A DNA stretch of 62,549 nt from an uncultured Opitutia bacterium (GTDB lineage Bacteria > Verrucomicrobiota > Verrucomicrobiia > Opitutales > Opitutaceae): NCBI GenBank assembly GCA_903827245.1, contig CAIKHO010000088.1, positions 1 to 62,549 of the forward strand. The letters are read 5' to 3'. The translations under genes and the position numbers were made by a program. The notes under the pieces are model-generated. The model made no database searches. It was given only the letters and a program-made list of their open reading frames with translations, and was not told where the DNA came from. Below are positions 1 to 62,549 of the stretch, piece after piece (positions within the stretch are counted from its first letter, which is position 1; each line of letters starts with the position of its first letter).

Positions 1-36
1 GAATACCGCAACATCCGGATCAAGGTGCTGCCGTGA
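1..36 (+). CDS. C-terminal end of a probable DUF1080 (3-keto-disaccharide hydrolase-like) protein, partial
   Basis: The first eleven codons, read in frame 1, give EYRNIRIKVLP followed by a TGA stop at 34-36. This ending (EYRNIRI plus a few residues) is the usual last beta strand of DUF1080 jelly-roll domains, which are frequent in secreted Verrucomicrobia and Planctomycetes sugar-processing proteins. The rest of the gene lies upstream of the window. The call rests on a very short match and is tentative. The 215 bp that follow hold no convincing gene. Confidence 0.5.
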   Translation, partial: EYRNIRIKVLP

Positions 37-251
37 TCGGAAGGGTGGCCGCCGACCTTCCGCCGTCGCCAAGGCTATGGCGCACAGGCTGGGCGGTGGA
101 TTGAACTGATCGCAAGCGATTCCGAGTCGCGATCCACCTCTGGTCCGTGGTTGTGCCCAGCGCCCCGCTGCAGGCTGCGAAGTTCGCGTAAAAGCGGCGG
201 CCCGGCAGTGAAGCGGCTTGCGGGTGCGAGACGGAGAATTACACTGGCGGC

Positions 252-803
252 ATGAAACTCCGGGTTTTGCTGGCAGGGATGGGGCTCTTGGTCGCATCGG
301 CGGGAATGGCCCAAATGGGCGCGCCGCCCGCGCCGCAACCGGGCCCGACCACGGCGCCGGGCGGGATCGTTCCCCCAGTGTCGAATGCCGGTGACACCAC
401 GGCAAAAAAGGATGGATCCAAGGCCCCAGCTACCGATGCCAAGAAGGCCCCGGCCCCCACGAAGAAAAAGGAGGACCCCCCGGCCAAAATCGACGGCGTC
501 GCGATCAGCCGCCCCAACGGTGGCTTCCTCGGGCTTCAGGTGTTGAATAATAATTTCGTGCTCACGTTCTATGACGCCAAGAAAAAGAAGGTCGCGCCGG
601 ACGTTGCGCGGGCGGCTTTCCGCTGGCCGGTGAAATACCAGCCGGGCCCGGAGCGCACGGTGCTCAATCCTAGCGGCGCTTACGCCCTCGCCTCGGCCAA
701 GGACATACGGCCGCCACTGACGTTCAAGGTGTTCATTTCCCTCTTCGTCGAGGGCAAGGAAGACGCCGTCGAAAGCTACACGGTCGATTTCCACGGCGAG
801 TGA
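252..803 (+). CDS. Hypothetical secreted protein
   Basis: A 183-residue protein of unknown function. Residues 1-20 look like a Sec signal peptide (MKLRVLLAGMG, a hydrophobic stretch, then SAGMAQ). Residues 25-80 form a low-complexity linker rich in Pro, Ala and Lys (PAPQPGPTTAPGG, then APTKKKEDPPAK), and a small globular domain of about 100 residues follows (FVLTFYDAKKKKVAPD, FRWPVKYQPG). The C-terminal part reads like a beta-rich fold with alternating hydrophobic residues, but I do not recognise a family. It stands alone between the partial DUF1080 gene and a transporter gene and is followed by a long inverted repeat. Confidence 0.7.
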   Translation: MKLRVLLAGMGLLVASAGMAQMGAPPAPQPGPTTAPGGIVPPVSNAGDTTAKKDGSKAPATDAKKAPAPTKKKEDPPAKIDGVAISRPNGGFLGLQVLNNNFVLTFYDAKKKKVAPDVARAAFRWPVKYQPGPERTVLNPSGAYALASAKDIRPPLTFKVFISLFVEGKEDAVESYTVDFHGE

Positions 804-844
804 CGGCGGGGTTTGGCTGCGGGCGGTCCTCCGCCTCCGGGTAA

Positions 845-1001
845 GGGTCCGTTTGCGACTGGCGGGGTGGAACGTGTTGACCTCAACGCGTTGCCTGCCC
901 TGAGCGTGTCGAAGGGGTTTGACTCTCCATCGACGCGCAAGTGAGGACCGAGGTTTTCAGCGCGTTGGGGTCAACGCGCTCCACCCTGCTCAAACGGACC
1001 C
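845..1001. repeat. Long imperfect inverted repeat upstream of the Na/Pi cotransporter gene
   Basis: The outer arms GGGTCCGTTT (845-854) and AAACGGACCC (992-1001) are exact reverse complements. Inside them, GGGGTGGAACGTGTTGACC pairs with a second arm near 965-985 (GGGTCAACGCG, CTCCACCC). The element fills most of the gap before 1069. It has no T-run, so it is not a canonical terminator, and it lacks the GTAG ends found elsewhere in the window. Confidence 0.75.
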
Positions 1002-1068
1002 ACTGCCCGCCGCCGCTTTCGTTTGCAGGCCGCCGTGGCGCACGGCATAACGGCAACGCACTCAATCC

Positions 1069-2709
1069 ATGGTTCTCCTGAATATCGCGGGCGGTGTCGC
1101 CCTCATCCTGTTTGGCATCCGGTTCCTGCGCAAAGGACTCGAGCGGCTGATGGGCCATGGCCTGCACACCTGGCTGGAGCACATGGCCCAGCGTCCCTGG
1201 ACCGCCGCCATGGCCGGGTGCGCGTTCGGCACCATCGCCCCGTCCTCGACGGCGCAGACGCTCCTGACGCTTCAGCTGCTCAACGCCGGCAAGCTCGCGG
1301 CCGGGTCGATGCTCGCCTTTCTGCTCGGCGCCAACGTGGGCATCACCGTCACGGTCCAGCTCATTGCCTTCCGTTTCTTCGACTACTACGCGCTCTTCCT
1401 CGTCGTGGGCCTCGTGTGCTTCCAGTATTTCAAGTCGGAGAACGTGCGCGGCGCGGGCCAGTCGATCCTCGGGCTGGGCTTCATCTTCCTGGCGATGACG
1501 CTCGCGAGCGCCTCCGCCGGGGTGCTCGCGGCGGACCATGACTTCCAGACGGTGCTCGGCGTGCTGGTGAACCACCGGCTGTGGCTGGTCGTGTTCTCGG
1601 CGGTGCTCACGCTGTGTACGCAAAGCTCCACGGCCGCGATCGGCCTTGCGCTGGCCCTGGGCGAGAGCGGGGCGATCGCGTTGCCCATCCTGCTGCCGGT
1701 GGTGCTCGGGGCCAATCTCGGGCTCGGCCTGACGTCGCTGCTCGCTGGTTTCCCCACGTGGGAGGGCCGGCGGCTGGCGGCGGCCAATCTCCTGCTCAAG
1801 TGCACGCTCATCGCCCTGCTGCTGGCGGTTTTCCCGCACATTGAGGCCTGGGTGGCCGCCAGCCCCGGCTCGATCGCCCGGCAGACGGCGAACTTTCACA
1901 CCGGGTTCAACCTGATCGTCATGGTCGCAGGCGTGATGTTTGCCGGGCCGGTCGGGCGCCTGATGCAGCGGACGGTCAAGCCCGGAGAAGCACCCGTGGC
2001 CGATGCCATCCGGCCGGTGACCACGCACCTCGACCCGGCCGCGCTGGCGAGCCCGGTCTTTGCACTGGCCAACGCCACACGCGAGACGCTCCGCCTCGCC
2101 GACGACGTGAAGAGCATGCTCGAGGGCGCGTGGCGCGCCCTCCACGAGCGCAATGCCGGCCTTGCGGTCGAGGTCCAGCGGCACGACGACCGCATCGACG
2201 ACCTCAACACCGCGATCAAGCTCTACCTCAGCCGCATTCCCGACGACGCCCTGACGCCGCGCGACAGCCAGCTACAGTTCGGCCTGCTGAATTTTTCCAG
2301 CCAGCTCGAGTCCATCGGCGACATCATCGACAAGAGCATCTGCAGCGCGGTCATCAAGCACGCCCATGAAACCGCGGCGCTGCCCGCCGCGGACCAGGCC
2401 GACCTGCAGACACTCTACGAGAAGGTCATGCGGCGGATGGACGGCGCCATCTCGGTGCTCGCGACGCGCGACCGGAAGCTGGCGGAGCAATTCCTCGAGC
2501 AAGGCGACGAGTTGAAGAACTGGTGCATTGACGCGCAGAAACGGCATTACCAGCGGCTCGCACCGGGCGATGCGCTGGCGATCGAATCCAGCGCGCGCTT
2601 TCTCGACCTCGTGAACACCCTGCGCCGCATCAGCGGTCAGCTGAACACCATCGGCCACACCTTCGTCCTGCCAAAGGGCAAGCTGGAGCTGCCCGATGAC
2701 AATGCGTGA
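1069..2709 (+). CDS. Na/Pi cotransporter family protein with C-terminal PhoU-like domain
   Basis: A 546-residue inner-membrane protein of the NptA/PNaS type. Residues 1-300 hold about eight to nine membrane segments arranged as an inverted duplication. Each half carries the Ser/Thr-rich signature of the family: PSSTAQT near residue 64 and QSSTAAIG near 185. Residues 335-540 are hydrophilic, helical and PhoU-like (RHDDRIDDLNTAIKLYLSRI; LESIGDIIDKSIC), as in bacterial homologues that import phosphate with sodium or export it. The start follows the repeat at 845-1001. The gene converges on the esterase at 2838, with a REP pair between them. Confidence 0.9.
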   Translation: MVLLNIAGGVALILFGIRFLRKGLERLMGHGLHTWLEHMAQRPWTAAMAGCAFGTIAPSSTAQTLLTLQLLNAGKLAAGSMLAFLLGANVGITVTVQLIAFRFFDYYALFLVVGLVCFQYFKSENVRGAGQSILGLGFIFLAMTLASASAGVLAADHDFQTVLGVLVNHRLWLVVFSAVLTLCTQSSTAAIGLALALGESGAIALPILLPVVLGANLGLGLTSLLAGFPTWEGRRLAAANLLLKCTLIALLLAVFPHIEAWVAASPGSIARQTANFHTGFNLIVMVAGVMFAGPVGRLMQRTVKPGEAPVADAIRPVTTHLDPAALASPVFALANATRETLRLADDVKSMLEGAWRALHERNAGLAVEVQRHDDRIDDLNTAIKLYLSRIPDDALTPRDSQLQFGLLNFSSQLESIGDIIDKSICSAVIKHAHETAALPAADQADLQTLYEKVMRRMDGAISVLATRDRKLAEQFLEQGDELKNWCIDAQKRHYQRLAPGDALAIESSARFLDLVNTLRRISGQLNTIGHTFVLPKGKLELPDDNA

Positions 2710-2739
2710 GGGTGCAGGCGATCGGCTGCGGGTTCGACT

Positions 2740-2809
2740 GTAGGAGCGGCTTCAAGCTGCGATCTTTCTGTTCATCGAATAAACCTTCGCAGCGTAAAGC
2801 CGCTCCTAC
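2740..2809. repeat. BIME of GTAG-foot REP, family A (GTAGGAGCGGC)
   Basis: The element starts GTAGGAGCGGCTT and ends AAGCCGCTCCTAC. Each half is a GTAG foot followed by a short GC-rich hairpin with arms of the GCGGC/GCCGC type. It sits between two convergent genes. Related copies are at 19558, 39011, 43889 and 61729. Confidence 0.9.
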
Positions 2810-2837
2810 AGATTCAAGCGCCGTACCCCTCCCGACT

Positions 2838-3594
2838 TCAGCGAGACGAGGAATACATCGCCGCCAGCCCGGCCTCAAAGGCGTCCGGCAGCACGTTGTA
2901 ATGATCGCGCTGCGCGAAACGACGGTTGATGACCGTCAGCCCAGCGTAGGGGCGGGCGTCGAGCACCTCCTCCAGCAGCGTGAGATCGCCGGTCATCGAG
3001 GGGGAGTCCTCCTCCCCGACGCTGAGGAAAAGCCGCCCGGGCAGCGTGGAATGGCCGCGGGCAAATTCGGCTTCCAGTTTCAACACGCTGCGGTCGTCGT
3101 ACCAGATCGACGGGCTGCTCGCCAGGCAGCGGGGAAACAGCGGCTCTGCATGGAAGAACGCGTACAGCCCGAACAGCGAGCCGAGCGAGTGCCCCGTGAT
3201 GCCGCGATCGTGCGGGGAAACGGCGAAGCGCTGGCCCAGGAACGGAATGATCTCGTCGCGCAACGCCCGCCGGAATGTTTCCGCGCCGCCCGTGCCCGTC
3301 TCGCCGGCCATCGCGGTGGGGGTGTAGTCGCGCATGCGGCGGTTGGCGGACTGGCGGTAGCCCGCACCGTAGCCGACCCCGGCGAGGAGAAGGTCCGGCA
3401 CGCGCCCCGTCGCCCGCATCTTTTCATAGGCGGCAAGGGCGAAGCCGAACTGGTCGTCCCCGTCCATCACGAGCACAAGCGGCCGGGGTTCGCCCGCGCC
3501 GGCGGCGGGCGCCGTGGGGGGGAAGATGCAGCCGGTAAGTCGTGCCGGTGAGCTTCGAGGGCAGGTCGAGGCTGACGGTGGGAGGTGTTCCCAT
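2838..3594 (-). pseudogene. Alpha/beta hydrolase (putative esterase), frameshifted in a poly-G tract
   Basis: The intact 3' part (2838-3476) gives 212 residues of an esterase PF00756-type protein with nucleophile elbow GHSLGS, an acidic residue in the VGEEDS strand and a late QRDHYN His. The family normally begins some 40 residues earlier. That N-terminus (MGTPPTVSLDLPSKLTG, TTYRLHL) is present from an ATG at 3594 but in another frame. The frames meet at a run of seven G on the + strand (3516-3522); deleting one G joins PPTAPAAGAGEPRPLVLVMD without a gap. A sequencing error, a genuine mutation or phase variation would all look like this. The apparent start lies 14 bp from the transglutaminase stop, so the two are probably co-transcribed. 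Confidence 0.75.
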
Positions 3595-3608
3595 GGCAGA
3601 GTGCCGGG

Positions 3609-4487
3609 TTACAGCCGCTGCATCAGCACGGCCACGGAGAGCTTCTCGGTGTGCGTGCCCTTAAAGACGCCGCGCGTGGGCGTGGCGTCGTGATAGTCGC
3701 GGCCGGTGGCGACCTTCACATGGCGCTCGCCGGCGACACAGTTGTTGGTCGGGTCGAGTGGCCACCAGAAGCCGCCGGGCAGGCAGACCTCGACCCAGGC
3801 GTGGCTTTCGCTGGCGCCGATCAACTTCGGCGCGCGGTTGGCCTCGGAGGCCTTGCGCTGGCTCTCGGTCTCGATGTAGCCCGTGACGTAGCGCGCCGGC
3901 ATCTCGGCGGAGCGCAGCACGGCGAGCATCACCTGCGCGAAATCCTGGCAGACGCCGGTGTGCGTCCGCAGCACGGTGCTGACCGGTGTCTCGAGCGTGG
4001 TGGTGTCGGGCGCATAGCGGAAGGTCTCCTTGATCCACGCCATGAACTTCAGGAGGCTCGGGCCGATCACGCCGCCGGGCGGGAAAAACTGGTTGGCGAG
4101 GTGATTGACCGCCGCCGACATCTGCACGGCGGGCGAGGGCATGAGGAATTCGAACAGGTCGAGTTTGTGGCCGCGCCACATCTGCCGCGCCTCGGACACG
4201 CTGATGTCGAGCGCGTTGGCCGGCGGCTCCATCGGCAGGGTCTCGACCTCGGACCGGCACTCCAGCACGAGCTCGCGGTGGCGATGGACGATGGAGAAGG
4301 TCTCGACGGTGTTGCCGAAGTAGTCGACGTAGGTGTGGAGGTTGCTGGCCGGGGTGGTGACAAGTTCGCGGCTGACGAGCCGCTGGCGGTCGTCATGCAC
4401 CGGGGTGAGCCGCGCCTCCATGAACGACTCCGTCGCCGTACCGGCGTAGCGGTAGTGGGTGCGGTGGGTGAGGCGGAAACGCATGAA
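3609..4487 (-). CDS. Transglutaminase-like cysteine protease family protein
   Basis: A 292-residue protein with an N-terminal transglutaminase-associated beta domain (MRFRLTHRTHYRY, residues 1-110) and a transglutaminase-like core. The catalytic triad is visible: Cys in GVCQDFAQ, His in SHAWVEV and Asp in PLDPTNN. It ends with the family's usual VKVATGRDYHD strand. I chose the Met at 4487 because MRFRLTHRTHYRY is the conventional beginning; an upstream in-frame Met at 4520 adds eleven atypical residues. There is no signal peptide, so it is probably cytoplasmic, where such proteins are predicted peptidases. It lies 14 bp upstream of the frameshifted esterase on the same strand. Confidence 0.88.
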   Translation of the reverse strand, partial: FMRFRLTHRTHYRYAGTATESFMEARLTPVHDDRQRLVSRELVTTPASNLHTYVDYFGNTVETFSIVHRHRELVLECRSEVETLPMEPPANALDISVSEARQMWRGHKLDLFEFLMPSPAVQMSAAVNHLANQFFPPGGVIGPSLLKFMAWIKETFRYAPDTTTLETPVSTVLRTHTGVCQDFAQVMLAVLRSAEMPARYVTGYIETESQRKASEANRAPKLIGASESHAWVEVCLPGGFWWPLDPTNNCVAGERHVKVATGRDYHDATPTRGVFKGTHTEKLSVAVLMQRL

Positions 4488-4709
4488 GGGGGAGGAAGGG
4501 CAAAGCAAAGTCCGCGCCACGGGATTGGCAAGGTAACGCCGCGGGACGCGGCGGGTAATTGGGAGTTGGCAATTGGTAATTGGGGATGGGCCGGCAGACC
4601 GCAGCTCACGATAAGTCGGATAGGTCGTATGGTTCCCCTAGGTACCACAAAGCTCCTGCCGCGCCGTTGACAGAATCGCGCGCGCGCGTGAAGGTGACCG
4701 TTCTTTGCC

Positions 4710-5816
4710 ATGAACGCCGTTCCCGCCCAGACTCCGTTCGACTCCGTCGAGTCCGCGATCCAGGACATTGCCGCCGGGCGGCTCGTGATCGTGGCGGACG
4801 ACGAGAACCGCGAGAACGAGGGCGACCTGATCATGGCGGCAGCGAAGGCCACGCCGGAGACCGTCAACATGATGATCCGCTACGGCAGCGGCATCGTCTG
4901 CGTGCCCACGGTGGAGCACCAGCTCCGCCGGCTTGGGCTCGGGCCGATGGTGGCGAGCAACCGCGAGTCCCATCGCACGGATTTCACGGTGAGCGTCGAC
5001 GCCGCGGAGGGAGTCACGACCGGCATCAGCGCCTACGACCGTACGCAGGCCATCCGCATTCTCGCGGATCCCGCGGCCCGGCCCGAGCAGCTGGTGCAGC
5101 CCGGGCATGTTTTTCCGCTGCGGGCCCGCCCCGGCGGGGTGTTGGAACGCGCGGGCCACACCGAGGCGGCCGTGGACCTTGCCATCCTGGCCGGCCTGCA
5201 CCCGAGTGGCGTGCTCTGCGAGCTCGTGAACGACGACGGCACCGTGCAGCGCCTGCCCCAACTGGTGGAGTTCAAGGCCAGGTTCGGCCTGAGGATGATC
5301 TCCATCGCGTCCCTGATCGAGTACCGCGCCCAGCGCGACCACTTGGTGGAGAACGTGGCGACGAAGCCCTTTCCGTCCGAATTCGGCGATTTCACCGTCC
5401 ACGTTTTCCGCAGCAAGCTCGATGGCCGCCACCACCTGGCGTTCACGATGGGCTCGACCGGACCGGAGCCGACGCTGGTGCGCGTGCACAGCGAAAACCT
5501 GCTGAGCGATGTTTTCCGCGCCAAGGGTATGGGCAGCCACCACCTGCTGACGGCCTCGCTGGAGGCCGTGGCGCGCGCCGGCCGCGGGGTTGTGCTGTAC
5601 ATGGAGCCTTCGAACTACGGCGAGGTGCTGGTCCAGCGCCTCGCGGCCAAGCCCGGAGAGGCGCCGCCACCGATGGGCTTCCGCGACTACGGCATCGGCG
5701 CGCAAATCCTCGTGGCCCTCGGTCTCCGCAAGATCCGGCTCCTGTCAAACAGCACCCGCAAGGCCGTGGGCCTCGACGGCTACGGCCTTGAGATCATCGA
5801 GCAGGTGGCGCTGTGA
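4710..5816 (+). CDS. ribBA: 3,4-dihydroxy-2-butanone 4-phosphate synthase with degenerate GTP cyclohydrolase II domain
   Basis: A 368-residue riboflavin biosynthesis protein. Residues 1-205 are RibB, with the metal/substrate loop DDENRENEGDLIMAA and GHTEAAVDLA, and should convert ribulose 5-phosphate to the four-carbon lumazine precursor. Residues 210-368 align with GTP cyclohydrolase II but look inactive. The zinc site expected after VRVHSE (CLTGD then RCDC) reads VHSENLLSDVF then KGMGSHH, with no cysteine. The catalytic RQEGRGIGL segment is replaced by MEPSNYGEVLV. Only the late DYGIGAQIL and LLSNSTRK stretches are retained. Functional GCHII must come from another gene. ribH follows 72 bp downstream. 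I see no FMN riboswitch upstream. Confidence 0.92.
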   Translation: MNAVPAQTPFDSVESAIQDIAAGRLVIVADDENRENEGDLIMAAAKATPETVNMMIRYGSGIVCVPTVEHQLRRLGLGPMVASNRESHRTDFTVSVDAAEGVTTGISAYDRTQAIRILADPAARPEQLVQPGHVFPLRARPGGVLERAGHTEAAVDLAILAGLHPSGVLCELVNDDGTVQRLPQLVEFKARFGLRMISIASLIEYRAQRDHLVENVATKPFPSEFGDFTVHVFRSKLDGRHHLAFTMGSTGPEPTLVRVHSENLLSDVFRAKGMGSHHLLTASLEAVARAGRGVVLYMEPSNYGEVLVQRLAAKPGEAPPPMGFRDYGIGAQILVALGLRKIRLLSNSTRKAVGLDGYGLEIIEQVAL

Positions 5817-5888
5817 GCACGGTCTTCCGATGGTCCAATAAAAACGGGGATTGCGGATTTTTGATTTGGATCAGTCCATAAACCTTCC

Positions 5889-6362
5889 ATGAGTTTCTCT
5901 CCCCCACGGGCCAAGGCCATTGACGGTGCCGCATTCACCATCGGCATCGTGGCGGCGCGTTTCAACGGGGAGCTGGTCGACGCCTTGCTCGCGCGAGTGA
6001 CCGCGGGGCTGACGGCCGCCGGGGTGAAGGTGGGGAAAATCACCGTCGTGCGCGTCCCGGGCTCGCACGAGGTGCCGTGGGCCGTGCAGGCCCTTGCGTC
6101 TCGCGGCCGTCGCGACTGCCTCATCGGCCTCGGCGTGCTGATCGGCGGGGACACCTCCCACCATGAGATGGTGGGCCGGAGCGTGTCGCAGGCCCTCCAG
6201 CGCGTGGCGCTCGACACCCGCGTCCCGGTGATCAACGGCGTGATCGTGACCGACACGCGGGCCCAGGCCGAGGCGCGGTGCCGCGGCAAGATCAACCGCG
6301 GGGCCGAGTTCGCCGCCGCGGCGCTCGAGATGGCGGCGCTGAAGAGAAAGCTTTCCCGATGA
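5889..6362 (+). CDS. ribH: 6,7-dimethyl-8-ribityllumazine synthase
   Basis: A 157-residue enzyme that condenses the RibB product with the aminouracil intermediate, usually as an icosahedral or pentameric assembly in the cytoplasm. Visible active-site elements are ARFN near residue 25, VPGSHEVP near 58, the phosphate and catalytic-His loop GGDTSHHE near 92 and the closing helix NRGAEFAAAALEM. The usual IRG before the TSHHE loop is IGG here, a mild change. The length is normal. It follows ribBA, and its stop overlaps the nusB start (ATGA at 6359-6362), so translation is probably coupled. Confidence 0.95.
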   Translation: MSFSPPRAKAIDGAAFTIGIVAARFNGELVDALLARVTAGLTAAGVKVGKITVVRVPGSHEVPWAVQALASRGRRDCLIGLGVLIGGDTSHHEMVGRSVSQALQRVALDTRVPVINGVIVTDTRAQAEARCRGKINRGAEFAAAALEMAALKRKLSR

Positions 6363-6802
6363 GCAAAGCCCTTTTCGCCCAGCGCCGCGACGGACGCGTG
6401 GCCGCCCTGCAATACCTCTATGCATGGAGCATCAACTCCCCCGCGAGCCTCCCGGACGACTTGCGGGTCTTCTTCGAGAACATGGAGCAGCCGCGCGACC
6501 ACTACGCGTTCGGCGAGGAGCTGATCCACGGCGTGATCGCGAACGTCGTGGACATCGACGCCCGCATCAAGGGCCTGGCCCACAACTGGGAATTCGAGCG
6601 CATCGCCAAGATCGACCTCGCGATCCTGCGGCTGGCGATGTTCGAGATGATCCACCGCAAGGACATCCCGCCGGTCGTTTCGATCAACGAGGCGATCGAC
6701 CTCTCGAAGCAGTTTTCCAACTCGGATTCCAAGCGCTTCATCAACGGCATCCTGGACCGCCTGAAGGACCAGCTCGGCCGCGACGCGCGGAAGGCGGAGT
6801 AA
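6359..6802 (+). CDS. nusB: Transcription antitermination factor NusB
   Basis: A 147-residue all-helical RNA-binding protein that, with NusE (S10), binds boxA and supports antitermination of rRNA operons. Recognisable segments are RRDGRVAALQYLYAW at the N-terminus, the central FERIAKIDLAILRLAMFEM and the C-terminal INEAIDLSKQFSNSDSKRF. The start is the ATG at 6359, which overlaps the ribH stop and yields the standard N-terminus; an upstream in-frame Met at 6278 lies inside ribH and gives an Arg-rich, unlikely extension. The ribH-nusB pairing is common in bacteria. Confidence 0.95.
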   Translation: MSKALFAQRRDGRVAALQYLYAWSINSPASLPDDLRVFFENMEQPRDHYAFGEELIHGVIANVVDIDARIKGLAHNWEFERIAKIDLAILRLAMFEMIHRKDIPPVVSINEAIDLSKQFSNSDSKRFINGILDRLKDQLGRDARKAE

Positions 6803-6806
6803 ATCA

Positions 6807-6883
6807 TTTCCCGCGGATTACGCGGATGATCGCGGATTATGACTTGGTTTATCCGCGTCCATCCGCGTAATCCGCGGGGAAAA
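6807..6883. repeat. Palindromic element between nusB and ftsY (GCGGATTACGCGGATGA type)
   Basis: The arm CCCGCGGATTACGCGGATGA is matched by its reverse complement near the right end (ATCCGCGTAATCCGCGGGG). It resembles the 'cacagatggacacggataa' palindromes at 10986 and 16475 in layout: an outer arm, a phased inner repeat and an AT-rich centre. There is no T-run after the hairpin, so it is not an obvious terminator. Confidence 0.8.
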
Positions 6884-6888
6884 TTCTG

Positions 6889-7872
6889 ATGTTTGGCTTG
6901 TTCAAAAAATTCAAGGACGGCTTCGCCAAGACCGTCTCAGCGATCGCGGCGAAGACCGGCGGGCTGTTCGGCGGCCGCAAGATCGACGCCTCGTCGCTCG
7001 AGACGCTGGAGGAGGCGCTCTACACGGCGGACTTCGGGGTCGAGACCACCGCGGAGATCCTCGCCGAGATCAAGGCCGCCTACAAAAAGGACAAGGAGCT
7101 GCGCGGCCAGGACGCCGCCGCCATCGGCGCCGCAGTGCTCAAGCGCGTGCTGGCAGGGGCGGAGGGCGTGCTGGCGGATTTGCCAAAAGGTGGCCCGCGA
7201 CCTCCGGGCGCGGGTGGATCGGAAACCGCGTCCGGCGATCGCGTTCCACCTTTGCCGGTCGTCATCGCCATGATCGGCGTGAACGGCTCGGGCAAGACGA
7301 CGACCTCGGCGAAGCTCGCGTGGCGGCTCAAGCAGGACGGAAAGACCGTGGTGCTGGCGGCGTGCGACACGTTCCGGGCGGCGGCGGTCGAGCAGCTCAA
7401 GACCTGGGCGACGCGGCTTGAACTCGAGATCATCGCGAGTCACACGGGCGCCGATGCGGCCGCGGTGGCGTTCGACGCGTGGCAGGCGGCGAAGGCGCGC
7501 GGCCGCGACTACCTGATCGTCGACACGGCCGGCCGGCTCCACACGAAGAGCCACCTGATGGACGAGCTGGCGAAGATTCGCCGCGTGCTGCAGAAGAACG
7601 ACCCCACCGCGCCGCAGCACCGCTGGCTGGTGGTGGACGGCTCGCTCGGGAGCAACTCGATCGAGCAGGCGCGCGTGTTTCACGAGAGTTTCGGCCTGAC
7701 CGGGCTCGTCGTCACCAAACTCGACGGCACGAGCCGCGGCGGCGCGCTCGTCGGTATTTACCGCCAGCTGAAGATCCCGATCTATTTCCTCGGCCTCGGC
7801 GAGCAGGCTGAGGACCTCCAGCCCTTCAGCGTGGACAACTACGTGAAGGCGGTCTTCGGCCCTGGCGAATAG
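6889..7872 (+). CDS. ftsY: Signal recognition particle receptor FtsY
   Basis: A 327-residue SRP GTPase that docks ribosome-SRP complexes at the membrane translocon. The N domain (residues 1-95) begins MFGLFKKFKDGF, a short amphipathic lead with no long acidic A domain. The G domain has P-loop GVNGSGKTTTSAKLA, the insertion-box lead DTFRAAAVEQL, DTAGRLHTKSHLMDEL, the TKLDGTSRGG specificity loop and the closing GLGEQAEDLQPF. A poorly conserved Gly/Pro-rich stretch (GGPRPPGAGGSETASGD, residues 102-118) separates N and G. It is the last gene of the housekeeping run and is followed by a BIME. Confidence 0.95.
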   Translation: MFGLFKKFKDGFAKTVSAIAAKTGGLFGGRKIDASSLETLEEALYTADFGVETTAEILAEIKAAYKKDKELRGQDAAAIGAAVLKRVLAGAEGVLADLPKGGPRPPGAGGSETASGDRVPPLPVVIAMIGVNGSGKTTTSAKLAWRLKQDGKTVVLAACDTFRAAAVEQLKTWATRLELEIIASHTGADAAAVAFDAWQAAKARGRDYLIVDTAGRLHTKSHLMDELAKIRRVLQKNDPTAPQHRWLVVDGSLGSNSIEQARVFHESFGLTGLVVTKLDGTSRGGALVGIYRQLKIPIYFLGLGEQAEDLQPFSVDNYVKAVFGPGE

Positions 7873-7880
7873 AATAACGT

Positions 7881-7950
7881 GTAGGGGTGTTGCTCGATGA
7901 CGCCCGGCTTTTGCCCGTCACCGGAGGGCGCCCGCGAGGAGCGCCCCTAC
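7881..7950. repeat. BIME of GTAG-foot REP, family B (GTAGGGGCG)
   Basis: The left REP is GTAGGGGTGTTGCTCGATGA plus CGCCC. The right REP, read on the minus strand, is GTAGGGGCGCTCCTCGCGGG plus CGCCC. Each is a GTAG foot followed by a hairpin with GGGCG/CGCCC-type arms. It lies just after the ftsY stop. Confidence 0.9.
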
Positions 7951-7978
7951 GCCTGACATCTGCCCTCGGTTTACCGTT

Positions 7979-8045
7979 GGATCGCCTCCTGTAAAATTTC
8001 CGATCCCGATCCGTTTTACAGGAGACAAGCCAAGGTCGATCCGAG
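7979..8045. repeat. Palindromic element, family C (CTCCTGTAAAA / TTTTACAGGAG)
   Basis: GATCGCCTCCTGTAAAAT is followed 20 bp later by TTTTACAGGAG, an inverted repeat with no GTAG foot and no terminal T-run. The same motif pair recurs at 13915-13985 and 18131-18217. It lies downstream of the GH106 gene, which ends at 8061 on the minus strand. Confidence 0.8.
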
Positions 8046-8060
8046 TCCGGAAGCCCGTGC

Positions 8061-10802
8061 TTACTGCGCCACCGCCACCAGCTGGATCGGACCGAGCAGG
8101 CCGGCGGTGATCGCCTGAACCTGGCCGAGGTCCTGCACCTGGAAGCGGTCGCCGTACTGGGCGATGAGCGCCTTGTAGTCGGGCAGGGGATGGCCGGCCA
8201 TGTAATTGATGGCGAGGTTTGCGACCTCGACGCGGATGGTATTGTCGCCGCTCTTCAGCAGGCGGGTCACGTCCACGACATAGGGCGGATGCCAGGCGGA
8301 ACCGGCGCGCTGGCCGTTCACGTAGACGACGGCCGCCTCGCGCACGGGCGCCTCCAGCAGGGCTTGCATGCGCTGCATGCCGCGGCCGCCCGCGGCGATC
8401 GGCTTCGCCTCGCCGAAGTTGAGCTGCACACCCACTCCGGACTGGAGCATGGCGGCGGGCACCGTGACCGACCGCTCATACGTGGCCACGCCGGAGAAAT
8501 TGCGCGTCGCCTCGTTCACGGTCCAAGACTGGAGCTTGTCCATCGCCGCCGGCTTCGCGTCCTTGCCGAACGCCACCGTCCAGCCGCCGCTCAGGTCGAG
8601 CGCGGGCGGCACCGTCGCGGCGCCGGTCTTGGCCGCGGGCAGCTTCCGCTGCGTGAACACCAGCACCTGCGAGCCATAGGCGTCGAGGTTGAGGGCGACG
8701 GTCGTGCCGCCGTCGGCCTGGCCGGCGATAACCGCCGGGGTGACCCGGCCGGTCATCGGGTCCCACCACTCGGGCTGCAGGCCGGCGACGCGGAAGGTTG
8801 CCTGCACGCTCTTCGGCGTGTTGGCGGTGTTGGCGAGGAAGTAAACCTCGCCGTCGTCGGTGTGGCGGTGCACGAAGCCGATTTCCTGGGTGGCGCCGCT
8901 CAGGGCGACGTCAGGCTTCAGGCGCGGGGCGAGCGCCGCGGCGAGCTGCGTTTCATCCTCGACGAAAAGGCCGGGCGCGCCGGGCGCCTTGAACAGGCGG
9001 GTGACGATCTCGTTGATCTCCTTCGTCTCGGCGTCCGGCGCCTGCAGGCCGGGGGCGAGTGCGGGCAGTCGGCGCGTGGCGACGACGGTGCCGCCGGCGC
9101 GGGCGAACTGCTCGAGCGAGCGCAGGGTCTTGAGCGGCATGCGTTCGACGCCGGGCAGGATCACCGTCTTGTAACGGACATCGCCGAACGCGAGCGCGCC
9201 GCCGTCGAAGCGTCCGCGCAGATCGATCAGGCCGTCGTCGACAAAGTCGAAGTTGTAGCCCGCCGCGAGGATGCGGTCGATGATGTCGCGGCCGAGCACC
9301 TGGGAGTTGGCCATGCTCATGGCCACGCGGCCGGGCACGAAGGTGGCCCAGGCATCGCTGTCGGAAAGGTAGAGCGCGACATCATTGGCCGGCCGGCCCT
9401 GGCGGAGCAGGTAGCTCACGCGCTGGAGATAGGCGGTGACGTCGGGCATGACGATCCACCACGGGTTCTTCTCGTCGAACACGGCCGACGCGTAGAGGTG
9501 CCAGCCGGGATAATCGATGGTCTCCGGCGTGTAGGGCCAGCCGTGGGCGATGAGCTGGTTGATCCCGAGCAGGAAGTGCAGGTCGGCCTCGGCCTTCATG
9601 TCCAGCGGGGTCGCGCGGAAGATCGGCGAGTGCAGCCAGGTCCAGGTCTCGGAGGACGTGACCGGGACGCCGAGGAGGTGGCTGGCCGAGGACGCCCAGC
9701 GCGTGGTGGCGAACGACCGCCAGGTGTAGCCCTCGCCCTCGGGCAGGCCGGCGTAGGCGTAGCTGTAAAGCGCGGCCGGCGGGGTGCCGTAGGCCTGGAT
9801 GCGGAACTGGGTCTTGTTTGACTTGGCCCATTGCTGCATGGGGGCGATGAAACGGTCGTTGAACAACTCGGTGATCGTCCGGCCCCAGTCGTAGCGGATG
9901 TCCTTGGTCTTGGCGCCGACGTCATTCGACAACGCCGGCAGCCACGGCCGCAGGTCGTAGCCGCGGCGCTTCTGGAACTCCGTGAGGAAGTCCGGCGTCC
10001 AGTCCTCGCCCGCGACCTCAAGGCTGTCGCAGAAGACCGAGCCAGGGGGCAGGGCGGCGAGCGCCTTCACCTCGAGGCCCGCGACCTCGTCGATGAACTT
10101 CTTCACCACGGCCGGGGAATAATGATCGATGACGTAGCCCTCGCCGCCGACGGCGGGACGCTTCACCATCATGCCGGTGTGGCTGGCGATGGCGAAGACG
10201 ACGGACGTGGAGCCGGCCGGCAGCTGGGCGGCGTTGTCTCGGACTTCGAGTTCGCGGTACGGATTCGCGCCATCCTGCCCACCGACGTAGGCGGCGATGA
10301 GGCTCTCGCCCTCGCGCAGGGCAGGGACGGGCACGCTGGCCTGGCCGGCAGCGGCGGTCACGGACTTCACCGTGATGCGGCCCGCGGCCTCGTTGATCGA
10401 GAACATCGGTCCGCCGTAGGGCCAGCCGCTGCCGAGGGTCAGGTTCATGCGCAGGCCGAGGTCCTTCGCCGTCGAGGCGGTGAACTTGAGGGCGTCGAAA
10501 AATTCCGGTGACAGCAGCTTGAGGTTTTTCAGTCCGGGCTTCGCGTCGTCGACGGCCATCGGGTAGATCGGCTCGACCTCGAAGCCGCCGAAGCCGCCCG
10601 CCTTCATGAACTTCATCTCGCGCTCGAGCTCCGGCTTGGTCACGGCCGGCCCGAACCACCACCAGCGCACCATGGCCTTGGCGTCGTCCGGCGGGCGGTC
10701 GAAGGAACGCTGCAGCTGGGCGACGTCCGCAAAGGACGAGGTCGCGGCGAGCAGCAGCGAGGTGAAGGCGGTGACGAGAACCTTGAGGGTGCGAGGGGTC
10801 AT
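8061..10802 (-). CDS. Glycoside hydrolase family 106-type alpha-L-rhamnosidase, secreted
   Basis: A 913-residue protein with a Sec signal peptide (MTPRTLKVLVTAFTSLLLAA, then TSSFADV). The mature N-terminus has the GH106 hallmark MVRWWWFGPAVTKPELEREM followed by GGFGGFEVEPIYP. A (beta/alpha)8-like catalytic region runs to about residue 550 (SLEVAGEDWTPDFLTEFQKR; SSETWTWLHSPIFRATPLDM), then a glutamine-amidotransferase-like domain (YKTVILPGVERMPLKTLRSL) and C-terminal beta-sandwich domains with the binding-jelly-roll signature YVNGQRAGSAWHPPYVVDVT. Characterised GH106 enzymes release L-rhamnose from rhamnogalacturonan and glycosides. A second GH106-like gene is at 56137 and a GH28 pectinase at 36437, consistent with pectin use. 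Confidence 0.85.
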   Translation of the reverse strand: MTPRTLKVLVTAFTSLLLAATSSFADVAQLQRSFDRPPDDAKAMVRWWWFGPAVTKPELEREMKFMKAGGFGGFEVEPIYPMAVDDAKPGLKNLKLLSPEFFDALKFTASTAKDLGLRMNLTLGSGWPYGGPMFSINEAAGRITVKSVTAAAGQASVPVPALREGESLIAAYVGGQDGANPYRELEVRDNAAQLPAGSTSVVFAIASHTGMMVKRPAVGGEGYVIDHYSPAVVKKFIDEVAGLEVKALAALPPGSVFCDSLEVAGEDWTPDFLTEFQKRRGYDLRPWLPALSNDVGAKTKDIRYDWGRTITELFNDRFIAPMQQWAKSNKTQFRIQAYGTPPAALYSYAYAGLPEGEGYTWRSFATTRWASSASHLLGVPVTSSETWTWLHSPIFRATPLDMKAEADLHFLLGINQLIAHGWPYTPETIDYPGWHLYASAVFDEKNPWWIVMPDVTAYLQRVSYLLRQGRPANDVALYLSDSDAWATFVPGRVAMSMANSQVLGRDIIDRILAAGYNFDFVDDGLIDLRGRFDGGALAFGDVRYKTVILPGVERMPLKTLRSLEQFARAGGTVVATRRLPALAPGLQAPDAETKEINEIVTRLFKAPGAPGLFVEDETQLAAALAPRLKPDVALSGATQEIGFVHRHTDDGEVYFLANTANTPKSVQATFRVAGLQPEWWDPMTGRVTPAVIAGQADGGTTVALNLDAYGSQVLVFTQRKLPAAKTGAATVPPALDLSGGWTVAFGKDAKPAAMDKLQSWTVNEATRNFSGVATYERSVTVPAAMLQSGVGVQLNFGEAKPIAAGGRGMQRMQALLEAPVREAAVVYVNGQRAGSAWHPPYVVDVTRLLKSGDNTIRVEVANLAINYMAGHPLPDYKALIAQYGDRFQVQDLGQVQAITAGLLGPIQLVAVAQ

Positions 10803-11126
10803 GGGAAGCGGGGTTGGGCCGGAGGAGGATGTGGCTCCAAGGCAGGGGGCCGGCGGAAGCTGATTTCCTCCGGCCGGACCATGCAGGGCGAGCCAATTCC
10901 TCCCGCTAGACGCACCCAGCCCGGAATGGGTGCGCTGGATGTCGGGAAAGTAGGGCCGGTTTCCAACCCGACCTCTGGCCGATCATTTTTAGCCACTGAT
11001 CACACCGATGGGCACAGATAACTCGTGAGACCATCAGTGCAATTTGTGCAATCAATGGCCAAAATCTGACTGAGCCGAAAATAGGGCGGGTCGGAGACCC
11101 GCCCTGCTCACAATGGGCGGGCTTTT
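10803..11126. other. Intergenic region between GH106 and TonB receptor genes, mostly repeats
   Basis: This 324 bp gap holds the 5' leader of the GH106 gene (10803-10949, where I see no clear promoter hexamers) and the composite palindrome at 10950-11106. There is no coding potential beyond short shadow frames. Confidence 0.6.
10950..11106. repeat. Composite palindrome: GTAG-type REP pair split by a family D palindrome
   Basis: The left unit at 10950 is GTAGGGCCGGTTTCCAACCC plus GACC, a GTAG foot and hairpin. The right unit at 11081-11106 contains GGGCGGGTC, GGA and GACCCGCCC, followed by CTGC. Between them, 10986-11065 is a different palindrome beginning TTTTTAGCCACTGATCACAC and ending AATCAATGGCCAAAAT, also found at 16475-16553. 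The order looks like one element inserted inside another. Confidence 0.7.
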
Positions 11127-13298
11127 TCAGAACATGCAGCCCATCGAGCCGAAGAAGCCGCGGCGCATGCCGTACTGGGCGGCGTTCACGCCGACGCCGC
11201 TGCCGTCGCGCAGTTCGTAGGATTTGTCCGCGAGGTTGATGACATCGAGGCGGACTTTCCACTGGCGCCGCGGTCCGGTCCGGAGATTCTGCTCCACGCC
11301 GACATTGACCGTGCAGTAGGCGGGAACCGATCCGCCGTTGGGAATATTGGTGCCATCCGCCGCGGTGGCGTCATTGCGCAGCCCGCTGCCGTAGGGTACG
11401 TCCACGTAGACCAGCGTGCTGCCCGTGTTTCTTTTCCAGAGATACGACGCGCCGAACGTGCCGGTGAGTGCCTGGTCGTGATCGAGGTTGATCCAATGGT
11501 CCTTCACGTACGCCAGGTCCGCCGGGTCGAACAGGAACTGCGCCGAGGTCCAGTCCCGGCCCTTGGCGACGGAATGCGCGAGATTCGCGTAGGCGTTGAA
11601 GCCACCGCTCGCATACGAGGCGGTCAGCTCCACGCCGCGCACGTCGCCTAGGGCATAATTGAACGCCGACAGGATCAGCGTCTGGCCGAAGAGCCCGTCA
11701 TCGAGCTGGTTTTTGGCGCGCTTGTAATAAGCGTCCACGCCGACCTGAAATCCTGGCGCGAGCTTTTGCGTGAGGCCGGCGTCGAAGTAGTCGGAGCGCT
11801 CCGCCTTGACCGGATCGTCCTGGTCCGTGGCCGACGCGTTCGAGGTGTCGTCGAAGCGGGCGACCGTGGCGCCGGAGACACTCTCCACCGGTGGCGGAGT
11901 GAAGTAACGCGCGTAGCCCGCGTGCAACGTCGTCGCGGTTGCGGGCTGGTAGAGGAGGTTAATGCGTGGGCTGAGCTGGCCTTCGTGGTCGAACGATGAA
12001 TCGAACACGTCCAGGCGCGCCCCGTAGTTGAGCGTGACCTGGCGGCTGAGCTTCCATTCGTCCTGCAGGTACCAGCCGGCGAACAAGCCATGGAGCCGGT
12101 GGTTGTCCGCCACGGCGAAGGCCGGGCTGGTCGCGTTGCCGTCCGTGTCCACCGGGAACACGGTGGTGGTGGCATCGGCCGTGACGGACTCGTCGAGCAG
12201 CATGGCCCCGAACCGCAGCGTGTGCCGGTCATGTCGCGAGTAGCTGGCGTCGCCCTGCAGGCCCCAGGAATGCAGCTGGCGCTGCACGTCGCTCGCCACG
12301 CCGTTGAAATACAGGTCTCCGACCGGATCGGGGGCGAAGTGCACGCTTCTGGCCCGGCCGAGCGCGGACACCTGATAGTTCAGGTCGCCCGCGGTCTTCT
12401 GGTAGGTGATGACACCGAAATAATTCTGCTCGTTCTGGTTCTCGTCCAGCCCGGTCGAATCAAAGTTTCCCGGCAGCCACGGGTTGCCGTCGGGCGACGT
12501 GCCGGCGGCGAGCCCCGGCGTATTGGGCACCTGGTAATTGCTGTCGGATGCGCTCAGCATCACGCTGACGCGGCTGTCGTGGTCGAGGATGCGGGAGAAA
12601 TACGAGAACAGCCGGCCTTGATTCGTGGCATCGTGGATCGCGTTGGAGGCGGGCGTCGGGTTTTCGATCCCGAGGCCGTTTTGGTCGTAGGTGGCGTTGA
12701 GGAACCAGCTGGATTGCCCGGCGGTGCCGCCGGCCTCGACGCTCGGGCGGAAGGTGTCGAAGCTGCCGCCATAGACGGACACGCCACCGCCCTGGTCGAG
12801 GATCCCGCTTTTCGTCTGTATGTCCACGATGCCGGCGGTGCGGAAGCCGTACTGCGCCGGCAGCGAGCCGGTGATGAGCTGCAGGCTGCCGACGAACCGC
12901 GGGTCGAGCTCGAGGCCGAAGCCCGAGATGCCCTCGGGCAGGAGCACGTCGTTGATGCGGTACTGCAGGTTGCCGTGCTCGCCGCGGACGTGGAGGTCGC
13001 CGTTGGCCGCCGAGTCCTCTGCCACGCCGGGCGCGCGCAGCAGGACCTGGCTGAAGGGCGCGTCTTCGCCTTGTGGCAGGTCGAGCAGTTGCTGCTTGTT
13101 GATCACGAACGAAGAGGCGCCCAGTTCGGGCAGGATGTCCGCGCGGGCGCGGTCAAGGTGGTCGGCCACCTCCACCGGATCCATCGTGACGGTGCTGTCG
13201 GTTGTGGTGGGCGACGAGGCGGGGTTTTGCTGGGCGGGTGCGGCCGGGACGACCGCGAGGGAAAGAAGTAAAAGAGCGAAAGGAAAACGAGTGGGCAT
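11127..13298 (-). CDS. TonB-dependent outer-membrane receptor
   Basis: A 723-residue receptor with signal peptide MPTRFPFALLLLSLAVVPAA. The plug domain contains SSFVINKQQLLDLPQG, LRAPGV and the strongly typed HVRGEHGNLQYRINDVLLPE. A 22-strand barrel follows (SVYGGSFDTFRPSVEAGGTA; YLQDEWKLSRQVTLNYGARL) and ends GMRRGFFGSMGCMF. I moved the start to the Met at 13298 so the protein begins with the signal peptide; the upstream Met at 13385 adds 29 atypical residues. Family members with this plug import unknown ligands. The neighbours here, a small His/Cys membrane protein and a propeller with metal-ligand-like motifs, suggest a metal such as copper, by inference only. Confidence 0.88.
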   Translation of the reverse strand: MPTRFPFALLLLSLAVVPAAPAQQNPASSPTTTDSTVTMDPVEVADHLDRARADILPELGASSFVINKQQLLDLPQGEDAPFSQVLLRAPGVAEDSAANGDLHVRGEHGNLQYRINDVLLPEGISGFGLELDPRFVGSLQLITGSLPAQYGFRTAGIVDIQTKSGILDQGGGVSVYGGSFDTFRPSVEAGGTAGQSSWFLNATYDQNGLGIENPTPASNAIHDATNQGRLFSYFSRILDHDSRVSVMLSASDSNYQVPNTPGLAAGTSPDGNPWLPGNFDSTGLDENQNEQNYFGVITYQKTAGDLNYQVSALGRARSVHFAPDPVGDLYFNGVASDVQRQLHSWGLQGDASYSRHDRHTLRFGAMLLDESVTADATTTVFPVDTDGNATSPAFAVADNHRLHGLFAGWYLQDEWKLSRQVTLNYGARLDVFDSSFDHEGQLSPRINLLYQPATATTLHAGYARYFTPPPVESVSGATVARFDDTSNASATDQDDPVKAERSDYFDAGLTQKLAPGFQVGVDAYYKRAKNQLDDGLFGQTLILSAFNYALGDVRGVELTASYASGGFNAYANLAHSVAKGRDWTSAQFLFDPADLAYVKDHWINLDHDQALTGTFGASYLWKRNTGSTLVYVDVPYGSGLRNDATAADGTNIPNGGSVPAYCTVNVGVEQNLRTGPRRQWKVRLDVINLADKSYELRDGSGVGVNAAQYGMRRGFFGSMGCMF

Positions 13299-13416
13299 GA
13301 CGGGGATGAGTTGAATGACCGTGCTTGTGCCGGAACGGCAGGCGGGAGCCTGCGTCGGCCTGACAAACGAAAAACACCCGCACACGCGGCGCGCGGCGGA
13401 TGGACGGGGATATCAC

Positions 13417-13761
13417 TCAGCCCTGCGGCGGGCCGCACAGGGGCGGCAGCCGGTAGCGCGGGGTCGACAGGCGGACGGCCTCGCGAGGCCGGACCGTGCC
13501 TGCCACCAGGCTAAATGAAACGAAAAGCAGCGCGGCGAAGACCGCCGCGGAAAGCACGCCATGCGCAAAGAGCGTGACGACGCAGCCCTCGTCATCGGAG
13601 TCCGGGGTGTGCGCCGCGGCGGCCGCGTGGCCGTGGACCCACTCGTGCGCCGCCGGGCTCGCCGCCAGCACGGCCAGCAGCAGCACAATGGCCACGCCGC
13701 CCGCCGCGAAGAGGCGGCGGAGAAACTCGGCGAGAGGCTGGTGGCGGCGTGCGCAGAGCAT
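13417..13761 (-). CDS. Small membrane protein with His/Cys motifs (DUF2946-like)
   Basis: A 114-residue protein with a first hydrophobic segment at residues 20-36 (AGGVAIVLLLAVLAASPAA), a central extracytoplasmic loop HEWVHGHAAAAAHTPDSDD then EGCVVTLFAHG, and a second membrane segment at 68-88 (LSAAVFAALLFVSFSLVAGT). The His-rich loop, the acidic patch and the single Cys recall DUF2946-type proteins that accompany TonB receptors and copper proteins in Proteobacteria. That resemblance is from memory of the pattern, not an alignment. It lies between the propeller gene and the receptor gene on the same strand, 118 bp before the receptor start. Confidence 0.65.
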   Translation of the reverse strand: MLCARRHQPLAEFLRRLFAAGGVAIVLLLAVLAASPAAHEWVHGHAAAAAHTPDSDDEGCVVTLFAHGVLSAAVFAALLFVSFSLVAGTVRPREAVRLSTPRYRLPPLCGPPQG

Positions 13762-13914
13762 GCTTGGGCGGAAACGTTGCGATTATGCCCGAGTCGTCAA
13801 GGGCCGCGCGCAATTGGGGAGAATCGTGCCGTAGAAGCCGACGTGAGGAGGCTGGTTTGGCTGGGCCTTGTCTCCAGCGTCGTAACCGGCTTGACCGCTC
13901 CAAGACCGGATCGG

Positions 13915-13985
13915 CCTCGGATTGCCTCCTGTGCAACCGATCGACTCCGGAAATTTTACAGGAGGCGATCCGAGGAGAAGCCGAG
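13915..13985. repeat. Palindromic element, family C
   Basis: CGGATTGCCTCCTGTGCAA is followed by TTTTACAGGAGGCGATCCG, an inverted repeat similar to those at 7979 and 18131. It lies in the 278 bp gap between the propeller gene and the small membrane protein, and no other feature is visible there. Confidence 0.75.
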
Positions 13986-14039
13986 GGTGAATGCAGGCCA
14001 GCCTTCTCGCGTCGGCTGCTACGGCGAGCGGATGAGGAC

Positions 14040-15683
14040 TCAGGGCTGCGGCGTCGCCTGCAGCAGCCGCACGTCGAAGATCCACCATTCGCCGCTGCGC
14101 TGCTCGACGCGGCCGAGGATCTCGCGGCCAGCCTGCAGCGCGGCGATGACGTTGGGCGCGGCCTTGAATTCGCGTTCCCCGCCCCGCAGCACGCCGGGCA
14201 GCGCCACGTGCTGCAGCCTGAGGGAGTTGCGCGCCGTGGAAACGACCGTAATCTTGCCGCGGATGGGATAGCCGATGAGTTCCTCCCCGCTGGGCGAACA
14301 CCCGCAGGAGCTGTCGGCTGCCGCGAGCACCGCCGCGTCCGGCAGCGTGACAAGCAGGGTCTCGACCTGCGTGTTCTCGCCGTCGCGCGTGAACGCGACC
14401 ACGACCTGAGCGGGCGTATCGTCGAAATCCTTGGCCAGGGCCAGGTGCGGGAAGCCGCTGATGGCGGCCTGGGCCGGCGCGGCCGCGAGGCGGGCGGGCG
14501 CGAGCGTGGCGCCGAACGAAGCATAGCGGCGCAGGTAGAGCCCGGCGGGCTGGCTGGCGTCGTCGCCGGGTCCTTCGAGCCAGCTCACGAGCTGGGCGCC
14601 GCCGCGGAGGATGAGCGTGTCGACCCGCCCGAGGGGATGACCGAGGTCCACGCGCGAGGGCATGGTGTAAAGTCCGCCGGCGTCGGGCGACGACGCGACC
14701 AGCACGCGCGGCTCGTTGTCGGCCGCGGTGAACCAGGCGGCGGACACGCGCGGCCCGTCGGAGTCGACGTGCGGCCCGTTGATGGGGCAGGCCGCGATTT
14801 TCCAGCGGTCGCGGCTCAGGCGCGCGGGCGCCTCCCATTGTCCGTCGATGTAACGCGCGGCCATGATGTCGCGGAGCTCCTCGTCCGTGCGGCCGCGGTA
14901 GGCGAGGAGGACGCTGCCGTCGGGGAACCCCGTGAGCGTGGTCTGGCAGCATTCGCACACCTTGGGATCGATGAGCATGTCGGGCCCGCTGCGGCCGAGC
15001 AGGCGCGCGTAGAGTTTCTCCGGATCGCCCATAGCCTTCTTTCCGCGGCCGTCGAGCCAGGCGGCTAGCAGGGTGCCGTCGGGGAGCGCCCGCAGGGAGG
15101 GAAACGCGGTGGACTCGCTCTCGCGGCTGAGCGGCTGCGGCTCGCCCCACGTGACGCCGTTGTCGGCCGACTGCCGGTACATCACATGGCGCGCGTCGTC
15201 ATTGTGCATGTGCCCTTCGGCATGGTCGTGTCCCGCCATGGCGACGGCCGGGGCCGGGGCTGAAGGCGCGGGATTGTTGACCGACCACACGGCGGTGAGC
15301 CGCCCGCCGGCCTGCACGACGAGCGAGGGAAAGTTGGCCGAACTTTTCTCGAGGTCCGCGCCCTGCACAATGACACGGGCCGGCGACCAGCGCCGGCCCT
15401 CCAGATCGAGCATGGAGAATTTCAAGGCCCGGCCGCCTGCGGGCAACGCTTCGGTCCAGCAGAGGTAAACCGTGCGGTCCGGCCCGGTCGTGAGCGACGC
15501 ACCCATCGAGCCTGCCCCGGCCGGCGAGGCGAGGTTGGCGACGTAGGGGATGAACACCGCCGGGACATCGCTCGGCGCGGCGGCAGCGCGCAGTGCGCAG
15601 ATCGCGAAGACGAAGATCAGCCTGTGCCGGAAGGTAGGAGCCTGCTTGCAGGCGATGTTCGACGTAGCCACAGGCTGCAACAT
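14040..15683 (-). CDS. Sialidase-like beta-propeller protein with His/Cys motifs and CusF-like C-terminal domain
   Basis: A 547-residue secreted protein. Residues about 60-430 form a BNR/sialidase-like propeller (YRQSADNGVTWGEPQPLSRE; FPSLRALPDGTLLAAWLDGR). It carries a His-rich insert (AGHDHAEGHMHNDDARH), a CECC cluster near residue 290, IAACPINGP, and a later SSCGCSP. Residues 475-545 (GKITVVSTARNSLRLQHVAL then WWIFDVRLL) look like the small OB-type CusF copper-binding fold, although the W-x-x-M-x-M ligands of CusF are missing. No sialidase catalytic set is evident, so I favour metal handling over glycan cleavage. The N-terminus is odd: the only usable ATG (15683) lies inside the BIME at 15634-15719, ahead of a normal hydrophobic signal segment (RLIFVFAICALRAAAA). 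Confidence 0.7.
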   Translation of the reverse strand: MLQPVATSNIACKQAPTFRHRLIFVFAICALRAAAAPSDVPAVFIPYVANLASPAGAGSMGASLTTGPDRTVYLCWTEALPAGGRALKFSMLDLEGRRWSPARVIVQGADLEKSSANFPSLVVQAGGRLTAVWSVNNPAPSAPAPAVAMAGHDHAEGHMHNDDARHVMYRQSADNGVTWGEPQPLSRESESTAFPSLRALPDGTLLAAWLDGRGKKAMGDPEKLYARLLGRSGPDMLIDPKVCECCQTTLTGFPDGSVLLAYRGRTDEELRDIMAARYIDGQWEAPARLSRDRWKIAACPINGPHVDSDGPRVSAAWFTAADNEPRVLVASSPDAGGLYTMPSRVDLGHPLGRVDTLILRGGAQLVSWLEGPGDDASQPAGLYLRRYASFGATLAPARLAAAPAQAAISGFPHLALAKDFDDTPAQVVVAFTRDGENTQVETLLVTLPDAAVLAAADSSCGCSPSGEELIGYPIRGKITVVSTARNSLRLQHVALPGVLRGGEREFKAAPNVIAALQAGREILGRVEQRSGEWWIFDVRLLQATPQP

Positions 15684-15719
15684 TGCGCGGGAGCTTATCG
15701 CCTGCAAGCAGGCTCCTAC
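15634..15719. repeat. BIME of GTAG-foot REP, family E (GTAGGAGCCTGCTTGCAGGC)
   Basis: It begins GTAGGAGCCTGCTTGCAGGC and ends GCCTGCAAGCAGGCTCCTAC. Each half is a GTAG foot, GA, and a GCCTGC/GCAGGC hairpin. The right end supplies the TAG stop of modB (15716-15718), and the element contains the apparent start codon of the propeller gene (15683). Confidence 0.9.
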
Positions 15720-16411
15720 GTCCGCCGGCGCTGCAGTAGCGTCACGGTCAGGAGCAGGAAAAACGACAGCACCAGCAGCACCGCGGCGAACGCGTGGGCC
15801 TGGGGGTACTCGAGTTTCTGCACCTCGTCATAGAGCGCGATGCTCGCGACCTTGGTCACGCCGGGGATGGAACCGCCGATCATCAGGACCACGCCGAACT
15901 CGCCCAGGGTATGGGCGAACCCGAGCGTGAGCCCCGCTGCGATGCCACGCCAGGCGAGCGGGACATGCACGCGGAGGAACACCCGCCATGGTTGGGCGCC
16001 GAGCGTGGCGCCGGCGTCGAGCAGTTCCCGCGGTACACTCCGCAGGGCGGCCTGGAACGGCTGGACGGCGAAGGGCAGCGAGTAGAAGACCGATGCGATC
16101 ACCAGGCCCGTGAAGGTGAAGGCCAGCGAGTGCCCGGTCAGGGCCACCCACCAGCTGCCGGGGGCATGGTTGGGCGAAAACGCCACGAGCACGTAGAAGC
16201 CGATCACGGTCGGCGGCAGCACGACCGGCAGCGAGACGAGCGTCTCGAGCACGGGCGCGAGGCGGGAACGCGTGCTGTTGAGCCACTGCGCGAGCGGCAG
16301 GCCGGCGAGGCCGAGCACCAGCGTCGTGACGGCCGCGAGCCTCAGCGTGAGCCCGAGCGCCTGCCAGAGCGGCGCGGACAGGCCGAGAAAGGTGGAGGCA
16401 GGGTCTGGCAC
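15716..16411 (-). CDS. modB: Molybdate ABC transporter permease ModB
   Basis: A 231-residue inner-membrane permease with about five to six membrane spans. Diagnostic segments are LPVVLPPTVIGFYVLV, VIASVFYSLPFAVQPFQAAL, the ATPase-contacting EAA loop RELLDAGATLGAQPWRVFLR and GLTLGFAHTLGEFGVVLMIG with IPGVTKVASIALYDEVQ, all typical of ModB. Length and start (MPDPASTFLGLSAP) are normal. The last codons fall at the edge of a BIME, which provides the stop. It lies downstream of modA on the same strand, across a family D palindrome. No modC ATPase gene lies in this window. Confidence 0.93.
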   Translation of the reverse strand: MPDPASTFLGLSAPLWQALGLTLRLAAVTTLVLGLAGLPLAQWLNSTRSRLAPVLETLVSLPVVLPPTVIGFYVLVAFSPNHAPGSWWVALTGHSLAFTFTGLVIASVFYSLPFAVQPFQAALRSVPRELLDAGATLGAQPWRVFLRVHVPLAWRGIAAGLTLGFAHTLGEFGVVLMIGGSIPGVTKVASIALYDEVQKLEYPQAHAFAAVLLVLSFFLLLTVTLLQRRRT

Positions 16412-16474
16412 GGCGGGGGGCGGCGGAAACCTTCAACAGGGAACGTGGAACGCTCAACGCTCAAAAAGAATCCG

Positions 16475-16553
16475 TTTTGGCCACTGATTGCACAGATGGT
16501 CACAAATGTTCGCATGCGTTATCCGTGCCCATCTGTGTAATCAGCGGCCAAAA
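16475..16553. repeat. Palindromic element, family D (GCCACTGATTGCACAGATGG)
   Basis: TTTTGGCCACTGATTGCACA plus GATGG is matched at the other end by CCATCTGTGTAATCAGCGG plus CCAAAA. It fills most of the 157 bp gap between modA and modB. There is no T-run. A copy nested in a GTAG element is at 10986-11065. Confidence 0.85.
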
Positions 16554-16568
16554 TCCTGCCTTGGAAAT

Positions 16569-17333
16569 TCACCTTTCCGGCACCGTATAGCCGAAGTCCC
16601 CGAGGATCTTCCTCGCGGTCGGGCCCTGCAGGAAGGCGAGGTAGCGCGCGGCCGCCGGGTTTGCGGCGCCCCGGGTGGTGAGCACCACTCCCTGCGCGAG
16701 CGGGGCGTAGAGGCCGGCCGGTACTTCCAGCCAGCGGCCCTTGCCGTTCAATTGCGGAGCCAGGACAGCCGAGAGCGCCACGAAGCCGGCGTCGGCGTTC
16801 CCTGTCTCCACGAACTGCGTGGTCTGCGTGATGTTTTCCCCCGTGACGAGCTTGGGCTGCACCTCCGTCCACGCGCCGAGTTTCTCGAGCGCCTGCTTCG
16901 CGGCGCGGCCGTAGGGGGCGGACTCGACATTGGCGATGGCGAGCTTGTGCACGGCGGGATTGCGCACGGCGTCGACGATGGACGGGAGCTCGACCCCCAG
17001 CCGGGTCGTCCACAGCACGAGCCGGCCGGTGGCGAAGGTGGCGAGGCTTTTGGCGTCGGCCTGGCCGGACTTGATGAGTGCCTGCGGAAAATCGAGGTCG
17101 GCGGAAAGAAACACGTCGTACGGCGCACCATTCCTGATTTGGGAGACGAGATTGCCCGAGGCGCCGGTCGCCGTGGTCACGGTGACCGCCGGCTCGGCCC
17201 GCTTGAACTCGGCGTTGAGCGCATCGAGCGCGTAAACAAGGTTCGCGGCGGCGGCGACGGAGACCGCCTCGGCGGCGTGGACGACGGTGAGGGAGCAGAG
17301 CAGGAAGGTGACAGGGATGAGCCGGATTTTCAT
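16569..17333 (-). CDS. modA: Molybdate-binding periplasmic protein ModA
   Basis: A 254-residue substrate-binding protein. The signal peptide is MKIRLIPVTFLLCSLTVVHA. Mature motifs are SVAAAANLVYALDALNAEF, TGASGNLVSQIRNGAPYDVF, LSADLDFPQALI and a later VETGNADAGFVALS, the usual ModA oxyanion-binding framework with Ser residues in the first loops. I placed the start at the Met at 17333, which opens a clean signal peptide; the longer frame to 17453 adds an Arg/Pro-rich leader. It delivers molybdate or tungstate to ModB. A palindromic ModE-like site lies about 120 bp upstream. Confidence 0.94.
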   Translation of the reverse strand: MKIRLIPVTFLLCSLTVVHAAEAVSVAAAANLVYALDALNAEFKRAEPAVTVTTATGASGNLVSQIRNGAPYDVFLSADLDFPQALIKSGQADAKSLATFATGRLVLWTTRLGVELPSIVDAVRNPAVHKLAIANVESAPYGRAAKQALEKLGAWTEVQPKLVTGENITQTTQFVETGNADAGFVALSAVLAPQLNGKGRWLEVPAGLYAPLAQGVVLTTRGAANPAAARYLAFLQGPTARKILGDFGYTVPER

Positions 17334-17454
17334 GGTTCGAGCGGAAGGGAAGCGACCTGGATCAAGGTGACCATGCCGGCCCGCGCGGCGGCGAACGCGA
17401 TCAGCAGCGGGGAAAGGTGGCGGAGCCGGGGCATCGCCGGATGCTCGGGGCATC

Positions 17455-17478
17455 CGTTATATTTTGTCAAATATAACG
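17455..17478. promoter_or_regulatory. ModE-like operator upstream of modA
   Basis: A perfect 24 bp palindrome with arms CGTTATATTT and AAATATAACG around TGTC. It closely resembles the CGTTATAT...ATATAACG half sites bound by ModE in front of mod operons. It is AT-rich in a GC-rich context and lies between the ModE-type regulator gene and modA, so repression of modAB by the neighbouring regulator is the simplest reading. Confidence 0.8.
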
Positions 17479-17617
17479 ATGGCCGGTGGCCGGAGGGGGA
17501 AGGCAGGAAAGCCTGATACGAGGTGCTCCGTCCATCTGTCAGCTGGCCCTCCGGCTTTCTGGCGATCCGGCCTTCCCGCAACAGCGCTACCGCGCCTCTG
17601 CGCGAAATCCCTCCGAC

Positions 17618-17974
17618 TCACCCGCGGAGCAGCCGCAGCAGCGCGTTCCAGTCGGCGCGGGTGGCGGCCCGGCACGAGGCCTCCATGCGCGTGTAGAGCC
17701 CGAGCACCTTTTCCCCGGCGGGGGTGAGCGCGGCGCCGCCGCCGGTGCCGCCGCCGCGGGCGGAGGCGACGAGCGGCTCGCGGAACAGCGCGTTCATCGC
17801 GCGCACGAGGGTCCAGGCGCGGTTGTAGGACATTCCCAATTCCGCGGCGGCCTCGGCGATCGAGCCCGTGGCGGCGATGTGGCGGAGCAGCTCGGCCTTG
17901 CCGGGACCAAAGGCGTCGGGCCCGGCATGCGGAAAGCGCAGGCGCGGTTGCAGCTCGGGTGCGGATCGTGGCAT
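17618..17974 (-). CDS. ModE-type winged-helix transcriptional regulator (DNA-binding domain only)
   Basis: A 118-residue protein matching the N-terminal domain of ModE: GPGKAELLRHIAATGSIAEA and AAELGMSYNRAWTLVRAMNA form the winged helix-turn-helix, followed by the Gly-rich wing SARGGGTGGGAALTPAGEKV. The C-terminal molybdate-binding TOBE (Mop) domains of E. coli ModE are absent, which is common in single-domain homologues. Such proteins may not sense molybdate directly. The start at 17974 gives the compact family length. It lies upstream of modA on the same strand, with the ModE-like palindrome between them. Confidence 0.88.
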   Translation of the reverse strand: MPRSAPELQPRLRFPHAGPDAFGPGKAELLRHIAATGSIAEAAAELGMSYNRAWTLVRAMNALFREPLVASARGGGTGGGAALTPAGEKVLGLYTRMEASCRAATRADWNALLRLLRG

Positions 17975-18130
17975 GCAGGGACACTGGCGCCGGGGTGCAC
18001 GGTGGTCAGCCGAAAAAACGACGTGCCCTGCGCTATTTCTGCCAGCCAACGTCGTTGGAAGGACAGGGATGGTGACCAACCCCAAAGCTGCGGATTGAAA
18101 AGGTACGAAAGGGGCTGCGTTGAATCCCAA

Positions 18131-18217
18131 TGATTTTTACAGGAGACAGACCAAGGTAATAAAGAGGAGGGGAATCTAAACTCTCGGTTTTTCTCGGTTC
18201 GCCTCCCGTAAAAAATC
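18131..18217. repeat. Palindromic element, family C
   Basis: TGATTTTTACAGGAGACAGA is matched by GCCTCCCGTAAAAAATCA at the other end, with an inner CTCGGTTTTTCTCGG arm. It lies directly in front of the GNAT gene at 18239. Confidence 0.8.
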
Positions 18218-18238
18218 AGGTTGAAGTTTGGCAAACCC

Positions 18239-18742
18239 ATGACCCGGCCGGCCACAGTCCATGATGCGGAGGCGATTGCGCGCATCCACGTTCGCACCTG
18301 GCAGGTGGCATACGAGGGGATTGTGCCGGCGGATTACCTGGCGGGCCTCTCCGAGCAGCAGAGGACGGAATGGTGGCGCCCCCAACTCGAGCGGAATCGC
18401 GGGAATGTGCTGGTGGCGCTGACGGATGATGCAGTGACGGGATGGGTCTCGTTCGGTCCGGGCCGCGATGATGATGCAATGGGCCGCGCTGAAATCTTCG
18501 CGATCTATGTCTCGCCCGCCCTTTGGGGTGGCGGGATTGGACGCCGCCTCATGGAGGCAGCCGAGGCCGCGTTGGCCGGCACCCGGGGCCTCACACTCTG
18601 GGTGCTCGAGCAAAACCGGCGGGCCCGGCGGTTTTATACCGCGGCGGGGTTCATCCCCGACGGCAGGCGGCAGGAGATCACGTTGGGCGGCGCCGGGCTG
18701 CGGGAAATCAGGTTCGCCAAAAACTTCCGGGGGGCTGCATGA
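18239..18742 (+). CDS. GNAT family N-acetyltransferase
   Basis: A 167-residue GCN5-related acyltransferase. It begins MTRPATVHDAEAIARIHVRT, the usual first strand and helix. The acetyl-CoA binding segment is IYVSPALWGGGIGRRLMEAA, containing the Q/R-x-x-G-x-G/A-like loop as GGGIGRR, and motif B is LWVLEQNRRARRFYTAAGF. The Met at 18221 would add six residues; I prefer 18239 because it matches the family start. The substrate cannot be told from sequence. The stop overlaps the start of the following glycosyltransferase (ATGA, 18739-18742), so the two are probably translated together. Confidence 0.9.
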   Translation: MTRPATVHDAEAIARIHVRTWQVAYEGIVPADYLAGLSEQQRTEWWRPQLERNRGNVLVALTDDAVTGWVSFGPGRDDDAMGRAEIFAIYVSPALWGGGIGRRLMEAAEAALAGTRGLTLWVLEQNRRARRFYTAAGFIPDGRRQEITLGGAGLREIRFAKNFRGAA

Positions 18743-19536
18743 AGCCGATCGGCGCCTGCCTGTGCTTCAAGGACAGCGCGGCCTATCTCGAGGAGTGGCT
18801 GCTCTTCCACTATGTACAAGGGATCCGGCGGTTTTACCTGTACGACAACGAATCGTCCGACGACTGGGGCAGCATCGTCGCGCCGTGGATCAAGGACGGC
18901 ATCGTGACGGCGACGCGCTACCCGGGCAAGGGCGTGCAGGCGGAGATTTACGACCACTGCCTGCAACGGGCCCGGGGCGAGGTGGAGTGGCTGGCCTTCA
19001 TCGATGACGATGAGTTTCTCTTTCCGTGCGGAGGCGAATCCTTGCCGGACCTGCTCGCCGATTACGACGCGTACGCGGGGCTCGCCGTGTCGTGGGTTCT
19101 ACTGGGAAGCGCCGGTGTGGAACGGGCATCGCGGGAATGGGTCATCCGGCGCTTCACCGGGTCTGCCGGCGGGGCCGACGCGCACGTGAAATGCGTGGTG
19201 CGACCGGAGCGGGTCGTGCGGTCCCGGGTGATCGGTCACAGTTTCGAGCCGGTCCCCGGCTTTCAGATCGTGGACGAAAACCGGCGCCCGCTGACCGAAC
19301 CGCAGAATCCTGTGCCGTCGACCGCCCGGGTGAGGATCAACCATTACCTGATCAAGTCCTGGGAGGAGTGGCGGTTCCGGCGCTCGCGCCCCCAGGCGAA
19401 TACTGGCGCGCCGACGCCGCTGCCGGAATCGAGCTGGCGGGAATGGGACCGGCAATGGTCGGGCGTGAGGGATGAATCGGCGCTGCGGTTCCTAGGCCCG
19501 ATGGAGGAACTCAAAAAGCAGCGTGCGCGCTGCTAG
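18739..19536 (+). CDS. Glycosyltransferase family 92 (GT-A fold) protein
   Basis: A 265-residue protein resembling GT92/DUF23-type transferases. It begins MKPIGACLCFKDSAAYLEEW, then LFHYVQGIRRFYLYDNESSD (the acceptor-side 'H.. GI..F.. YDN.S.D' pattern), and has the nucleotide-sugar motif WLAFIDDDEFLFPCGG, where DDDE corresponds to the DxD metal site. The C-terminus carries RVRINHYLIKSWEEWRFRRS, the family's late His-Tyr strand. There is no signal peptide or membrane span. It overlaps the upstream acetyltransferase by 4 bp, so the pair may decorate a surface glycan; the specific product is unknown. Confidence 0.85.
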   Translation: MKPIGACLCFKDSAAYLEEWLLFHYVQGIRRFYLYDNESSDDWGSIVAPWIKDGIVTATRYPGKGVQAEIYDHCLQRARGEVEWLAFIDDDEFLFPCGGESLPDLLADYDAYAGLAVSWVLLGSAGVERASREWVIRRFTGSAGGADAHVKCVVRPERVVRSRVIGHSFEPVPGFQIVDENRRPLTEPQNPVPSTARVRINHYLIKSWEEWRFRRSRPQANTGAPTPLPESSWREWDRQWSGVRDESALRFLGPMEELKKQRARC

Positions 19537-19557
19537 GCCGTTGGCTGGTGGTCGACG

Positions 19558-19627
19558 GCAGGAGCGGCTTTGCGCTGCGAAGCTTTACGCAGATGGCCCG
19601 ATCATCGCGGCATGACGCCGCTCCTCC
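19558..19627. repeat. BIME of GTAG-foot REP, family A, diverged feet
   Basis: It runs from GCAGGAGCGGCTTTGCGCTG to GGCATGACGCCGCTCCTCC. The hairpin arms are preserved, but the feet read GCAG and (minus strand) GGAG instead of GTAG. It follows the glycosyltransferase stop. The rest of the gap to 19774 shows nothing clear. Confidence 0.8.
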
Positions 19628-19774
19628 AGCTGCCGGGGCCATGGCCGACGGCTCGGGAAAAGTGTTTTGCCCCCTCCCGGGCCGGAACCGACCGTTGACG
19701 ATCCGGGTTTGCCAGAAGCCAAAAATTGTTCATCCCTCGGAACCCGGCCCATCCCCAACCGACCCTATCCCCTT

Positions 19775-21526
19775 ATGAACCTCACGAGAGCTTTCACCCT
19801 CCATCGTCTCCCCTCCGTTGCGTTTCGCACCGGTGTTTTTGCCTCCGCCCTGGCTGCGGCCGGCCCGGCCTTCGCCGCGGGCGATGCGGCCCACGGCAAG
19901 GTGTTGTTCCAGCAGACCTGCGGGCTGTGTCACGCCACGACGCTTGAGCAGATGGCCACGGCGGGGCAGGGGCCTCTGATCGCCGGCATCGTCGGGCGGC
20001 CGGCGGCATCGCTGTCGTACTTCGGCTACTCCCAGGCCCTGAAGGCGACCAAGATCACGTGGAGTGCCGACAACATCGACCGGTTCATTTCCGCCCCCGG
20101 AAACATGGTGCCCGGCACGAACATGGTGATCGTGGTGCCGGTGGCCGACGATCGCAGCGACCTCATTGCCTATCTCGCGACATTGCCGCCCGTGACGATT
20201 CCGGCGGACTTCGTGCCGCCTCCGCCGCCGGCGGGCGGGCCCCCGGACCCGGGCGACTGGCGCAATGACGGGCCCGGCGTGCGGCATAGCGTAAAGGTCG
20301 CGGATCTGCCCGCGAATTTCGCCACGCCCTCCAGCCGTCTCAACCCCATGAACAGCGCCCGGCCCGCCGGCGCGGTCCTCTCGGTGCCGGCTGGATTCAC
20401 CGTGCAGCAATTTGCCTCCGGCCTGGCCGGGCCCCGGCTGCTGCGCGCGGCCCCGAACGGCGACATCTTCATCGCGGAAACCGGCGCGGGCCGCATCCGC
20501 ATCCTGCGCGCCTCGGACGGCGCCAGCGCCCCGACGGAAAACGTCATCTTCGCGGACGGCCTGCGCGGTCCGTTCGGCATTGCGTTCTATCCGCTGGGCG
20601 CGAACCCGGAGTGGGTCTATGTGGCCAACCTCAACACGGTCGTGCGTTTCCCCTACCATAACGGCGATTTGAAGGCGTCCGGGCCGGCGGAGACGATCAT
20701 ACCGATGCTGTCCGACACCACGGGTGGCCACACCACGCGCGATGTCGTATTTTCACCGGATGGCCGGCGCATGTTCATCTCGGTCGGTTCCGGCTCGAAC
20801 GTGGCGGAAGGCATGGTCACGAAAACCCCGGACGATATCCGCGCGTGGGAGGCCTCGCACGGCTTTGGCGCTGCGTGGGGCTCCGAGGCGGGGCGCGCCA
20901 ACATCGTGGTGACGGACCCCGAGGGGAAGCAGCCCATCCATGCCTACGCGACCGGCATCCGCAACCCGGTCACCGTGACGATCAACCCCGCCAACGGCGA
21001 GATCTGGTGCGCGACGAACGAGCGTGACGGCCTGGGCGACAACCTGGTGCCGGACTACCTCACCCACGTGCGCGAAGGCGGCTATTACGGCTGGCCGTGG
21101 TATTACATGGGCAACCACGAGGATCCGCGTCGCGTGCGCGAACGCCCGGACCTGGCGGGCAAAGTGATCTCGCCCGACGTCCCCTTGCAGCCGCACTCGG
21201 CGCCGCTGCAGATGACGTTCTACACCGCGACGACGGGCGCGGCGGCGTTCCCGGCGGAGTACCGCGGGGATATCTTCGCGGCCTCCCACGGCTCGTGGAA
21301 CCGGAGCGTCCGTACCGGCAGCAAAATCGTTCGCGTGCACCTGAAGAACGGCGTGGCGACAGGCGAATACGAGGATTTCCTCACGGGCTTCGTGATCGAC
21401 AATCAGCACCTCTGGGGCCGCCCCGTAGGCGTAACGGTGGCGCACGACGGCGCGCTGCTGGTGTCCGAGGACGTCAACGGCACCATCTGGCGCATCGCCT
21501 ACACCGGCGCCAAGCCGGCGAAGTGA
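19775..21526 (+). CDS. Cytochrome c / L-sorbosone dehydrogenase-like PQQ protein fusion
   Basis: A 583-residue secreted protein. The signal peptide runs to about residue 35 (ASALAAAGPAFAA). Residues 38-130 are a class I cytochrome c with heme motif CGLCH (Cys49-His53) and a Met ligand candidate in APGNMVPGTNM. After a Pro-rich linker (FVPPPPPAGGPPDPGDW), residues 190-580 form a six-bladed PQQ-dependent sugar dehydrogenase propeller (PNGDIFIAETGAGRIRILRA; GLRGPFGIAFYPLG; ATGIRNPVTVTINPANGEIW; FAASHGSWNRSVRTGSKIVR). Fusing the heme domain to the dehydrogenase would let electrons pass directly to a periplasmic chain. The substrate is uncertain: sorbosone, aldoses or another sugar. The start at 19775 gives the intact signal peptide. 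Confidence 0.88.
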   Translation: MNLTRAFTLHRLPSVAFRTGVFASALAAAGPAFAAGDAAHGKVLFQQTCGLCHATTLEQMATAGQGPLIAGIVGRPAASLSYFGYSQALKATKITWSADNIDRFISAPGNMVPGTNMVIVVPVADDRSDLIAYLATLPPVTIPADFVPPPPPAGGPPDPGDWRNDGPGVRHSVKVADLPANFATPSSRLNPMNSARPAGAVLSVPAGFTVQQFASGLAGPRLLRAAPNGDIFIAETGAGRIRILRASDGASAPTENVIFADGLRGPFGIAFYPLGANPEWVYVANLNTVVRFPYHNGDLKASGPAETIIPMLSDTTGGHTTRDVVFSPDGRRMFISVGSGSNVAEGMVTKTPDDIRAWEASHGFGAAWGSEAGRANIVVTDPEGKQPIHAYATGIRNPVTVTINPANGEIWCATNERDGLGDNLVPDYLTHVREGGYYGWPWYYMGNHEDPRRVRERPDLAGKVISPDVPLQPHSAPLQMTFYTATTGAAAFPAEYRGDIFAASHGSWNRSVRTGSKIVRVHLKNGVATGEYEDFLTGFVIDNQHLWGRPVGVTVAHDGALLVSEDVNGTIWRIAYTGAKPAK

Positions 21527-21646
21527 CGGCGCGAGTGCGGGGGCGTTGCTCGGCGACGCCCTCCGCACCTTGTGCCACCGTGCCGTCGTGCGAACCGTCG
21601 AGATGTTTCACGCCACGGCGCGACGGATCAGGCCCGATCCCGGGCT

Positions 21647-21958
21647 TTATTGCGGGGAGCTGTCGGAAAGTGCTTCGGATTCGAAACTGACACGTACGCG
21701 GGCGTTGAGCGCCCGTGCGACCCGGCGCAGCATGCTGAGGGAGTGGCCCTCGTAACCCGGCGACTCCAGGCGGCTGACCTGCTGCTGCGATGTCTTCAGC
21801 AGGGAGGCGAGCTGGGCTTGCGAAAGGCCGGCCCGCTCGCGCAGCTCGGCGATCCGCAAGGCGACATCCCAGGCTTCGCCGGCGCGCTTGAACCGCGCCG
21901 CGAAGCCGGGATCGCGGAGCTGCTCCGCGAGGTAATGGTCAAAATTGGTCTTTTTCAT
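21647..21958 (-). CDS. HigA-like antitoxin, XRE-family helix-turn-helix protein
   Basis: A 103-residue DNA-binding protein. The N-terminal third (MKKTNFDHYLAEQLRDPGFA) is the toxin-contacting part typical of HigA-type antitoxins, and the HTH is RERAGLSQAQLASLLKTSQQ then QVSRLESPGYEGHSLSMLRR. It overlaps the upstream toxin gene by 4 bp (21955-21958). In HigBA systems the antitoxin sits second and represses its own promoter, and a palindrome suited to this lies just upstream of the toxin. Confidence 0.9.
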   Translation of the reverse strand: MKKTNFDHYLAEQLRDPGFAARFKRAGEAWDVALRIAELRERAGLSQAQLASLLKTSQQQVSRLESPGYEGHSLSMLRRVARALNARVRVSFESEALSDSSPQ

Positions 21959-22308
21959 GCCGGATGCCTCCCGAGCCAGTCCACCCGGCGGGCGCGGGCG
22001 GTGGCGAGGTCGCGGATGGGGATGTCCCGGCCTTTGTTGCGGATGCCATGCACGGCGACAATGCGACGGGCCGGCAAGAAGAACCAGAAGAGGCGGGTGT
22101 TGAGCTTTCCGACGTGACGCAGTTCGAGCAGGCCGTCACCCAGGGCCCGCGAAAGCGGTTCGCGGTGGCAGCGACGGTGGCGAAGCTTCGCCAGCCCGGA
22201 CACGATCACAGCAAAGTCTCCGGGGTCACTGGCCTTGAGGTCGTCGAGAAATTCCTGCACGGGGCATCGTCCTTCCCTAGTTTCGTAGAACTCGACGAAA
22301 AATTCCAT
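21955..22308 (-). CDS. HigB/RelE-family toxin (phage-derived Gp49-like)
   Basis: A 117-residue RelE-superfamily toxin, predicted to be a ribosome-dependent mRNA endonuclease. Family segments are CPVQEFLDDLKASDPGDFAV, LGDGLLELRHVGKLNTRLFW, FFLPARRIVAVHGIRNKGRD and the C-terminal RARRVDWLGRHPA. The order is toxin first, antitoxin second, with overlapping reading frames, as expected for higBA. The ATG at 22308 lies 10 bp from a perfect 16 bp palindrome. It is a stand-alone pair between two carbohydrate genes. Confidence 0.9.
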   Translation of the reverse strand: MEFFVEFYETREGRCPVQEFLDDLKASDPGDFAVIVSGLAKLRHRRCHREPLSRALGDGLLELRHVGKLNTRLFWFFLPARRIVAVHGIRNKGRDIPIRDLATARARRVDWLGRHPA

Positions 22309-22317
22309 GGCCGTGCA

Positions 22318-22333
22318 ACATCAATATTGATGT
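22318..22333. promoter_or_regulatory. Candidate operator of the higBA-type operon
   Basis: ACATCAATATTGATGT is a perfect 16 bp palindrome, AT-rich, located 10 bp upstream of the toxin start codon. Antitoxins of this class bind palindromes of this size overlapping their promoter, so autorepression is likely. Assigning the site to the antitoxin is inference. Confidence 0.7.
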
Positions 22334-22546
22334 GATACAAAGGGTGGACGGACACGGGGAGGATCCGGCTGGCGGGTGGACGAGCGCATACCCTCTTGAA
22401 ACGGTCGCACGCGCTCCAATCTTTCAGGAAAGTCTCATGCGCTGCCGCGGCGGCGCTACGTTTGGGAAGCTTAGGGTTGCCACCTTCACCGCTCCGGACC
22501 GTCCTGCTTCCGGGCGCCTGCGATGCGTTTCAACCCCGATCGAGCC

Positions 22547-24829
22547 ATGAATTCCCCGACCCCTGAATCCGAATCCCTCCCGCCGACGAATGTCTCCGGC
22601 GAGGCCCCCCGGCCTTCCCGCCGCGATTTCCTGAAGGCCTCCGCCATCGCCGGCGCGGCCGTCACGCTCGGGGAATTTTCGCTGCGGCCGCTCGGCGCCG
22701 CGGAAACCGCCGCCCGCGCGGCGCTGCCGGCGGGCCCGGCGTGGGCCGACAAGCCGATGCGCTGGGCGCAGCTTACGCTGGTCGAGAACGACCCGGGTAA
22801 TTTCGATTTGGCGTTCTGGCTCGATTACTTCAAGCGCACCCACTCGGACGCCGTCTGCCTCAGCGGCGGCGGCTGCGTGGCCTATTACCCGACGCAGATT
22901 CCCTTCCACCACCGCAGCGCGTGGCTCGGCGACCGCGATGTCCTCGGCGACCTCGTGAAGGGCTGCCGCGAGCTCGGCATGGTGGTGGTCGCGCGCACCG
23001 ACCCGCATGCGACCTACGACGACGCGCAGGCGGCGCATCCCGACTGGATCGCGGTCGACGCCAGCGGCCGGCCGCGCCGGCATGCGGCCTCGCCCGAGAT
23101 GTGGATCACCTGCGGCCTCGGGCCCTACAACTTCGAGTTCATGACCGAGGTGAAGAAGGAGATCACGGCCCGGTACCGTCCGGACGGCATCTTCATCAAC
23201 CGCTGGGACGGCTCCGGCATGTGCTACTGCCAGCACTGCCGGGAGAACTTCAAGGCGGCGTCGGGCCACGAGTTGCCCCGCACGAACAACCCGCAGGATC
23301 CCGCGCGACGCGCCTACGTGCTCTGGCGGCAGCAGCGGCTCTTTGACCTGTGGCGCCTGTGGGATGCCGAGGTGCGCAAGATCGACCCGGAGTCCTGCGT
23401 CATTCCCAACACCGGTGGCGGCGCGACCAGCACGCTCGACATGAAGCAGATCGGCGAGCTGGCACCGACGCTGATGGCCGACCGCCAGGCGCGCCACGGC
23501 GTGACGCCGCCATGGGCCAACGGCAAGGGCGCGAAGGAGTATCGCGCGACGATGGGATCGAAACCCGTGGTTGGTATCTTCAGCGTCGGCGTGGAAGAGG
23601 CGTACCGCTGGAAGGACTCGGTGCAAAACCCCGCGGAGATCCGCCTCTGGGTGCTCGACGGCATCGCGAACGGCATGCGCCCATGGTTCACCAAGTTCGG
23701 CGCGGTGCTCAACGACGCGCGCTGGCTCAAGCCGGTCGAGGAGATCTACACGTGGTGTTATGGCGCCGAGCGCTACCTGCGCAACGAGCGGCCGCTGGCT
23801 CGCGTCGCGCTGGTCTATTCGCAGCAGACGGCGTGGTTTTACGGCACGGGCGGGGGCGGTGGTGCCCGCGACATGGTCGAGGATCCCGCGCTCGGCTGGT
23901 ACCAAGCGCTGGTCGAGGCGCGGGTGCCGTTCGAGATGGTGCACGACGGCCTGCTCGATGCCGGACATCTCGCGGCGTACAAGACCCTCATCCTGCCGAA
24001 CATTGCGGCCCTGTCCGATGCGCAGTGCGAGCAGCTCCGGCAATTCGTCGCGCGCGGCGGCGGGCTGGTGGCGACCTACGAGACCTCGCTCTACGACGAG
24101 TGGGGCGTGAAGCGGAAGGACTTCGGCCTGGCGGATCTCTTCGGCGTGAACTTCAAGGGCAAGGGCGAGGGCCCGATGCACAATGCCTACCTGCGGCTCG
24201 AACATGAGGCGGCCCCGGAGCACCCATTGCTGACCGGGCTGGAGGACGCGCCGCGGATCATCCACGGCGTCTGGCGGCTGGACGTGGCGGCGAAGGAAAA
24301 ATTCGCGACGACGCCGCTCACGCTGATTCCGTCCTACCCGGACCTGCCGATGGAAAAGGTCTATGCGCGCCAGCCGAAGACCGACATCTCGCAGGCTTTC
24401 CTGCGCGAAACGATCGGCGGCGGGCGCGTGGCATATTTCCCGTGGGACATCGACCGCAGCTACTGGGAAGTGCTCGCGACCGACCACTACAAACTCCTGC
24501 GCAACGCCGTGGCCTGGACGACGAACGAGGCCGCGCCGGTGACTGTCAGCGGCCCCGGCCTGCTCGACGTCACGCTCTGGCAGCAGAAAAATTCCCTGAC
24601 AGTCCACCTCGTCAACCTGTCGAACCCGATGATGATGAAAGGCCCGGTCCGCGAGCTGCTGCCCGTCGGCGAGCAAGTCGTGCGGGTGCGCGTGCCGGAC
24701 GGCCTCAAGGTGCGGGCCGTGCATCTCCTGGTGGCGAACCGCACGCCGGTGTCGCGGCAGGCGAGCGAGTGGCTGGAAGTCACGGTGCCGTCGGTGCTCG
24801 ATCACGAGGTCGTGGCAGTGGACGTGTAG
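22547..24829 (+). CDS. Tat-exported putative glycoside hydrolase (GHL6-type) with beta-galactosidase trimerisation-like domain
   Basis: A 760-residue protein. After a hydrophilic lead, a Tat signal appears: PSRRDFLKASAIAGAAVTLG. Residues about 75-420 are a TIM barrel of the 'hypothetical glycosyl hydrolase 6' type (MRWAQLTLVENDPGNFDLAF; DGIFINRWDGSGMCYCQHCR). Residues 425-650 are amidotransferase-like, as in beta-galactosidase domain 2 (YKTLILPNIAALSDAQCEQL; RGGGLVATYETSLYDEWG). A C-terminal beta domain follows. The CYCQHC cysteine cluster could bind zinc. The start is uncertain: a Met at 22523 would add eight residues. No activity is established for this family. The cognate gene at 24985 on the other strand has the same kind of barrel. 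Confidence 0.75.
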   Translation: MNSPTPESESLPPTNVSGEAPRPSRRDFLKASAIAGAAVTLGEFSLRPLGAAETAARAALPAGPAWADKPMRWAQLTLVENDPGNFDLAFWLDYFKRTHSDAVCLSGGGCVAYYPTQIPFHHRSAWLGDRDVLGDLVKGCRELGMVVVARTDPHATYDDAQAAHPDWIAVDASGRPRRHAASPEMWITCGLGPYNFEFMTEVKKEITARYRPDGIFINRWDGSGMCYCQHCRENFKAASGHELPRTNNPQDPARRAYVLWRQQRLFDLWRLWDAEVRKIDPESCVIPNTGGGATSTLDMKQIGELAPTLMADRQARHGVTPPWANGKGAKEYRATMGSKPVVGIFSVGVEEAYRWKDSVQNPAEIRLWVLDGIANGMRPWFTKFGAVLNDARWLKPVEEIYTWCYGAERYLRNERPLARVALVYSQQTAWFYGTGGGGGARDMVEDPALGWYQALVEARVPFEMVHDGLLDAGHLAAYKTLILPNIAALSDAQCEQLRQFVARGGGLVATYETSLYDEWGVKRKDFGLADLFGVNFKGKGEGPMHNAYLRLEHEAAPEHPLLTGLEDAPRIIHGVWRLDVAAKEKFATTPLTLIPSYPDLPMEKVYARQPKTDISQAFLRETIGGGRVAYFPWDIDRSYWEVLATDHYKLLRNAVAWTTNEAAPVTVSGPGLLDVTLWQQKNSLTVHLVNLSNPMMMKGPVRELLPVGEQVVRVRVPDGLKVRAVHLLVANRTPVSRQASEWLEVTVPSVLDHEVVAVDV

Positions 24830-24838
24830 CGGCTTGGA

Positions 24839-24949
24839 TCGTTCTTCGTTCTCGTTCTTCGTTCTCGTTCTCTTTATCGTTCTCGGATCGGTATCAGTGC
24901 CGGCGGGCAGGTCGAGAGAACGAGAACGATTACGAGAATGAGAACGATT
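24839..24949. repeat. Inverted repeat of GTTCTCGTTCTCG type
   Basis: The left side repeats GTTCTTCGTTCTCGTTCTTC, and the right side repeats GAGAACGAGAACGATTACGA in the opposite sense. It lies between the convergent ends of the two TIM-barrel genes. It is low complexity, with no T-run and no GTAG foot. Confidence 0.8.
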
Positions 24950-24984
24950 GATTTATGGCGGACGGGCGTCGGCGAGCAGCGCCC

Positions 24985-26469
24985 CTACATCAATCCCAGT
25001 TCCTTCAGCGCCGCGCCGGCGCCGGAGAGATTTTCGGGTTTCATCTCGGAGTAGTTCCGCGAAAGCAGCACGCCGTCGGCGCCGCCGTGGAAGGCGCCGA
25101 GGACGGATTGTTTTACACCCTCCGGCGTGCAGGGGCCGACGCCTTCCCATTGGACGTCGATGTCGATTCCCGGCCAGACGACCGTGGCGGTGCCGGCGAC
25201 AGCGTCGCGGGTGCGCTGAGTTTCCCGCCGCACGTAGTCGCCCGAGAAGCCAGTGGTGGCGACGCGGTCCCAGGGGGCCTCGTTGTAGTCCAGCACACGG
25301 TAGCCGAAATCGAGGGCCTGCTGGTCGGTGAGGTCGCCGAAGACGTTTTCGCGGGTGCTTTCGATGAACTGCTGCATGCGCCGGCCGGCGCAGTTGCTGT
25401 AGAGCACGGGCTTGAGGAAGTCGGAGTAGGCCGTCATCGCAGCGTAATCCTCCTCCGCGCGATGGAACGGGCTGAACGAGACATTGTGCCAGAGGTGCCA
25501 GCCGACCTGCAGGCCGGGCTTGATGGACTTCACCTTGTGATAAATCGCGATCTGGACCTCCTCGCGGCTGCGGACCCAGAGGTTTTCCCACGCCAACAGC
25601 TCGGGGTGGTTGAGCAGGATGCGCCAGAACGCGACGTGGTAGCCGTCGGCCGGCCGCCGATGGGCCCGGCCGGCGCGGACGAAAGCCTCCAAGGCCGTGA
25701 AACCGGCGCGGGCGCGCTCGACGTCGATGCCCTGGGAACGGGCTTTCTGCTGGCAGAACTCGCAGAAGCAGGTCGCCTGGCCGGGATCGGCCGAAGCGCC
25801 GTTGTGGTAGGCGCCGAGCGCGTTGAGCAGGCCGCCCTGGCGCTCGGATGCCCACATGAGCCCATCGATCTCGTACGAACGCGCATAATCCTCGACCAGC
25901 CCGAGCAGGAAGCCGCGGTAGAGGGGATTGTTATAACACGGCCCGGAGGGATGGCGGTTGGTCCGCCGCCCATGGAAGTCGACCTCGTACAGGGCCTCCC
26001 AATGGGCCACGGGCGGACGCACGTTGTCCTCGAGGATCCAGGCGAAGGTTTTCATCCCCCGCTCGCGGGCGGCGGGGATCAGGCGGGCGAGCAGGTCCGC
26101 GTCCCCGAATTCCGGGGCCCGCATGTCCGCGAAGGTCAGGTTGGTGTCCTTGTAATACTCCAGGTGGGGCACGGCGAAATTCCCCCCGCGGAAGCCGGCG
26201 GCGGGCAGGCCGGCCCAAGTGCTGACGTGGCTGTAGATGAACGGGAAAAGGGTATTCACGCCCGCCCGCCGCCCGACATCGTCGAGCACGCGGCCGGGAT
26301 CCTGGGCGAGGGAAGCCGCGCCGAGCTGGATGCCTACCATGGGTTTCCGTCCGGCCGGCGGAGTAGAGGCTTGCTCCGCCCCTCCGGATTGGGCCAGCAA
26401 GCCGAGTCCGGCCGCGCCGGCGGCGGACACGCGGATGAATTCACGACGGTTGATTTCCGAAGAGGGCAT
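24985..26469 (-). CDS. Tat-exported TIM-barrel protein, putative glycoside hydrolase-like
   Basis: A 494-residue protein with Tat signal INRREFIRVSAAGAAGLGLL. The rest reads as one (beta/alpha)8 barrel: GVNTLFPFIYSHVSTWAG, ERGMKTFAWILEDNVRPPVA, IDGLMWASERQGGLLNALGA, then CFCEFCQQKARSQGIDVERA and LQVGWHLWHNVSFSPFHRAE. The E in WASERQG and the D in SFGDLTD-type positions could be catalytic, but I cannot assign them. The CFCEFC cluster parallels CYCQHC in the convergent gene at 22547, so the two are probably distant relatives acting on related substrates. No characterised family is recognised with confidence. Confidence 0.7.
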   Translation of the reverse strand: MPSSEINRREFIRVSAAGAAGLGLLAQSGGAEQASTPPAGRKPMVGIQLGAASLAQDPGRVLDDVGRRAGVNTLFPFIYSHVSTWAGLPAAGFRGGNFAVPHLEYYKDTNLTFADMRAPEFGDADLLARLIPAARERGMKTFAWILEDNVRPPVAHWEALYEVDFHGRRTNRHPSGPCYNNPLYRGFLLGLVEDYARSYEIDGLMWASERQGGLLNALGAYHNGASADPGQATCFCEFCQQKARSQGIDVERARAGFTALEAFVRAGRAHRRPADGYHVAFWRILLNHPELLAWENLWVRSREEVQIAIYHKVKSIKPGLQVGWHLWHNVSFSPFHRAEEDYAAMTAYSDFLKPVLYSNCAGRRMQQFIESTRENVFGDLTDQQALDFGYRVLDYNEAPWDRVATTGFSGDYVRRETQRTRDAVAGTATVVWPGIDIDVQWEGVGPCTPEGVKQSVLGAFHGGADGVLLSRNYSEMKPENLSGAGAALKELGLM

Positions 26470-26692
26470 GGTGCTGGGGGTGGGGCGGCCTCATCCCCGG
26501 ATTTTTGCCCCGAAAATGCACGTTAATTAACTTGGCCGCGGCCGGGAAAAACAAGGCAACTTTTCCCTCTGGCATCCGTTATCCTTTATCTACAAATCGC
26601 AGGTCCGGATTTGCTGTCTTTTACCCCCGTTAAGGCACCTGTTCCGATCTGTGCGGCCTCCCCTTTCATCGCACCCGCAAATCCTCCTCCTC
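26470..26692. promoter_or_regulatory. Divergent promoter region of the TIM-barrel and DUF1592 genes
   Basis: This 223 bp gap separates two outward-facing genes, so both promoters should lie here. The most obvious element is ACGTTAATTAACTTGG near 26520, built around the palindrome TTAATTAA, in an AT-richer stretch than its surroundings. I cannot assign -35/-10 hexamers with confidence. Confidence 0.4.
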
Positions 26693-29629
26693 ATGTCCAT
26701 TAAGCCCGGCGTTACCGCCATTTCCCTCCGCCCCACCATCCTGTTGCTGGCTACCTTCGGCCTCGCCGGGTTCAGCCGCGCCGCCGGCGCCGAGATGATG
26801 AGCTCGGACGTCGCGTTCGACAAGAACGTCAAGCCGCTGCTCGAAAAATACTGCTACGAGTGCCACGGCAACGGGAAGCACAAGGGCGATGTCACGCTCG
26901 ACACCGACAAGACCCTCGCGGACATCCACCAGAACGCGAAAAAGTGGGAGACCGCCATGGAACGCGTGCACACGCAGGAAATGCCGCCCGACGACGCCGA
27001 CCTCCAGCCCCAGCCTGCCGAGCGCGAGGTGATCAGCGGCTGGATCGAGAAGGAGCTCTTCCACCTCGATCCCGCGAACCCGGACCCGGGCCGCGTCACG
27101 ATCCACCGCCTCAACCGCACGGAGTACAACAACACGATCCGCGACCTCGTCGGCGTCGACTTCAAGCCGGCCGATGACTTTCCCGCCGACAACTCCGGCT
27201 ACGGCTTCGACAACATCAGCGACGTCCTCTCCCTCCCGCCGGTGCTGCTCGAGAAATACCTCAACGCCGCGCACCGCGTGCTCGACGAGGCGATCCCGAC
27301 CGAGGTGATCCAGACCAAGGCCACGCACCTGCGGGCCAACCTCATGGAAGTCGGCTTCAACGCCGAGGGCGACCGCGGCGACGGCTGGATGCCCCTGGGC
27401 TCGCTGGAGGAGGACGGCCTCGCGACGCGCATGGTGTTCACCGAAGGCGACTATGTGGTGAAGGTGCAGGCCTTCGCCACGCCGAAGGGCAAATACGCCT
27501 CGTCGAACAAGCCCCTCTCCGAGGTGCCGATCATGCTCACCTGCATGGTCGACGACGCCATCGTCGGCGTCTGGAACATCGCGGCCCCGGAAGGCAAGCC
27601 GGAGACCTTCGAGATGCGGATCGGCCTGCCCGCGGGCAAACACCGCCTGGCGTTCGTCAACCACCACCTGCGCGGCGGCGAAAACGAACTGATCATGGGG
27701 AACGGCCGCCTCGGTCCGAAGCAAGGGGGCACCGTTTATATCAAGACGGTCGACATCGAGGGGCCGCTGCAGACGGCGACGCGCCGCGTTCCGGCCGACA
27801 AGCTTGAAGTCACCGGCGAGGGAAAATTCACGCCGCAGGGCGAGCGCTTCCTCGAGCACGAGGGCGAGGTCGCGCTCAAGTACACCGTGCCGGCCGAAGC
27901 CGAGTACATCGTGCGCGCCCAGGCCTACGCCCAGCAGGCCGGCAAGGACCCGGCGCGGATGGAGTTCCGGGTCGACGGCAAGCCGGTGCACACCTTTGAC
28001 GTGCTGGCGCCGGCGAAGCTCGTCCCGATCGAGGGCCAGCGGGTCTTCTCCGCCGTGCTGCTTAACGCCATTCCGCAGGTCTATGAGTACCGGCTGAAGC
28101 TGCCGCCGGGCGCGCATCGCCTGTCGGCCGCGTTCATCAACGATTTTGCCGACCCCGAGAACAAGAACCCCAACCTGCGCGACCGCAACCTCATCATCGA
28201 TTACCTCGAGGTGGCCAGCCTGACCGACCCGGCCAAGCTGCCGGCGAAGCCGGATCCGATCCAGCAGCTCTATGCCAAGGCGGCGACCCCGCCGCGCCAG
28301 ACGGGCGTCCTCGGCCTCTTCGCCAAGGTCACGGGCCGGAAATCGCCCGTGCCCGCCCCGGCGGCCCAGGCGCGCACGATCATCACGGACTTCACCCGCC
28401 GCGCCTGGCGCCGGCCGGTCGAGCCGGCCGAGGTCGATTCCTTGATGAAACTTTACTCCTCCGCCGCGGCGGAGGGCGGGTCGTTCGATGCGAGCGTGAA
28501 GTACGCCCTGCAGGCCGTGCTCGTTTCCCCGTACTTCCTGTTCCGCGGCGAGACCACGCCCGCGGCGCGGCTGGCGTCTGCCCCCGTCCTGGGCCGGCCG
28601 GTCGGCGAGATCGCCCTGGCCTCCCGGCTCTCCTATTTCCTGTGGAGCAGCATGCCGGACGACGAGCTCCTCGACCTCGCCGAGCGTGGCGCGCTGCGGC
28701 AGAACCTCGACGCGCAGGTGCGCCGGATGCTGGCCTCGCCCAAGGCGCACGCGCTGGTCACGAACTTCGCCGGCCAGTGGCTGGAGATCCGCAACCTGAA
28801 GTACGTCGCGCCCGACAGTAAGCTTTTCCCCGGGTTCGATGACGACCTGCGCGACTCCATGCAGAAGGAGACCGAGACGTTCTTCGACTACGTCATGCGG
28901 CAGGACCGCAGCATCATGGATTTCGTGAATGCGGACTACACGTTCGTCAACGAGCGCATGGCCAAGTTCTACGGGATGCCCAATGTCACCGGCGACGAAT
29001 TCCGCCAGGTGTCGCTCTCCGGCACCCCGCGCCGCGGCGTCCTCACGCAGGCAAGCGTGCTCACCATCACCTCGACGCCGACCCGCACCTCGCCCGTGAA
29101 GCGCGGCAAATGGGTGCTGGAGGACCTGCTCGGCACCCCGCCGCCGCCGCCGCCGCCTGACGTCCCGCCCCTCGCGGCCGACAGCAAGCAGGTGACCGGC
29201 ACGCTCCGGCACCAGATGGAGGAGCACCGGGCCAATCCCGTCTGCGCCTCCTGCCATGCGCGCATGGACCCGATCGGCTTCGGACTGGAAAACTTCGATG
29301 CCATCGGCGCCTGGCGGGACAAGGACGGCGGTGCGGCCGTCGATCCCTCGGGCAAGCTGACCACGGGCGAATCCTTCAATGGCGCGACCGACCTGATTGG
29401 CATCCTGTCCGACCGGAAGCGGGACAGCTTCGTGCGCAACTTCTCGGAAAAACTGCTGATTTACTCCCTCGGCCGCGGCGTGGAGCGCTACGACCGCCCG
29501 GCCCTCGACCAGATCGCGAAGAACGTGCAGGGCGGCGGCTACCGCTTCTCCAGCGTGGTGCTGGCCGTCGTGAAGAGCGTGCCGTTCGACCAGCAGCGCA
29601 CCGAGACCGTGATGGTCTCGTCGCAATAA
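26693..29629 (+). CDS. DUF1592/DUF1588 planctomycete-type secreted cytochrome c protein
   Basis: A 978-residue secreted protein. Residues 1-33 are a signal peptide. A cytochrome c segment has heme motif CYECH (Cys54-His58) and TQEMPP as a possible Met ligand region. A DUF1587-like block follows (VTIHRLNRTEYNNTIRDLVG), then a middle region with beta-sandwich, carbohydrate-binding-like character, DUF1595 (ARTIITDFTRRAWRRPVEPA), DUF1592 (ASRLSYFLWSSMPDDELLDL; NADYTFVNERMAKFYGMP), DUF1588 with a second CASCH motif (NPVCASCHARMDPIGFGLEN) and DUF1585 at the end. These proteins usually pair with DUF1552 genes, as here, in Planctomycetes and Verrucomicrobia. Their function is unknown; two heme sites imply electron transfer. 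It is probably the first gene of an operon running to 34895. Confidence 0.9.
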   Translation: MSIKPGVTAISLRPTILLLATFGLAGFSRAAGAEMMSSDVAFDKNVKPLLEKYCYECHGNGKHKGDVTLDTDKTLADIHQNAKKWETAMERVHTQEMPPDDADLQPQPAEREVISGWIEKELFHLDPANPDPGRVTIHRLNRTEYNNTIRDLVGVDFKPADDFPADNSGYGFDNISDVLSLPPVLLEKYLNAAHRVLDEAIPTEVIQTKATHLRANLMEVGFNAEGDRGDGWMPLGSLEEDGLATRMVFTEGDYVVKVQAFATPKGKYASSNKPLSEVPIMLTCMVDDAIVGVWNIAAPEGKPETFEMRIGLPAGKHRLAFVNHHLRGGENELIMGNGRLGPKQGGTVYIKTVDIEGPLQTATRRVPADKLEVTGEGKFTPQGERFLEHEGEVALKYTVPAEAEYIVRAQAYAQQAGKDPARMEFRVDGKPVHTFDVLAPAKLVPIEGQRVFSAVLLNAIPQVYEYRLKLPPGAHRLSAAFINDFADPENKNPNLRDRNLIIDYLEVASLTDPAKLPAKPDPIQQLYAKAATPPRQTGVLGLFAKVTGRKSPVPAPAAQARTIITDFTRRAWRRPVEPAEVDSLMKLYSSAAAEGGSFDASVKYALQAVLVSPYFLFRGETTPAARLASAPVLGRPVGEIALASRLSYFLWSSMPDDELLDLAERGALRQNLDAQVRRMLASPKAHALVTNFAGQWLEIRNLKYVAPDSKLFPGFDDDLRDSMQKETETFFDYVMRQDRSIMDFVNADYTFVNERMAKFYGMPNVTGDEFRQVSLSGTPRRGVLTQASVLTITSTPTRTSPVKRGKWVLEDLLGTPPPPPPPDVPPLAADSKQVTGTLRHQMEEHRANPVCASCHARMDPIGFGLENFDAIGAWRDKDGGAAVDPSGKLTTGESFNGATDLIGILSDRKRDSFVRNFSEKLLIYSLGRGVERYDRPALDQIAKNVQGGGYRFSSVVLAVVKSVPFDQQRTETVMVSSQ

Positions 29630-29636
29630 TTACCCC

Positions 29637-31727
29637 ATGAAAAAAATCCTCCTGCTGTCCGCCCTGCTCGCCGCCCTCGGGGCGCAGGCGGCTGATGAAG
29701 CGCTGCCGTTTGCCGGCAAGCCCGTGGTCGGCGCGAACGATGGCGTTCCCCCGCCGAATCCGGTGACCCCGACGCCCGAGCAGTTGCAGGCGATCCAGGC
29801 GAAGCAGGTTGAGTTCCGCGCGGCCATCAAGGCGCTCAAGGACGCCAAGGCCAACGACGACCTCGTCGTCGACGCCGAGGCCTACGGCTGGGTGATCGAG
29901 AATGTTGTGCGCGTTCCCGGCGGGTTCATCAACGACGCCGCCATCGGCAAGTGCATCTCGGTGCTGAACGACGGCCTGCGCCGCGCCGCCGAGATCAAGG
30001 CCGGCACGGCCGCCTGGCCGAAGCTCAAGGGCCGGGTCAACCGCGCCTACCGCTCCGTGGTCGACGGCACGGCCCAGCCCTATCACCTGAGCATCCCGGC
30101 CTCCTACGATCCGGCCAAGCCCACCCCGCTTTACGTCTACCTGCACGGTCGCAGCCATGACACGCCCGATCTCGGGCTCACGTGGGTGGGCGGCAACGAT
30201 GGCAACGCCGGCGCGGCCACGCAGGGCGAACTCGGTGCGCCAGCCGCACCCGGTGCCGCCGCCGGCAATGCGGGCGGCAACGGCCGCGCCAATGGCGGCG
30301 GCGGTCCCAATTACATCCGCGTCGAGGCCTTCGGCCGGGGCAACAACTCCTTCCGCTGGGCCGGCGAGACCGATGTCCTCGAGGTCATCGCATCCGTCAG
30401 CAAGCGCTACAACATCGACCCGAACCGCATTATTCTCGCAGGCTTCTCGATGGGCGGCGCCGGTGGATGGCAGATCGGCCTGCACAATGCGGATATGTTC
30501 TGCGGGCTCGAGGTCGACGCCGGCGTGATCGGCAACCGCCTGAACCTTGTGGACGGGCTCACCCCGTCCCAACGCGCCGCCAATGTCACCTACGGCATCA
30601 TGATCGACCATGCGCTGAACGTCTACAACACGCCGCTGGTCGGCTACGCCGGCGCGAATGACGCGCAGCTCGCCTCCTCCACCAGCATCCGCGAGCAGCT
30701 GGGCCGGGAAGGCTTCACCATCCCGCGCACCAGCCAGTACGTTTTCACGGGCAAGGACATCAACGCGCTCTTCCTCGCCAACCCGGGCCAGGGCCACTCG
30801 CACGCCACGGGCGAGACGGCCCGCCTCATCAACGAGTTCACTGCCGCCAACATCAAGCGCGGCCGCGAGGTGCCGGACCACATCCGTTTCATCACCTACA
30901 CGACCCGCTACAACCGCGACTTCTGGGTGACCGTCGACGGCCTGCAGCAGAGCTTCAGCCGGGCCAGCGTCGATGCCGAACGCAGCCCGGGCGGCACGAA
31001 CTACACCATCAAGACGAGTAATGTCTCGCGGCTGCTGCTGACGGATACGTCTGCCGCCGACCGGGTCACCATTGACGACGACATTCTCGCCGTTGGCCCC
31101 GCCGACACGATGCTGCTGGTCCGCGCCGGCGGCCACTGGACGTGGCAAACGGACGCCAAGGCGGCCGCCACGGGCCTGCGCAAGCAGCACAACCTCCAGG
31201 GCCCGATCAACGACGCGTTCTTCGACGCCTTCCTCTGCGTGGCCCCGACCGGCCGGGCGAACAACGCCATCGCCGACCAGCAGGGCAAGCAGGAGCTCGG
31301 CCGGTTTTCCCAGATGTTCGCCCGCGATTTCTGCGGCGAGACCCGCACGAAGGACGACACGGCCGTGACCGCCGACGACATTGCGAACAACAACCTCATC
31401 CTCTTCGGCGATCCCGGAAGCAACAAGGTCCTCGCCCGGATCGTGGACAAGCTGCCGGTCAAGTGGACCAAAGACAGCATCACGGTCGGCGGCCAGACCT
31501 ACAGCGCGGCCGATCACATGCCCGTCCTGATCTATCCCAATCCGCTCAACCCGAAGCACTACGTCGTGATCAACACGGGCCTCTCCGCCCAGGGCTTCCG
31601 CGGGCCGGCCGGCTATGGCGACTACGCCGTGCTCAAGGTCAGCAAGCAGGCCGACGGCACGCTGGCTGCTGAAACGGCTGCCGAGGGCGTGTTTGACGAA
31701 AGCTGGCAGTTGGCCGCCAAGCTCTGA
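29637..31727 (+). CDS. Secreted alpha/beta hydrolase (prolyl oligopeptidase/PHB depolymerase-like esterase)
   Basis: A 696-residue protein with signal peptide MKKILLLSALLAALGAQAA. Residues 130-420 hold the hydrolase: PYHLSIPASYDPAKPTPLYV then YLHGRSHD (oxyanion strand), a Gly/Ala/Asn-rich insertion (GNAGGNGRANGGGG, about residues 200-222) and nucleophile elbow AGFSMGGAGG with Ser near 275. A later GQGHSHATG offers the His. The C-terminal 250 residues are an extra beta-rich domain (DGTLAAETAAEGVFDESW). It starts 7 bp after the DUF1592 stop, so the two are almost certainly co-transcribed. It is probably an esterase on plant-derived or surface glycans; the substrate is unknown. Confidence 0.82.
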   Translation: MKKILLLSALLAALGAQAADEALPFAGKPVVGANDGVPPPNPVTPTPEQLQAIQAKQVEFRAAIKALKDAKANDDLVVDAEAYGWVIENVVRVPGGFINDAAIGKCISVLNDGLRRAAEIKAGTAAWPKLKGRVNRAYRSVVDGTAQPYHLSIPASYDPAKPTPLYVYLHGRSHDTPDLGLTWVGGNDGNAGAATQGELGAPAAPGAAAGNAGGNGRANGGGGPNYIRVEAFGRGNNSFRWAGETDVLEVIASVSKRYNIDPNRIILAGFSMGGAGGWQIGLHNADMFCGLEVDAGVIGNRLNLVDGLTPSQRAANVTYGIMIDHALNVYNTPLVGYAGANDAQLASSTSIREQLGREGFTIPRTSQYVFTGKDINALFLANPGQGHSHATGETARLINEFTAANIKRGREVPDHIRFITYTTRYNRDFWVTVDGLQQSFSRASVDAERSPGGTNYTIKTSNVSRLLLTDTSAADRVTIDDDILAVGPADTMLLVRAGGHWTWQTDAKAAATGLRKQHNLQGPINDAFFDAFLCVAPTGRANNAIADQQGKQELGRFSQMFARDFCGETRTKDDTAVTADDIANNNLILFGDPGSNKVLARIVDKLPVKWTKDSITVGGQTYSAADHMPVLIYPNPLNPKHYVVINTGLSAQGFRGPAGYGDYAVLKVSKQADGTLAAETAAEGVFDESWQLAAKL

Positions 31728-31838
31728 TTCGCGTCCTTGGACCAATTCAGCAGTCCCAACTTGCCCCTTCCCACCACTGGCATTAATCGTCACTTACGCC
31801 CCGTTTAGCCGTCAGTCAGTTCTAACACTTCCCCCATT

Positions 31839-33191
31839 ATGAGCAAAAATTGGCAGATTCACCGCCGGACCTTCCTTCGCGGCATGGGCACCGTCATCGC
31901 CCTCCCTGTTTTGGATGCCATGCTTCCCTCTGTGAAGGCGCTGGCCGATACCGTTGGCTCGACGCCCGCCGGCATGCCGAAGCGCGTGGCTTTTGTCTAC
32001 ACCCCCAACGGCATGAACATGGCGAAGTGGGCGCCGGAAGGTGTGGGCGCCGATTACACCCTTTCCTCGACGCTTGAGCCGCTGGCCGCGCACAAGGCGG
32101 ACTTCAACGTGCTCAGCGGCCTCGCACACCGGAAGGCCTTCGGCAACGGCGACGGCGGCGGCGACCACGCCCGCTCCTCGGCCACGTTCCTCACCGGCTG
32201 CCAGGCGAAGAAATCGGCGTCGGACATCCACATCGGCATTTCGGTGGACCAGGTGGCGGCGAATGCCATTGGGGACCAGACCCGCTTTCCCTCGCTGGAA
32301 CTGAGCTGCGACCGCGGCCAGGAGGCCGGCTCGTGCGACTCCGGCTACAGCTGCGCCTACCAGTTCAACATTTCGTGGCGCTCGGAGACGCAGCCGATGA
32401 ATCCCGAGATCGAGCCGAAGGCCGCGTTCGACCGCCTGTTTGGCGGCGGGTCCGCCGACGAATCCCGCGAGTCCCGCTTGCGCCGCGAGCAGCAGAACAA
32501 GAGCGTGCTCGACTTCGTCCTCGACCAGACCCGCGGCCTGCAGCGCGATCTCGGCACCGGCGACCGCAACAAGCTCGACGAGTACCTCACGGCCATCCGC
32601 GAGGTCGAGAAGCGCATCGAGCAGAACGGCAAGATGCCGCCACCCGTGCCCGAGGGCGCGGTGGGCAGCTTCGATGCCGAATACACCTTTGAGCGGCACA
32701 TGCGCCTCATGTTCGATGTGATGACACTGTCGTTCCAGACGGACAGCACGCGGGTGGCCAGCTTCCTCGTCTCGCACGATGGCGGCAACCGCCCGTATCC
32801 CTTTGCCGGCGTCCCGTCGGGCCACCATTCGATGTCCCACCACGGCAACAATCCGGAAAAGCTGGCCTCGCTCGCCAAGATCGACCGCTGGCACGCCACG
32901 CAGTTCGCGTACTTCCTCGACAAGCTGAAGTCCGTCAAGGAGGGCAACGGCACGCTGCTCGACAACTGCATGATCGTCTACGGCGCCGGCATCAGCGACC
33001 CGAACCAGCACTTGCACGACAACCTGCCGATCGTCCTGGCGGGTCGCGGGGGCGGCACTGTCACGCCGGGCCGTCACATCAAGGTGAGCGAGACGCCGAT
33101 GACGAACCTCTACACCTCGCTCCTGAACCGCATGGGCGTGCCGGTCGAGCGCTTCGGCGATAGCAAGGGCAAGCTCGAGGTCATCGCCTGA
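31839..33191 (+). CDS. DUF1552 domain-containing protein, copy 1
   Basis: A 450-residue protein with an N-terminal twin-arginine-like signal (HRRTFLRGMGTVIALPVLDA) and the complete DUF1552 domain: KRVAFVYTPNGMNMAKWAP, LTGCQAKKSASDIHIGISVD, ELSCDRGQEAGSCDSGYSCA and a C-terminal sulfatase-like tail with GAGISDPNQHLHDNLPIVLA and GRGGGTVTPGRHI. The family's function is unknown; the late His and Asn residues recall alkaline-phosphatase-superfamily metal sites. It is nearly identical over long stretches to the next gene (33543). It is followed by a strong terminator at 33217. It lies 111 bp after the esterase gene and probably belongs to the same operon. Confidence 0.9.
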   Translation: MSKNWQIHRRTFLRGMGTVIALPVLDAMLPSVKALADTVGSTPAGMPKRVAFVYTPNGMNMAKWAPEGVGADYTLSSTLEPLAAHKADFNVLSGLAHRKAFGNGDGGGDHARSSATFLTGCQAKKSASDIHIGISVDQVAANAIGDQTRFPSLELSCDRGQEAGSCDSGYSCAYQFNISWRSETQPMNPEIEPKAAFDRLFGGGSADESRESRLRREQQNKSVLDFVLDQTRGLQRDLGTGDRNKLDEYLTAIREVEKRIEQNGKMPPPVPEGAVGSFDAEYTFERHMRLMFDVMTLSFQTDSTRVASFLVSHDGGNRPYPFAGVPSGHHSMSHHGNNPEKLASLAKIDRWHATQFAYFLDKLKSVKEGNGTLLDNCMIVYGAGISDPNQHLHDNLPIVLAGRGGGTVTPGRHIKVSETPMTNLYTSLLNRMGVPVERFGDSKGKLEVIA

Positions 33192-33216
33192 GTTCGTTCA
33201 ACCCTCTTTAATCCAC

Positions 33217-33244
33217 AAGGCCCGCAGCAATGCGGGCCTTTTTG
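33217..33244 (+). terminator. Rho-independent terminator after DUF1552 copy 1
   Basis: The stem AAGGCCCGCA / TGCGGGCCTT with loop GCAA is followed directly by a T-run (TTTTTG). A near-identical copy follows the second DUF1552 gene at 34921. Confidence 0.92.
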
Positions 33245-33263
33245 TTGGAGGGAATTGATCCCG

Positions 33264-33377
33264 GTAGGGCGGCGACTCCGCTCGCCGCCGGGAATGTCCC
33301 CGGAGTCCAGACGAAGCCGCTCGTTGTCAGACTGGTTCTATCCTTATGCCCGGCGCGGAGCGGGGTCCGCGCCCTAC
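33264..33377. repeat. BIME of GTAG-foot REP, family G (GTAGGGCGGCGA)
   Basis: The left REP is GTAG then GGCGGCGA, CTCCGC and TCGCCGCC. The right REP on the minus strand is GTAG then GGCGCGGA, CCCCGC and TCCGCGCC. A second copy in the same context is at 34978. Confidence 0.9.
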
Positions 33378-33382
33378 CGGGT

Positions 33383-33472
33383 TCACTTATTCGGTGCTGC
33401 CTTCACCTACCCCGCCACTTTTCGCCGCGCCAGAGCCAGCGCAGCGAATCGGGCGGAATGGCGCCGTCATGG
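33383..33472 (-). pseudogene. Remnant of a duplicated esterase gene (C-terminal end only)
   Basis: On the minus strand this stretch aligns with the last codons of the intact esterase gene at 35117-36157. It encodes GAIPPDSLRWLWRGEK where the intact gene encodes GAILPDSLRWLWRDEV, and the DNA match continues through a small indel to a stop (TGA) at the position equivalent to the intact TAA. Nothing upstream of GAI matches. It is therefore the truncated tail of a second esterase copy lost after a tandem duplication. Confidence 0.85.
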
Positions 33473-33542
33473 CATGACTCATTTCCCGCATCACCTCGGC
33501 TCGCTCGAAGCGTCTAGCATCCCTAACCCCACCCGCCCCTCT

Positions 33543-34895
33543 ATGAGCAAAAATTGGCAGATTCCCCGTCGGACCTTCCTTCGCGGCATGGGCACCGTCA
33601 TCGCCCTCCCTGTTTTGGATGCCATGTTGCCTTCGGCGCGGGCGCTCGCCGCCACGCTGGGTGCCGGTCCCGCGGATTTTCCCAAGCGCATGGCCTTTGT
33701 TTATCTGCCGAACGGCATGAACATGGCGAAATGGGCGCCCGAGGGGGTCGGCGCTGACTACAAGTTGTCGCCGACGCTCGAACCGCTGGCCGCGCACAAG
33801 TCCGATTTCAATGTCATCAGCGGCATCGTGCACCAGAAGGCCAAGGCCAACGGCGACGGTGGCGGCGGGCATGCCCGGGCCTCGGCGACCTACCTCACGG
33901 GCTGCCAGGCGAAGAAATCGGCGTCGGACATCCACATCGGCATTTCGGTGGACCAGGTGGCGGCGAACGCCATCGGGGACCAGACGCGCTTTCCCTCGCT
34001 GGAACTGAGCTGCGACCGCGGCCAGGAGGCCGGCTCGTGCGACTCCGGCTACAGCTGCGCCTACCAGTTCAACATTTCGTGGCGCTCGGAGACGCAGCCG
34101 ATGAATCCCGAGATCGAGCCGAAGGCGGCGTTCGACCGGCTGTTCAGCAGTGGTTCCGCGGGCGAATCCCGCGAGTCCCGCCTGCGCCGCGAGCAGCAGA
34201 ACAAGAGTGTGCTCGACTTCGTGCTCGACCAGACCCGCGGCCTGCAGCGCGATCTCGGCACCAACGACCGGCACAAGCTCGACGAATACCTCACCGCCAT
34301 CCGTGAGGTCGAGAAACGCATCGAGCAGAACGGCAAGATGCCGCCGTCCGTGCCCGAGGGCGCGATGGGCGACATGGAGGGCGAGTACACGTTCGAGCGC
34401 CATGTCCGGCTCATGTTCGACATGATGACGCTGTCCTTCCAGACGGACAGCACACGGGTGGCCAGCTTCCTCGTCTCGCACGATGGCGGCAACCGCCCGT
34501 ATCCCTTTGCCGGCGTCCCGTCGGGCCACCATTCGATGTCCCACCACGGCAACAATCCGGAGAAACTCGCCTCGCTCGCGAAGATCGACCGGTGGCACGT
34601 CACGCAGTTCGCCTATTTCCTCGAGAAGCTGAAGTCGGTGAAGGAAGGCAGCGGCACGCTGCTCGACAACTGCATGATCACCTATGGCTCCGGCCTCAGC
34701 GATCCCAACCAGCACTTGAACGACAACCTGCCCACCATCGTGGCGGGTCGCGGCGGCGGCACCATCACGCCGGGGCGCCACCTCAAGCTCACGCCGACGC
34801 CGATGACGAATCTCTATACGTCGCTGCTCAACCGCGCCGGCGTTCACGCCGAGCGTTTCGGCGACAGCACGGGCCGGCTCGAGGCCATCGCCTGA
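33543..34895 (+). CDS. DUF1552 domain-containing protein, copy 2
   Basis: A 450-residue tandem paralogue of the gene at 31839, with the same Tat-like start (PRRTFLRGMGTVIALPVLDA) and the same DUF1552 blocks. Similarity is mosaic: the first 80 bp and a stretch of about 200 bp around codons 125-190 (CQAKKSASDIHIGISVDQVA onward) are almost base-identical, whereas the segment between them (residues 30-120) and the C-terminal 60 residues have diverged. This suggests a tandem duplication with later gene conversion. I used the ATG at 33543 because it matches copy 1; the longer frame to 33255 runs through the BIME and the esterase remnant. Confidence 0.9.
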   Translation: MSKNWQIPRRTFLRGMGTVIALPVLDAMLPSARALAATLGAGPADFPKRMAFVYLPNGMNMAKWAPEGVGADYKLSPTLEPLAAHKSDFNVISGIVHQKAKANGDGGGGHARASATYLTGCQAKKSASDIHIGISVDQVAANAIGDQTRFPSLELSCDRGQEAGSCDSGYSCAYQFNISWRSETQPMNPEIEPKAAFDRLFSSGSAGESRESRLRREQQNKSVLDFVLDQTRGLQRDLGTNDRHKLDEYLTAIREVEKRIEQNGKMPPSVPEGAMGDMEGEYTFERHVRLMFDMMTLSFQTDSTRVASFLVSHDGGNRPYPFAGVPSGHHSMSHHGNNPEKLASLAKIDRWHVTQFAYFLEKLKSVKEGSGTLLDNCMITYGSGLSDPNQHLNDNLPTIVAGRGGGTITPGRHLKLTPTPMTNLYTSLLNRAGVHAERFGDSTGRLEAIA

Positions 34896-34920
34896 GAAAG
34901 CGTCAAATCCCCGATTCACC

Positions 34921-34947
34921 AGGCCCGCAGCCATGCGGGCCTTTTTG
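34921..34947 (+). terminator. Rho-independent terminator after DUF1552 copy 2
   Basis: The stem AGGCCCGCA / TGCGGGCCT with loop GCCA is followed by TTTTTG. It differs from the terminator at 33217 by little more than one loop base and is part of the duplicated unit. Confidence 0.92.
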
Positions 34948-34977
34948 TTGGGAGGGAATTGATCCCGGTAGGGCGGC

Positions 34978-35111
34978 GACTCCGCTCGCCGCCGGGAATG
35001 TCTTTCGAGCCAAGCCGGAGTCAAATGCCATGGGCTGGAGCCGGTTCTTGTGCCCGGCGCGGAGCGTCCTGTCCGCCGTAGGCTCGGCGAAGGAGGAAGT
35101 CCGCGCCCTAC
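34978..35111. repeat. BIME of GTAG-foot REP, family G, with an extra internal segment
   Basis: The left half is identical to that at 33264 (GTAGGGCGGCGACTCCGCTC and on). The right half ends CCGCGCCCTAC, but about 30 bp containing TCCGCCGTAGGCTCGGCGAA separates the arms of its hairpin. It lies between the DUF1552 copy 2 terminator and the convergent esterase. Confidence 0.85.
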
Positions 35112-35116
35112 CGCGA

Positions 35117-36157
35117 TTACTTATTCTGGGCGGGCTTCACATACCCCGGCACCTCATCGCGCCAGAGCCAGCGGAGCGAATCGGGCAGGATGGCGCCGCC
35201 GAATTTGCTGCTGTGGATGCCGTGGCCGAGCACGTACTGGACGTCGTAGCCCTTGTCGACCAGCGCCTCCAGTACGAGACGGTTCTGCAGGTACCAGTCG
35301 CGCTGCGGGCTGTCGGGGTTGCGGTTGTCGTGGGTGCCGTCCTGCATGTGCACGCGAAGGGGTTTGGCTGGGGCATCGCGGATGATCTGCGGGTAAGCGT
35401 CCCCGCCGCGAATAGCGGTGAAGCTGCCGACGTCGCTCAGGACCTTGCTGAACCAGTCGGGGTGGTTGAACGCGACCGTGAAGGCGCAGATGGCACCGGA
35501 GCTGATGCCGCCGATGGCCCGGCCGGCCGGGTCCTTACGGATGTTATATTTCTGCTCGATAGGCGGGAGGATTTCCTTCGCGAGGAACTGCGAATAGTTG
35601 TCGGCGACCGAATCATACTCGACACTGCGGTTGTTGAAGTCGGGCTTGCCGTTGGCGTCGATCACCGTGCTGCCGGGATTGATGAACACCGTGATGATCA
35701 CCGGCAGTTCCTTCCGGTTGATCAGGTTGTCCAGCACCGTGGGCATGCAGTACTCCTGCGTGCGGCGGGCGCGCTGGTCGACGTCGTTTCGCTCCCGGAC
35801 CGCGTACTGGCGCGGCCCGTCCTGGATCACCATCAGGCAGGCCGGCACCTTCGGGTCGTACTGGGCGGGGACGTAGATCCAGACATCGCGGGTGGTCTTG
35901 GGAAAGACCTCGCTCTTGTCCCAGATGTATTTTTCCCAGGTTCCCTGCGGCACGCCCGGGTGCACGAGGGAATCGGGGCCGAGCTCATAATTGTCCGCCC
36001 CGGGCGGAACCGGCGGCCGCGCCGGCCGGGGCCGGGGCGCCGCGGCGGCGGCATCGAGCGCGGGCGCAGCGGCTGCAGCAGGCGCGACGGTATCGGCGGC
36101 GAAAGCCACCACGGTGGAGGCGAGGATGGCGAGCAGGGGGCGAAACAGGCTTTTCAT
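35117..36157 (-). CDS. Secreted esterase, enterochelin esterase/Esterase D-like family
   Basis: A 346-residue protein with signal peptide MKSLFRPLLAILASTVVAFA, an Ala/Pro-rich linker (residues 25-50) and an esterase PF00756-type domain: TRDVWIYVPAQYDPKVPACL, MVIQDGPRQY, nucleophile elbow GGISSGAIC with Ser near 220, FSKVLSDVGSFTAIRGG and a late GHGIHSSKFG with the catalytic-type His. I took the ATG at 36157 because it opens the signal peptide; the reading frame stays open far upstream but is antisense to the pectinase gene. It faces the DUF1552 pair tail to tail. A truncated second copy remains at 33383-33472. It probably deacylates plant polysaccharide. Confidence 0.88.
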   Translation of the reverse strand: MKSLFRPLLAILASTVVAFAADTVAPAAAAAPALDAAAAAPRPRPARPPVPPGADNYELGPDSLVHPGVPQGTWEKYIWDKSEVFPKTTRDVWIYVPAQYDPKVPACLMVIQDGPRQYAVRERNDVDQRARRTQEYCMPTVLDNLINRKELPVIITVFINPGSTVIDANGKPDFNNRSVEYDSVADNYSQFLAKEILPPIEQKYNIRKDPAGRAIGGISSGAICAFTVAFNHPDWFSKVLSDVGSFTAIRGGDAYPQIIRDAPAKPLRVHMQDGTHDNRNPDSPQRDWYLQNRLVLEALVDKGYDVQYVLGHGIHSSKFGGAILPDSLRWLWRDEVPGYVKPAQNK

Positions 36158-36250
36158 GGGGCGGGGTGGTTGAAGGGGAACGGGCACGATCAGGCTGACG
36201 CACCCACCGGGCGGACGTTGCGGGGGACTTGTTAAAATGGCCTTTCTCCC

Positions 36251-36273
36251 CGCCTTTGCGTCTCGGCGCGAAA
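36251..36273. repeat. Single half of the family K repeat (CTTTGCGTCTC..GCGCGAAA)
   Basis: CGCCTTTGCGTCTCGGCGCG plus AAA matches the right ends of the longer palindromes at 43828-44025 and 53517-53689. No left half is present here. The rest of the gap 36158-36436 shows nothing else. Confidence 0.6.
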
Positions 36274-36436
36274 TTGTCCGACGACCGAATCGCCGGCTTG
36301 CCCTGCGCTGCGCCGGCCGATTGGCTCGCCGCGGCTGTGACCGAGGCCGGGATTTTCCCGCCGAGGTTGCATCGCGAGGCGATCCAGTTCCAGCCCGGGC
36401 GCTCTCGAACCTACCCCTCATTGCTGGATTATTTTC

Positions 36437-37846
36437 ATGGAAAACCTTCAAGGAAAGGGCGGCGTTTTTTGTGTCTCCACGTATGGCGCGAAGCCGGGGG
36501 CGGCCGCGCCCTGCACGGCCGCCATCCAGCAGGCGATCGACGCTGCGGCCGCGGCGGGCGGGGGCGTGGTCAACTTTGCGCCCGGCACCTACCGGACCGG
36601 CGCCGTGTTCGTGAAGTCGCACGTCGAGTTGCGTGTGGACCGTGGCGTGGAACTCGTCGGCGTGCAGGACGAGGCGGCCTACCCGGAAATCTGGTCCCGC
36701 GTGGCCGGGATCGAGATGCGCTGGCCGAGCGCGTTGATCAACATTTACGAGCAGCACGACGTGAAGGTCACCGGCGAGGGCGTGATCAACGGGCAGGGCG
36801 ATCACTGGTGGAACAAGTACTGGGGCCCGGACGAGCGCGGCGGCATGCTGAAGGAGTACGACGCGAAGGGCCTGCGCTGGGCCGTGGATTACGACTGCCA
36901 GCGTCCGCGGGTCATCCTCGTCTACAAGTCCGCGGACATCCTCCTGGAAAAACTCACCCTGAAGCGCTCGCCGTTCTGGACGGTGCATGTGTGTTTTTCG
37001 ACGAGGGTCACGGTCGACGGGATCATCATTCGCGAAAACCTCGGGCCGAGCTCGGACGGGATCGACATCGACTCCTCGTCCGAGGTGATGGTCCGGAACT
37101 GTGATGTCGACTGCAACGACGACGCGATCTGCCTCAAGTCCGGGCGCGACGCGGACGGCCTGCGGGTGAACCGACCGACGGAAAACGTGGTGATCCGCGA
37201 CTGCATCGTGCACGCGGGCCACGGCCTGTTCACGATCGGCAGCGAGACGGCGGGTGGTGTGCGCAACATCGAGGTGTTCAACCTGAAGGCGCGCGGCACC
37301 TGGATCGGCTTCAGCTTCAAGTCCGCCCGCACGCGTGGCGGGGTGGTGGAGAACATCTCGATCCACGACATCGACATGGTCGACGTGCCCCGGCCGTTCC
37401 GCTTCACGCTGAACTGGATGCCGACCTACAGTTACCCGCAGTTGCCGCCCGGCTGGAAAGGGAAACTACCGGTGCACTGGCAGGCGCTCACGGCGCCGGT
37501 CATCCCGCCGGAGCGTGGAATTCCGGAGTTCCGCAACATCACCTTCGCAAACATTTCCGTGAAGATGAATCCGCGCCCGCCGGATGCCGCGGCGCCGTCG
37601 TCGTCGGTCATGATGCACACGCCCGACCCGCTGGCCTCGAAGGCCTTCGACATCGAGGCCGACCCGCAGAAGCCGATGCACGGCCTCCACTGGAAAAACA
37701 TCCGCATCGAGGCCGCCAGTGCCGGCCAGATCGCCCACGCCCGGGACTGGACGATGGAGAACGTCACCGTGCAAACGCCCGACGGCGCGCCAGTGGCCCA
37801 GGAAAACTGCATGAACGTGCCGCAGCCAAAGCTGACGCTAGGCTAG
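36437..37846 (+). CDS. Glycoside hydrolase family 28 (polygalacturonase-type) protein
   Basis: A 469-residue right-handed beta-helix protein. It begins FCVSTYGAKPGAAAPCTAAI and AAAAGGGVVNFAPGTYRTGA, the usual first coils. Active-site motifs are SSDGIDIDSSSEVMVRNCDV (NxD-type Asp), CNDDAICLKSGRDADG (paired Asp) and AGHGLFTIGSETAGGVRNIE (the G-H-G His). The RIK substrate motif is replaced by TWIGFSFKSAR. No signal peptide is visible from this start, so it may act in the cytoplasm on imported oligogalacturonides, or the true start may have been missed. It cleaves galacturonan-type linkages, fitting the rhamnosidase genes nearby. Confidence 0.88.
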   Translation: MENLQGKGGVFCVSTYGAKPGAAAPCTAAIQQAIDAAAAAGGGVVNFAPGTYRTGAVFVKSHVELRVDRGVELVGVQDEAAYPEIWSRVAGIEMRWPSALINIYEQHDVKVTGEGVINGQGDHWWNKYWGPDERGGMLKEYDAKGLRWAVDYDCQRPRVILVYKSADILLEKLTLKRSPFWTVHVCFSTRVTVDGIIIRENLGPSSDGIDIDSSSEVMVRNCDVDCNDDAICLKSGRDADGLRVNRPTENVVIRDCIVHAGHGLFTIGSETAGGVRNIEVFNLKARGTWIGFSFKSARTRGGVVENISIHDIDMVDVPRPFRFTLNWMPTYSYPQLPPGWKGKLPVHWQALTAPVIPPERGIPEFRNITFANISVKMNPRPPDAAAPSSSVMMHTPDPLASKAFDIEADPQKPMHGLHWKNIRIEAASAGQIAHARDWTMENVTVQTPDGAPVAQENCMNVPQPKLTLG

Positions 37847-37855
37847 CCGGCCACG

Positions 37856-37923
37856 GTAGGGGCGTTCCTCGCGGACGCCCGGTTTGCGATCATCGAGCCG
37901 GGCGTCCGCAAAGAACGCCCCTA
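37856..37923. repeat. BIME of GTAG-foot REP, family B
   Basis: It starts GTAGGGGCGTTCCTCGCGGA and ends GTCCGCAAAGAACGCCCCTA. The hairpin arms are GGGCGT..CC and GG..ACGCCC in each half. A nearly identical element is cut by the end of the window (62487-62549). It lies between the convergent pectinase and hypothetical genes. Confidence 0.92.
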
Positions 37924-37936
37924 AGTTTAGCGACCG

Positions 37937-38839
37937 CTATTTCCCGTCGCCGACGACCTTTGGGATGCCAACGTCGACCTTGCCCTTGGGGACGTCGGGC
38001 CTCTCGAACTTCAGGCCGTCGAGGGCGTGGCCGAAGTAGTCGGCGGCGGCCTTGCCCATGGCGGGCAGCGAGCCGGTGAAGCTGTTGCCCGCGGAGCGGA
38101 TGCTGAAGCGCGTCGACCAGAGCAGCTGCGGCTTGCCGCCCTTCTTCATCGTGTGGAAGTCGTAGGCCATCAGGATGACGAAATAGCGCTCCTCGCTGAG
38201 GAGCAGCCGCAGCGCGATCTCGTCGGTGGTCATGCCGCTGGAGGAGGCCGTCGCCTGGTTTTGCTCCTTGTTCAGGTCGCGGCGGAAGCCAAGGAGTTGG
38301 GCATTGGTCGCGACGGAATTCTGCTGGGCGCCCGACTCGAGGTCGGAGATCGCGAGCTGCTGGTTCAATGCGCTCTGGTCCGGCGGGAGGTTGGCGAGGA
38401 TGTTGTCCGAGGGCGCGGCGGCGGCGGCCACCGCGGCGTTGTACTTGCTGATCTCGGCGTTCTTGTTCTCGAGGTTGAACTGCTGGTTGGGGTCCTCGTA
38501 CACCGTCGTCGTGCCCCAATGGACCACGAGCAGCAGATCGGCGTTTTTCTGGTCCTTGGTGGGAAAATAATTCTGCTTCACCAGGTTCTGCGCCAGGATC
38601 TTCGCGATGTCGTTGAACTGCGCGTGCTCGAGGTTGGGATCGCGGGTCGTGCCGCCGAAAAACTTGCCCTGGAAGAACAGGTAGGACTCCGGCTTCGGCG
38701 CGCCCGGGCCGAACTTTTGCCGGGCATAGTCCTCGGAGGAGGTGGAGGAGACAGCCACGGGATCGGTGGCCCGCAGCGGGCGAGGGACGGCGGCCAGCAG
38801 GGCGAGGAAAACGAGGCAGACCGGGGTGGTTTTGGCCAT
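37937..38839 (-). CDS. Secreted protein of unknown family, tandem paralogue 3 of 3
   Basis: A 300-residue protein with signal peptide MAKTTPVCLVFLALLAAVPR. It shares with the genes at 39058 and 39991 an N-terminal block (PKPESYLFFQGKFFGGTTRD, PNLEHAQFNDIAKIL, DLLLVVHWGTTTVYEDPN), a variable middle that is predicted helical (ENKNAEISKYNAAVAAAAAP), and a C-terminal block (RYFVILMAYDFHTMKKGGKP, LLWSTRFSIRSAGNSF, DYFGHALDGLKFERPDV, ending VGDGK). I recognise no domain. The conserved strands look like a periplasmic alpha/beta fold. I start at the Met at 38839, which opens the signal peptide. It is the most diverged of the three in its middle. Confidence 0.8.
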   Translation of the reverse strand: MAKTTPVCLVFLALLAAVPRPLRATDPVAVSSTSSEDYARQKFGPGAPKPESYLFFQGKFFGGTTRDPNLEHAQFNDIAKILAQNLVKQNYFPTKDQKNADLLLVVHWGTTTVYEDPNQQFNLENKNAEISKYNAAVAAAAAPSDNILANLPPDQSALNQQLAISDLESGAQQNSVATNAQLLGFRRDLNKEQNQATASSSGMTTDEIALRLLLSEERYFVILMAYDFHTMKKGGKPQLLWSTRFSIRSAGNSFTGSLPAMGKAAADYFGHALDGLKFERPDVPKGKVDVGIPKVVGDGK

Positions 38840-39010
38840 GTCAGCAGGGAAGGCGAATTTTAGGTGCCCGGCCATGCCATTTTTACGGGTGAGGCGTGGC
38901 ACAGCAGCCACCCGGAATCCGCCGCCCGGAGGTCGGCGGCCACCTATGTCTAATCGCGCGAATTGGCCAGTAGGCTAAAATGCAAAACCTGGCTTGGCGC
39001 TCCCCCTCGA

Positions 39011-39038
39011 TCCATCGCGGCGTAAAGCCGCTCCTACA
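39011..39038. repeat. Single GTAG-foot REP, family A, minus orientation
   Basis: On the minus strand it reads GTAGGAGCGGCTTTACGCCG plus CGATGG: GTAG foot, GA, then GCGGC-TTTAC-GCCGC. No partner REP is present. It lies 20 bp beyond the stop of the gene at 39058. Confidence 0.85.
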
Positions 39039-39057
39039 GTCGATCTTTGCGCGCGGC

Positions 39058-39939
39058 CTATTTGCCGTTGCCAACCACCGTGGGCACGCCGATGTCGACC
39101 TTGCCCTCGCGCGCGCCGGGGTTTTCGAGCTTCAGCCCGTCGAGGGCGTGGCCGAAATAGTTGGCAGCGACCTTGCTCATGGCTGGCAGGGCGGACGTGA
39201 AGGTAATGCCCGCCGCCCGGATACTGAAGCGGGTCGACCACAGCAGCTTCGGGGTGGAGCCTTTTTTCATGCTGTGAAAATCGTAGGCCATGAGGATGAC
39301 GAAGTAGCGCTCCTCGGCGAGGGCCGTGAGCAGGTCGCCGACCTCGCTCGAAACGCCGCTGGAGGACGCGGAAACCTTCTGCTGGTCCTTGGCCAGCTCC
39401 TGGCGGAATCCCAGCAGCTCGGCGTTAATGCCGATGTGATGTTGTACCTCCACCTGCTCGGTTTCGGCCATGGCCAAGGCCTGGTTCAGCGGGCCGGGAT
39501 CCGGATGCTTGCCGGCGGAAATCGCGGCATTGTACTTCGCCTGGAGTTCATTCAGCCGCTCCTGGTCGTCCTGCCGGTTGGGATTCTCGTAGACCGTGGT
39601 GGTGCCCCAATGCACCACGACCAGTAGGTTGGCGTCCTTCGGGTCCTTGGAGGGAAAGTAATTCTGGCGGACCATATTTTCGCCGAGGATCTGCACGATG
39701 CTGTTGAACTGGGCGTGCTCGAGATCCGGGTCGCGGGTTGTGCCGCCGTAAAACTTGCCCTGGAAGAAGAGGTAGCTCTCGGGCTTGGGAGCGCCGGGGA
39801 TGAACTTTTGCTCGGTGTATTCCGCCGAGGCCGTGGAGGACACCGCGACGGGATTCACGACGTCCCCCAGCAAACGGCCGGGGCCGCCGCTGAGCGCTGC
39901 AGTCAACGCGAGGCAGAGAGAGGCCTTCTTGGAAGTCAT
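39058..39939 (-). CDS. Secreted protein of unknown family, tandem paralogue 2 of 3
   Basis: A 293-residue protein with a signal peptide at the N-terminus (MTSKKASLCLALTAALSGGP). The shared blocks are PKPESYLFFQGKFYGGTTRD, NLLVVVHWGTTTVYENPN and RYFVILMAYDFHSMKKGSTP, followed by DYFGH-type as NYFGHALDGLKLENPGAREG. The middle region (RLNELQAKYNAAISAGKHPD; LAMAETEQVEVQHHIGINAE) is helical and differs from its paralogues. The three genes lie head to tail with gaps of 218 and 51 bp, so they may form one transcription unit starting at 40854. Function is unknown. Confidence 0.8.
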   Translation of the reverse strand: MTSKKASLCLALTAALSGGPGRLLGDVVNPVAVSSTASAEYTEQKFIPGAPKPESYLFFQGKFYGGTTRDPDLEHAQFNSIVQILGENMVRQNYFPSKDPKDANLLVVVHWGTTTVYENPNRQDDQERLNELQAKYNAAISAGKHPDPGPLNQALAMAETEQVEVQHHIGINAELLGFRQELAKDQQKVSASSSGVSSEVGDLLTALAEERYFVILMAYDFHSMKKGSTPKLLWSTRFSIRAAGITFTSALPAMSKVAANYFGHALDGLKLENPGAREGKVDIGVPTVVGNGK

Positions 39940-39990
39940 ATCGGCGGGGAGGGGTTGAGTACGGGGGAAAAAGGGATGGCGCCCGGCCGG

Positions 39991-40854
39991 TCACTTGCCG
40001 TCGCCCACGACCTGCGGCACACCGACATCCACCTTGCCCCTGGGGACGTCGGGTTTCTCGATCCTCAGTCCATCAATGGGATGCCCGAAATAATCCGCCG
40101 CGACCTTGCTCATGACCGGCAGGGAGGCGGTGAAGCTGTTGCCCGGCGAGCGGATGCTGAAACGCGTTGACCAGAGCAGCTTCGGCGGGGTGCCCTTTTT
40201 CATCGTGTGATAATCGTACGCCATGAGGATGATGAAGTAGCGCTCCTCGCTGAGGAGCAGCTTCAGGGCGATCTCGCCGTCGGACACGCCGCTGGAGGAG
40301 GAGGACAGTTTGTTGCTTTCCTGGGCGAGCTGCTGGCGGAAGCCCAGCAGCCGCGCGTTGAAGGCGATGGAATTTTCCTCCGTGCCCTGCTCGAGATCGG
40401 CGATGGCGAGCTCCTGGTTGAGCGCGGAGTGATCCATGGACGGCGGTGCGGCCTGCTCGGCGGCGATGGCGTCATTCTTGCGCTGGAGATCGTCCTGCTG
40501 GTTGGGATTTTCGTAAACGGTGGTGGTGCCCCAATGGACGACGATGAGGAGGTCGGCGTTTTTCGGATCCTTGGTCGGGAAATAATTCTGCCGGACCATA
40601 TTCCCGGCCAGGATCTTCACGATGTCGTTGAACTGCGCATGCTCGAGGTTCGGATCGCGGGTCGTACCACCGAAAAACTTGCCCTGGAAGAACAGGTAGG
40701 ACTCCGGCTTCGGCGCACCCGGGCCGAACTTCTGCTGGGCGTATTCCTCGGAGGCGGTCGAGGACACTGCGACGGGATCGACAGCCCGCAGCGGGCAGGC
40801 GAGGGCGGCCAGACCGGCAAACAGGGCGAGGAAGGTGAGGGCGGGTTTTGACAT
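39991..40854 (-). CDS. Secreted protein of unknown family, tandem paralogue 1 of 3
   Basis: A 287-residue protein with signal peptide MSKPALTFLALFAGLAALAC. The Cys at residue 20 is followed by PLRAVDPV, so it could be either a lipidation site or simply near the cleavage site. It carries the same two conserved blocks as its neighbours (PESYLFFQGKFFGGTTRDPN; LLIVVHWGTTTVYENPNQQD; YFIILMAYDYHTMKKGTPPK; VPRGKVDVGVPQVVGDGK). The middle part is short and helical (DDLQRKNDAIAAEQAAPPSM). It is the first gene of the array on the minus strand and is preceded by a 106 bp gap that holds a single REP. Function is unknown. Confidence 0.8.
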   Translation of the reverse strand: MSKPALTFLALFAGLAALACPLRAVDPVAVSSTASEEYAQQKFGPGAPKPESYLFFQGKFFGGTTRDPNLEHAQFNDIVKILAGNMVRQNYFPTKDPKNADLLIVVHWGTTTVYENPNQQDDLQRKNDAIAAEQAAPPSMDHSALNQELAIADLEQGTEENSIAFNARLLGFRQQLAQESNKLSSSSSGVSDGEIALKLLLSEERYFIILMAYDYHTMKKGTPPKLLWSTRFSIRSPGNSFTASLPVMSKVAADYFGHPIDGLRIEKPDVPRGKVDVGVPQVVGDGK

Positions 40855-40925
40855 GTCACTCCTGATGACGCCCCGGGCATGGCATATGCTGCATATTAAT
40901 AGGGGCTTCGGGTGAACGAAGCATG

Positions 40926-40951
40926 GAGGGCGTCCGCGAGGGACGCCCTAC
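40926..40951. repeat. Single GTAG-foot REP, family B-like, minus orientation
   Basis: On the minus strand it reads GTAGGGCGTCCCTCGCGGAC plus GCC: a GTAG foot and a hairpin with arms GGCGTCC / GGACGCC. It lies between the serine hydrolase stop and the start of the three-gene array. Confidence 0.85.
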
Positions 40952-40960
40952 CTTGGAGCC

Positions 40961-42178
40961 TCAGGGCAGAGCGGCGGCGGCGGCCGTCTGAAAGGCCTGG
41001 TGCATGGGGGAATTGTCCGGGTTGCCCATGCGGTCGCGCTGGAGCATGAGGATGTAAATGACCCCCTTGCCCGGGTCGGCCCAGCTGTTGGTGCCGAAGG
41101 CGCCGCCGTGGCCGAAGGAGTTAGGGGTGAGCATGACATTTGCCTCCATGGCCTTCGGGTCCTCGACGACGCAGAAGCCGATGCCCCAAGGCATGCCGGC
41201 GCGGGCCTTGAGATCGCCGGTCTGCTTACGGGTCATCTCCGCCACGGTGGCGGGCTGGAGGATGCGGTGGCCGTTGAATTCACCATGATTGAGCATCATC
41301 TGGTAAACCTTCACGACATCCTCGGCGGTGGAATAGAGCCCGGCGCCGCCCAGGGGCGGGCGACCGCGGTCCGTGGCGACGGTATTGTACATGTAGCTGA
41401 TGGTCGTCTCCTCCAGTTTCTTGGTCTGCGCGTTGAGAATGTAGCTTTTGGCCAGACGTTTCGCCTGCTCCTCGGTGGGCCAGAAGGTGGTGTTCTTCAT
41501 GCCGAGCGGGTCGAACAACCGCTTCTGCAGGAAGGCATCGTAGGGCAGGCCGCTGACGACCTCGACGACGCGGCCCATGATATCGATGCCGGTGGTTGAA
41601 TATTGCCAGCGGGTGCCGGGCTGGAAGCGGAGGGGCAGTTGCGCGGTCAGCTTGCCGGTCTCGGCGAGGGTCAGGTGCGGGTCCCGTTTGCTCAATTCGC
41701 CGAGGCCGCTCGTGTGAGTGAGCACGTCGCGCAGCGTGATCGGCCGCGCGGCCGGCTGGGGGGCGGCGGCCGGGGTCGCGGGCGCCGCCGGGGCGCCGCG
41801 GCCCTGGGACTCGACGACCATCAGGTGGGCGAATTCCGGGAGATATTTCTCCACCGGGTCGTCGAACTTCAGCTTCCCGTCGTCCACCAGCATCGCGACG
41901 GCGACGGCGGTGATGGGCTTGCTCATCGAGGCGATCCAGAAAAGGTCGTCCGTCTGCATCTTGCGGCCCGTGGCGACATTGGTCGTGCCGACGGCTGCGA
42001 GGTGCAGCACGCGGTCCTTCGTGGCGACGAGCGTCACGATGCCGGAGATCTCGCCCTTGTCCACGAACGCCTGCATCTGCGGCGCGATGGCGGCGAACTT
42101 GTCCTGCGCTGTCGCGAGGGTCGGCAGCAGGAAGGCGAGGGTGAGGAGGGGGAGCCAGGTCAGGCGGCGGGCATTCAT
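40961..42178 (-). CDS. Serine hydrolase, beta-lactamase/class C esterase family
   Basis: A 405-residue secreted protein with signal peptide MNARRLTWLPLLTLAFLLPT. The beta-lactamase-fold motifs are present: S-x-x-K as ASMSKPITAVAVAML, Y-S-x as RWQYSTTGIDIMG and H-x-G as FGHGGAFGTNSWAD. An Ala/Pro-rich insertion (GRGAPAAPATPAAAPQPAAR) interrupts the helical domain near residue 145. These proteins are usually esterases or D-aminopeptidases rather than true beta-lactamases. I start at 42178 to open the signal peptide. It begins 25 bp after the lactonase stop, so the two are probably co-transcribed. Confidence 0.88.
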   Translation of the reverse strand: MNARRLTWLPLLTLAFLLPTLATAQDKFAAIAPQMQAFVDKGEISGIVTLVATKDRVLHLAAVGTTNVATGRKMQTDDLFWIASMSKPITAVAVAMLVDDGKLKFDDPVEKYLPEFAHLMVVESQGRGAPAAPATPAAAPQPAARPITLRDVLTHTSGLGELSKRDPHLTLAETGKLTAQLPLRFQPGTRWQYSTTGIDIMGRVVEVVSGLPYDAFLQKRLFDPLGMKNTTFWPTEEQAKRLAKSYILNAQTKKLEETTISYMYNTVATDRGRPPLGGAGLYSTAEDVVKVYQMMLNHGEFNGHRILQPATVAEMTRKQTGDLKARAGMPWGIGFCVVEDPKAMEANVMLTPNSFGHGGAFGTNSWADPGKGVIYILMLQRDRMGNPDNSPMHQAFQTAAAAALP

Positions 42179-42203
42179 TGGTGGGGGTGGTCGGGATTTG
42201 ATA

Positions 42204-43331
42204 TCAGCGGACGGGGAGAAAACGTTCACAGAAAGGATAGGGCACGGCGACGGGATCGCCGACCTGGGTCAGGCGGCCAGTGGCTTCGTCGACGCGGAAT
42301 ACGACGGCGTTGTTGCTGTCATGGTTGGTGCAGATGATCCAGCGGGACGTGGGATCGAAGGCGAAGTTGCGCGGCGTCTTGCCCTGCGTCGGGATATGTT
42401 GGACGAGCGTGAGCCGGCCGGATTCCTGGTCGATCGCGAAGACGGCGAGGCTGTCGTGGCCGCGGTTCGAGCCGTAGAGGAAGCGCCCATTGGGGTGAAT
42501 TTCCATCTCGGCACAGGCACTGGTGCCCTTGAAGTCCGCGGGCAGCGTGGAGATGGTCTGGAACTCGGTCAACGTGCCCTTGGCCGCATCCCAGTTGAAG
42601 GCGATCACGGTGCAGCCGATCTCGTTGATCAGGTAGACCCATTTGCCGTTGGGATGGAATTTGACGTGTCGCGCACCGGAGCCGGGGGCGACGGTCACAA
42701 AGGCCGGGCTGTGTGGCGTGAGGGAGCCGTCCTTCTCGTCGAAGCGGTAGACAAACACCTTGTCCACGCCGAGGTCGGCCACGAGGGCGAAGCGATTCGA
42801 CGGGTCGACGACGATGGAGTGGGCGTAGGCATGCGTCTGCCGCTGCGGATTCGGGCCGCTGCCCGTGTGCTGCCTGAAGGCGGTCCAGTCGCCGAGGCGG
42901 CCGTCGGGCTGCAGGGCGAAGACGGCGATGTTGCCGCCCGCGTAGTTGGCGGCCAGCGCGTAACGGCCGGTGTGGTCGAGGCTGAGGTAGCTCGTGTCGC
43001 CGCCACCTGCGAGCTCGCGGTTCAGGAAGGTGAGGCCGCCCGTGTGCGGGTTGATCCCGTAAGCCGCCACCCCGCCCGGGTCACCGGAATTGCAGGTGTA
43101 GAGATGGCGGCCGTCGGGGTGGATCACGAAATACGCGGGCGCCCGGGCCTCGAGGAGGAACTGGGGTTTGGTCAGCACGCCGGTGTCGGTGTCGAAATGC
43201 GCGAGCGAAAACCCGATGCCGGGCCCCGCCCGGTGCGAGCCGAAGTAAACGAACATGTCCGCCCCGGCGGCCGGCTGCGCGGCGAGGGCGAGAGCGGCTA
43301 AGGCCGCAAAAAAACGATGCGGGGAGGGCAT
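42204..43331 (-). CDS. Lactonase family protein (6-phosphogluconolactonase/YbhE-like seven-bladed propeller), secreted
   Basis: A 375-residue protein with signal peptide MPSPHRFFAALAALALAAQP. The propeller repeats are visible as recurrent HPDGRHLYTCNSGD, DHTGRYALAANYAGGNIAVF, DPSNRFALVADLGVDKVFVY, HPNGKWVYLINEIGCTVIAF, HPNGRFLYGSNRGHDSLAVF and TPRNFAFDPTSRWIICTNHD segments. Cytoplasmic Pgl enzymes of this family open 6-phosphogluconolactone. A signal peptide argues for a periplasmic substrate, such as an aldonolactone made by a sugar dehydrogenase. It is followed at 25 bp by the serine hydrolase and preceded by a cupin gene in the same direction. Confidence 0.9.
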   Translation of the reverse strand: MPSPHRFFAALAALALAAQPAAGADMFVYFGSHRAGPGIGFSLAHFDTDTGVLTKPQFLLEARAPAYFVIHPDGRHLYTCNSGDPGGVAAYGINPHTGGLTFLNRELAGGGDTSYLSLDHTGRYALAANYAGGNIAVFALQPDGRLGDWTAFRQHTGSGPNPQRQTHAYAHSIVVDPSNRFALVADLGVDKVFVYRFDEKDGSLTPHSPAFVTVAPGSGARHVKFHPNGKWVYLINEIGCTVIAFNWDAAKGTLTEFQTISTLPADFKGTSACAEMEIHPNGRFLYGSNRGHDSLAVFAIDQESGRLTLVQHIPTQGKTPRNFAFDPTSRWIICTNHDSNNAVVFRVDEATGRLTQVGDPVAVPYPFCERFLPVR

Positions 43332-43415
43332 GGGGGAATCGGATTGGTGCCGCGAAACGGCGGGGCGGGATAACGGGGTAACGAAAAGAGCCGGATGGCG
43401 CCGATCGGGGCGGAT

Positions 43416-43763
43416 TCAGCCGGCGGGGATTTCCGGCACGCGGATCACGGCGTACTTGATCGGGGTTGACCCGGAATTACGCAGGCCGTGCATGACATGC
43501 TCGGGACAGAACAGGGCGCTCATGGCCTGCATCGGGTGCTTTTCATCGCCGATGGTGGCCTCGCCCTGGCCCTCGAACAGGAAGATGATTTCCTCCCCGG
43601 CGTGCTGGTGCGGCGGGTGGGCGGCCTCGCCGGGATTGATCACCGAGACATGCAGCCGCAACTGGTGCGCGCCGCACGCTTCGCCGACAAACGGCAGCAT
43701 GTAACCCCGGTCGTGCCGCTGGGCGGCGCCTTCATTCCACGGGATGATGCAGGGGTGGGGCAT
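43416..43763 (-). CDS. Cupin domain-containing protein
   Basis: A 115-residue single-domain cupin. Motif 1 is HPPHQHAGEEIIFLFEGQGE, with the two His and the Glu that normally bind a metal, and motif 2 is LFCPEHVMHGLRNSGSTP, with the later His. There is no signal peptide. Single cupins of this kind serve as sugar isomerases, dioxygenases or ligand-binding regulators, and nothing here decides between them. It precedes the lactonase and serine hydrolase genes on the same strand (84 bp gap) and may belong to their operon. Confidence 0.88.
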   Translation of the reverse strand: MPHPCIIPWNEGAAQRHDRGYMLPFVGEACGAHQLRLHVSVINPGEAAHPPHQHAGEEIIFLFEGQGEATIGDEKHPMQAMSALFCPEHVMHGLRNSGSTPIKYAVIRVPEIPAG

Positions 43764-43827
43764 GGGAACACCAGCATACTAAGCCCCGGGAAAAGTCGAG
43801 TTCTGGCCTTGGCGGGAGACGGAATGA

Positions 43828-44025
43828 TTTCACGCAGAGCCGCAGGGGGCGCAGACAGAGCAATACATCCCTTTGCCGATGATTGGAGGTAGGAGCGGCT
43901 TCACGCCGCGAGCTTCGCTTTGTGGGCCTAAATATCGCGGCATAAAGCCGCTCCTGCATTTCCAAACTGATCCATCGCCCCATCCCTCGTTCTTCCGCTC
44001 CGCGCCTTTGTGTCTCCGCGCGAAA
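43828..44025. repeat. Family K palindrome with a family A BIME nested inside
   Basis: The outer arms are TTTCACGCAGAGCCGCAGGG and CCTTTGTGTCTCCGCGCGAA plus A. In the middle, directly after GCCGATGATTGGAG, sits the element at 43889-43957. The related K element at 53517-53689 has the same GCCGATGATTG centre without that inner BIME. Confidence 0.75.
43889..43957. repeat. BIME of GTAG-foot REP, family A
   Basis: The left REP is GTAG-GA-GCGGC-TTCAC-GCCGC. The right REP on the minus strand is GCAG-GA-GCGGC-TTTAT-GCCGC. It is nested in the larger K palindrome. Confidence 0.9.
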
Positions 44026-44122
44026 CAGGTTTGGAAGGAAGAAATCGACTTTGGGCGCGGAAACAGGAAAACCATTGCCCCGCCCGTGCGTTATTCCACC
44101 ACGGGCTATCCTCCCAACCCCT

Positions 44123-44545
44123 ATGAAATCCCCCCGTCTCGGTTTCGCGGCGCTCTTCGCCGCCTGTTTCATGTCCGTCGCCGCCTTCGCGGCCGATCCC
44201 TCCGGCAGCTGGAAGTGGACGGTCGAGTTCAACGGCCAGTCGTTCGACTCGGCGGCCAAGATCGAGGTGAAGGACGGCAAGCTCACCGGCACACTGACCA
44301 GCCCGATGGGCGAGATTCCGATCACCGACGGGACGTTCAAGGACGGCGTGGTGGTCTTCACCCTCACGCGGGAGCGCGACGGCAACAAATTTGTCATCAA
44401 GTACCAGGGCAAGGTGGACGGCGATACCATCACCGGCAGCATCGATTTCCCCGGCTTCAACGGCGGAGAGCCCATGAAGATGGATTGGAAGGCGTCGCGC
44501 ATGAAAGAGGAGAAGAAGGCGGACGAGCCTGCGAAATCCAAATAA
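44123..44545 (+). CDS. Small secreted beta-rich protein, paralogue 1 of 3 (WKW family)
   Basis: A 140-residue protein with signal peptide MKSPRLGFAALFAACFMSVA cleaved near AFAA|DPS. The mature part starts DPSGSWKWTVEFNGQSFDSA, continues KIEVKDGKLTGTLTS and has FVIKYQGKVDGDTITGSIDF. These patterns, in the same order, recur in the genes at 45425 and 46197. Alternating strands and a length of about 115 residues suggest a small beta-barrel or sandwich. The C-terminus is Lys/Glu-rich (MKEEKKADEPAKSK). The SGNH hydrolase gene follows 42 bp later. Function is unknown. Confidence 0.82.
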   Translation: MKSPRLGFAALFAACFMSVAAFAADPSGSWKWTVEFNGQSFDSAAKIEVKDGKLTGTLTSPMGEIPITDGTFKDGVVVFTLTRERDGNKFVIKYQGKVDGDTITGSIDFPGFNGGEPMKMDWKASRMKEEKKADEPAKSK

Positions 44546-44587
44546 GCCGGGCCGCCCTCGGCCCTTGGCCTGAAACCAATTGATCCC

Positions 44588-45328
44588 GTGAAAATTACCA
44601 CCCGTTCGTTCCTTCGCCCCGTTTTTCTGGGCATCGCGATTTTTGCCACTGCAGTCTGCTCCGTCGCGGCCAACACCGCCATCGAGCCCGTGCCGCGCGG
44701 CGGCTCTCCGGCCCAGATGCACAAGGATTTCGTCGCGCTCGCCCAAAAGGGTGGCATCGACGTGCTGTTCCTCGGCGATTCCATCACCGATTTCTGGCGC
44801 AACCGCGGCAAGGCCGTCTGGGACAAATACTACGGCTCGATGAACGCCGCCAATTTCGGCATCAGCGCCGACCGCACCCAGCACGTGCTGTGGCGGCTGA
44901 ATAACGGCGAGGTCGACGGCATCAAACCCAAGGTCGTCGTTCTTTTGATCGGCACCAACAACACTGGCGTCGAGACCAACGGGTCTCCGCGCAATACGAC
45001 CGAGGAGGCCATCGAAGGCGTCAGCAAGGTCGTCCAGACGCTTCGGACCAAACTGCCGGAAACAAAAATTCTTCTGTTGGGGGTCTTTCCGCGGGCGGAC
45101 CCTAAGGGCCCGCCGCCCGGCTCAACTCAAATCAAGGACGTCAACGCAGGGTTGGCGAAGCTCGACGACGGAAAATTCATCCGGTTTCTCGACATCGGCC
45201 CGAAATTCCTGCAGCCCGACGGCACGTTCTCCAAGGAGATCATGCCCGATCTGCTGCATCCGAGCGAAAAGGGATACGAGATCTGGGCCGCGGCGATCAA
45301 GCAGCCGCTCGCCGACCTCCTTAAATAG
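44588..45328 (+). CDS. SGNH/GDSL hydrolase, PAF-acetylhydrolase-like, secreted
   Basis: A 246-residue esterase with signal peptide KITTRSFLRPVFLGIAIFAT and cleavage near SVAA|NTA. Block I is VLFLGDSITDFWRN (nucleophile Ser in GDSI), block III is VVVLLIGTNNTGVET and block V is PDLLHPSEKGYEIWA (Asp and His). The Gly of block II lies in MNAANFGISADRTQ. The closest named group is the platelet-activating-factor acetylhydrolase IB beta/gamma type, which in Bacteroidetes and Verrucomicrobia is mostly carbohydrate deacetylase. It starts 42 bp after the small secreted gene and probably shares its transcript. Confidence 0.9.
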   Translation: MKITTRSFLRPVFLGIAIFATAVCSVAANTAIEPVPRGGSPAQMHKDFVALAQKGGIDVLFLGDSITDFWRNRGKAVWDKYYGSMNAANFGISADRTQHVLWRLNNGEVDGIKPKVVVLLIGTNNTGVETNGSPRNTTEEAIEGVSKVVQTLRTKLPETKILLLGVFPRADPKGPPPGSTQIKDVNAGLAKLDDGKFIRFLDIGPKFLQPDGTFSKEIMPDLLHPSEKGYEIWAAAIKQPLADLLK

Positions 45329-45385
45329 GCCGCCCGGCCCCACAAAATGCTGGAACAACCAGGGGCCGCGGTGTACCGTGCGCGT

Positions 45386-45405
45386 GCGTACTATTCTTTG
45401 TACGC
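45386..45405. promoter_or_regulatory. Short palindrome upstream of small secreted protein 2
   Basis: GCGTAC and GTACGC flank TATTCTTT, 20 bp before the ATG at 45425. It could be a regulator site, part of the promoter or the foot of a leader hairpin. I cannot decide from the sequence. Confidence 0.4.
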
Positions 45406-45424
45406 TTAACCCCCAAATAAATAT

Positions 45425-45838
45425 ATGAAAGCACTCCGTATCATCGCCGCGGCCTTGGTTGCCGCTTGTGTCATCACCGCCTCGGCTGTCGCCGCGGACA
45501 TCACCGGCAGTTGGAAATGGTCCCAGCAGGGCCGCAACGGCGCCCAGGACTACACGGCCAAATTCGCCCTCAAGGACGGCAAGCTCACCGGCAGCGTGAT
45601 GGTGCCCGGCTTTGGCGGCGGCGAAGCGACGTCCGTCGACATCACCGATGCGTCCTTTGCCGACGGCAACGTCGCGTTCTCGCTTGTGCGCGAATTCAAC
45701 GGCAACAAGATTGTCACGAAATTCACCGGCAAGTTTGACGGCGACAGCATCAAGGGCTCGTTCGAGCGCCCGGGTCGTGACGGTGGGGCTCCGACGAAGA
45801 GCGACTGGAACGCCTCCCGCGCCGACAAGAAGATGTAA
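45425..45838 (+). CDS. Small secreted beta-rich protein, paralogue 2 of 3 (WKW family)
   Basis: A 137-residue protein with signal peptide MKALRIIAAALVAACVITAS and mature start ADITGSWKWSQQGRNGAQDY. It shares FALKDGKLTGSVMVPGFGGG, DASFADGNVAFSLVREFNGN and KFTGKFDGDSIKGSFERPG with its paralogues. In this copy and the third, the segment between the second and third strands is Gly-rich. It ends with a short basic tail. It has its own leader (45329-45424) and its own terminator, so it is probably transcribed singly. Function is unknown. Confidence 0.82.
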   Translation: MKALRIIAAALVAACVITASAVAADITGSWKWSQQGRNGAQDYTAKFALKDGKLTGSVMVPGFGGGEATSVDITDASFADGNVAFSLVREFNGNKIVTKFTGKFDGDSIKGSFERPGRDGGAPTKSDWNASRADKKM

Positions 45839-46196
45839 GCCGCGCCCGCGATTGCGCGGGTCGGTTACTGGCCTTCCAAGCGCCGGGTAAACCGGCCGAA
45901 ATTTCAAGTCCCGCCCCTTTTACGGGGCGGGATTTTTTTGGATATATCGATGTGCAGCAACATTTTGACGGCGGACATTCCGGCGTGGGATGGGTGCGAG
46001 AGCGGCAGGATTGGCTGCGCTGCAATGGCAGGCGGCCCTACGGTTGGATCTCCATGCTCCAGGTTGGGCCGCTGCTTCTCGATCCGTTTTATGGCGCAGC
46101 CGGTTCTTAAAGCGGCTTTCCGCCCGGCATCGCATTATTTTGTGAAACCAATGCCTTTGTGAGGCGTCTTGCCTGTTTCCTTACCCCCTCCAACAC
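45839..46196. other. Intergenic region between small secreted proteins 2 and 3
   Basis: This 358 bp gap contains the terminator at 45909-45939. After it I see no repeat, RNA or coding signal up to the leader of the gene at 46197. Confidence 0.6.
45909..45939 (+). terminator. Rho-independent terminator after small secreted protein 2
   Basis: The stem CCCGCCCC / GGGGCGGG with loop TTTTAC is followed by A and seven T. It lies about 70 bp after the stop at 45838. Confidence 0.92.
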
Positions 46197-46607
46197 ATGA
46201 AATCACTACGTCTCGTTCTCACGGCTTTCGCCGCTGTTTGCATGATCTCGGCTGCGGCCTTCGCAGCTGATCCCTCCGGCACCTGGAAATGGTCCCAGCC
46301 GGGCCGCCAAGGTGGCACCCCCACCGAAAGCACCGCCAAGCTCTCCTTCAAGGATGGCAAGCTCACTGGGAGCGTTACCTCGCCCGGCCGTGGCGGTGGC
46401 GACCCGGTCTCGATCGACATCTCCGATGCCACCTTCGCGGATGGCACCGTGACTTTCTCGACCGTCCAAGAGTTCAATGGCAACAAACGCGTGAGCAAGT
46501 ACACCGGCAAGCTTGATGGCGACACCATCACCGGCACCGTGCTGGCCCCCGGCCGCGGCGGCGCCGAGCCCATGCCCCGTGAGTGGGTGGCCAAGCTGGC
46601 CAAGTAA
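46197..46607 (+). CDS. Small secreted beta-rich protein, paralogue 3 of 3 (WKW family)
   Basis: A 136-residue protein with signal peptide MKSLRLVLTAFAAVCMISAA and mature start ADPSGTWKWSQPGRQGGTPT. It shares SFKDGKLTGSVTSPGRGGGD, DATFADGTVTFSTVQEFNGN and KYTGKLDGDTITGTVLAPGR with the other two. Its beginning is closest to paralogue 1 (AADPSG) while its middle is closest to paralogue 2. It ends right after the last strand with no charged tail. A terminator follows within 30 bp. Function is unknown. Confidence 0.82.
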   Translation: MKSLRLVLTAFAAVCMISAAAFAADPSGTWKWSQPGRQGGTPTESTAKLSFKDGKLTGSVTSPGRGGGDPVSIDISDATFADGTVTFSTVQEFNGNKRVSKYTGKLDGDTITGTVLAPGRGGAEPMPREWVAKLAK

Positions 46608-46634
46608 TTCCGCTCTTTAAGAGCATTCCTTTCG

Positions 46635-46663
46635 AGGAGGCCCGATTTCGGGCCTCCTTTTTT
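46635..46663 (+). terminator. Rho-independent terminator after small secreted protein 3
   Basis: The stem GGAGGCCCGA / TCGGGCCTCC with loop TT is followed by TTTTTTG. It ends about 56 bp after the stop codon. Confidence 0.92.
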
Positions 46664-46732
46664 GTGTCCAATCGGCTTCAATCGACGCATCGCTCGTCCC
46701 ACCTTGAAAATCGACGCGCCCACTTGCTCGTT

Positions 46733-46770
46733 GTAGGGGTGTCGCTTGAGGACACTCGGGCTTGCCCGCC
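46733..46770. repeat. Single GTAG-foot REP, family B-like
   Basis: It reads GTAGGGGTGTCGCTTGAGGA plus CAC, a GTAG foot and a hairpin with arms GTGTC / GGACAC. No inverted partner is found downstream. Confidence 0.75.
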
Positions 46771-47007
46771 TCCGGAAGGTGCGGTCAAGCCGCGCTCTCC
46801 CGCGGGAAATCGCCTTCAAGCAAGACTGTCTGCCGGGTACCCTTGCCGAGGTACGTTTTCAAATTCTCCCATTGGCTTGGTGGAGGCGCGACGTCCCCGT
46901 CGCGTCGGACGGCGACCCTCCTTCGCCCGGGCTATGGCGGGCAGGCCGGGAGGTCGCCGCCCCAACCGGCCTCATTGTCAGCTTTCCTCCTCGCGGTCAC
47001 ATCTGCC

Positions 47008-47667
47008 TCATTTCGCCGGCGGCTTCCCAAAATGCGCGGCATGGGCCGCGTAGGCCGCTGTGTCGGACAGCATCGCATCGATGGTCACGGCAAGAGGCCC
47101 AACGCCCACGAGGCCGGAGAACACGGCTTTGTCGCCGATCGCATCGCCCAGGACAAAGGCGGGGCGCTGTGAAATCCGGTGATCGTGGAACTCCGCCGTG
47201 CTCGTCACGACGCGGGCCAGGACTTCGGGCGACTCGGCCCGGGCGCGAAGTTTCTTCGCGTTGAGCTTCCCCGCCTTCGCCGCGAGGGCGACGGCTTCGT
47301 CCATGTCGCCGATCTTCCGTCCTTCCCGCAGCGCGCCATGCGAGAGGGCGAGACGCAACTCATCGCCGGTGAAGCCGAAGTCCTTGCCGGCCTCGGCCAC
47401 CAGATTGGGCGCGTGGTAGATGCCCTTGCGCGCGGGCTCGAACCAGCCCGAGTCCAGCTTGAAGGGCGAATGCATCACGGTGCCACCGCTGCGTCGGTAA
47501 AACCAGTCGCACTGGGAGCGCGACACCGGGAAATCGCCGGGGCTCATCAGGGCGATCTTCCATTCGAACTCCACCCGCCCGGCATAACGGGTTTTCAATT
47601 CCGCCCAGGCCGGCTCCGCCCAGGAACACCATGACGACAGGATCTCGAGGTAATAGGTGACTTTCAT
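47008..47667 (-). CDS. DsbA family oxidoreductase (thioredoxin fold)
   Basis: A 219-residue protein with the DsbA/2-hydroxychromene-2-carboxylate isomerase layout: first strand and active-site turn MKVTYYLEILSSWCSWAEPA, a helical insertion in the middle, and a C-terminal thioredoxin part containing the cis-Pro region HRISQRPAFVLGDAIGDKAV followed by FSGLVGVGPL. The redox motif is not CxxC: only one Cys is present, in SSWCSWAEP, so disulphide exchange would have to be monothiol, or the protein is a GST-kappa-like isomerase. No signal peptide is present. I placed the start at 47667, where the first strand begins. Confidence 0.82.
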   Translation of the reverse strand: MKVTYYLEILSSWCSWAEPAWAELKTRYAGRVEFEWKIALMSPGDFPVSRSQCDWFYRRSGGTVMHSPFKLDSGWFEPARKGIYHAPNLVAEAGKDFGFTGDELRLALSHGALREGRKIGDMDEAVALAAKAGKLNAKKLRARAESPEVLARVVTSTAEFHDHRISQRPAFVLGDAIGDKAVFSGLVGVGPLAVTIDAMLSDTAAYAAHAAHFGKPPAK

Positions 47668-47733
47668 CGGGAAAAGCGCAGCGCGCCGCCCGCAGGGCGT
47701 CAACGCGTGAAGTGTGCCGGAGTCATCAGCTGG

Positions 47734-47760
47734 GTAGTGTCAACGATTAGTTGACACTAC
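47734..47760. repeat. Perfect GTAG/CTAC palindrome
   Basis: GTAGTGTCAAC, GATTA, GTTGACACTAC: 11 bp arms and a 5 nt loop, with no T-run. It lies 67 bp upstream of the DsbA-like gene (minus strand). It could be an operator or a minimal REP-like hairpin. Confidence 0.75.
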
Positions 47761-47825
47761 ATGTCACCGGACAATGACGTGGGCTGAGCCTAGCTCGGAT
47801 GGGACGTGTTGAGATCTTCCCGTTC

Positions 47826-47880
47826 GAAGTCCCGGCTTCAGCCGGAATCCGAAAAACCTTCCGGGTGAAGCCGGGACTAC
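47826..47880. repeat. BIME of GTAG-foot REP, family H (GTAGTCCCGGCTTCA)
   Basis: The left half is GAAGTCCCGGCTTCAGCCGG, a diverged foot with hairpin CCGGC-TTCA-GCCGG. The right half on the minus strand is GTAGTCCCGGCTTCACCCGG. Confidence 0.85.
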
Positions 47881-47969
47881 GAACGCAAAGCCTGCCGGCA
47901 CCAGAATTTCCCACGCGTCGGGGTTGCGCCGTCATCAGCGCTTTGGCGAGCGGGCCGTCCGTCGCACTG

Positions 47970-48713
47970 TCACTTCTTCCCGCCGAAAAGGCCCTTGATG
48001 GCATCGCCGGCTTTCTTGGCGCCTTCGACGGCCGCAGCGCCGGAGGTGGAGCCGATCTTGCCGGCGGCCTGCACGGTGGCGCTGACCACGCTGCCCGTCA
48101 CGCTGCGCATGACCGCAAACGTGAGCTGCCCGGGAGTGATCCCGCCCTCGCTGGTCCCGAGGTTTTCCAGGGTGATGGGCGGCATCGGCAGGGTCATGGC
48201 GGCGATCCCGACGCCGAGCGTGACGCGGCCGTTGGTCAGCACGAATTTTTTGACCTCGAACTTGATCGGCTTGCCGTTCTTGGCCGTGGCCTGCGGCTCC
48301 CCGCCCTTGCCCCCGGTGGCCGCCTCGATGTTCTTGAGCAGGTCGCCGATGTTGCTCGCGATCACCTTCGTCTCATAGACGAACTCCGGCTGGTCGATGG
48401 TGACCTCGTTCACAATGATATGGTCGCCGAAGATGGAAAACGGCTCCACGTCCACGTGGATCTTGCCGAGGTAAAAGGCTTTTTCCGAGGACCAGCCGGC
48501 GGGATTGCCCACGAAGAGCCCGCTGAGCGTGCCGACGCCGGAGAGCGGGGAGATCTCGGCGCCCGCGAGCTCGACCTTGGTCTGGGTCAGCTTCGGCGCG
48601 AAGTTGTTGATCCCGGCCTTGACGATCGAGCCCAGGAAAAACTGCAGGCCAACATACGTGACAAGCGCGAGCACCACGAGGGCACCGGCGAGATAAAGGA
48701 GTTTTTTCTTCAT
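47970..48713 (-). CDS. AsmA-like membrane-anchored protein
   Basis: A 247-residue protein with one N-terminal membrane anchor (MKKKLLYLAGALVVLALVTY then VGLQFFLGSI) and a periplasmic part that begins like an AsmA/DUF748 domain: TQTKVELAGAEISPLSGVGT, LSGLFVGNPAGW, FYLGKIHVDVEPFSIFGDHI and IVNEVTIDQPEFVYE, a ladder of amphipathic strands. A Gly/Lys linker (GGKGGEPQATAKNGKP) interrupts it at about residue 135. The C-terminus is Ala/Gly/Lys-rich (AVEGAKKAGDAIKGLFGGKK). Short homologues are common in Verrucomicrobia. The role is unknown; AsmA proteins act in outer-membrane lipid homeostasis. Confidence 0.78.
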   Translation of the reverse strand: MKKKLLYLAGALVVLALVTYVGLQFFLGSIVKAGINNFAPKLTQTKVELAGAEISPLSGVGTLSGLFVGNPAGWSSEKAFYLGKIHVDVEPFSIFGDHIIVNEVTIDQPEFVYETKVIASNIGDLLKNIEAATGGKGGEPQATAKNGKPIKFEVKKFVLTNGRVTLGVGIAAMTLPMPPITLENLGTSEGGITPGQLTFAVMRSVTGSVVSATVQAAGKIGSTSGAAAVEGAKKAGDAIKGLFGGKK

Positions 48714-48770
48714 GGCGGCGGGCAGGATTGGAACTGAACGATGGGGCTGGATGCACGAACCGGCAAGCTT

Positions 48771-48859
48771 GGCGGGAGTAGCGCGCGATTTTGTCCGTCT
48801 AGTCCCGCCTCGGCTTCACCCGACCCGTCCAAGCCCGCTTGTCACCTATTGGGTGACAA
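48771..48859. repeat. Two palindromes upstream of parE
   Basis: The first spans 48771-48807, with arms GGCGGGAGTAG and CTAGTCCCGCC. The second spans 48839-48859: TTGTCACC, TATTG, GGTGACAA. A degraded direct copy of the second (CTTGTCACGACTGGGTGC) is at about 48923, close to the parE start, and GGCTTGG recurs around both. Confidence 0.7.
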
Positions 48860-48973
48860 ACAGGCTTGGGTCGCGGAGCGGGGAGGCGCGGAAAAACAAA
48901 CCCGGTGCGGTTTCGAATTTCGCTTGTCACGACTGGGTGCGGCCCGACGCTTGGTCCAACGAGCAACCCTTCC

Positions 48974-50815
48974 ATGGCGTCCAACTACACCGAAGCGAGC
49001 ATCAAGACCCTTTCCTCCCTCGAGCACATCCGGATCCGGCCGGGCATGTACATCGGCCGCCTGGGCAACGGCGCCCATGCCGAGGACGGCATCTACGTCC
49101 TGCTCAAGGAGACGATCGACAACGCGATCGACGAATTCACGATGGGCGCGGGCAAGAAGATCGAGGTCGAGCTGACCGACCGCACCGTGCGCGTGCGGGA
49201 CTACGGCCGCGGCATCCCGCTCGGCAAACTGATCGACTGCGTCTCGGTCATCAACACGGGCGCCAAGTACGACAGCGAGACCTTCCAGAAATCCGTCGGC
49301 CTCAACGGTGTCGGCCAGAAGGCGGTCAACGCCCTCGCCATCGAGTACCAGGCGCAGGCCGTGCGGGACGGGCAGACGAAGCTGGTCGAGTTTTCCCAAG
49401 GCAAGCTGAAGAAGGACAACAAGGTGGCCAAGACCGACGAGCGCAACGGCACGATCATCGCGTTCACGCCCGACGAGGCGCTGTTCGGAAAGGACTTCCG
49501 GTTCCGGCCGGAGTTCATCGAAGACATGCTGTGGAACTATGCCTTCCTCAACCGCGGCCTCACGCTCACGCTCAACGGCAAGCCCTTCAGGTCGGAGAAC
49601 GGCCTGAAGGACCTGCTGCAGAAAAATCTCACCGGCGAGACGCTTTACCCGATCATCCACCTCGAGGGCGAGGACATCGAGATCGCGCTGACGCACGGCT
49701 CGCACTACGGCGAGGAGTATTTCTCTTTCGTCAACGGCCAGCACACCACCATGGGAGGCACGCACCAGGCGGCCTTCCGCGAGGCCGTGGTCGAGACGGT
49801 GCGCAATTTCTACAAGAAGGATTTCGATGGGGCGGACATCCGCCAGTCCATCGTGGCGGCCATCTCGCTGCGCGTGATCGAGCCGGTCTTCGAGTCGCAG
49901 ACCAAGACCAAGCTCGGCTCGAACGACATGGGCCCGAAGGGACCTTCGATCCGCGAGTTTGTCGGCAAGTTCGTCCAGCAGTCGCTCGACGTCCACCTGC
50001 ACCGCAATCCCGAGGCCGCCGAGGCCATCAGGCGGAAGATCGAGGCGAGCGAGCACGAGCGCAAGGAACTGGCCGGCATCCGCAGCATCGCGCGCGAGCG
50101 CGCGAAGAAGGCCTCGCTGCACAACCGCAAGCTGCGCGACTGCCGCCTGCACCTCGGCGACCGCAGCGAGCGCGCGGAGGAATCGAGCCTCTTCATCGTC
50201 GAGGGCGACTCCGCCGCCGGGTCGCTCACGTCCTGCCGCGACGTGCAGACCCAGGCCGTCTTCGCCCTGAAGGGCAAGCCGCTCAACACCTACAGCCTGA
50301 GCAAGAAGGTCATCTACGAGAACGAGGAATTCCACCTCCTGCAGTCGGCACTGAACATCGAGGAGGGCCTCGATGGCCTGCGCTACAACAAGGTCGTCAT
50401 CGCGACGGACGCGGACGTCGACGGCATGCACATCCGCCTGCTGCTGATCTCCTTTTTCCTCCAGTTTTTCCCGGACCTGATCGCGCGCGGGCACCTGCAC
50501 ATCCTTGAGACGCCGCTCTTCCGTGTCCGCAACAAGAAGGAGACGATCTACTGCTATTCGGAGGCGGAGAAACAGGCGGCCGTGGTGAAGCTGGGTGCGA
50601 GCCATGAGATCACGCGCTTCAAGGGCCTCGGCGAGATCTCGGCGGGGGAGTTCAAGGACTTCATCGGCGAGAACATCCGGCTCGAGCCCGTGTCGCTGGC
50701 GCACCTGCACAACATCGACGAGCTGCTGGCCTTCTTCATGGGCAAGAACACCCCGGAGCGGCAGGACTTCATCATCGGCAACCTGAAGATCGAAAAGGAC
50801 CTGATCGAGGCCTGA
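48974..50815 (+). CDS. parE: DNA topoisomerase IV subunit B-type protein (GyrB/ParE family)
   Basis: A 613-residue type IIA topoisomerase ATPase subunit. GHKL motifs: [10 protein letters not shown] (Mg-binding Asn), DYGRGIPLG and [13 protein letters not shown] (ATP lid). The transducer domain has the [20 protein letters not shown] region. The TOPRIM domain shows [20 protein letters not shown] and [20 protein letters not shown]. The length and the absence of the long GyrB insertion favour ParE over GyrB. I start at 48974 ([20 protein letters not shown]), where family similarity begins. The partner subunit gene is at 53840, separated by two unrelated genes. Confidence 0.9.
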
Positions 50816-50836
50816 GCCGGCGTCAGGCCGTCGAAG

Positions 50837-50907
50837 GTAGCAGCCGAGGTCACGAGGCTGGATCGAGATGCGTTGCGCAAACCCCGCCTCGTGACCTCGG
50901 CTGCTAC
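50837..50907. repeat. BIME of GTAG-foot REP, family F (GTAGCAGCCGAGG)
   Basis: It starts GTAGCAGCCGAGGTCACGAG and ends CTCGTGACCTCGGCTGCTAC, with AGCC/GGCT hairpin ends in each half. It lies directly after the parE stop. Confidence 0.9.
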
Positions 50908-51246
50908 ATCCCGAACGCGATCCAATTGCACGCTTCCGGCGGAAGGGTCATGCGGCATTTTTGGATGAGATGACGAGCAGGAACGAGGCGCCTGAGCCAG
51001 GTTTGGCTCTGCCGTTTGTCGCATGTTCGGCTGAAGTATGGCCGGTTCCGGGCCGATGTAGGGCTTTGATGAGAATCGAACAGCTCACCTGTGCCCCGGA
51101 TCGCGGCTGGAACACCCGCGGGAGTATGATTGGATAAATACGGGCGATCGTGCCCGCGTCATCCGAGGCCAGTCCGTGTCTGACGGCTGAAGGGGTTGAT
51201 GGCCTGAGCCCGGATGGTCTGGCTGGGCCGGAACGATGCCGTGCCC

Positions 51247-51317
51247 GTAGCAGCCGATGGGAGGAGGCTGTGTTTGCCGTGATCCACCAAACCCAGCCTC
51301 GTTCCCTCGACTGCTAC
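51247..51317. repeat. BIME of GTAG-foot REP, family F, second copy
   Basis: It starts GTAGCAGCCGATGGGAGGAG and ends GCCTCGTTCCCTCGACTGCTAC when the last 22 bases are taken in two parts (GCCTCGTTCCC, TCGACTGCTAC). It is the same length as the copy at 50837 but more diverged, and lies 56 bp before the S41 protease gene. Confidence 0.85.
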
Positions 51318-51373
51318 AACGCGCGCATCCTGCAATTGCCATGGCGGCATCCGCCTCCTTCGCTCGGTGGTCG

Positions 51374-52621
51374 ATGATATTGCCAAGATCACGCAGGGCG
51401 GCCAACGCGCCGGGCTGGCTGTCGGTTTTGGCTCTCGCCAGCCTGCTGCTGGGCGGCTGCGTGACGCCGGTCTCGCCGGCGCCGCGGGTGGTGGCGGCGA
51501 ACCTGGCCCCGGGACAGGTCCGCCGGGCGGAAAGCAACCTCCGCGTCTTCGACACGGTGTGGGACCTGGTGAATCGGAAATATTTCGACGTAAAGGTCCA
51601 GGGCGTGGACTGGAATGCCGCGGCATTGAGCTTCGGCCCCAAGGCCACGGTCGCGGAGGACGACCAAGCCCTCTACGCATCGATCAACGGCATGATCGGG
51701 CTGCTCAAGGACAGTCATACGCATGCCCTCGCCCCGGCCCGCGCACAGGAATACCGCACCCAACAGCGGGCGCGCACCGGCTTCGGCATCGTCAAGGTGG
51801 AGGACCGGTGGGTGGTCAGCGATGTGCTGCCGGGCAGCCCGGCCGAGGCGGCGGGGGTCAAGGCGGGCTGGCTGGTGCAGGCCCGCAATGGAGAGCCCTT
51901 GGCGGCGCGGGCCGATTTTTATCCGCGCGAGGGCGAGGTCGCCCAGTGGGACTTTCTCGATCAAGCCGACCGGCCCGTTTCGCTTTCCCTCACGGCCAAG
52001 CTCCTCTCGATCGCTCCGCGCCAGGAATCGCGCTCGCTGGAGAACGGGGTCGTTTATCTGCGCTTTGACGGCTTTGCGTACGCCACGCGTAAGTGGCTGC
52101 ACGCCGAGCTCCGGGCGCACCGGGACGCGCCCGCGTTGGTGATCGACCTGCGGTACAATCCGGGCGGCGGCACGTTCTGGCTGCGGGAAATGCTGGGGGA
52201 ATTTTTCGAGAAGAAAATCGAAGTGGGTACCTTCATCCGGCGCGGAGGCGCGGAGGACGAGGCGGGCTCGTGGCAACTGGGCTCGGTCCGCTATCGCGGG
52301 CGGGTCGCGGTGCTCACGAGCGGGGCCTCGGCTAGTGCGGCGGAAATCTTCTGCGCGGTCCTGCAGGAGCGGCATCGGGCCGTGACGGTCGGGCGCAAAA
52401 CGATGGGGGCCGTGCTCGCGAGCCGCTTTTACTCCCTACCGGATGGAGGCCAGCTCCAGCTCAGCATCGAGGACTATCTCACCCCGGCGGGCCGGCGGCT
52501 GGAAGGGGAAGGCCATGGCGTGGAGCCCGACGTACCCGTGGTCCAGACGCTCGTCGATGCGCGCGCCGGGCGGGATCGCGACCTGGAGGCGGCATTGCGG
52601 ACGCTAGCACAGCCTCACTGA
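51374..52621 (+). CDS. S41 family peptidase (tail-specific/IRBP-like) lipoprotein with PDZ domain
   Basis: A 415-residue protein. Residues 1-30 are a lipoprotein signal (GWLSVLALASLLLGGC, lipobox LGGC). An N-terminal helical domain (FDTVWDLVNRKYFDVKVQGV) is followed by a PDZ domain (residues 130-210; DVLPGSPAEAAGVKAGWLVQ) and the S41 core: VVYLRFDGFAYATRKWLHAE, LVIDLRYNPGGGTFWLREML and VLTSGASASAAEIFCAVLQE with the catalytic Ser. The Lys of classical CtpA dyads is not at its usual place (GRKTMGAVLA), so it resembles the IRBP/tricorn-type branch. The start is uncertain: a Met at 51341 is also possible. Its 3' end overlaps the convergent gene by 7 bp. Confidence 0.85.
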   Translation: MILPRSRRAANAPGWLSVLALASLLLGGCVTPVSPAPRVVAANLAPGQVRRAESNLRVFDTVWDLVNRKYFDVKVQGVDWNAAALSFGPKATVAEDDQALYASINGMIGLLKDSHTHALAPARAQEYRTQQRARTGFGIVKVEDRWVVSDVLPGSPAEAAGVKAGWLVQARNGEPLAARADFYPREGEVAQWDFLDQADRPVSLSLTAKLLSIAPRQESRSLENGVVYLRFDGFAYATRKWLHAELRAHRDAPALVIDLRYNPGGGTFWLREMLGEFFEKKIEVGTFIRRGGAEDEAGSWQLGSVRYRGRVAVLTSGASASAAEIFCAVLQERHRAVTVGRKTMGAVLASRFYSLPDGGQLQLSIEDYLTPAGRRLEGEGHGVEPDVPVVQTLVDARAGRDRDLEAALRTLAQPH

Positions 52622-53196
52622 GGCGCCTTCGGCTGGTCGTGGTGCTGGATGCCGACGCGGTAGAAGTGGCCCTCGTCCTTTTGCGGCAGCCGGAATGTCT
52701 CGGCCCGCAACCGGTTCAATGCCGGCAATTGCGAGGGGTCGGCGAGTTCCTCAAGCTCGGCCAGACGGTCGAACTCGGCGATTTTGCGCAGACGGGCGTC
52801 CTGCAGGTAAAGGATTTCGGCCTCCGGCGTGTTGGGATGCCAGCCGTTGAGGATCGACAGAAAATTCGTGGCATAGCCGGCCAGCTGGGATAGCGGCCCG
52901 AAGGTTACCGCGTACAGCGGACTGATATATTCCCGCTTGGCCTCGATCAATTTATCCGCCGGCGAGAGGGCATCCTCCTTGGTCAACTTGAGGCGGGAGT
53001 CTTTGACGTCGAATTTCGGGAGCGTGACAGTCCCGGGTGCGACCGGGCTGTCGGGCACGACCGGCTTGTCCTCCTCTTTCGGCGGGCTGAATTTGATGCC
53101 GAGCCGTTCCACGGCTGACGGAGGGGGCTCCGCGCCCAGCAGGCTTGCGCCCCAGAGGACGAGAACGACACCGGCGGGCTTCAGGTTTGGCCGCAT
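52615..53196 (-). CDS. Hypothetical secreted protein
   Basis: A 193-residue protein. Residues 1-23 look like a Sec signal peptide (KPAGVVLVLWGASLLGA). A Pro/Lys/Asp-rich stretch follows (FSPPKEEDKPVVPDSPVAPG), then LPKFDVKDSRLKLTKEDALS and a helical part (TNFLSILNGWHPNTPEAEIL, YLQDARLRKIAEFDRLAELE). I recognise no family. I chose the ATG at 53196 to open the signal peptide; the longer frame to 53328 adds a Pro/Arg-rich leader. It converges on the S41 protease, overlapping its last codons by 7 bp. Confidence 0.72.
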   Translation of the reverse strand: MRPNLKPAGVVLVLWGASLLGAEPPPSAVERLGIKFSPPKEEDKPVVPDSPVAPGTVTLPKFDVKDSRLKLTKEDALSPADKLIEAKREYISPLYAVTFGPLSQLAGYATNFLSILNGWHPNTPEAEILYLQDARLRKIAEFDRLAELEELADPSQLPALNRLRAETFRLPQKDEGHFYRVGIQHHDQPKAPQ

Positions 53197-53839
53197 GGAA
53201 AATTGCGAGGGTACTCGAAGCGTTGCGGGGAAGTGTACGAGCCAGATTGGGATCGGGCGCGGACCGAGTAAAGTCCGACTTGGGTGCCCGGGTAAAGTTC
53301 CGGTTCCTATCGGCGGAGGGTCGGCCAATCGTTGGCCCGGGATGCACTCCGTGAAGTGGCAACCACCCCTTCACGGGCTAGGGTCGACTATTGGATCACA
53401 CTGGACTTTGGGTGGGGCGAGCGAAGCGGGCCGTTGGGGTGGGGTTGTGGATTCCTCGGGAAATATAACGGGCCTGCGGGCCACAGTACAATTTGGGATC
53501 GATCAAACCGTGCCGGTTTCGCGCAGAGGCACAAGGCCGTGGAGCAAGGCAGCATGTTGGGCGGAGAACCTGGAATCTAACATTGAGGCCCGGAAGACAC
53601 AAAGTCGTTCGCCGATGATTGATCGCCGGATCCTCCGCGCCTCCGGGTGAAATCGCCTTTGTCCTGCGTCTTTGCGTCCCTGCGCGAAATTGTACCACGA
53701 CCGGCCTGTTGATTCATTTGACGTGCGGCGGACTTTGAGTGACGAACGGACAGTTCCACGGAACGGCCCGCGTCCAAGCCCCTTGACGCGCACTGTGCCG
53801 CTGCCAGCCTGCCCGTTTCCATTTTCCCTTCAGCCCGCG
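53197..53839. other. 643 bp intergenic region upstream of parC
   Basis: It contains a hairpin at 53348-53377 (CCGTGAAG / CTTCACGG arms) and the family K palindrome at 53517-53689. Short frames here lack codon structure and homology. The parC promoter is probably within the last 150 bp, but I cannot point to it. Confidence 0.55.
53517..53689. repeat. Family K palindrome (TTTCGCGCAGAGGCAC.. / ..GTCCCTGCGCGAAA)
   Basis: The left arm is TTTCGCGCAGAGGCACAAGG and the right arm is GTCTTTGCGTCCCTGCGCGA plus AA, with GCCGATGATTG in the centre. The relative at 43828-44025 carries an inserted BIME next to this centre. Confidence 0.75.
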
Positions 53840-55981
53840 ATGCCCAAGAAGAAACCCTCGAAATCCACCGATCAGCCGGAACTGCCGCTCGATGCCGGCG
53901 TCCCGATCCAGCAGCCGGAGGACGGCAGTCAGGCGTCGAAGGTGGCGGGATCGCCCGGGCCCGCCGCCACCCCGGTCCCGGAGCATCCGCCGCGGCGGGG
54001 CGGAAAAAAGGTGCAGGATGAGGAGGCTCCGCTGGCGACGAGCTACCGCACCTGGTTCCTCGAATATGCGAGCTATGTGATTCTCGACCGGGCGGTGCCG
54101 CACATTGACGACGGTCTGAAGCCGGTCCAGCGGCGGATCCTCCACACGCTGTGGGAAATGGACGACGGCCGTTTCCACAAGGTCGCCAACGTGGTCGGCG
54201 CCTGCATGCGCTTCCATCCGCACGGCGACGCGTCGATCGGCGCGGCGCTCGTGGGCATCGGCCAGCGCGGCTTTCTCATCGAGCCGCAGGGCAATTACGG
54301 CAACACGCTGACGGGCGACGAGGCGGCGGCGCCGCGCTACATCGAGGCGCGGCTCACGGCCTTTGCGCGCGAGGTGCTGTTCAACCCCAAGACCACCACT
54401 TGGCAGCTCAGCTATGACGGCCGCGCGAAGGAACCGGTCACGCTGCCGGCGAAATTCCCGCTCGTGCTGCTCGACGGCGCCGAAGGCATCGCGGTCGGGC
54501 TGTCCACGAAGATCCTCCCGCACAATTTCAACGACCTCTGCCGCGCGGCGGTGAACCACCTCCAGGGAAAAACCTTCCGCATCTACCCGGATTTCCCGAC
54601 GGGCGGCATCGCCGATTTCTCCGAGTACAACGACGGCGAGCGCGGCGGGAAGGTGAAGATCCGCGCCCGGATCGAGGCGCGGGGCAAGAATGTCCTCGCC
54701 ATCACCGAGCTGCCGTTCGGCACGACCACGGAGTCGCTGATCGAGTCGATCCTCGCGGCCAACGCGAAGGGCAAGATCAAGATCCGCCACGTCGACGACA
54801 ACACGGCCGACGCGGTCGAGATCCTCGTCCACCTGCCGCAGGGCAGCGACCCGGAGCAGGTCATCCAGCAGCTCTACGTGTTCACGGGCTGCCAGCAGAA
54901 CCTTTCGCCGGCGGCGTGCGTGATCGTGGCCGACGAGAAAACCGGCGACGACAAGCCGGAATTCCTCGGGGTCCGCGAGATCCTGAAGCGCAGCGTGGAG
55001 AAGACCCGCGCGCTCCTGAAGCGCGAGCTGGAGATCCGCCTCGCGGAGCTGGAGCAGCAGTGGCACTGGGACTCGCTGGACCGCATCTTCATCGAGGAGC
55101 GCATCTATCGCCGGATCGAGAAGTCGAAGACCTGGGAGAATGTCCTCGCGGAGATTCGCGAGGGCCTGCAGCCGTTCCTGAAGCAGCTGCGCCGCGCGGT
55201 AACCGACGACGACATCACCCGCCTGACCGACATCCGCATCAAGCGCATTTCCGCCTACAACCGCTTCCAGGCCGACGAGGCGATGAAGAAGATCGAGGCG
55301 GAGATGAAGGACGTGAAGCATCACCTCAAGAACCTGACTGATTACGCGATCAAGTGGTTCGAGACCCTCGCCGAGAAATACGGCAAGGGACACAAACGGC
55401 GCACGAGCTACGACGAGATCGAGCAGATCAGCGCGGCCGAAGTGGTGTCGGCCAACCAGCGCCTCTACGTCAACCGCGGGGAAGGCTTCATCGGCCTCAA
55501 CTGGCGCCAGCACGAGTTCGTGCAGGAGTGCACGATCCTCGACAGCGTGCTGTGCATCATGGCGGACGGCTCGCTCAAGGTGGCGAAGGTCGGTGACAAG
55601 GTTTTCATGGGCCGCGACATCCTGCACTGCGCGGTCTTCCCGAAGGACGGTGACACGGCGTTCTACACGATGGTCTACCAGGACAAGGAAAACGGGAAGG
55701 CCTTTGCGAAAAAGTTCCAGATCGGCGGGCTTTCGCGCGACAAGCTTTACCCGCTCGTGAAGAGCGAAGGCTCGAAGGTGGTTTACCTCGAGGTCAGCAA
55801 GACCGAAAAGGAGATGCCCAAGGCCCTGCACGTTTCGCTCGACGGCCGCAGTGGCGCGCGCATCCGCGAGCTCGACTTCGACTTGGCCAACGTGCCGGTC
55901 AGTACCCGTAGCGCCAAGGGCCTCACCGTCACCAAGTGGACGGTGAAGGAAGTGAAGCGCACCGACTTGGCGCTGGGTTAG
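53840..55981 (+). CDS. parC: DNA topoisomerase IV subunit A-type protein (GyrA/ParC family)
   Basis: A 713-residue type IIA topoisomerase breakage-reunion subunit. Residues 1-65 are a low-complexity, charged extension (PKKKPSKSTDQPELPLDAGV; PEHPPRRGGKKVQDEEAPLA). The core follows: LEYASYVILDRAVPHIDDGL, KPVQRRILHTLWEMDDGRFH, RFHPHGDASIGAALVGIGQ and the active-site Tyr167 in AAAPRYIEARLT. Coiled-coil and tower segments continue to about residue 520. The C-terminal part is short, with about 190 residues of pinwheel-like repeats, and no GyrA-box is seen, which favours ParC. The start at 53840 gives a plausible extension; similarity proper begins near residue 66. Confidence 0.9.
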   Translation: MPKKKPSKSTDQPELPLDAGVPIQQPEDGSQASKVAGSPGPAATPVPEHPPRRGGKKVQDEEAPLATSYRTWFLEYASYVILDRAVPHIDDGLKPVQRRILHTLWEMDDGRFHKVANVVGACMRFHPHGDASIGAALVGIGQRGFLIEPQGNYGNTLTGDEAAAPRYIEARLTAFAREVLFNPKTTTWQLSYDGRAKEPVTLPAKFPLVLLDGAEGIAVGLSTKILPHNFNDLCRAAVNHLQGKTFRIYPDFPTGGIADFSEYNDGERGGKVKIRARIEARGKNVLAITELPFGTTTESLIESILAANAKGKIKIRHVDDNTADAVEILVHLPQGSDPEQVIQQLYVFTGCQQNLSPAACVIVADEKTGDDKPEFLGVREILKRSVEKTRALLKRELEIRLAELEQQWHWDSLDRIFIEERIYRRIEKSKTWENVLAEIREGLQPFLKQLRRAVTDDDITRLTDIRIKRISAYNRFQADEAMKKIEAEMKDVKHHLKNLTDYAIKWFETLAEKYGKGHKRRTSYDEIEQISAAEVVSANQRLYVNRGEGFIGLNWRQHEFVQECTILDSVLCIMADGSLKVAKVGDKVFMGRDILHCAVFPKDGDTAFYTMVYQDKENGKAFAKKFQIGGLSRDKLYPLVKSEGSKVVYLEVSKTEKEMPKALHVSLDGRSGARIRELDFDLANVPVSTRSAKGLTVTKWTVKEVKRTDLALG

Positions 55982-55991
55982 GTTTTGGCGG

Positions 55992-56041
55992 GTAGGGGCG
56001 TACTTCACGTGCGCCCGGGCGTCGTCAAGCGACGCCCCTAC
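55992..56041. repeat. BIME of GTAG-foot REP, family B, compact
   Basis: It reads GTAGGGGCGTACTTCACGTG plus CGCCC, then GGGCGTCG and GCGACGCCCCTAC. The two REPs abut with almost no spacer, making this the shortest pair in the window (50 bp). It lies 10 bp after the parC stop. Confidence 0.9.
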
Positions 56042-56136
56042 AGTCGATCATGGACGCAACTTGCCCGGAGGCAGGGCGTCAGGCACGTGAGTCTGGGCCC
56101 GACGCGATTCCGCGACGACCGCCCCCATCAAACCCC

Positions 56137-58479
56137 ATGAAAATCATACCGAACCAGCCGGCGATCCCGTTGGTCACTCTGCTCCTCGCCGCTTGCGCCA
56201 GCCAGATCGGCACCGTTCGCGGGTCCGACAATCCCGTCGATTACGCCCTGTTCAGGGACACGCCCGCCGAGTACCGCGGCATCCACTGGGTCGGTTTCCA
56301 GCTCTCGCGGGTGACGGACGCCACGCTGATTGCGAGCGTGGACGCGGCGGCCAAGGCGGGCTCATGGGGCTCATTTCAGCTCGGCCCGGGCGGCGGGCCG
56401 ACCACGGGCCTGTCCGACGCCTACTTGAAGGCGTCGAAGCGCCCCGCGAGCGACCAGGGTGTGCCTTATCTTAGCGAGGAATACTTCCGGCTCTACCGGG
56501 TCGCGATCGAGGAAGGGCTAAAAAACAACTTTCCCGCCAGCATGATCTATGACGAATGGGCCTATCCCAGCGGCATGGTGGGCGGGCAGCTCTATTCCCA
56601 GCATCCCGAGCTCGCGGCCAAGAGCCTGGAGATCGCGGAAAAGAACATGACCGGCCCCGCGCGGGCCGAGCTGAACGTTCCCGCCGGCGCGTATGTGGGT
56701 GCCGTGCTGATGAATCTCGACACGCACGAGCGGATCGATGTCAGCAGCCGCAAGACGGACAAAGACGTCGTCGTCTGTGAGGTTCCGGCCGGCAGCTGGA
56801 AGCTGATGGCGTTCTACCTGAACGGGGCGTTCCGGCCGGCGTCGCAGAAGGGCGGGTCGGTCGACTACCTCGATCACGAGGCAGTCGCGACGTACATCGC
56901 GATGAGTTTCCAGAAATACTACGACCACCTGAAGGATTACTTCGGGCCGGTCATCAAGCGGACCTTTTACGACGAGCCCTCGATGCACCTGGTGGACGGG
57001 CGGATGTGGACGCCGCACTTCAACCGCGAATTCGAGAAAAAATACGGCTATTCGCCGATGAAACTCTATCCGGCGCTGTGGTATGACATCGGTCAGGAAA
57101 CGGCGGCCGCGCGGAACGCATTGTTCGGCTTTCGCGCGGAGCTGTACGCCGAGAACTACATCGGCCAGGTGGCGGCGTGGTGCGGGGCGCACGGGATCAA
57201 GATCGCCGGGCACCAGGACCAGGAGGAAATTCCCAATCCGGTCGGGATCACGGGCGACATGATGAAGGTGTTCGAGCACCAGCAGGTGCCCGGCATCGAC
57301 GATATTTATTATCCGGGCCGGTCCCTGGTCGCCTACAAGGTCGTTACCTCCGCCGCGTACAACTACGACTGGCCGGAATGCATCGCCGAGACTTTTGCGG
57401 CCTACCGCGTGATGAACCCGGTGATAGCGTTGCGCACGATCCTCGACCAGCATGCGATGGGCATCAATATGCAGATGGATGCGCGCCGCAGCGGCGTTGA
57501 CCCGGAGACGGACAAGCTCGTCGGCCGCCTGGGCTACCTGCTGCGGGGCGGCCGGCATGTGGCGGACGTGGCCATGCTCTATCCGATTGCCGCGCTGCAA
57601 AGCGCCTACCGGTTTGCCCAGCCGCAGTCTGACGGCCGGCCCGGAGGCGAGGGCGCCGGCTTTTCCTATTCGGTCGAGGGCGGGATTCCGCCGGCGGACA
57701 TCGACTACCAGGAAATCGGAGAGATGCTCTACCGCGGACTGCGGGTCGACTACACCTACCTGCATCCGGAGGTGCTCACGGGGCGCTGCAGCGTCAATGG
57801 ATCCCGGCTGGAGCTGAACAACCCGCTGAACCACGAGGAATACAGGGTCCTGATCCTGCCGGGTGGCGACACGATCGGGGCGGACGTGGCGAACAAGGTG
57901 CTCGAATTTTACCGGGCCGGGGGGACGGTGATCGGCACGACCAAACTTCCCTCACGTTCCGCCGAGTTCAAGCGCGATGCCGAGGTTCGGATCATGGTGG
58001 ACGAGGTTTTCGGGGTTTCGGAGCAGGATCCGATGACAGCCTCGATCACCATCGTGCCCGATGATTTCAAAAGTTATTTCACCCATCGCAACGCCGCCGG
58101 TGGCCGCGGTTATTTTCTGCCACGGCCCGACGCGAGGACGCTCGATGCGATCCTTAAACAGGTTGAGCCGGTGCGCGATGTCGACATCCAGACGCCGGCG
58201 CTGTGGCCGCTCAAGCGCGGTCAGGCATATGACGGGGCGCTGACCTACCTGCACAAGGTGAAGGACGGGCACGATATCTACTATTTTGCCAATTCAGCGG
58301 AAACACCGGTGGACGTGAAGGTGACCGTGCGGGGCGACAAGAGCCTGGCGATCTGGAACCCGCACACCGGCGAGAAGGAGAGAGCCGAATTCGCCAAGGT
58401 GGAAAGCAAGGGAGAGCCGGCGACGACCTTGCATTTGATCCTGCCGCCGGTCCGGTCGACCTTCTTCATCCAGGAGTGA
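56137..58479 (+). CDS. GH106-like glycosyl hydrolase, predicted lipoprotein
   Basis: A 780-residue protein. The N-terminus PLVTLLLAACASQIGT contains lipobox LLAAC, so it is probably anchored in the outer or inner membrane. The barrel shows the GH106-type signature ASMIYDEWAYPSGMVGGQLY, IKRTFYDEPSMHLVDGRMWT then PHFNREFEKKYGYSPMKLYP, and GIKIAGHQDQEEIPNPVGIT. An amidotransferase-like middle domain (YRVLILPGGDTIGADVANKV) and a short C-terminal beta domain follow. It is more distant from characterised GH106 enzymes than the gene at 8061 and lacks that gene's C-terminal binding jelly rolls, so the substrate could differ from rhamnosides. I start at 56137, where the lipoprotein signal opens. Confidence 0.78.
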   Translation: MKIIPNQPAIPLVTLLLAACASQIGTVRGSDNPVDYALFRDTPAEYRGIHWVGFQLSRVTDATLIASVDAAAKAGSWGSFQLGPGGGPTTGLSDAYLKASKRPASDQGVPYLSEEYFRLYRVAIEEGLKNNFPASMIYDEWAYPSGMVGGQLYSQHPELAAKSLEIAEKNMTGPARAELNVPAGAYVGAVLMNLDTHERIDVSSRKTDKDVVVCEVPAGSWKLMAFYLNGAFRPASQKGGSVDYLDHEAVATYIAMSFQKYYDHLKDYFGPVIKRTFYDEPSMHLVDGRMWTPHFNREFEKKYGYSPMKLYPALWYDIGQETAAARNALFGFRAELYAENYIGQVAAWCGAHGIKIAGHQDQEEIPNPVGITGDMMKVFEHQQVPGIDDIYYPGRSLVAYKVVTSAAYNYDWPECIAETFAAYRVMNPVIALRTILDQHAMGINMQMDARRSGVDPETDKLVGRLGYLLRGGRHVADVAMLYPIAALQSAYRFAQPQSDGRPGGEGAGFSYSVEGGIPPADIDYQEIGEMLYRGLRVDYTYLHPEVLTGRCSVNGSRLELNNPLNHEEYRVLILPGGDTIGADVANKVLEFYRAGGTVIGTTKLPSRSAEFKRDAEVRIMVDEVFGVSEQDPMTASITIVPDDFKSYFTHRNAAGGRGYFLPRPDARTLDAILKQVEPVRDVDIQTPALWPLKRGQAYDGALTYLHKVKDGHDIYYFANSAETPVDVKVTVRGDKSLAIWNPHTGEKERAEFAKVESKGEPATTLHLILPPVRSTFFIQE

Positions 58480-58592
58480 TCTCCCGATGCCTGCTGCTTT
58501 TTTGATCCCGGCAGGGTCAACCCCGCTGCGTGAGCCGAGTCGCGCCTGACCCGCCAGTGCCCGCGGGTTCACCGACGATCGGGAGAACGCAT

Positions 58593-58634
58593 TAAAAACA
58601 AAAAAGCCACGCACCGGGGTGCATGGCTTTTAAA
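58593..58634 (-). terminator. Rho-independent terminator of the coiled-coil protein gene
   Basis: On the minus strand AAAGCCATGCACC pairs with GGTGCGTGGCTTT and is followed by a T-rich run (TTTGTTTTT). It lies about 32 bp beyond the stop at 58666. Confidence 0.9.
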
Positions 58635-58665
58635 GGCTAAGGGTGGATGGAGGAGCGGTGCAGGC

Positions 58666-59481
58666 TTACTTCTTCGGCTGCTGGGCCTGGGCCTCGGCGA
58701 GCCGCTTGTCGATTTCGTTCATGCGGTTGACCAGATTTTCCTCGACCTTCTTGCGCTCTGTGCTGGAGACGATGCTCAGGCTGGCGGCGTCGCGGACGAC
58801 GTTTGCCGGCAGCGAAAGCAGGCGGGTGATCAGGCCCTGGTCCTTGAAAGAGGCGAGATAGAGCGCGGTGATCTCATGGGACAGCTTGAGCGAATCCTCG
58901 GCGATCGTCTGGGTGGACATGAGGTTGTTGTTCAACTGCTGGTTCCGCGCGAGCTCGGCGGTCAGAACGCGGCCGACCTGGTCGGAAATGCGCTGGCTGT
59001 AGCTGGCGATGGAATCACGGGTGAGGTTCTGGTCCTTGGACATCTCGGTGAGAATCGGCTGGATCTTCTCGGCCATCCGGGAGGAAACCTTGTCGACCTG
59101 CTCATTCTGCATCTTTTCGGCCTCTTCCGGCGTCTTCGGCAGCGGATTGTAGGGCTGGACCTTCTTGGCGATGGCCTCGGCGAGCTGGTTGACTTTCTCG
59201 GCATTGAGCTTGGCGACCTCGTCGTCCGTCATGAAGACATCGGCGGCGCGCTTGGAGATGGCGTCCTTGAGCACCTTGTCCACCGCCTCGATCTGGTGGC
59301 GGGTGTCCTCGGTGGACGCCTTGATCTGGGCGTCAAACTGCTCGCGCTGGGCGGACAGCTTGGCCTCCTGGATTGCGTTGACCTCCTCGATGGTCTTCTG
59401 GTGCAGCCAATAGGCTGCGCCCACGATGATGATCGCGGTCAATAAGATCGCGGGAATCTGTTCCTTAAGTTTTTGCCACAT
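58666..59481 (-). CDS. Membrane-anchored coiled-coil protein of unknown function
   Basis: A 271-residue protein with a single N-terminal membrane segment (IPAILLTAIIIVGAAYWLHQ) and a long, mostly helical, charged remainder with heptad-like spacing (IQEAKLSAQREQFDAQIKAS; DEVAKLNAEKVNQLAEAIAK; KMQNEQVDKVSSRMAEKIQP; LVNRMNEIDKRLAEAQAQQP). No Cys is present. It probably stands in the periplasm as an elongated oligomer. I recognise no family. It has its own terminator and a short leader (59482-59602), consistent with a monocistronic gene. Confidence 0.8.
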   Translation of the reverse strand: MWQKLKEQIPAILLTAIIIVGAAYWLHQKTIEEVNAIQEAKLSAQREQFDAQIKASTEDTRHQIEAVDKVLKDAISKRAADVFMTDDEVAKLNAEKVNQLAEAIAKKVQPYNPLPKTPEEAEKMQNEQVDKVSSRMAEKIQPILTEMSKDQNLTRDSIASYSQRISDQVGRVLTAELARNQQLNNNLMSTQTIAEDSLKLSHEITALYLASFKDQGLITRLLSLPANVVRDAASLSIVSSTERKKVEENLVNRMNEIDKRLAEAQAQQPKK

Positions 59482-59602
59482 AAAGTTTGTCGGTTGAAGC
59501 TTGGATTCAGCTGACGGTTAGCATCTGGCAGGAAAATTGCAATCCTGCCTTGGAGGCAGGTTTGCGGTTGTTTTCCGGAGCCTGCGGCGCAGGTTTGCGG
59601 CC

Positions 59603-59917
59603 GTGAGCCTGAACCGAACGGAGCAATTGCTGTATGATTATCTGCTGAAGCACGCGGACGAGGGACAGCACTGGCGGGAAAAAGTTCGAGCCACGCTGGC
59701 CCGACACGCCGAGGACCCCCACGCGGCGGCTGTAGCCTTGGAAGGTGAGCTCTGGTATTACTATCGGGAACGAAGCCAAGTGGCTGCTCCCTTTCGTGAG
59801 CGAGTGCGACAGGAAGGCTTGCAGCGCATCAGTATGCGTAATCTTGCGGAACACCTGCTGCGCCTCTGGAGCATCCCGAAGCCAACTCGTTTAAAGCCTG
59901 GCGCTCGTCATTCCTGA
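59603..59917 (+). CDS. Hypothetical protein
   Basis: A 104-residue protein, probably all-helical, with a distinctive sequence: SLNRTEQLLYDYLLKHADEG, HWREKVRATLARHAEDPHAA, ALEGELWYYYRERSQVAAPF and ISMRNLAEHLLRLWSIPKPT. I start at the GTG at 59603, because the upstream part of the frame (from 59537) is Arg/Gly-rich and looks non-coding. I do not recognise the family. It is followed by two hairpins, the second with a T-run, and then by the PIN-PhoH gene. Confidence 0.65.
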   Translation: MSLNRTEQLLYDYLLKHADEGQHWREKVRATLARHAEDPHAAAVALEGELWYYYRERSQVAAPFRERVRQEGLQRISMRNLAEHLLRLWSIPKPTRLKPGARHS

Positions 59918-59973
59918 CGGAGATGTAAGATTGAATGAAACATTTTTGCCGACCTTGCGTCATAGATTCCGTT

Positions 59974-60008
59974 CTGACGCTCCTCCGCCTAGCGGGTGAG
60001 CGTCGGGG
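59974..60008 (+). other. Stem-loop of a candidate structured RNA or leader
   Basis: GACGCTC pairs with GAGCGTC around CTCCGCCTAGCGGGT, itself able to pair CCGC with GCGG. It stands 18 bp before the terminator hairpin at 60026. Confidence 0.5.
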
Positions 60009-60025
60009 TAACAAAGAAAGCCAGT

Positions 60026-60066
60026 GGCGGGTCGCTTAGGGGTAGGCGGCCCGCCCTCTTTTTTTG
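60026..60066 (+). terminator. Rho-independent terminator between hypothetical gene and PIN-PhoH gene
   Basis: The stem GGCGGGTCGC / GCGGCCCGCC with loop TTAGGGGTAG is followed by CTC and a run of seven T. It can end the 59603 gene or act as an attenuator in front of the gene at 60168. Confidence 0.88.
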
Positions 60067-60167
60067 TGGAGATCAGCAAGTTGGGCCGAATATTGCTTAA
60101 TCGCCTAATTCTTGCATCGACAAGTGATCACTCCGTCTCTCACTTGCTCACAAGATATCCACACCCG

Positions 60168-61709
60168 ATGGAACACTTGCGAGGGGCATTAGCCTCAAAT
60201 CCGCGGCTTAGGGTTTCAGCCAAAGTTAAGACCTTCGTGCTGGACACGAACGTCTTGCTGCACGACCCCCAGTCGATCTTCAAATTCGAGGAAAACAACC
60301 TCGCCATTCCCGTGGAGGTGCTGGAGGAACTCGACTCCATCAAGGGCGAGCAGTCCACCGAGCGCGGGCGCAATGCCCGTCGCGTACACCGCCTGCTGCA
60401 GGAACTGCTGCCGGACTCGCGCTCGATGCACGAGGGTGTCGAGCTGCCGAACGGCGGCACACTTTCCATCATCATCAATCCCTACCTGATGGAGGCGGGC
60501 CGCCACTCTCCCGCGATGGAGCGGCTGCGCGCCATCCTGCCTGACCTTTCGAAGAAGGACAACCGCATCATCGCCTCCGCGCTCTTTGTGCAGGAGCAGT
60601 TTCCGCCGCCAACCATCCTCGTCACCAAGGACGTCAACGTGCAGCTCAAGGCCCGCGCCGTCGGCCTCGAGTCGGAGGATTATCTCAACGACAAGGTTCC
60701 GGAGAGCGACGAGGAGGCCAGTTACCGCGAGATTCCGCTCAGCATCTACGAGCTGCAGCGCTTCTGCTCGGAGGGGATCTTCGACCTCGACGAGGAAATC
60801 GCGAAGCCGCTGTACCTGAATGAATACGTCCTGCTCCGTTCCGACGAGGGCAAGACGATGCCCGCGCGTTTTCACGGCGACGGCCAGGTGCGCCGCCTGA
60901 AGCTGCCCGACTATGTGAAGGCGCCCGGCGGCATGCCGATCCGCGCCCGCAACCTCGAGCAGCAATTCCTGATGGATGCCCTGCTGGATGACAGCATCCA
61001 CATGCTCACCTGCTTCGGCAAGGCGGGCACGGGCAAGACCCTGCTTTCGATCGCGTGCGCGCTGCACCAGACGCAGGACGATCACTCGCGCTACGACGGC
61101 GTCTCGATCTCCCGCCCGGTCATCGCGCTCGGCAAGGACATCGGTTTCCTCCCCGGCACACTCGAGGAGAAAATGAAACCCTGGCTGCAGCCTTATTACG
61201 ACGCGCTGGAGGTGCTCATTCCCTCGAAGCCGCCGAAGGAACCGCAGTTTGCCGCGAAGAAGGTTTCCAAGAAGAAGCACAAGAAGCACGACGAACGCTT
61301 CATGTCGGCGATGAATGCGCCGCAGCCCAGTCATGCCAGCCATAGCGGCGGTCACGGCAGCGCGGTGGTCACCAAGCCCTACGAGCGCCTGCTCAAGAGC
61401 GGCCTGGTCGAGATCGAGGCGCTGGCTTTTATCCGCGGCCGTTCGATCGCGCGCCGGTTTTTCATTCTCGACGAGGCGCAGCAACTCACGCCCCACGAGG
61501 TCAAGACCGTCATCACCCGCATCGCCGAGGGCTCCAAGATCGTCCTCATCGGCGACCCCGCCCAGATTGACAACCCGTACGTCGACGCGCGCAGCAACGG
61601 GCTGGTCTACTGCCACAATCGCATGAAGGGCCAGGCGGTCGCCGCGCACGTCAAGCTGATGAAAGGCGAGCGCTCCAAGCTCGCCGAGCTCGCGGCCGAT
61701 CTGCTGTAA
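60168..61709 (+). CDS. PIN domain-PhoH ATPase fusion (PhoH2-type)
   Basis: A 513-residue cytoplasmic protein. Residues 20-160 are a PIN endoribonuclease domain: KTFVLDTNVLLHDPQSIFKF with the first Asp, EVLEELDSIKGEQSTERGRN with Glu/Asp and SKKDNRIIASALFVQEQFPP with the last acidic residue. Residues 255-510 are PhoH: RNLEQQFLMDALLD, Walker A FGKAGTGKTLLSIACALHQT, sensor SRPVIALGKDIGFLPGTLEE and Walker B RRFFILDEAQQLTPHEVKTV. A basic, His-rich insertion (KKVSKKKHKKHDERFMSAMN) is unusual. Characterised PhoH2 proteins combine RNA helicase and RNase activity. The first about 18 residues are uncertain, and a start nearer KTFVLD is possible. Confidence 0.9.
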   Translation: MEHLRGALASNPRLRVSAKVKTFVLDTNVLLHDPQSIFKFEENNLAIPVEVLEELDSIKGEQSTERGRNARRVHRLLQELLPDSRSMHEGVELPNGGTLSIIINPYLMEAGRHSPAMERLRAILPDLSKKDNRIIASALFVQEQFPPPTILVTKDVNVQLKARAVGLESEDYLNDKVPESDEEASYREIPLSIYELQRFCSEGIFDLDEEIAKPLYLNEYVLLRSDEGKTMPARFHGDGQVRRLKLPDYVKAPGGMPIRARNLEQQFLMDALLDDSIHMLTCFGKAGTGKTLLSIACALHQTQDDHSRYDGVSISRPVIALGKDIGFLPGTLEEKMKPWLQPYYDALEVLIPSKPPKEPQFAAKKVSKKKHKKHDERFMSAMNAPQPSHASHSGGHGSAVVTKPYERLLKSGLVEIEALAFIRGRSIARRFFILDEAQQLTPHEVKTVITRIAEGSKIVLIGDPAQIDNPYVDARSNGLVYCHNRMKGQAVAAHVKLMKGERSKLAELAADLL

Positions 61710-61728
61710 GCCCGGGGAACGGTCGGCG

Positions 61729-61796
61729 ACAGGAGCGGCTTATGCCGCGATAGTTCCATGGCCTCCCTGATCATCGCGGCGTAAAGCCGCTCCTAC
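61729..61796. repeat. BIME of GTAG-foot REP, family A
   Basis: The left REP is ACAG-GA-GCGGC-TTAT-GCCGC and the right REP on the minus strand is GTAG-GA-GCGGC-TTTAC-GCCGC. It lies between the convergent PhoH and membrane-protein genes. Confidence 0.9.
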
Positions 61797-61836
61797 ATTT
61801 TCAAATCGATACGGTACCGCGCCCGGCACAACCGCC

Positions 61837-62415
61837 TCAGGTCGTCGGTTGCTTTTTCAGCAGGCTGGTCTCGCCCGCTCGCCGGGCCGCGAATTCCATG
61901 GCGAGGACAAAGCCGCCCGTGAACAGCAGGTCGCTGGCGAGCGTGTTGCGGAAAAACAGGTAGGTCGGAGCGAACTCCGGACGGCCGACCGTCAGCGCCT
62001 GCCACCAGCCGGCGGCGGTCTGCGCATAGTGCGGGTCATGCCGCCAGGCATCGGTGTTGGTGATCAGATAAAAGAGGAGCGAGCTGCCCAGCGCGCCGCC
62101 GAACAGGCTCAGCCAGTTCTTGCGCTGCGCCACCATCCATCCCAACGGCAGGGCCAGGCCGAAGCAGAGGATCCGGGCCGCCTCGCTCTGCCAGCTCCAG
62201 CCTTCGTGAAAGGTCACGGCATAGTAGTGGTTGAGATAGAGGTCCGAGAGGGTCAGCGCTACGAACGGCACCAGCCACAGGCGCTTGTCGCGGAAATACA
62301 CTGCGCCGCAGAACGTGAGGGCCATCAACGGCGAGAAATTCCCGAGCATCGGCGCATGCACGGCAAGGAGACGCCACGCGGCGGCCAGCACGATGAGGAC
62401 AAGGGGGAAAGGCAT
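61837..62415 (-). CDS. DUF6580-like integral membrane protein
   Basis: A 192-residue protein with about five to six membrane helices: PFPLVLIVLAAAWRLLAVHA, NFSPLMALTFCGAVYF, LWLVPFVALTLSDLYL, ILCFGLALPLGWMVAQ and LSLFGGALGSSLLFYLITNT. The conserved pattern NFSPLMALTFCGAVYF, SDLYLNHYY and TNTDAWRHDPHYAQTAAGWW fits the DUF6580 family, distantly like ECF-transporter S components. Its substrate is unknown. I start at 62415 (MPFPLVLIV), where the first helix opens; the longer frame to 62481 runs into a repeat. Confidence 0.75.
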   Translation of the reverse strand: MPFPLVLIVLAAAWRLLAVHAPMLGNFSPLMALTFCGAVYFRDKRLWLVPFVALTLSDLYLNHYYAVTFHEGWSWQSEAARILCFGLALPLGWMVAQRKNWLSLFGGALGSSLLFYLITNTDAWRHDPHYAQTAAGWWQALTVGRPEFAPTYLFFRNTLASDLLFTGGFVLAMEFAARRAGETSLLKKQPTT

Positions 62416-62486
62416 GAGACTGGTTTTAGACAGAATGGCCGGAATGGACAGGATTTTTTGCGAGCAGGTGGATTTCCGCATCGGGG

Positions 62487-62549
62487 GTAGGGGCGTTCCT
62501 TGCGGACGCCCGGTTTGCGGTCATCAAGCAGGGCGTCCGCAAGGAACGC
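62487..62549. repeat. BIME of GTAG-foot REP, family B, cut by the window end
   Basis: It starts GTAGGGGCGTTCCTTGCGGA, and the right half GGGCGTCCGCAAGGAACGC runs to the last base, so only the final CCCTAC is missing. It differs from the copy at 37856 by few bases. Confidence 0.9.

Follow-up and report, generated by a model that had tools for sequence, protein, structure and literature searches.

A tandemly duplicated Opitutales protein family distantly related to DUF4136, with a predicted PelC/TraT-type core and a helical insertion

Three neighbouring genes on the minus strand of a contig from an uncultured Opitutia bacterium (62,549 nucleotides, the whole stretch of DNA analysed, hereafter the window) encode proteins whose ends are almost fixed and whose middles differ in each copy. 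The locus raises two questions: what kind of protein has been duplicated here, and what its variable middle might contribute. A preliminary description had read the genes as tandem paralogues of an unrecognised secreted family, in which the middle diversifies as a binding surface.

Three paralogues and their genomic setting

The three open reading frames, designated w1, w2 and w3 (Table 1), are indeed paralogues: w1 is 61% and 73% identical to the other two, which are 65% identical to each other, and w3 as query in its own genome retrieves the other copies at E 8.7e-116 and 3.6e-135, far past chance. The start of w1 was taken as the ATG at 38839, which aligns with the starts of w2 and w3; the list of open reading frames gives an upstream GTG at 38911. 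The described fixed ends are present in all three copies (YLFFQGKF[FY]GGTTRDP, VVHWGTTTVYE[ND]PN, ILMAYD[FY]H[TS]MKKG and LLWSTRFSIR), and the described variable helical middle is equally evident, being less conserved than either frame and 82, 85 or 95 residues long depending on the copy. Mean entropy is 2.99 bits in the middle, defined for all computations as residues 115-196 of w3, versus 2.11 and 1.77 bits in the frames. Gly171, within the insertion described below, is invariant in an 81-row alignment comprising the three window copies and 78 loci, the latter from an 80-locus set minus L102, whose joined match contains stops, and L086, whose frame is over-long; in a second alignment L095 was dropped in addition to these.

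We infer export to the periplasm by an ordinary signal peptide, with no lipid anchor. The N-termini of the copies are hydrophobic with an A-x-A-like site (judged by eye), and a lipobox-like N-terminus was found in one of the 81 members using a regular expression applied to residues 11-40 only.

Family matches occur in 18 of the 288 genomes sampled from the phylum, all within the window's own order (Opitutaceae, Opitutales) and often in tandem; tandem copies are present in 9 of 26 genomes with a match. Copy number at this locus is one, two and three in three species of the genus, the third copy being absent from the locus in both congeners.

The serine hydrolase and GH28 genes that adjoin the array are kept in both congeners (the former is cut by a contig end in one). 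By Pfam, an esterase is among the neighbours as well as the GH28 gene, which encodes a polysaccharide enzyme. In a limited comparison of 15 neighbouring window genes with the collected family loci, little conservation was observed outside the genus, the sole matches being DUF1552/DUF1592-type genes at L050 and L055, a weak match at L107 (24%) and, at L091, a serine hydrolase (36%). Around eight stretches of other genomes, for which reading frames were listed, further conserved neighbours may occur. A Pfam scan of 14 neighbouring window proteins revealed no recognisable Pel export genes, and promoter and terminator scans gave no signal above shuffle level.

Table 1. Positions of the array genes, their predicted structural elements and the adjoining genes in the window.
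Feature	Coordinates	Strand	Details
Upstream serine hydrolase / beta-lactamase-family gene	40961..42229	minus	Pfam PF00144, E 2.5e-72
Copy w3	39991..40854	minus	287 aa; transcriptionally first gene of the array; AlphaFold2 pLDDT 92.4, pTM 0.85
w3 core, N-terminal half	40513..40782	minus	residues 25-114; predicted strands 28-34, 51-61, 102-110; helix 75-89; register of relatives' DUF4136 matches
w3 helical insertion	40252..40512	minus	residues 115-201; predicted helices 119-135, 143-170, 173-181, 192-201
w3 core, C-terminal half	39994..40251	minus	residues 202-287; predicted strands 205-214, 226-235; helix 241-255
Copy w2	39058..39939	minus	293 aa
w2 insertion	39319..39588	minus	residues 118-207, by alignment to w3
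Copy w1	37937..38839	minus	300 aa; AlphaFold2 pLDDT 92.7, pTM 0.84
w1 insertion	38198..38497	minus	residues 115-214; predicted helices 119-141, 147-150, 156-183, 186-196, 205-214
Convergent GH28 gene	36437..37846	plus	Pfam PF00295, E 7.3e-24

Predicted fold and kinship

AlphaFold2 monomer models of w3 and w1 show an alpha/beta core at a pLDDT of about 92, in which the helical insertion sits between two core strands and is predicted to be folded and hydrophilic. Block-mean pLDDT in the w3 insertion is 93-98, except for 85 at residues 181-190; model certainty is lower in the final 17 residues of w3, and strand 205-214 has the lowest entropy among the structural elements compared. Relative to w3, w1 has a longer first helix and a short additional helix at the hairpin tip. 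The insertion has a median length of 85 residues across the family, its highest 19-residue hydropathy is 1.07, and none of the 81 members reaches a KD value of 1.6. Since the middle is confidently folded in both models, it is not the unstructured linker that the preliminary description had entertained as an alternative.

That description's view of the family as unrecognised holds for direct searches. Nothing exceeded threshold when w1-w3 were searched against Pfam, NCBIfam, PHROGs and PADLOC (best PADLOC match E 0.017); DUF4136 (PF13590) matched none of the three copies at E 1 in Pfam, the PDB sequence search returned a single chance-level match (E 0.98), NCBIfam searched with all 81 members gave single-member matches only (best E 0.0075), and a literature search on Opitutaceae, periplasmic and PelC terms listed no title with the family as its subject. 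It does not hold at the profile level, where the family is connected to DUF4136. Of all Pfam families, DUF4136 alone has repeated matches in the set, with 5 of 81 members matching at a best E of 2.5e-4, and four family proteins run singly share one register, with protein residues 47-166 corresponding to profile positions 12-104. Three of the five matching members, those identified individually among the batches tested, score 20.7, 18.8 and 16.2 bits, and a further family member, L136, scores 23.0, all below the gathering cut-off of 32.8.

Profile-profile comparison with hhalign extends this connection. The 81-member profile aligns with ten intermediate lipoproteins (sub-threshold loci taken from stop to stop, leaving out L123, L129, L130 and L137, as well as the family member L136) at a probability of 95.3 and E 2e-8 over 208 columns spanning both core halves, and with five canonical DUF4136 proteins, out of 12 matches over cut-off, at 78.9 over 58 columns in the first core half. 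All 30 column shuffles and 2 reversals scored at most 0.5, these controls being shuffles as distinct from unrelated real families. Domain homology to DUF4136 is therefore detectable and well supported by sequence comparison, though the Pfam gathering score is not reached.

Structural comparison points to the same group of proteins. The five best Foldseek matches of w3 are three TraT structures, 4L8N and the DUF4136 protein 4F54 (BT2437), at E 8e-6 to 6e-4; for w1, TraT alone passes E 0.001, with 4F54 at 0.013 and PelC at 0.04-0.11, and 4L8N is absent among the 50 matches listed. By VIA-align, w3 scores Z 10.2 against 4L8N, 9.7-10.0 against crystal PelC, 8.7 against 4F54 and 8.4-8.9 against TraT. 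Over the whole model, w3 reaches low TM-scores of 0.27-0.37 (normalised by query length, Foldseek top ten) with large rmsds (6-17 A), because the core alone matches.

4F54 has the core fold of w3 (rmsd 4.5, 146 aligned residues; Foldseek E 5.7e-4), and DUF4136 has the N-terminal-half sequence register common to the family's relatives; however, the family carries the insertion, and the ten DUF4136-type intermediates are lipoproteins with an invariant cysteine. PelC (5T0Z, 5T10, 5T11 and 9H80) likewise matches the core (Z 8.7-10.0 over 117-126 residues; 5T0Z_D Z 10.0, rmsd 4.2, 126 aligned; best Foldseek E 0.007 for w3 and 0.043 for w1) but lacks a long insertion, its chains being 131-158 residues long. 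TraT (PF05818; 9FSM, 9FS5 and 9E2V) is the best Foldseek match of both models, and two Verrucomicrobiota TraT homologues have, by eye, a hydrophobic stretch flanked by the strand that follows the first helix and by the strand after that, the same place as the family insertion. TraT has two membrane helices there, whereas the family insertion is hydrophilic with no membrane-like window in any of the 81 members, and TraT is a lipoprotein whereas 80 of the 81 have no lipobox. Membership of TraT itself, raised by the fold match, was set aside: hhalign against a two-sequence TraT profile showed no significant link (probability 0.2), and the insertion is not hydrophobic. Of 194 genomes from the phylum, two were found to contain TraT, and neither belongs to the window's own taxonomic family.

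More broadly, CsgG (Z 7.4), FlgT (Z 7.3), and LptE, the TolB N-domain and HpaA (Z about 5-7) have the same alpha/beta superfold, with insertions and partners that differ from those of the family. LptE and TolB are non-ring proteins with this core fold. We conclude that the family is very probably distantly sister to DUF4136 and has the PelC/TraT/DUF4136-type core, a placement at the level of superfamily and fold.

Candidate roles in the cell envelope

The fold and the kinship have good support, while the formation of a ring and any function are matters that we infer. By analogy, and only tentatively, we propose an envelope adaptor or ring mechanism, in which each protein would act in the periplasm, without a lipid anchor, as an adaptor or ring subunit resembling PelC and TraT, with a helical arm specific to the copy. 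The conserved core would dock to a common partner or to other copies, giving an arc, a ring or an adaptor seated on an outer-membrane complex. The insertion would project as an arm that makes each copy's own contact. With a common frame and a different arm in each tandem copy, the copies would thus either be alternative forms of one adaptor acting in parallel or join as subunits in a mixed assembly. Among proteins with related cores, TraT is described as a decamer (PMC11733297, PMC12658005), PelC as a dodecameric lipoprotein ring around PelB (PMC12141448) and PqiC as an octamer that purifies as a monomer when it carries no lipid (PMC10897342). Since the ring formers of this fold are lipoproteins, the single lipobox-like N-terminus among 81 members argues against a classical ring. 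The occurrence of the fold in LptE and TolB, which do not form rings, and the scant neighbourhood conservation outside the genus in the limited comparison made also weigh against the mechanism, whereas the low dN/dS of the frames (0.12-0.32) counts in its favour.

The proteins could instead be soluble periplasmic ligand binders, that is, TolB-N- or LptE-like monomers for a glycan or lipid, with the insertion as a lid and copies differing in ligand. The fold common to LptE and the TolB N-domain, the TraT core fold reported in anionic-oligosaccharide binders (PMC12658005), the missing lipid anchor and the nearby GH28 enzyme and esterase would all suit such a role, but PelC and DUF4136 are matched better than LptE and TolB, few of the compared window neighbours adjoin family members beyond the genus, and we consider it rather unlikely.

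Divergence between the copies

Six of seven aligned sequences were compared in pairs, G001b being left unpaired, and dN/dS was obtained by counting for 10 of the 15 possible pairs. Values are 0.30-0.83 in the middle and 0.35-0.83 in the signal segment, compared with 0.12-0.32 for the frames. The elevated dN/dS for which the preliminary description had suggested looking in the middle is thus present relative to the frames, but the middle stays below 1 in all ten pairs and does not outpace the signal peptide. These pairwise counts would also be compatible with a few positively selected sites in the middle.

In both the trees and the replacement sites, the middles of two species fall together by type and not by genome. 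Middle identity is 68% between w3 and G002a versus 49-57% to neighbours, and 58% between w1 and G002b versus 57% and 42%, which ties with w3, yet the longer insert is common to w1 and G002b and trees support the pairing; this comparison is partly circular because the G002 counterparts were assigned by middles and array order. The N-terminal frames, conversely, are more alike within a genome according to AU tests (four fixed topologies, seven sequences) and replacement-site patterns (p 3e-5), although the by-type tree for the N-frame protein data is rejected by AU and not by KH (0.063) or SH (0.064), support in unconstrained trees is weak, and neither grouping is favoured by the C-terminal region. 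Third codon positions show no such conflict (N-frame 8 within-genome and 6 by type, middle 5 and 7, p 0.70), and for this reason gene conversion is not claimed as its source; it may reflect either a conversion long ago, with silent sites diverging since, or co-adaptation at replacement sites. The pattern is consistent with copies that diverged long ago and have kept their differences under relaxed purifying selection.

Redundant gene dosage, with equivalent copies and a middle that drifts as it matters little, would account for the intermediate dN/dS of the middle and for one, two or three copies at one locus; it is made improbable by the fact that two species each keep the two middle types distinct even though their N-frames resemble each other more within a genome. 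Diversifying paralogues, in which the frame displays a positively selected middle as a receptor, adhesin or anti-phage device and which the faster, higher-entropy middle and recurring tandem copies might recall, seem highly doubtful given a dN/dS below 1 throughout, an equally fast signal segment, same-type middles retained across two species, the invariant Gly171 and no PADLOC match better than E 0.017, and the binding-surface diversification first suggested is accordingly weak.

Within the proposed adaptor or ring mechanism, a more specific version, which we regard as a long shot, is that the copies co-assemble into soluble mixed periplasmic rings of tandem paralogues with a common core and different arms. 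Gene copy number would then set the number of arm kinds per ring, and the likeness of N-frames within a genome together with arm identity across species would be a trace of co-adaptation. Because the conflict lies in replacement and not silent sites, co-adaptation in a mixed ring would fit it better than recent gene conversion.

When placement and mechanism are blended into one account, we hold a non-lipidated PelC/TraT-like adaptor or ring protein to be, on balance, the probable explanation. An unannotated, repeatedly duplicated Opitutales family is thereby linked to the outer-membrane-ring fold of TraT, PelC and CsgG-like proteins. Its soluble helical arm would represent a second kind of element at the site of the TraT membrane helices, and what this insertion point does, like the role of DUF4136-like proteins in general, whose function a paper of 2016 described as unknown (PMC5192318), becomes testable in a free-living bacterium.

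The array, its locus and its distribution

The three proteins, which the preliminary description took for tandem paralogues, are encoded by adjacent minus-strand reading frames with mutual identities of 61-73%, and we refer to them as w3, w2 and w1 in the direction of transcription. All four named motif blocks are found in each copy, and the region between the blocks is less conserved, as described; it also differs in length by copy. The mechanical reading frame of w1 begins at a GTG at 38911; the ATG at 38839 is the start that aligns with the other copies.

Coordinates of the three tandem paralogues in the window
Gene	Position	Strand	Product
w3	39991-40854	minus	287 aa
w2	39058-39939	minus	293 aa
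w1	37937-38839	minus	300 aa

As in the window, the family in both congeners (G001 and G002) has a serine hydrolase gene on its upstream side, incomplete in G001, and a convergent GH28 gene on its downstream side, with one copy at the locus in G001, two in G002 (G002a and G002b) and three in the window; the two copies of G002 match w3 and w1 in their middles and order. The neighbours compared do not indicate a pathway. One DUF1592 (PSCyt1/PSD) and two DUF1552 (HXXSHH) genes lie at 26651-34895, 3 kb from the array, and similar genes adjoin family members at two other loci (L050, 1-2039; L055, 3275-6331), a co-occurrence that may be chance. Two window frames without a Pfam match, 43732-44826 and 45122-45907, both match some common congener frames (L039, 1-2269); they may belong to a single stretch that is repetitive or frameshifted, or may not be real genes in this reading.

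Five further matching frames occur in the same genome, on contigs C6, C30, C66, C77 and C82. A profile of the three proteins matched 26 of 57 genomes (this one and its relatives) at E 0.001. An 81-member profile (the three proteins plus 78 loci), with at most 8 candidates scored per genome, matched 18 of 288 phylum genomes at E 1e-6, namely 16 of the 25 listed genomes from the window's family and 2 others from its order, with zero matches in the rest of that sample. Scanning a genome collection with one peptide pattern confirmed 136 loci, of which 80 were kept; all 80 bear verrucomicrobial names and 64 have 'Opitut-' in the title, a group to which we take Pelagicoccus, Lacunisphaera and Synoicihabitans to belong. 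Members of the family tend to be arrayed in tandem: in 9 of the 26 matching genomes (read from the match table) at least two family frames lie no more than about 1.1 kb apart, and one genome, G318, carries six matches inside 22 kb (L140-L141, G318:C1:2288000-2320000). The latter is a larger natural array than the three copies of the window. Many relatives (C66, C77 and C82 of the same genome; L025-L034) match the first profile in the C-terminal half only and have, by eye, a different middle with motifs like MLALVSG or LVGG; these frames apparently form a second, more divergent branch.

Predicted fold and kinship with DUF4136

AlphaFold2 models built with 81 and 80 sequences were confident for both w3 (mean pLDDT 92.4, pTM 0.85) and w1 (92.7, 0.84). 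The predicted core runs through strand 28-34, helix 36-43, strand 51-61, helix 75-89 and strand 102-110 to the insertion, and resumes with strands 205-214 and 226-235 and helix 241-255. Among solved structures, Foldseek placed three TraT entries, 4L8N and the DUF4136 structure 4F54 at the head of the matches of w3, with PelC next; a second comparison gave Z 10.2 for 4L8N, 10.0 to 9.7 for crystal PelC, 8.9 to 8.4 for TraT (rmsd 10 A in two of three rows) and 8.7 for 4F54, a Z near 8 not being decisive by itself, followed by CsgG (7.4), FlgT (7.3), and LptE and TolB (about 5-7). For w1, TraT alone passes E 0.001 (4F54 0.013, PelC 0.04-0.11). Matches of both models cover the core, with low whole-chain TM-scores and large Foldseek rmsds. 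The agreement of many structure rows, together with sequence profiles that reach the same superfold, persuades us that the predicted core belongs to one superfold with TraT, PelC and DUF4136.

Every library searched directly left w1, w2 and w3 unnamed, in keeping with their description as an unrecognised family. DUF4136 is the sole Pfam family recurring among relatives, matched by 5 of the 81 with a best E of 2.5e-4; three of those five (L050, L054, L068) and L136 align residues 47-166 with profile positions 12-104 at 16-23 bits, below the cut-off of 32.8. Searching the 57 genomes with the DUF4136 profile gave canonical lipoproteins above cut-off in 5, and also intermediate frames of about 240-300 residues, ten of which, when aligned, have an invariant cysteine in common. 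Such intermediate lipoproteins, which score below the DUF4136 cut-off, occur in relatives, and C29:2039-2587 (L127) is an example from the window's own genome. By profile comparison they bridge canonical DUF4136 to the w1-w3 family: hhalign probability was 95.3 between family and intermediates (E 2e-8, 208 columns, both core halves), 78.9 between family and five canonical proteins (first half) and 86.1 between intermediates and canonical proteins, and at most 0.5 in the controls, all of them column-shuffled (30) or reversed (2). Given these scores, the controls and the sub-cut-off Pfam matches, we regard the family as distantly sister to DUF4136, though Pfam's rule would not admit it as a member.

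The helical insertion and the history of the copies

The middle, previously described as helical, is modelled as four helices in w3 and w1, with block-mean pLDDT of 93-98 (85 at w3 residues 181-190), which argues against a mere unstructured linker; w1 has a longer first helix and hairpin tip than w3. Inserts span 55-119 residues (median 85) across the 81 members, their top 19-residue hydropathy is 1.07 with none reaching 1.6 (one TraT homologue, 1.62), and an LG[FYML]-type motif, within which Gly171 is listed as invariant, occurs in 65 of the 81. The middle is therefore a folded element under constraint. In TraT homologues of two Verrucomicrobiota a hydrophobic stretch lies, by eye, between two successive strands, the earlier of which follows the first helix, a position that agrees with the TraT core described in PMC12658005, which has two membrane helices projecting from it. 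The w1-w3 insertion falls at the same place (by eye, at sequence level), but is hydrophilic, with predicted soluble helices where TraT has membrane helices. True TraT homologues (PF05818) occur in L138 (G162, E 1.5e-35) and L139 (G100, E 1.8e-32), their carriers being 2 of 194 Verrucomicrobiota genomes sampled.

By Nei-Gojobori counting over 10 pairs, dN/dS was 0.12-0.30 in the conserved N-terminal part (N-frame) and 0.17-0.32 in the C-terminal one (C-frame); the middle gave 0.30-0.83 and the signal segment 0.35-0.83. The middle thus exceeds the frames, but only to the level of the signal segment. Middle identity of w3 is 68% with G002a versus 57% with w1 and 49% with w2, and that of w1 is 58% with G002b versus 57% with w3 and 42% with w2; identity alone leaves the counterpart of w1 tied, though w1 and G002b have the longer insert in common. 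N-frames are 89% (w3/w1), 83% (w3/w2), 76% (w1/w2) and 83% (G002a/G002b) identical within genomes, and 80% and 78% between same-type pairs across genomes. Among constrained trees, AU rejects the by-type tree for the N-frame (p 0.038 DNA, 0.008 protein; KH and SH about 0.06 for protein) and the within-genome trees for the middle (p 0.008 and 0.022); the C-frame favours neither. N-frame and middle have different site patterns (Fisher p 8e-4; codon positions 1+2, p 3e-5), a difference not found at third codon positions (p 0.70). The difference between the arms is thus probably old and has been maintained. The N-frames show greater similarity within each genome, through either old conversion or co-adaptation.

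A proposed mode of action

Relatives with this core form outer-membrane rings, and from them we infer, by analogy, how w1-w3 might act. TraT forms decamers at the outer membrane (PMC11733297, PMC12658005), PelC dodecamers surround the PelB barrel (PMC12141448) and PqiC forms octamers (PMC10897342). A lipobox pattern is present in 1 of 81 family members. An ordinary signal peptide without a lipobox would locate the protein in the periplasm, where a conserved face of the core would dock onto further copies or a shared partner, and the displayed helical arm would make a contact specific to each copy. The missing lipid speaks against a classical ring, since PqiC was recovered as a monomer when it lacked the cysteine that carries its lipid (PMC10897342). 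The main rival to this scheme is an LptE/TolB-like monomer that binds a ligand; LptE and TolB are both among the lower structural matches of w3. What is new is an expanded, apparently non-lipidated family, unnamed in the libraries searched, in which a soluble helical insertion is predicted where TraT has its membrane helices.
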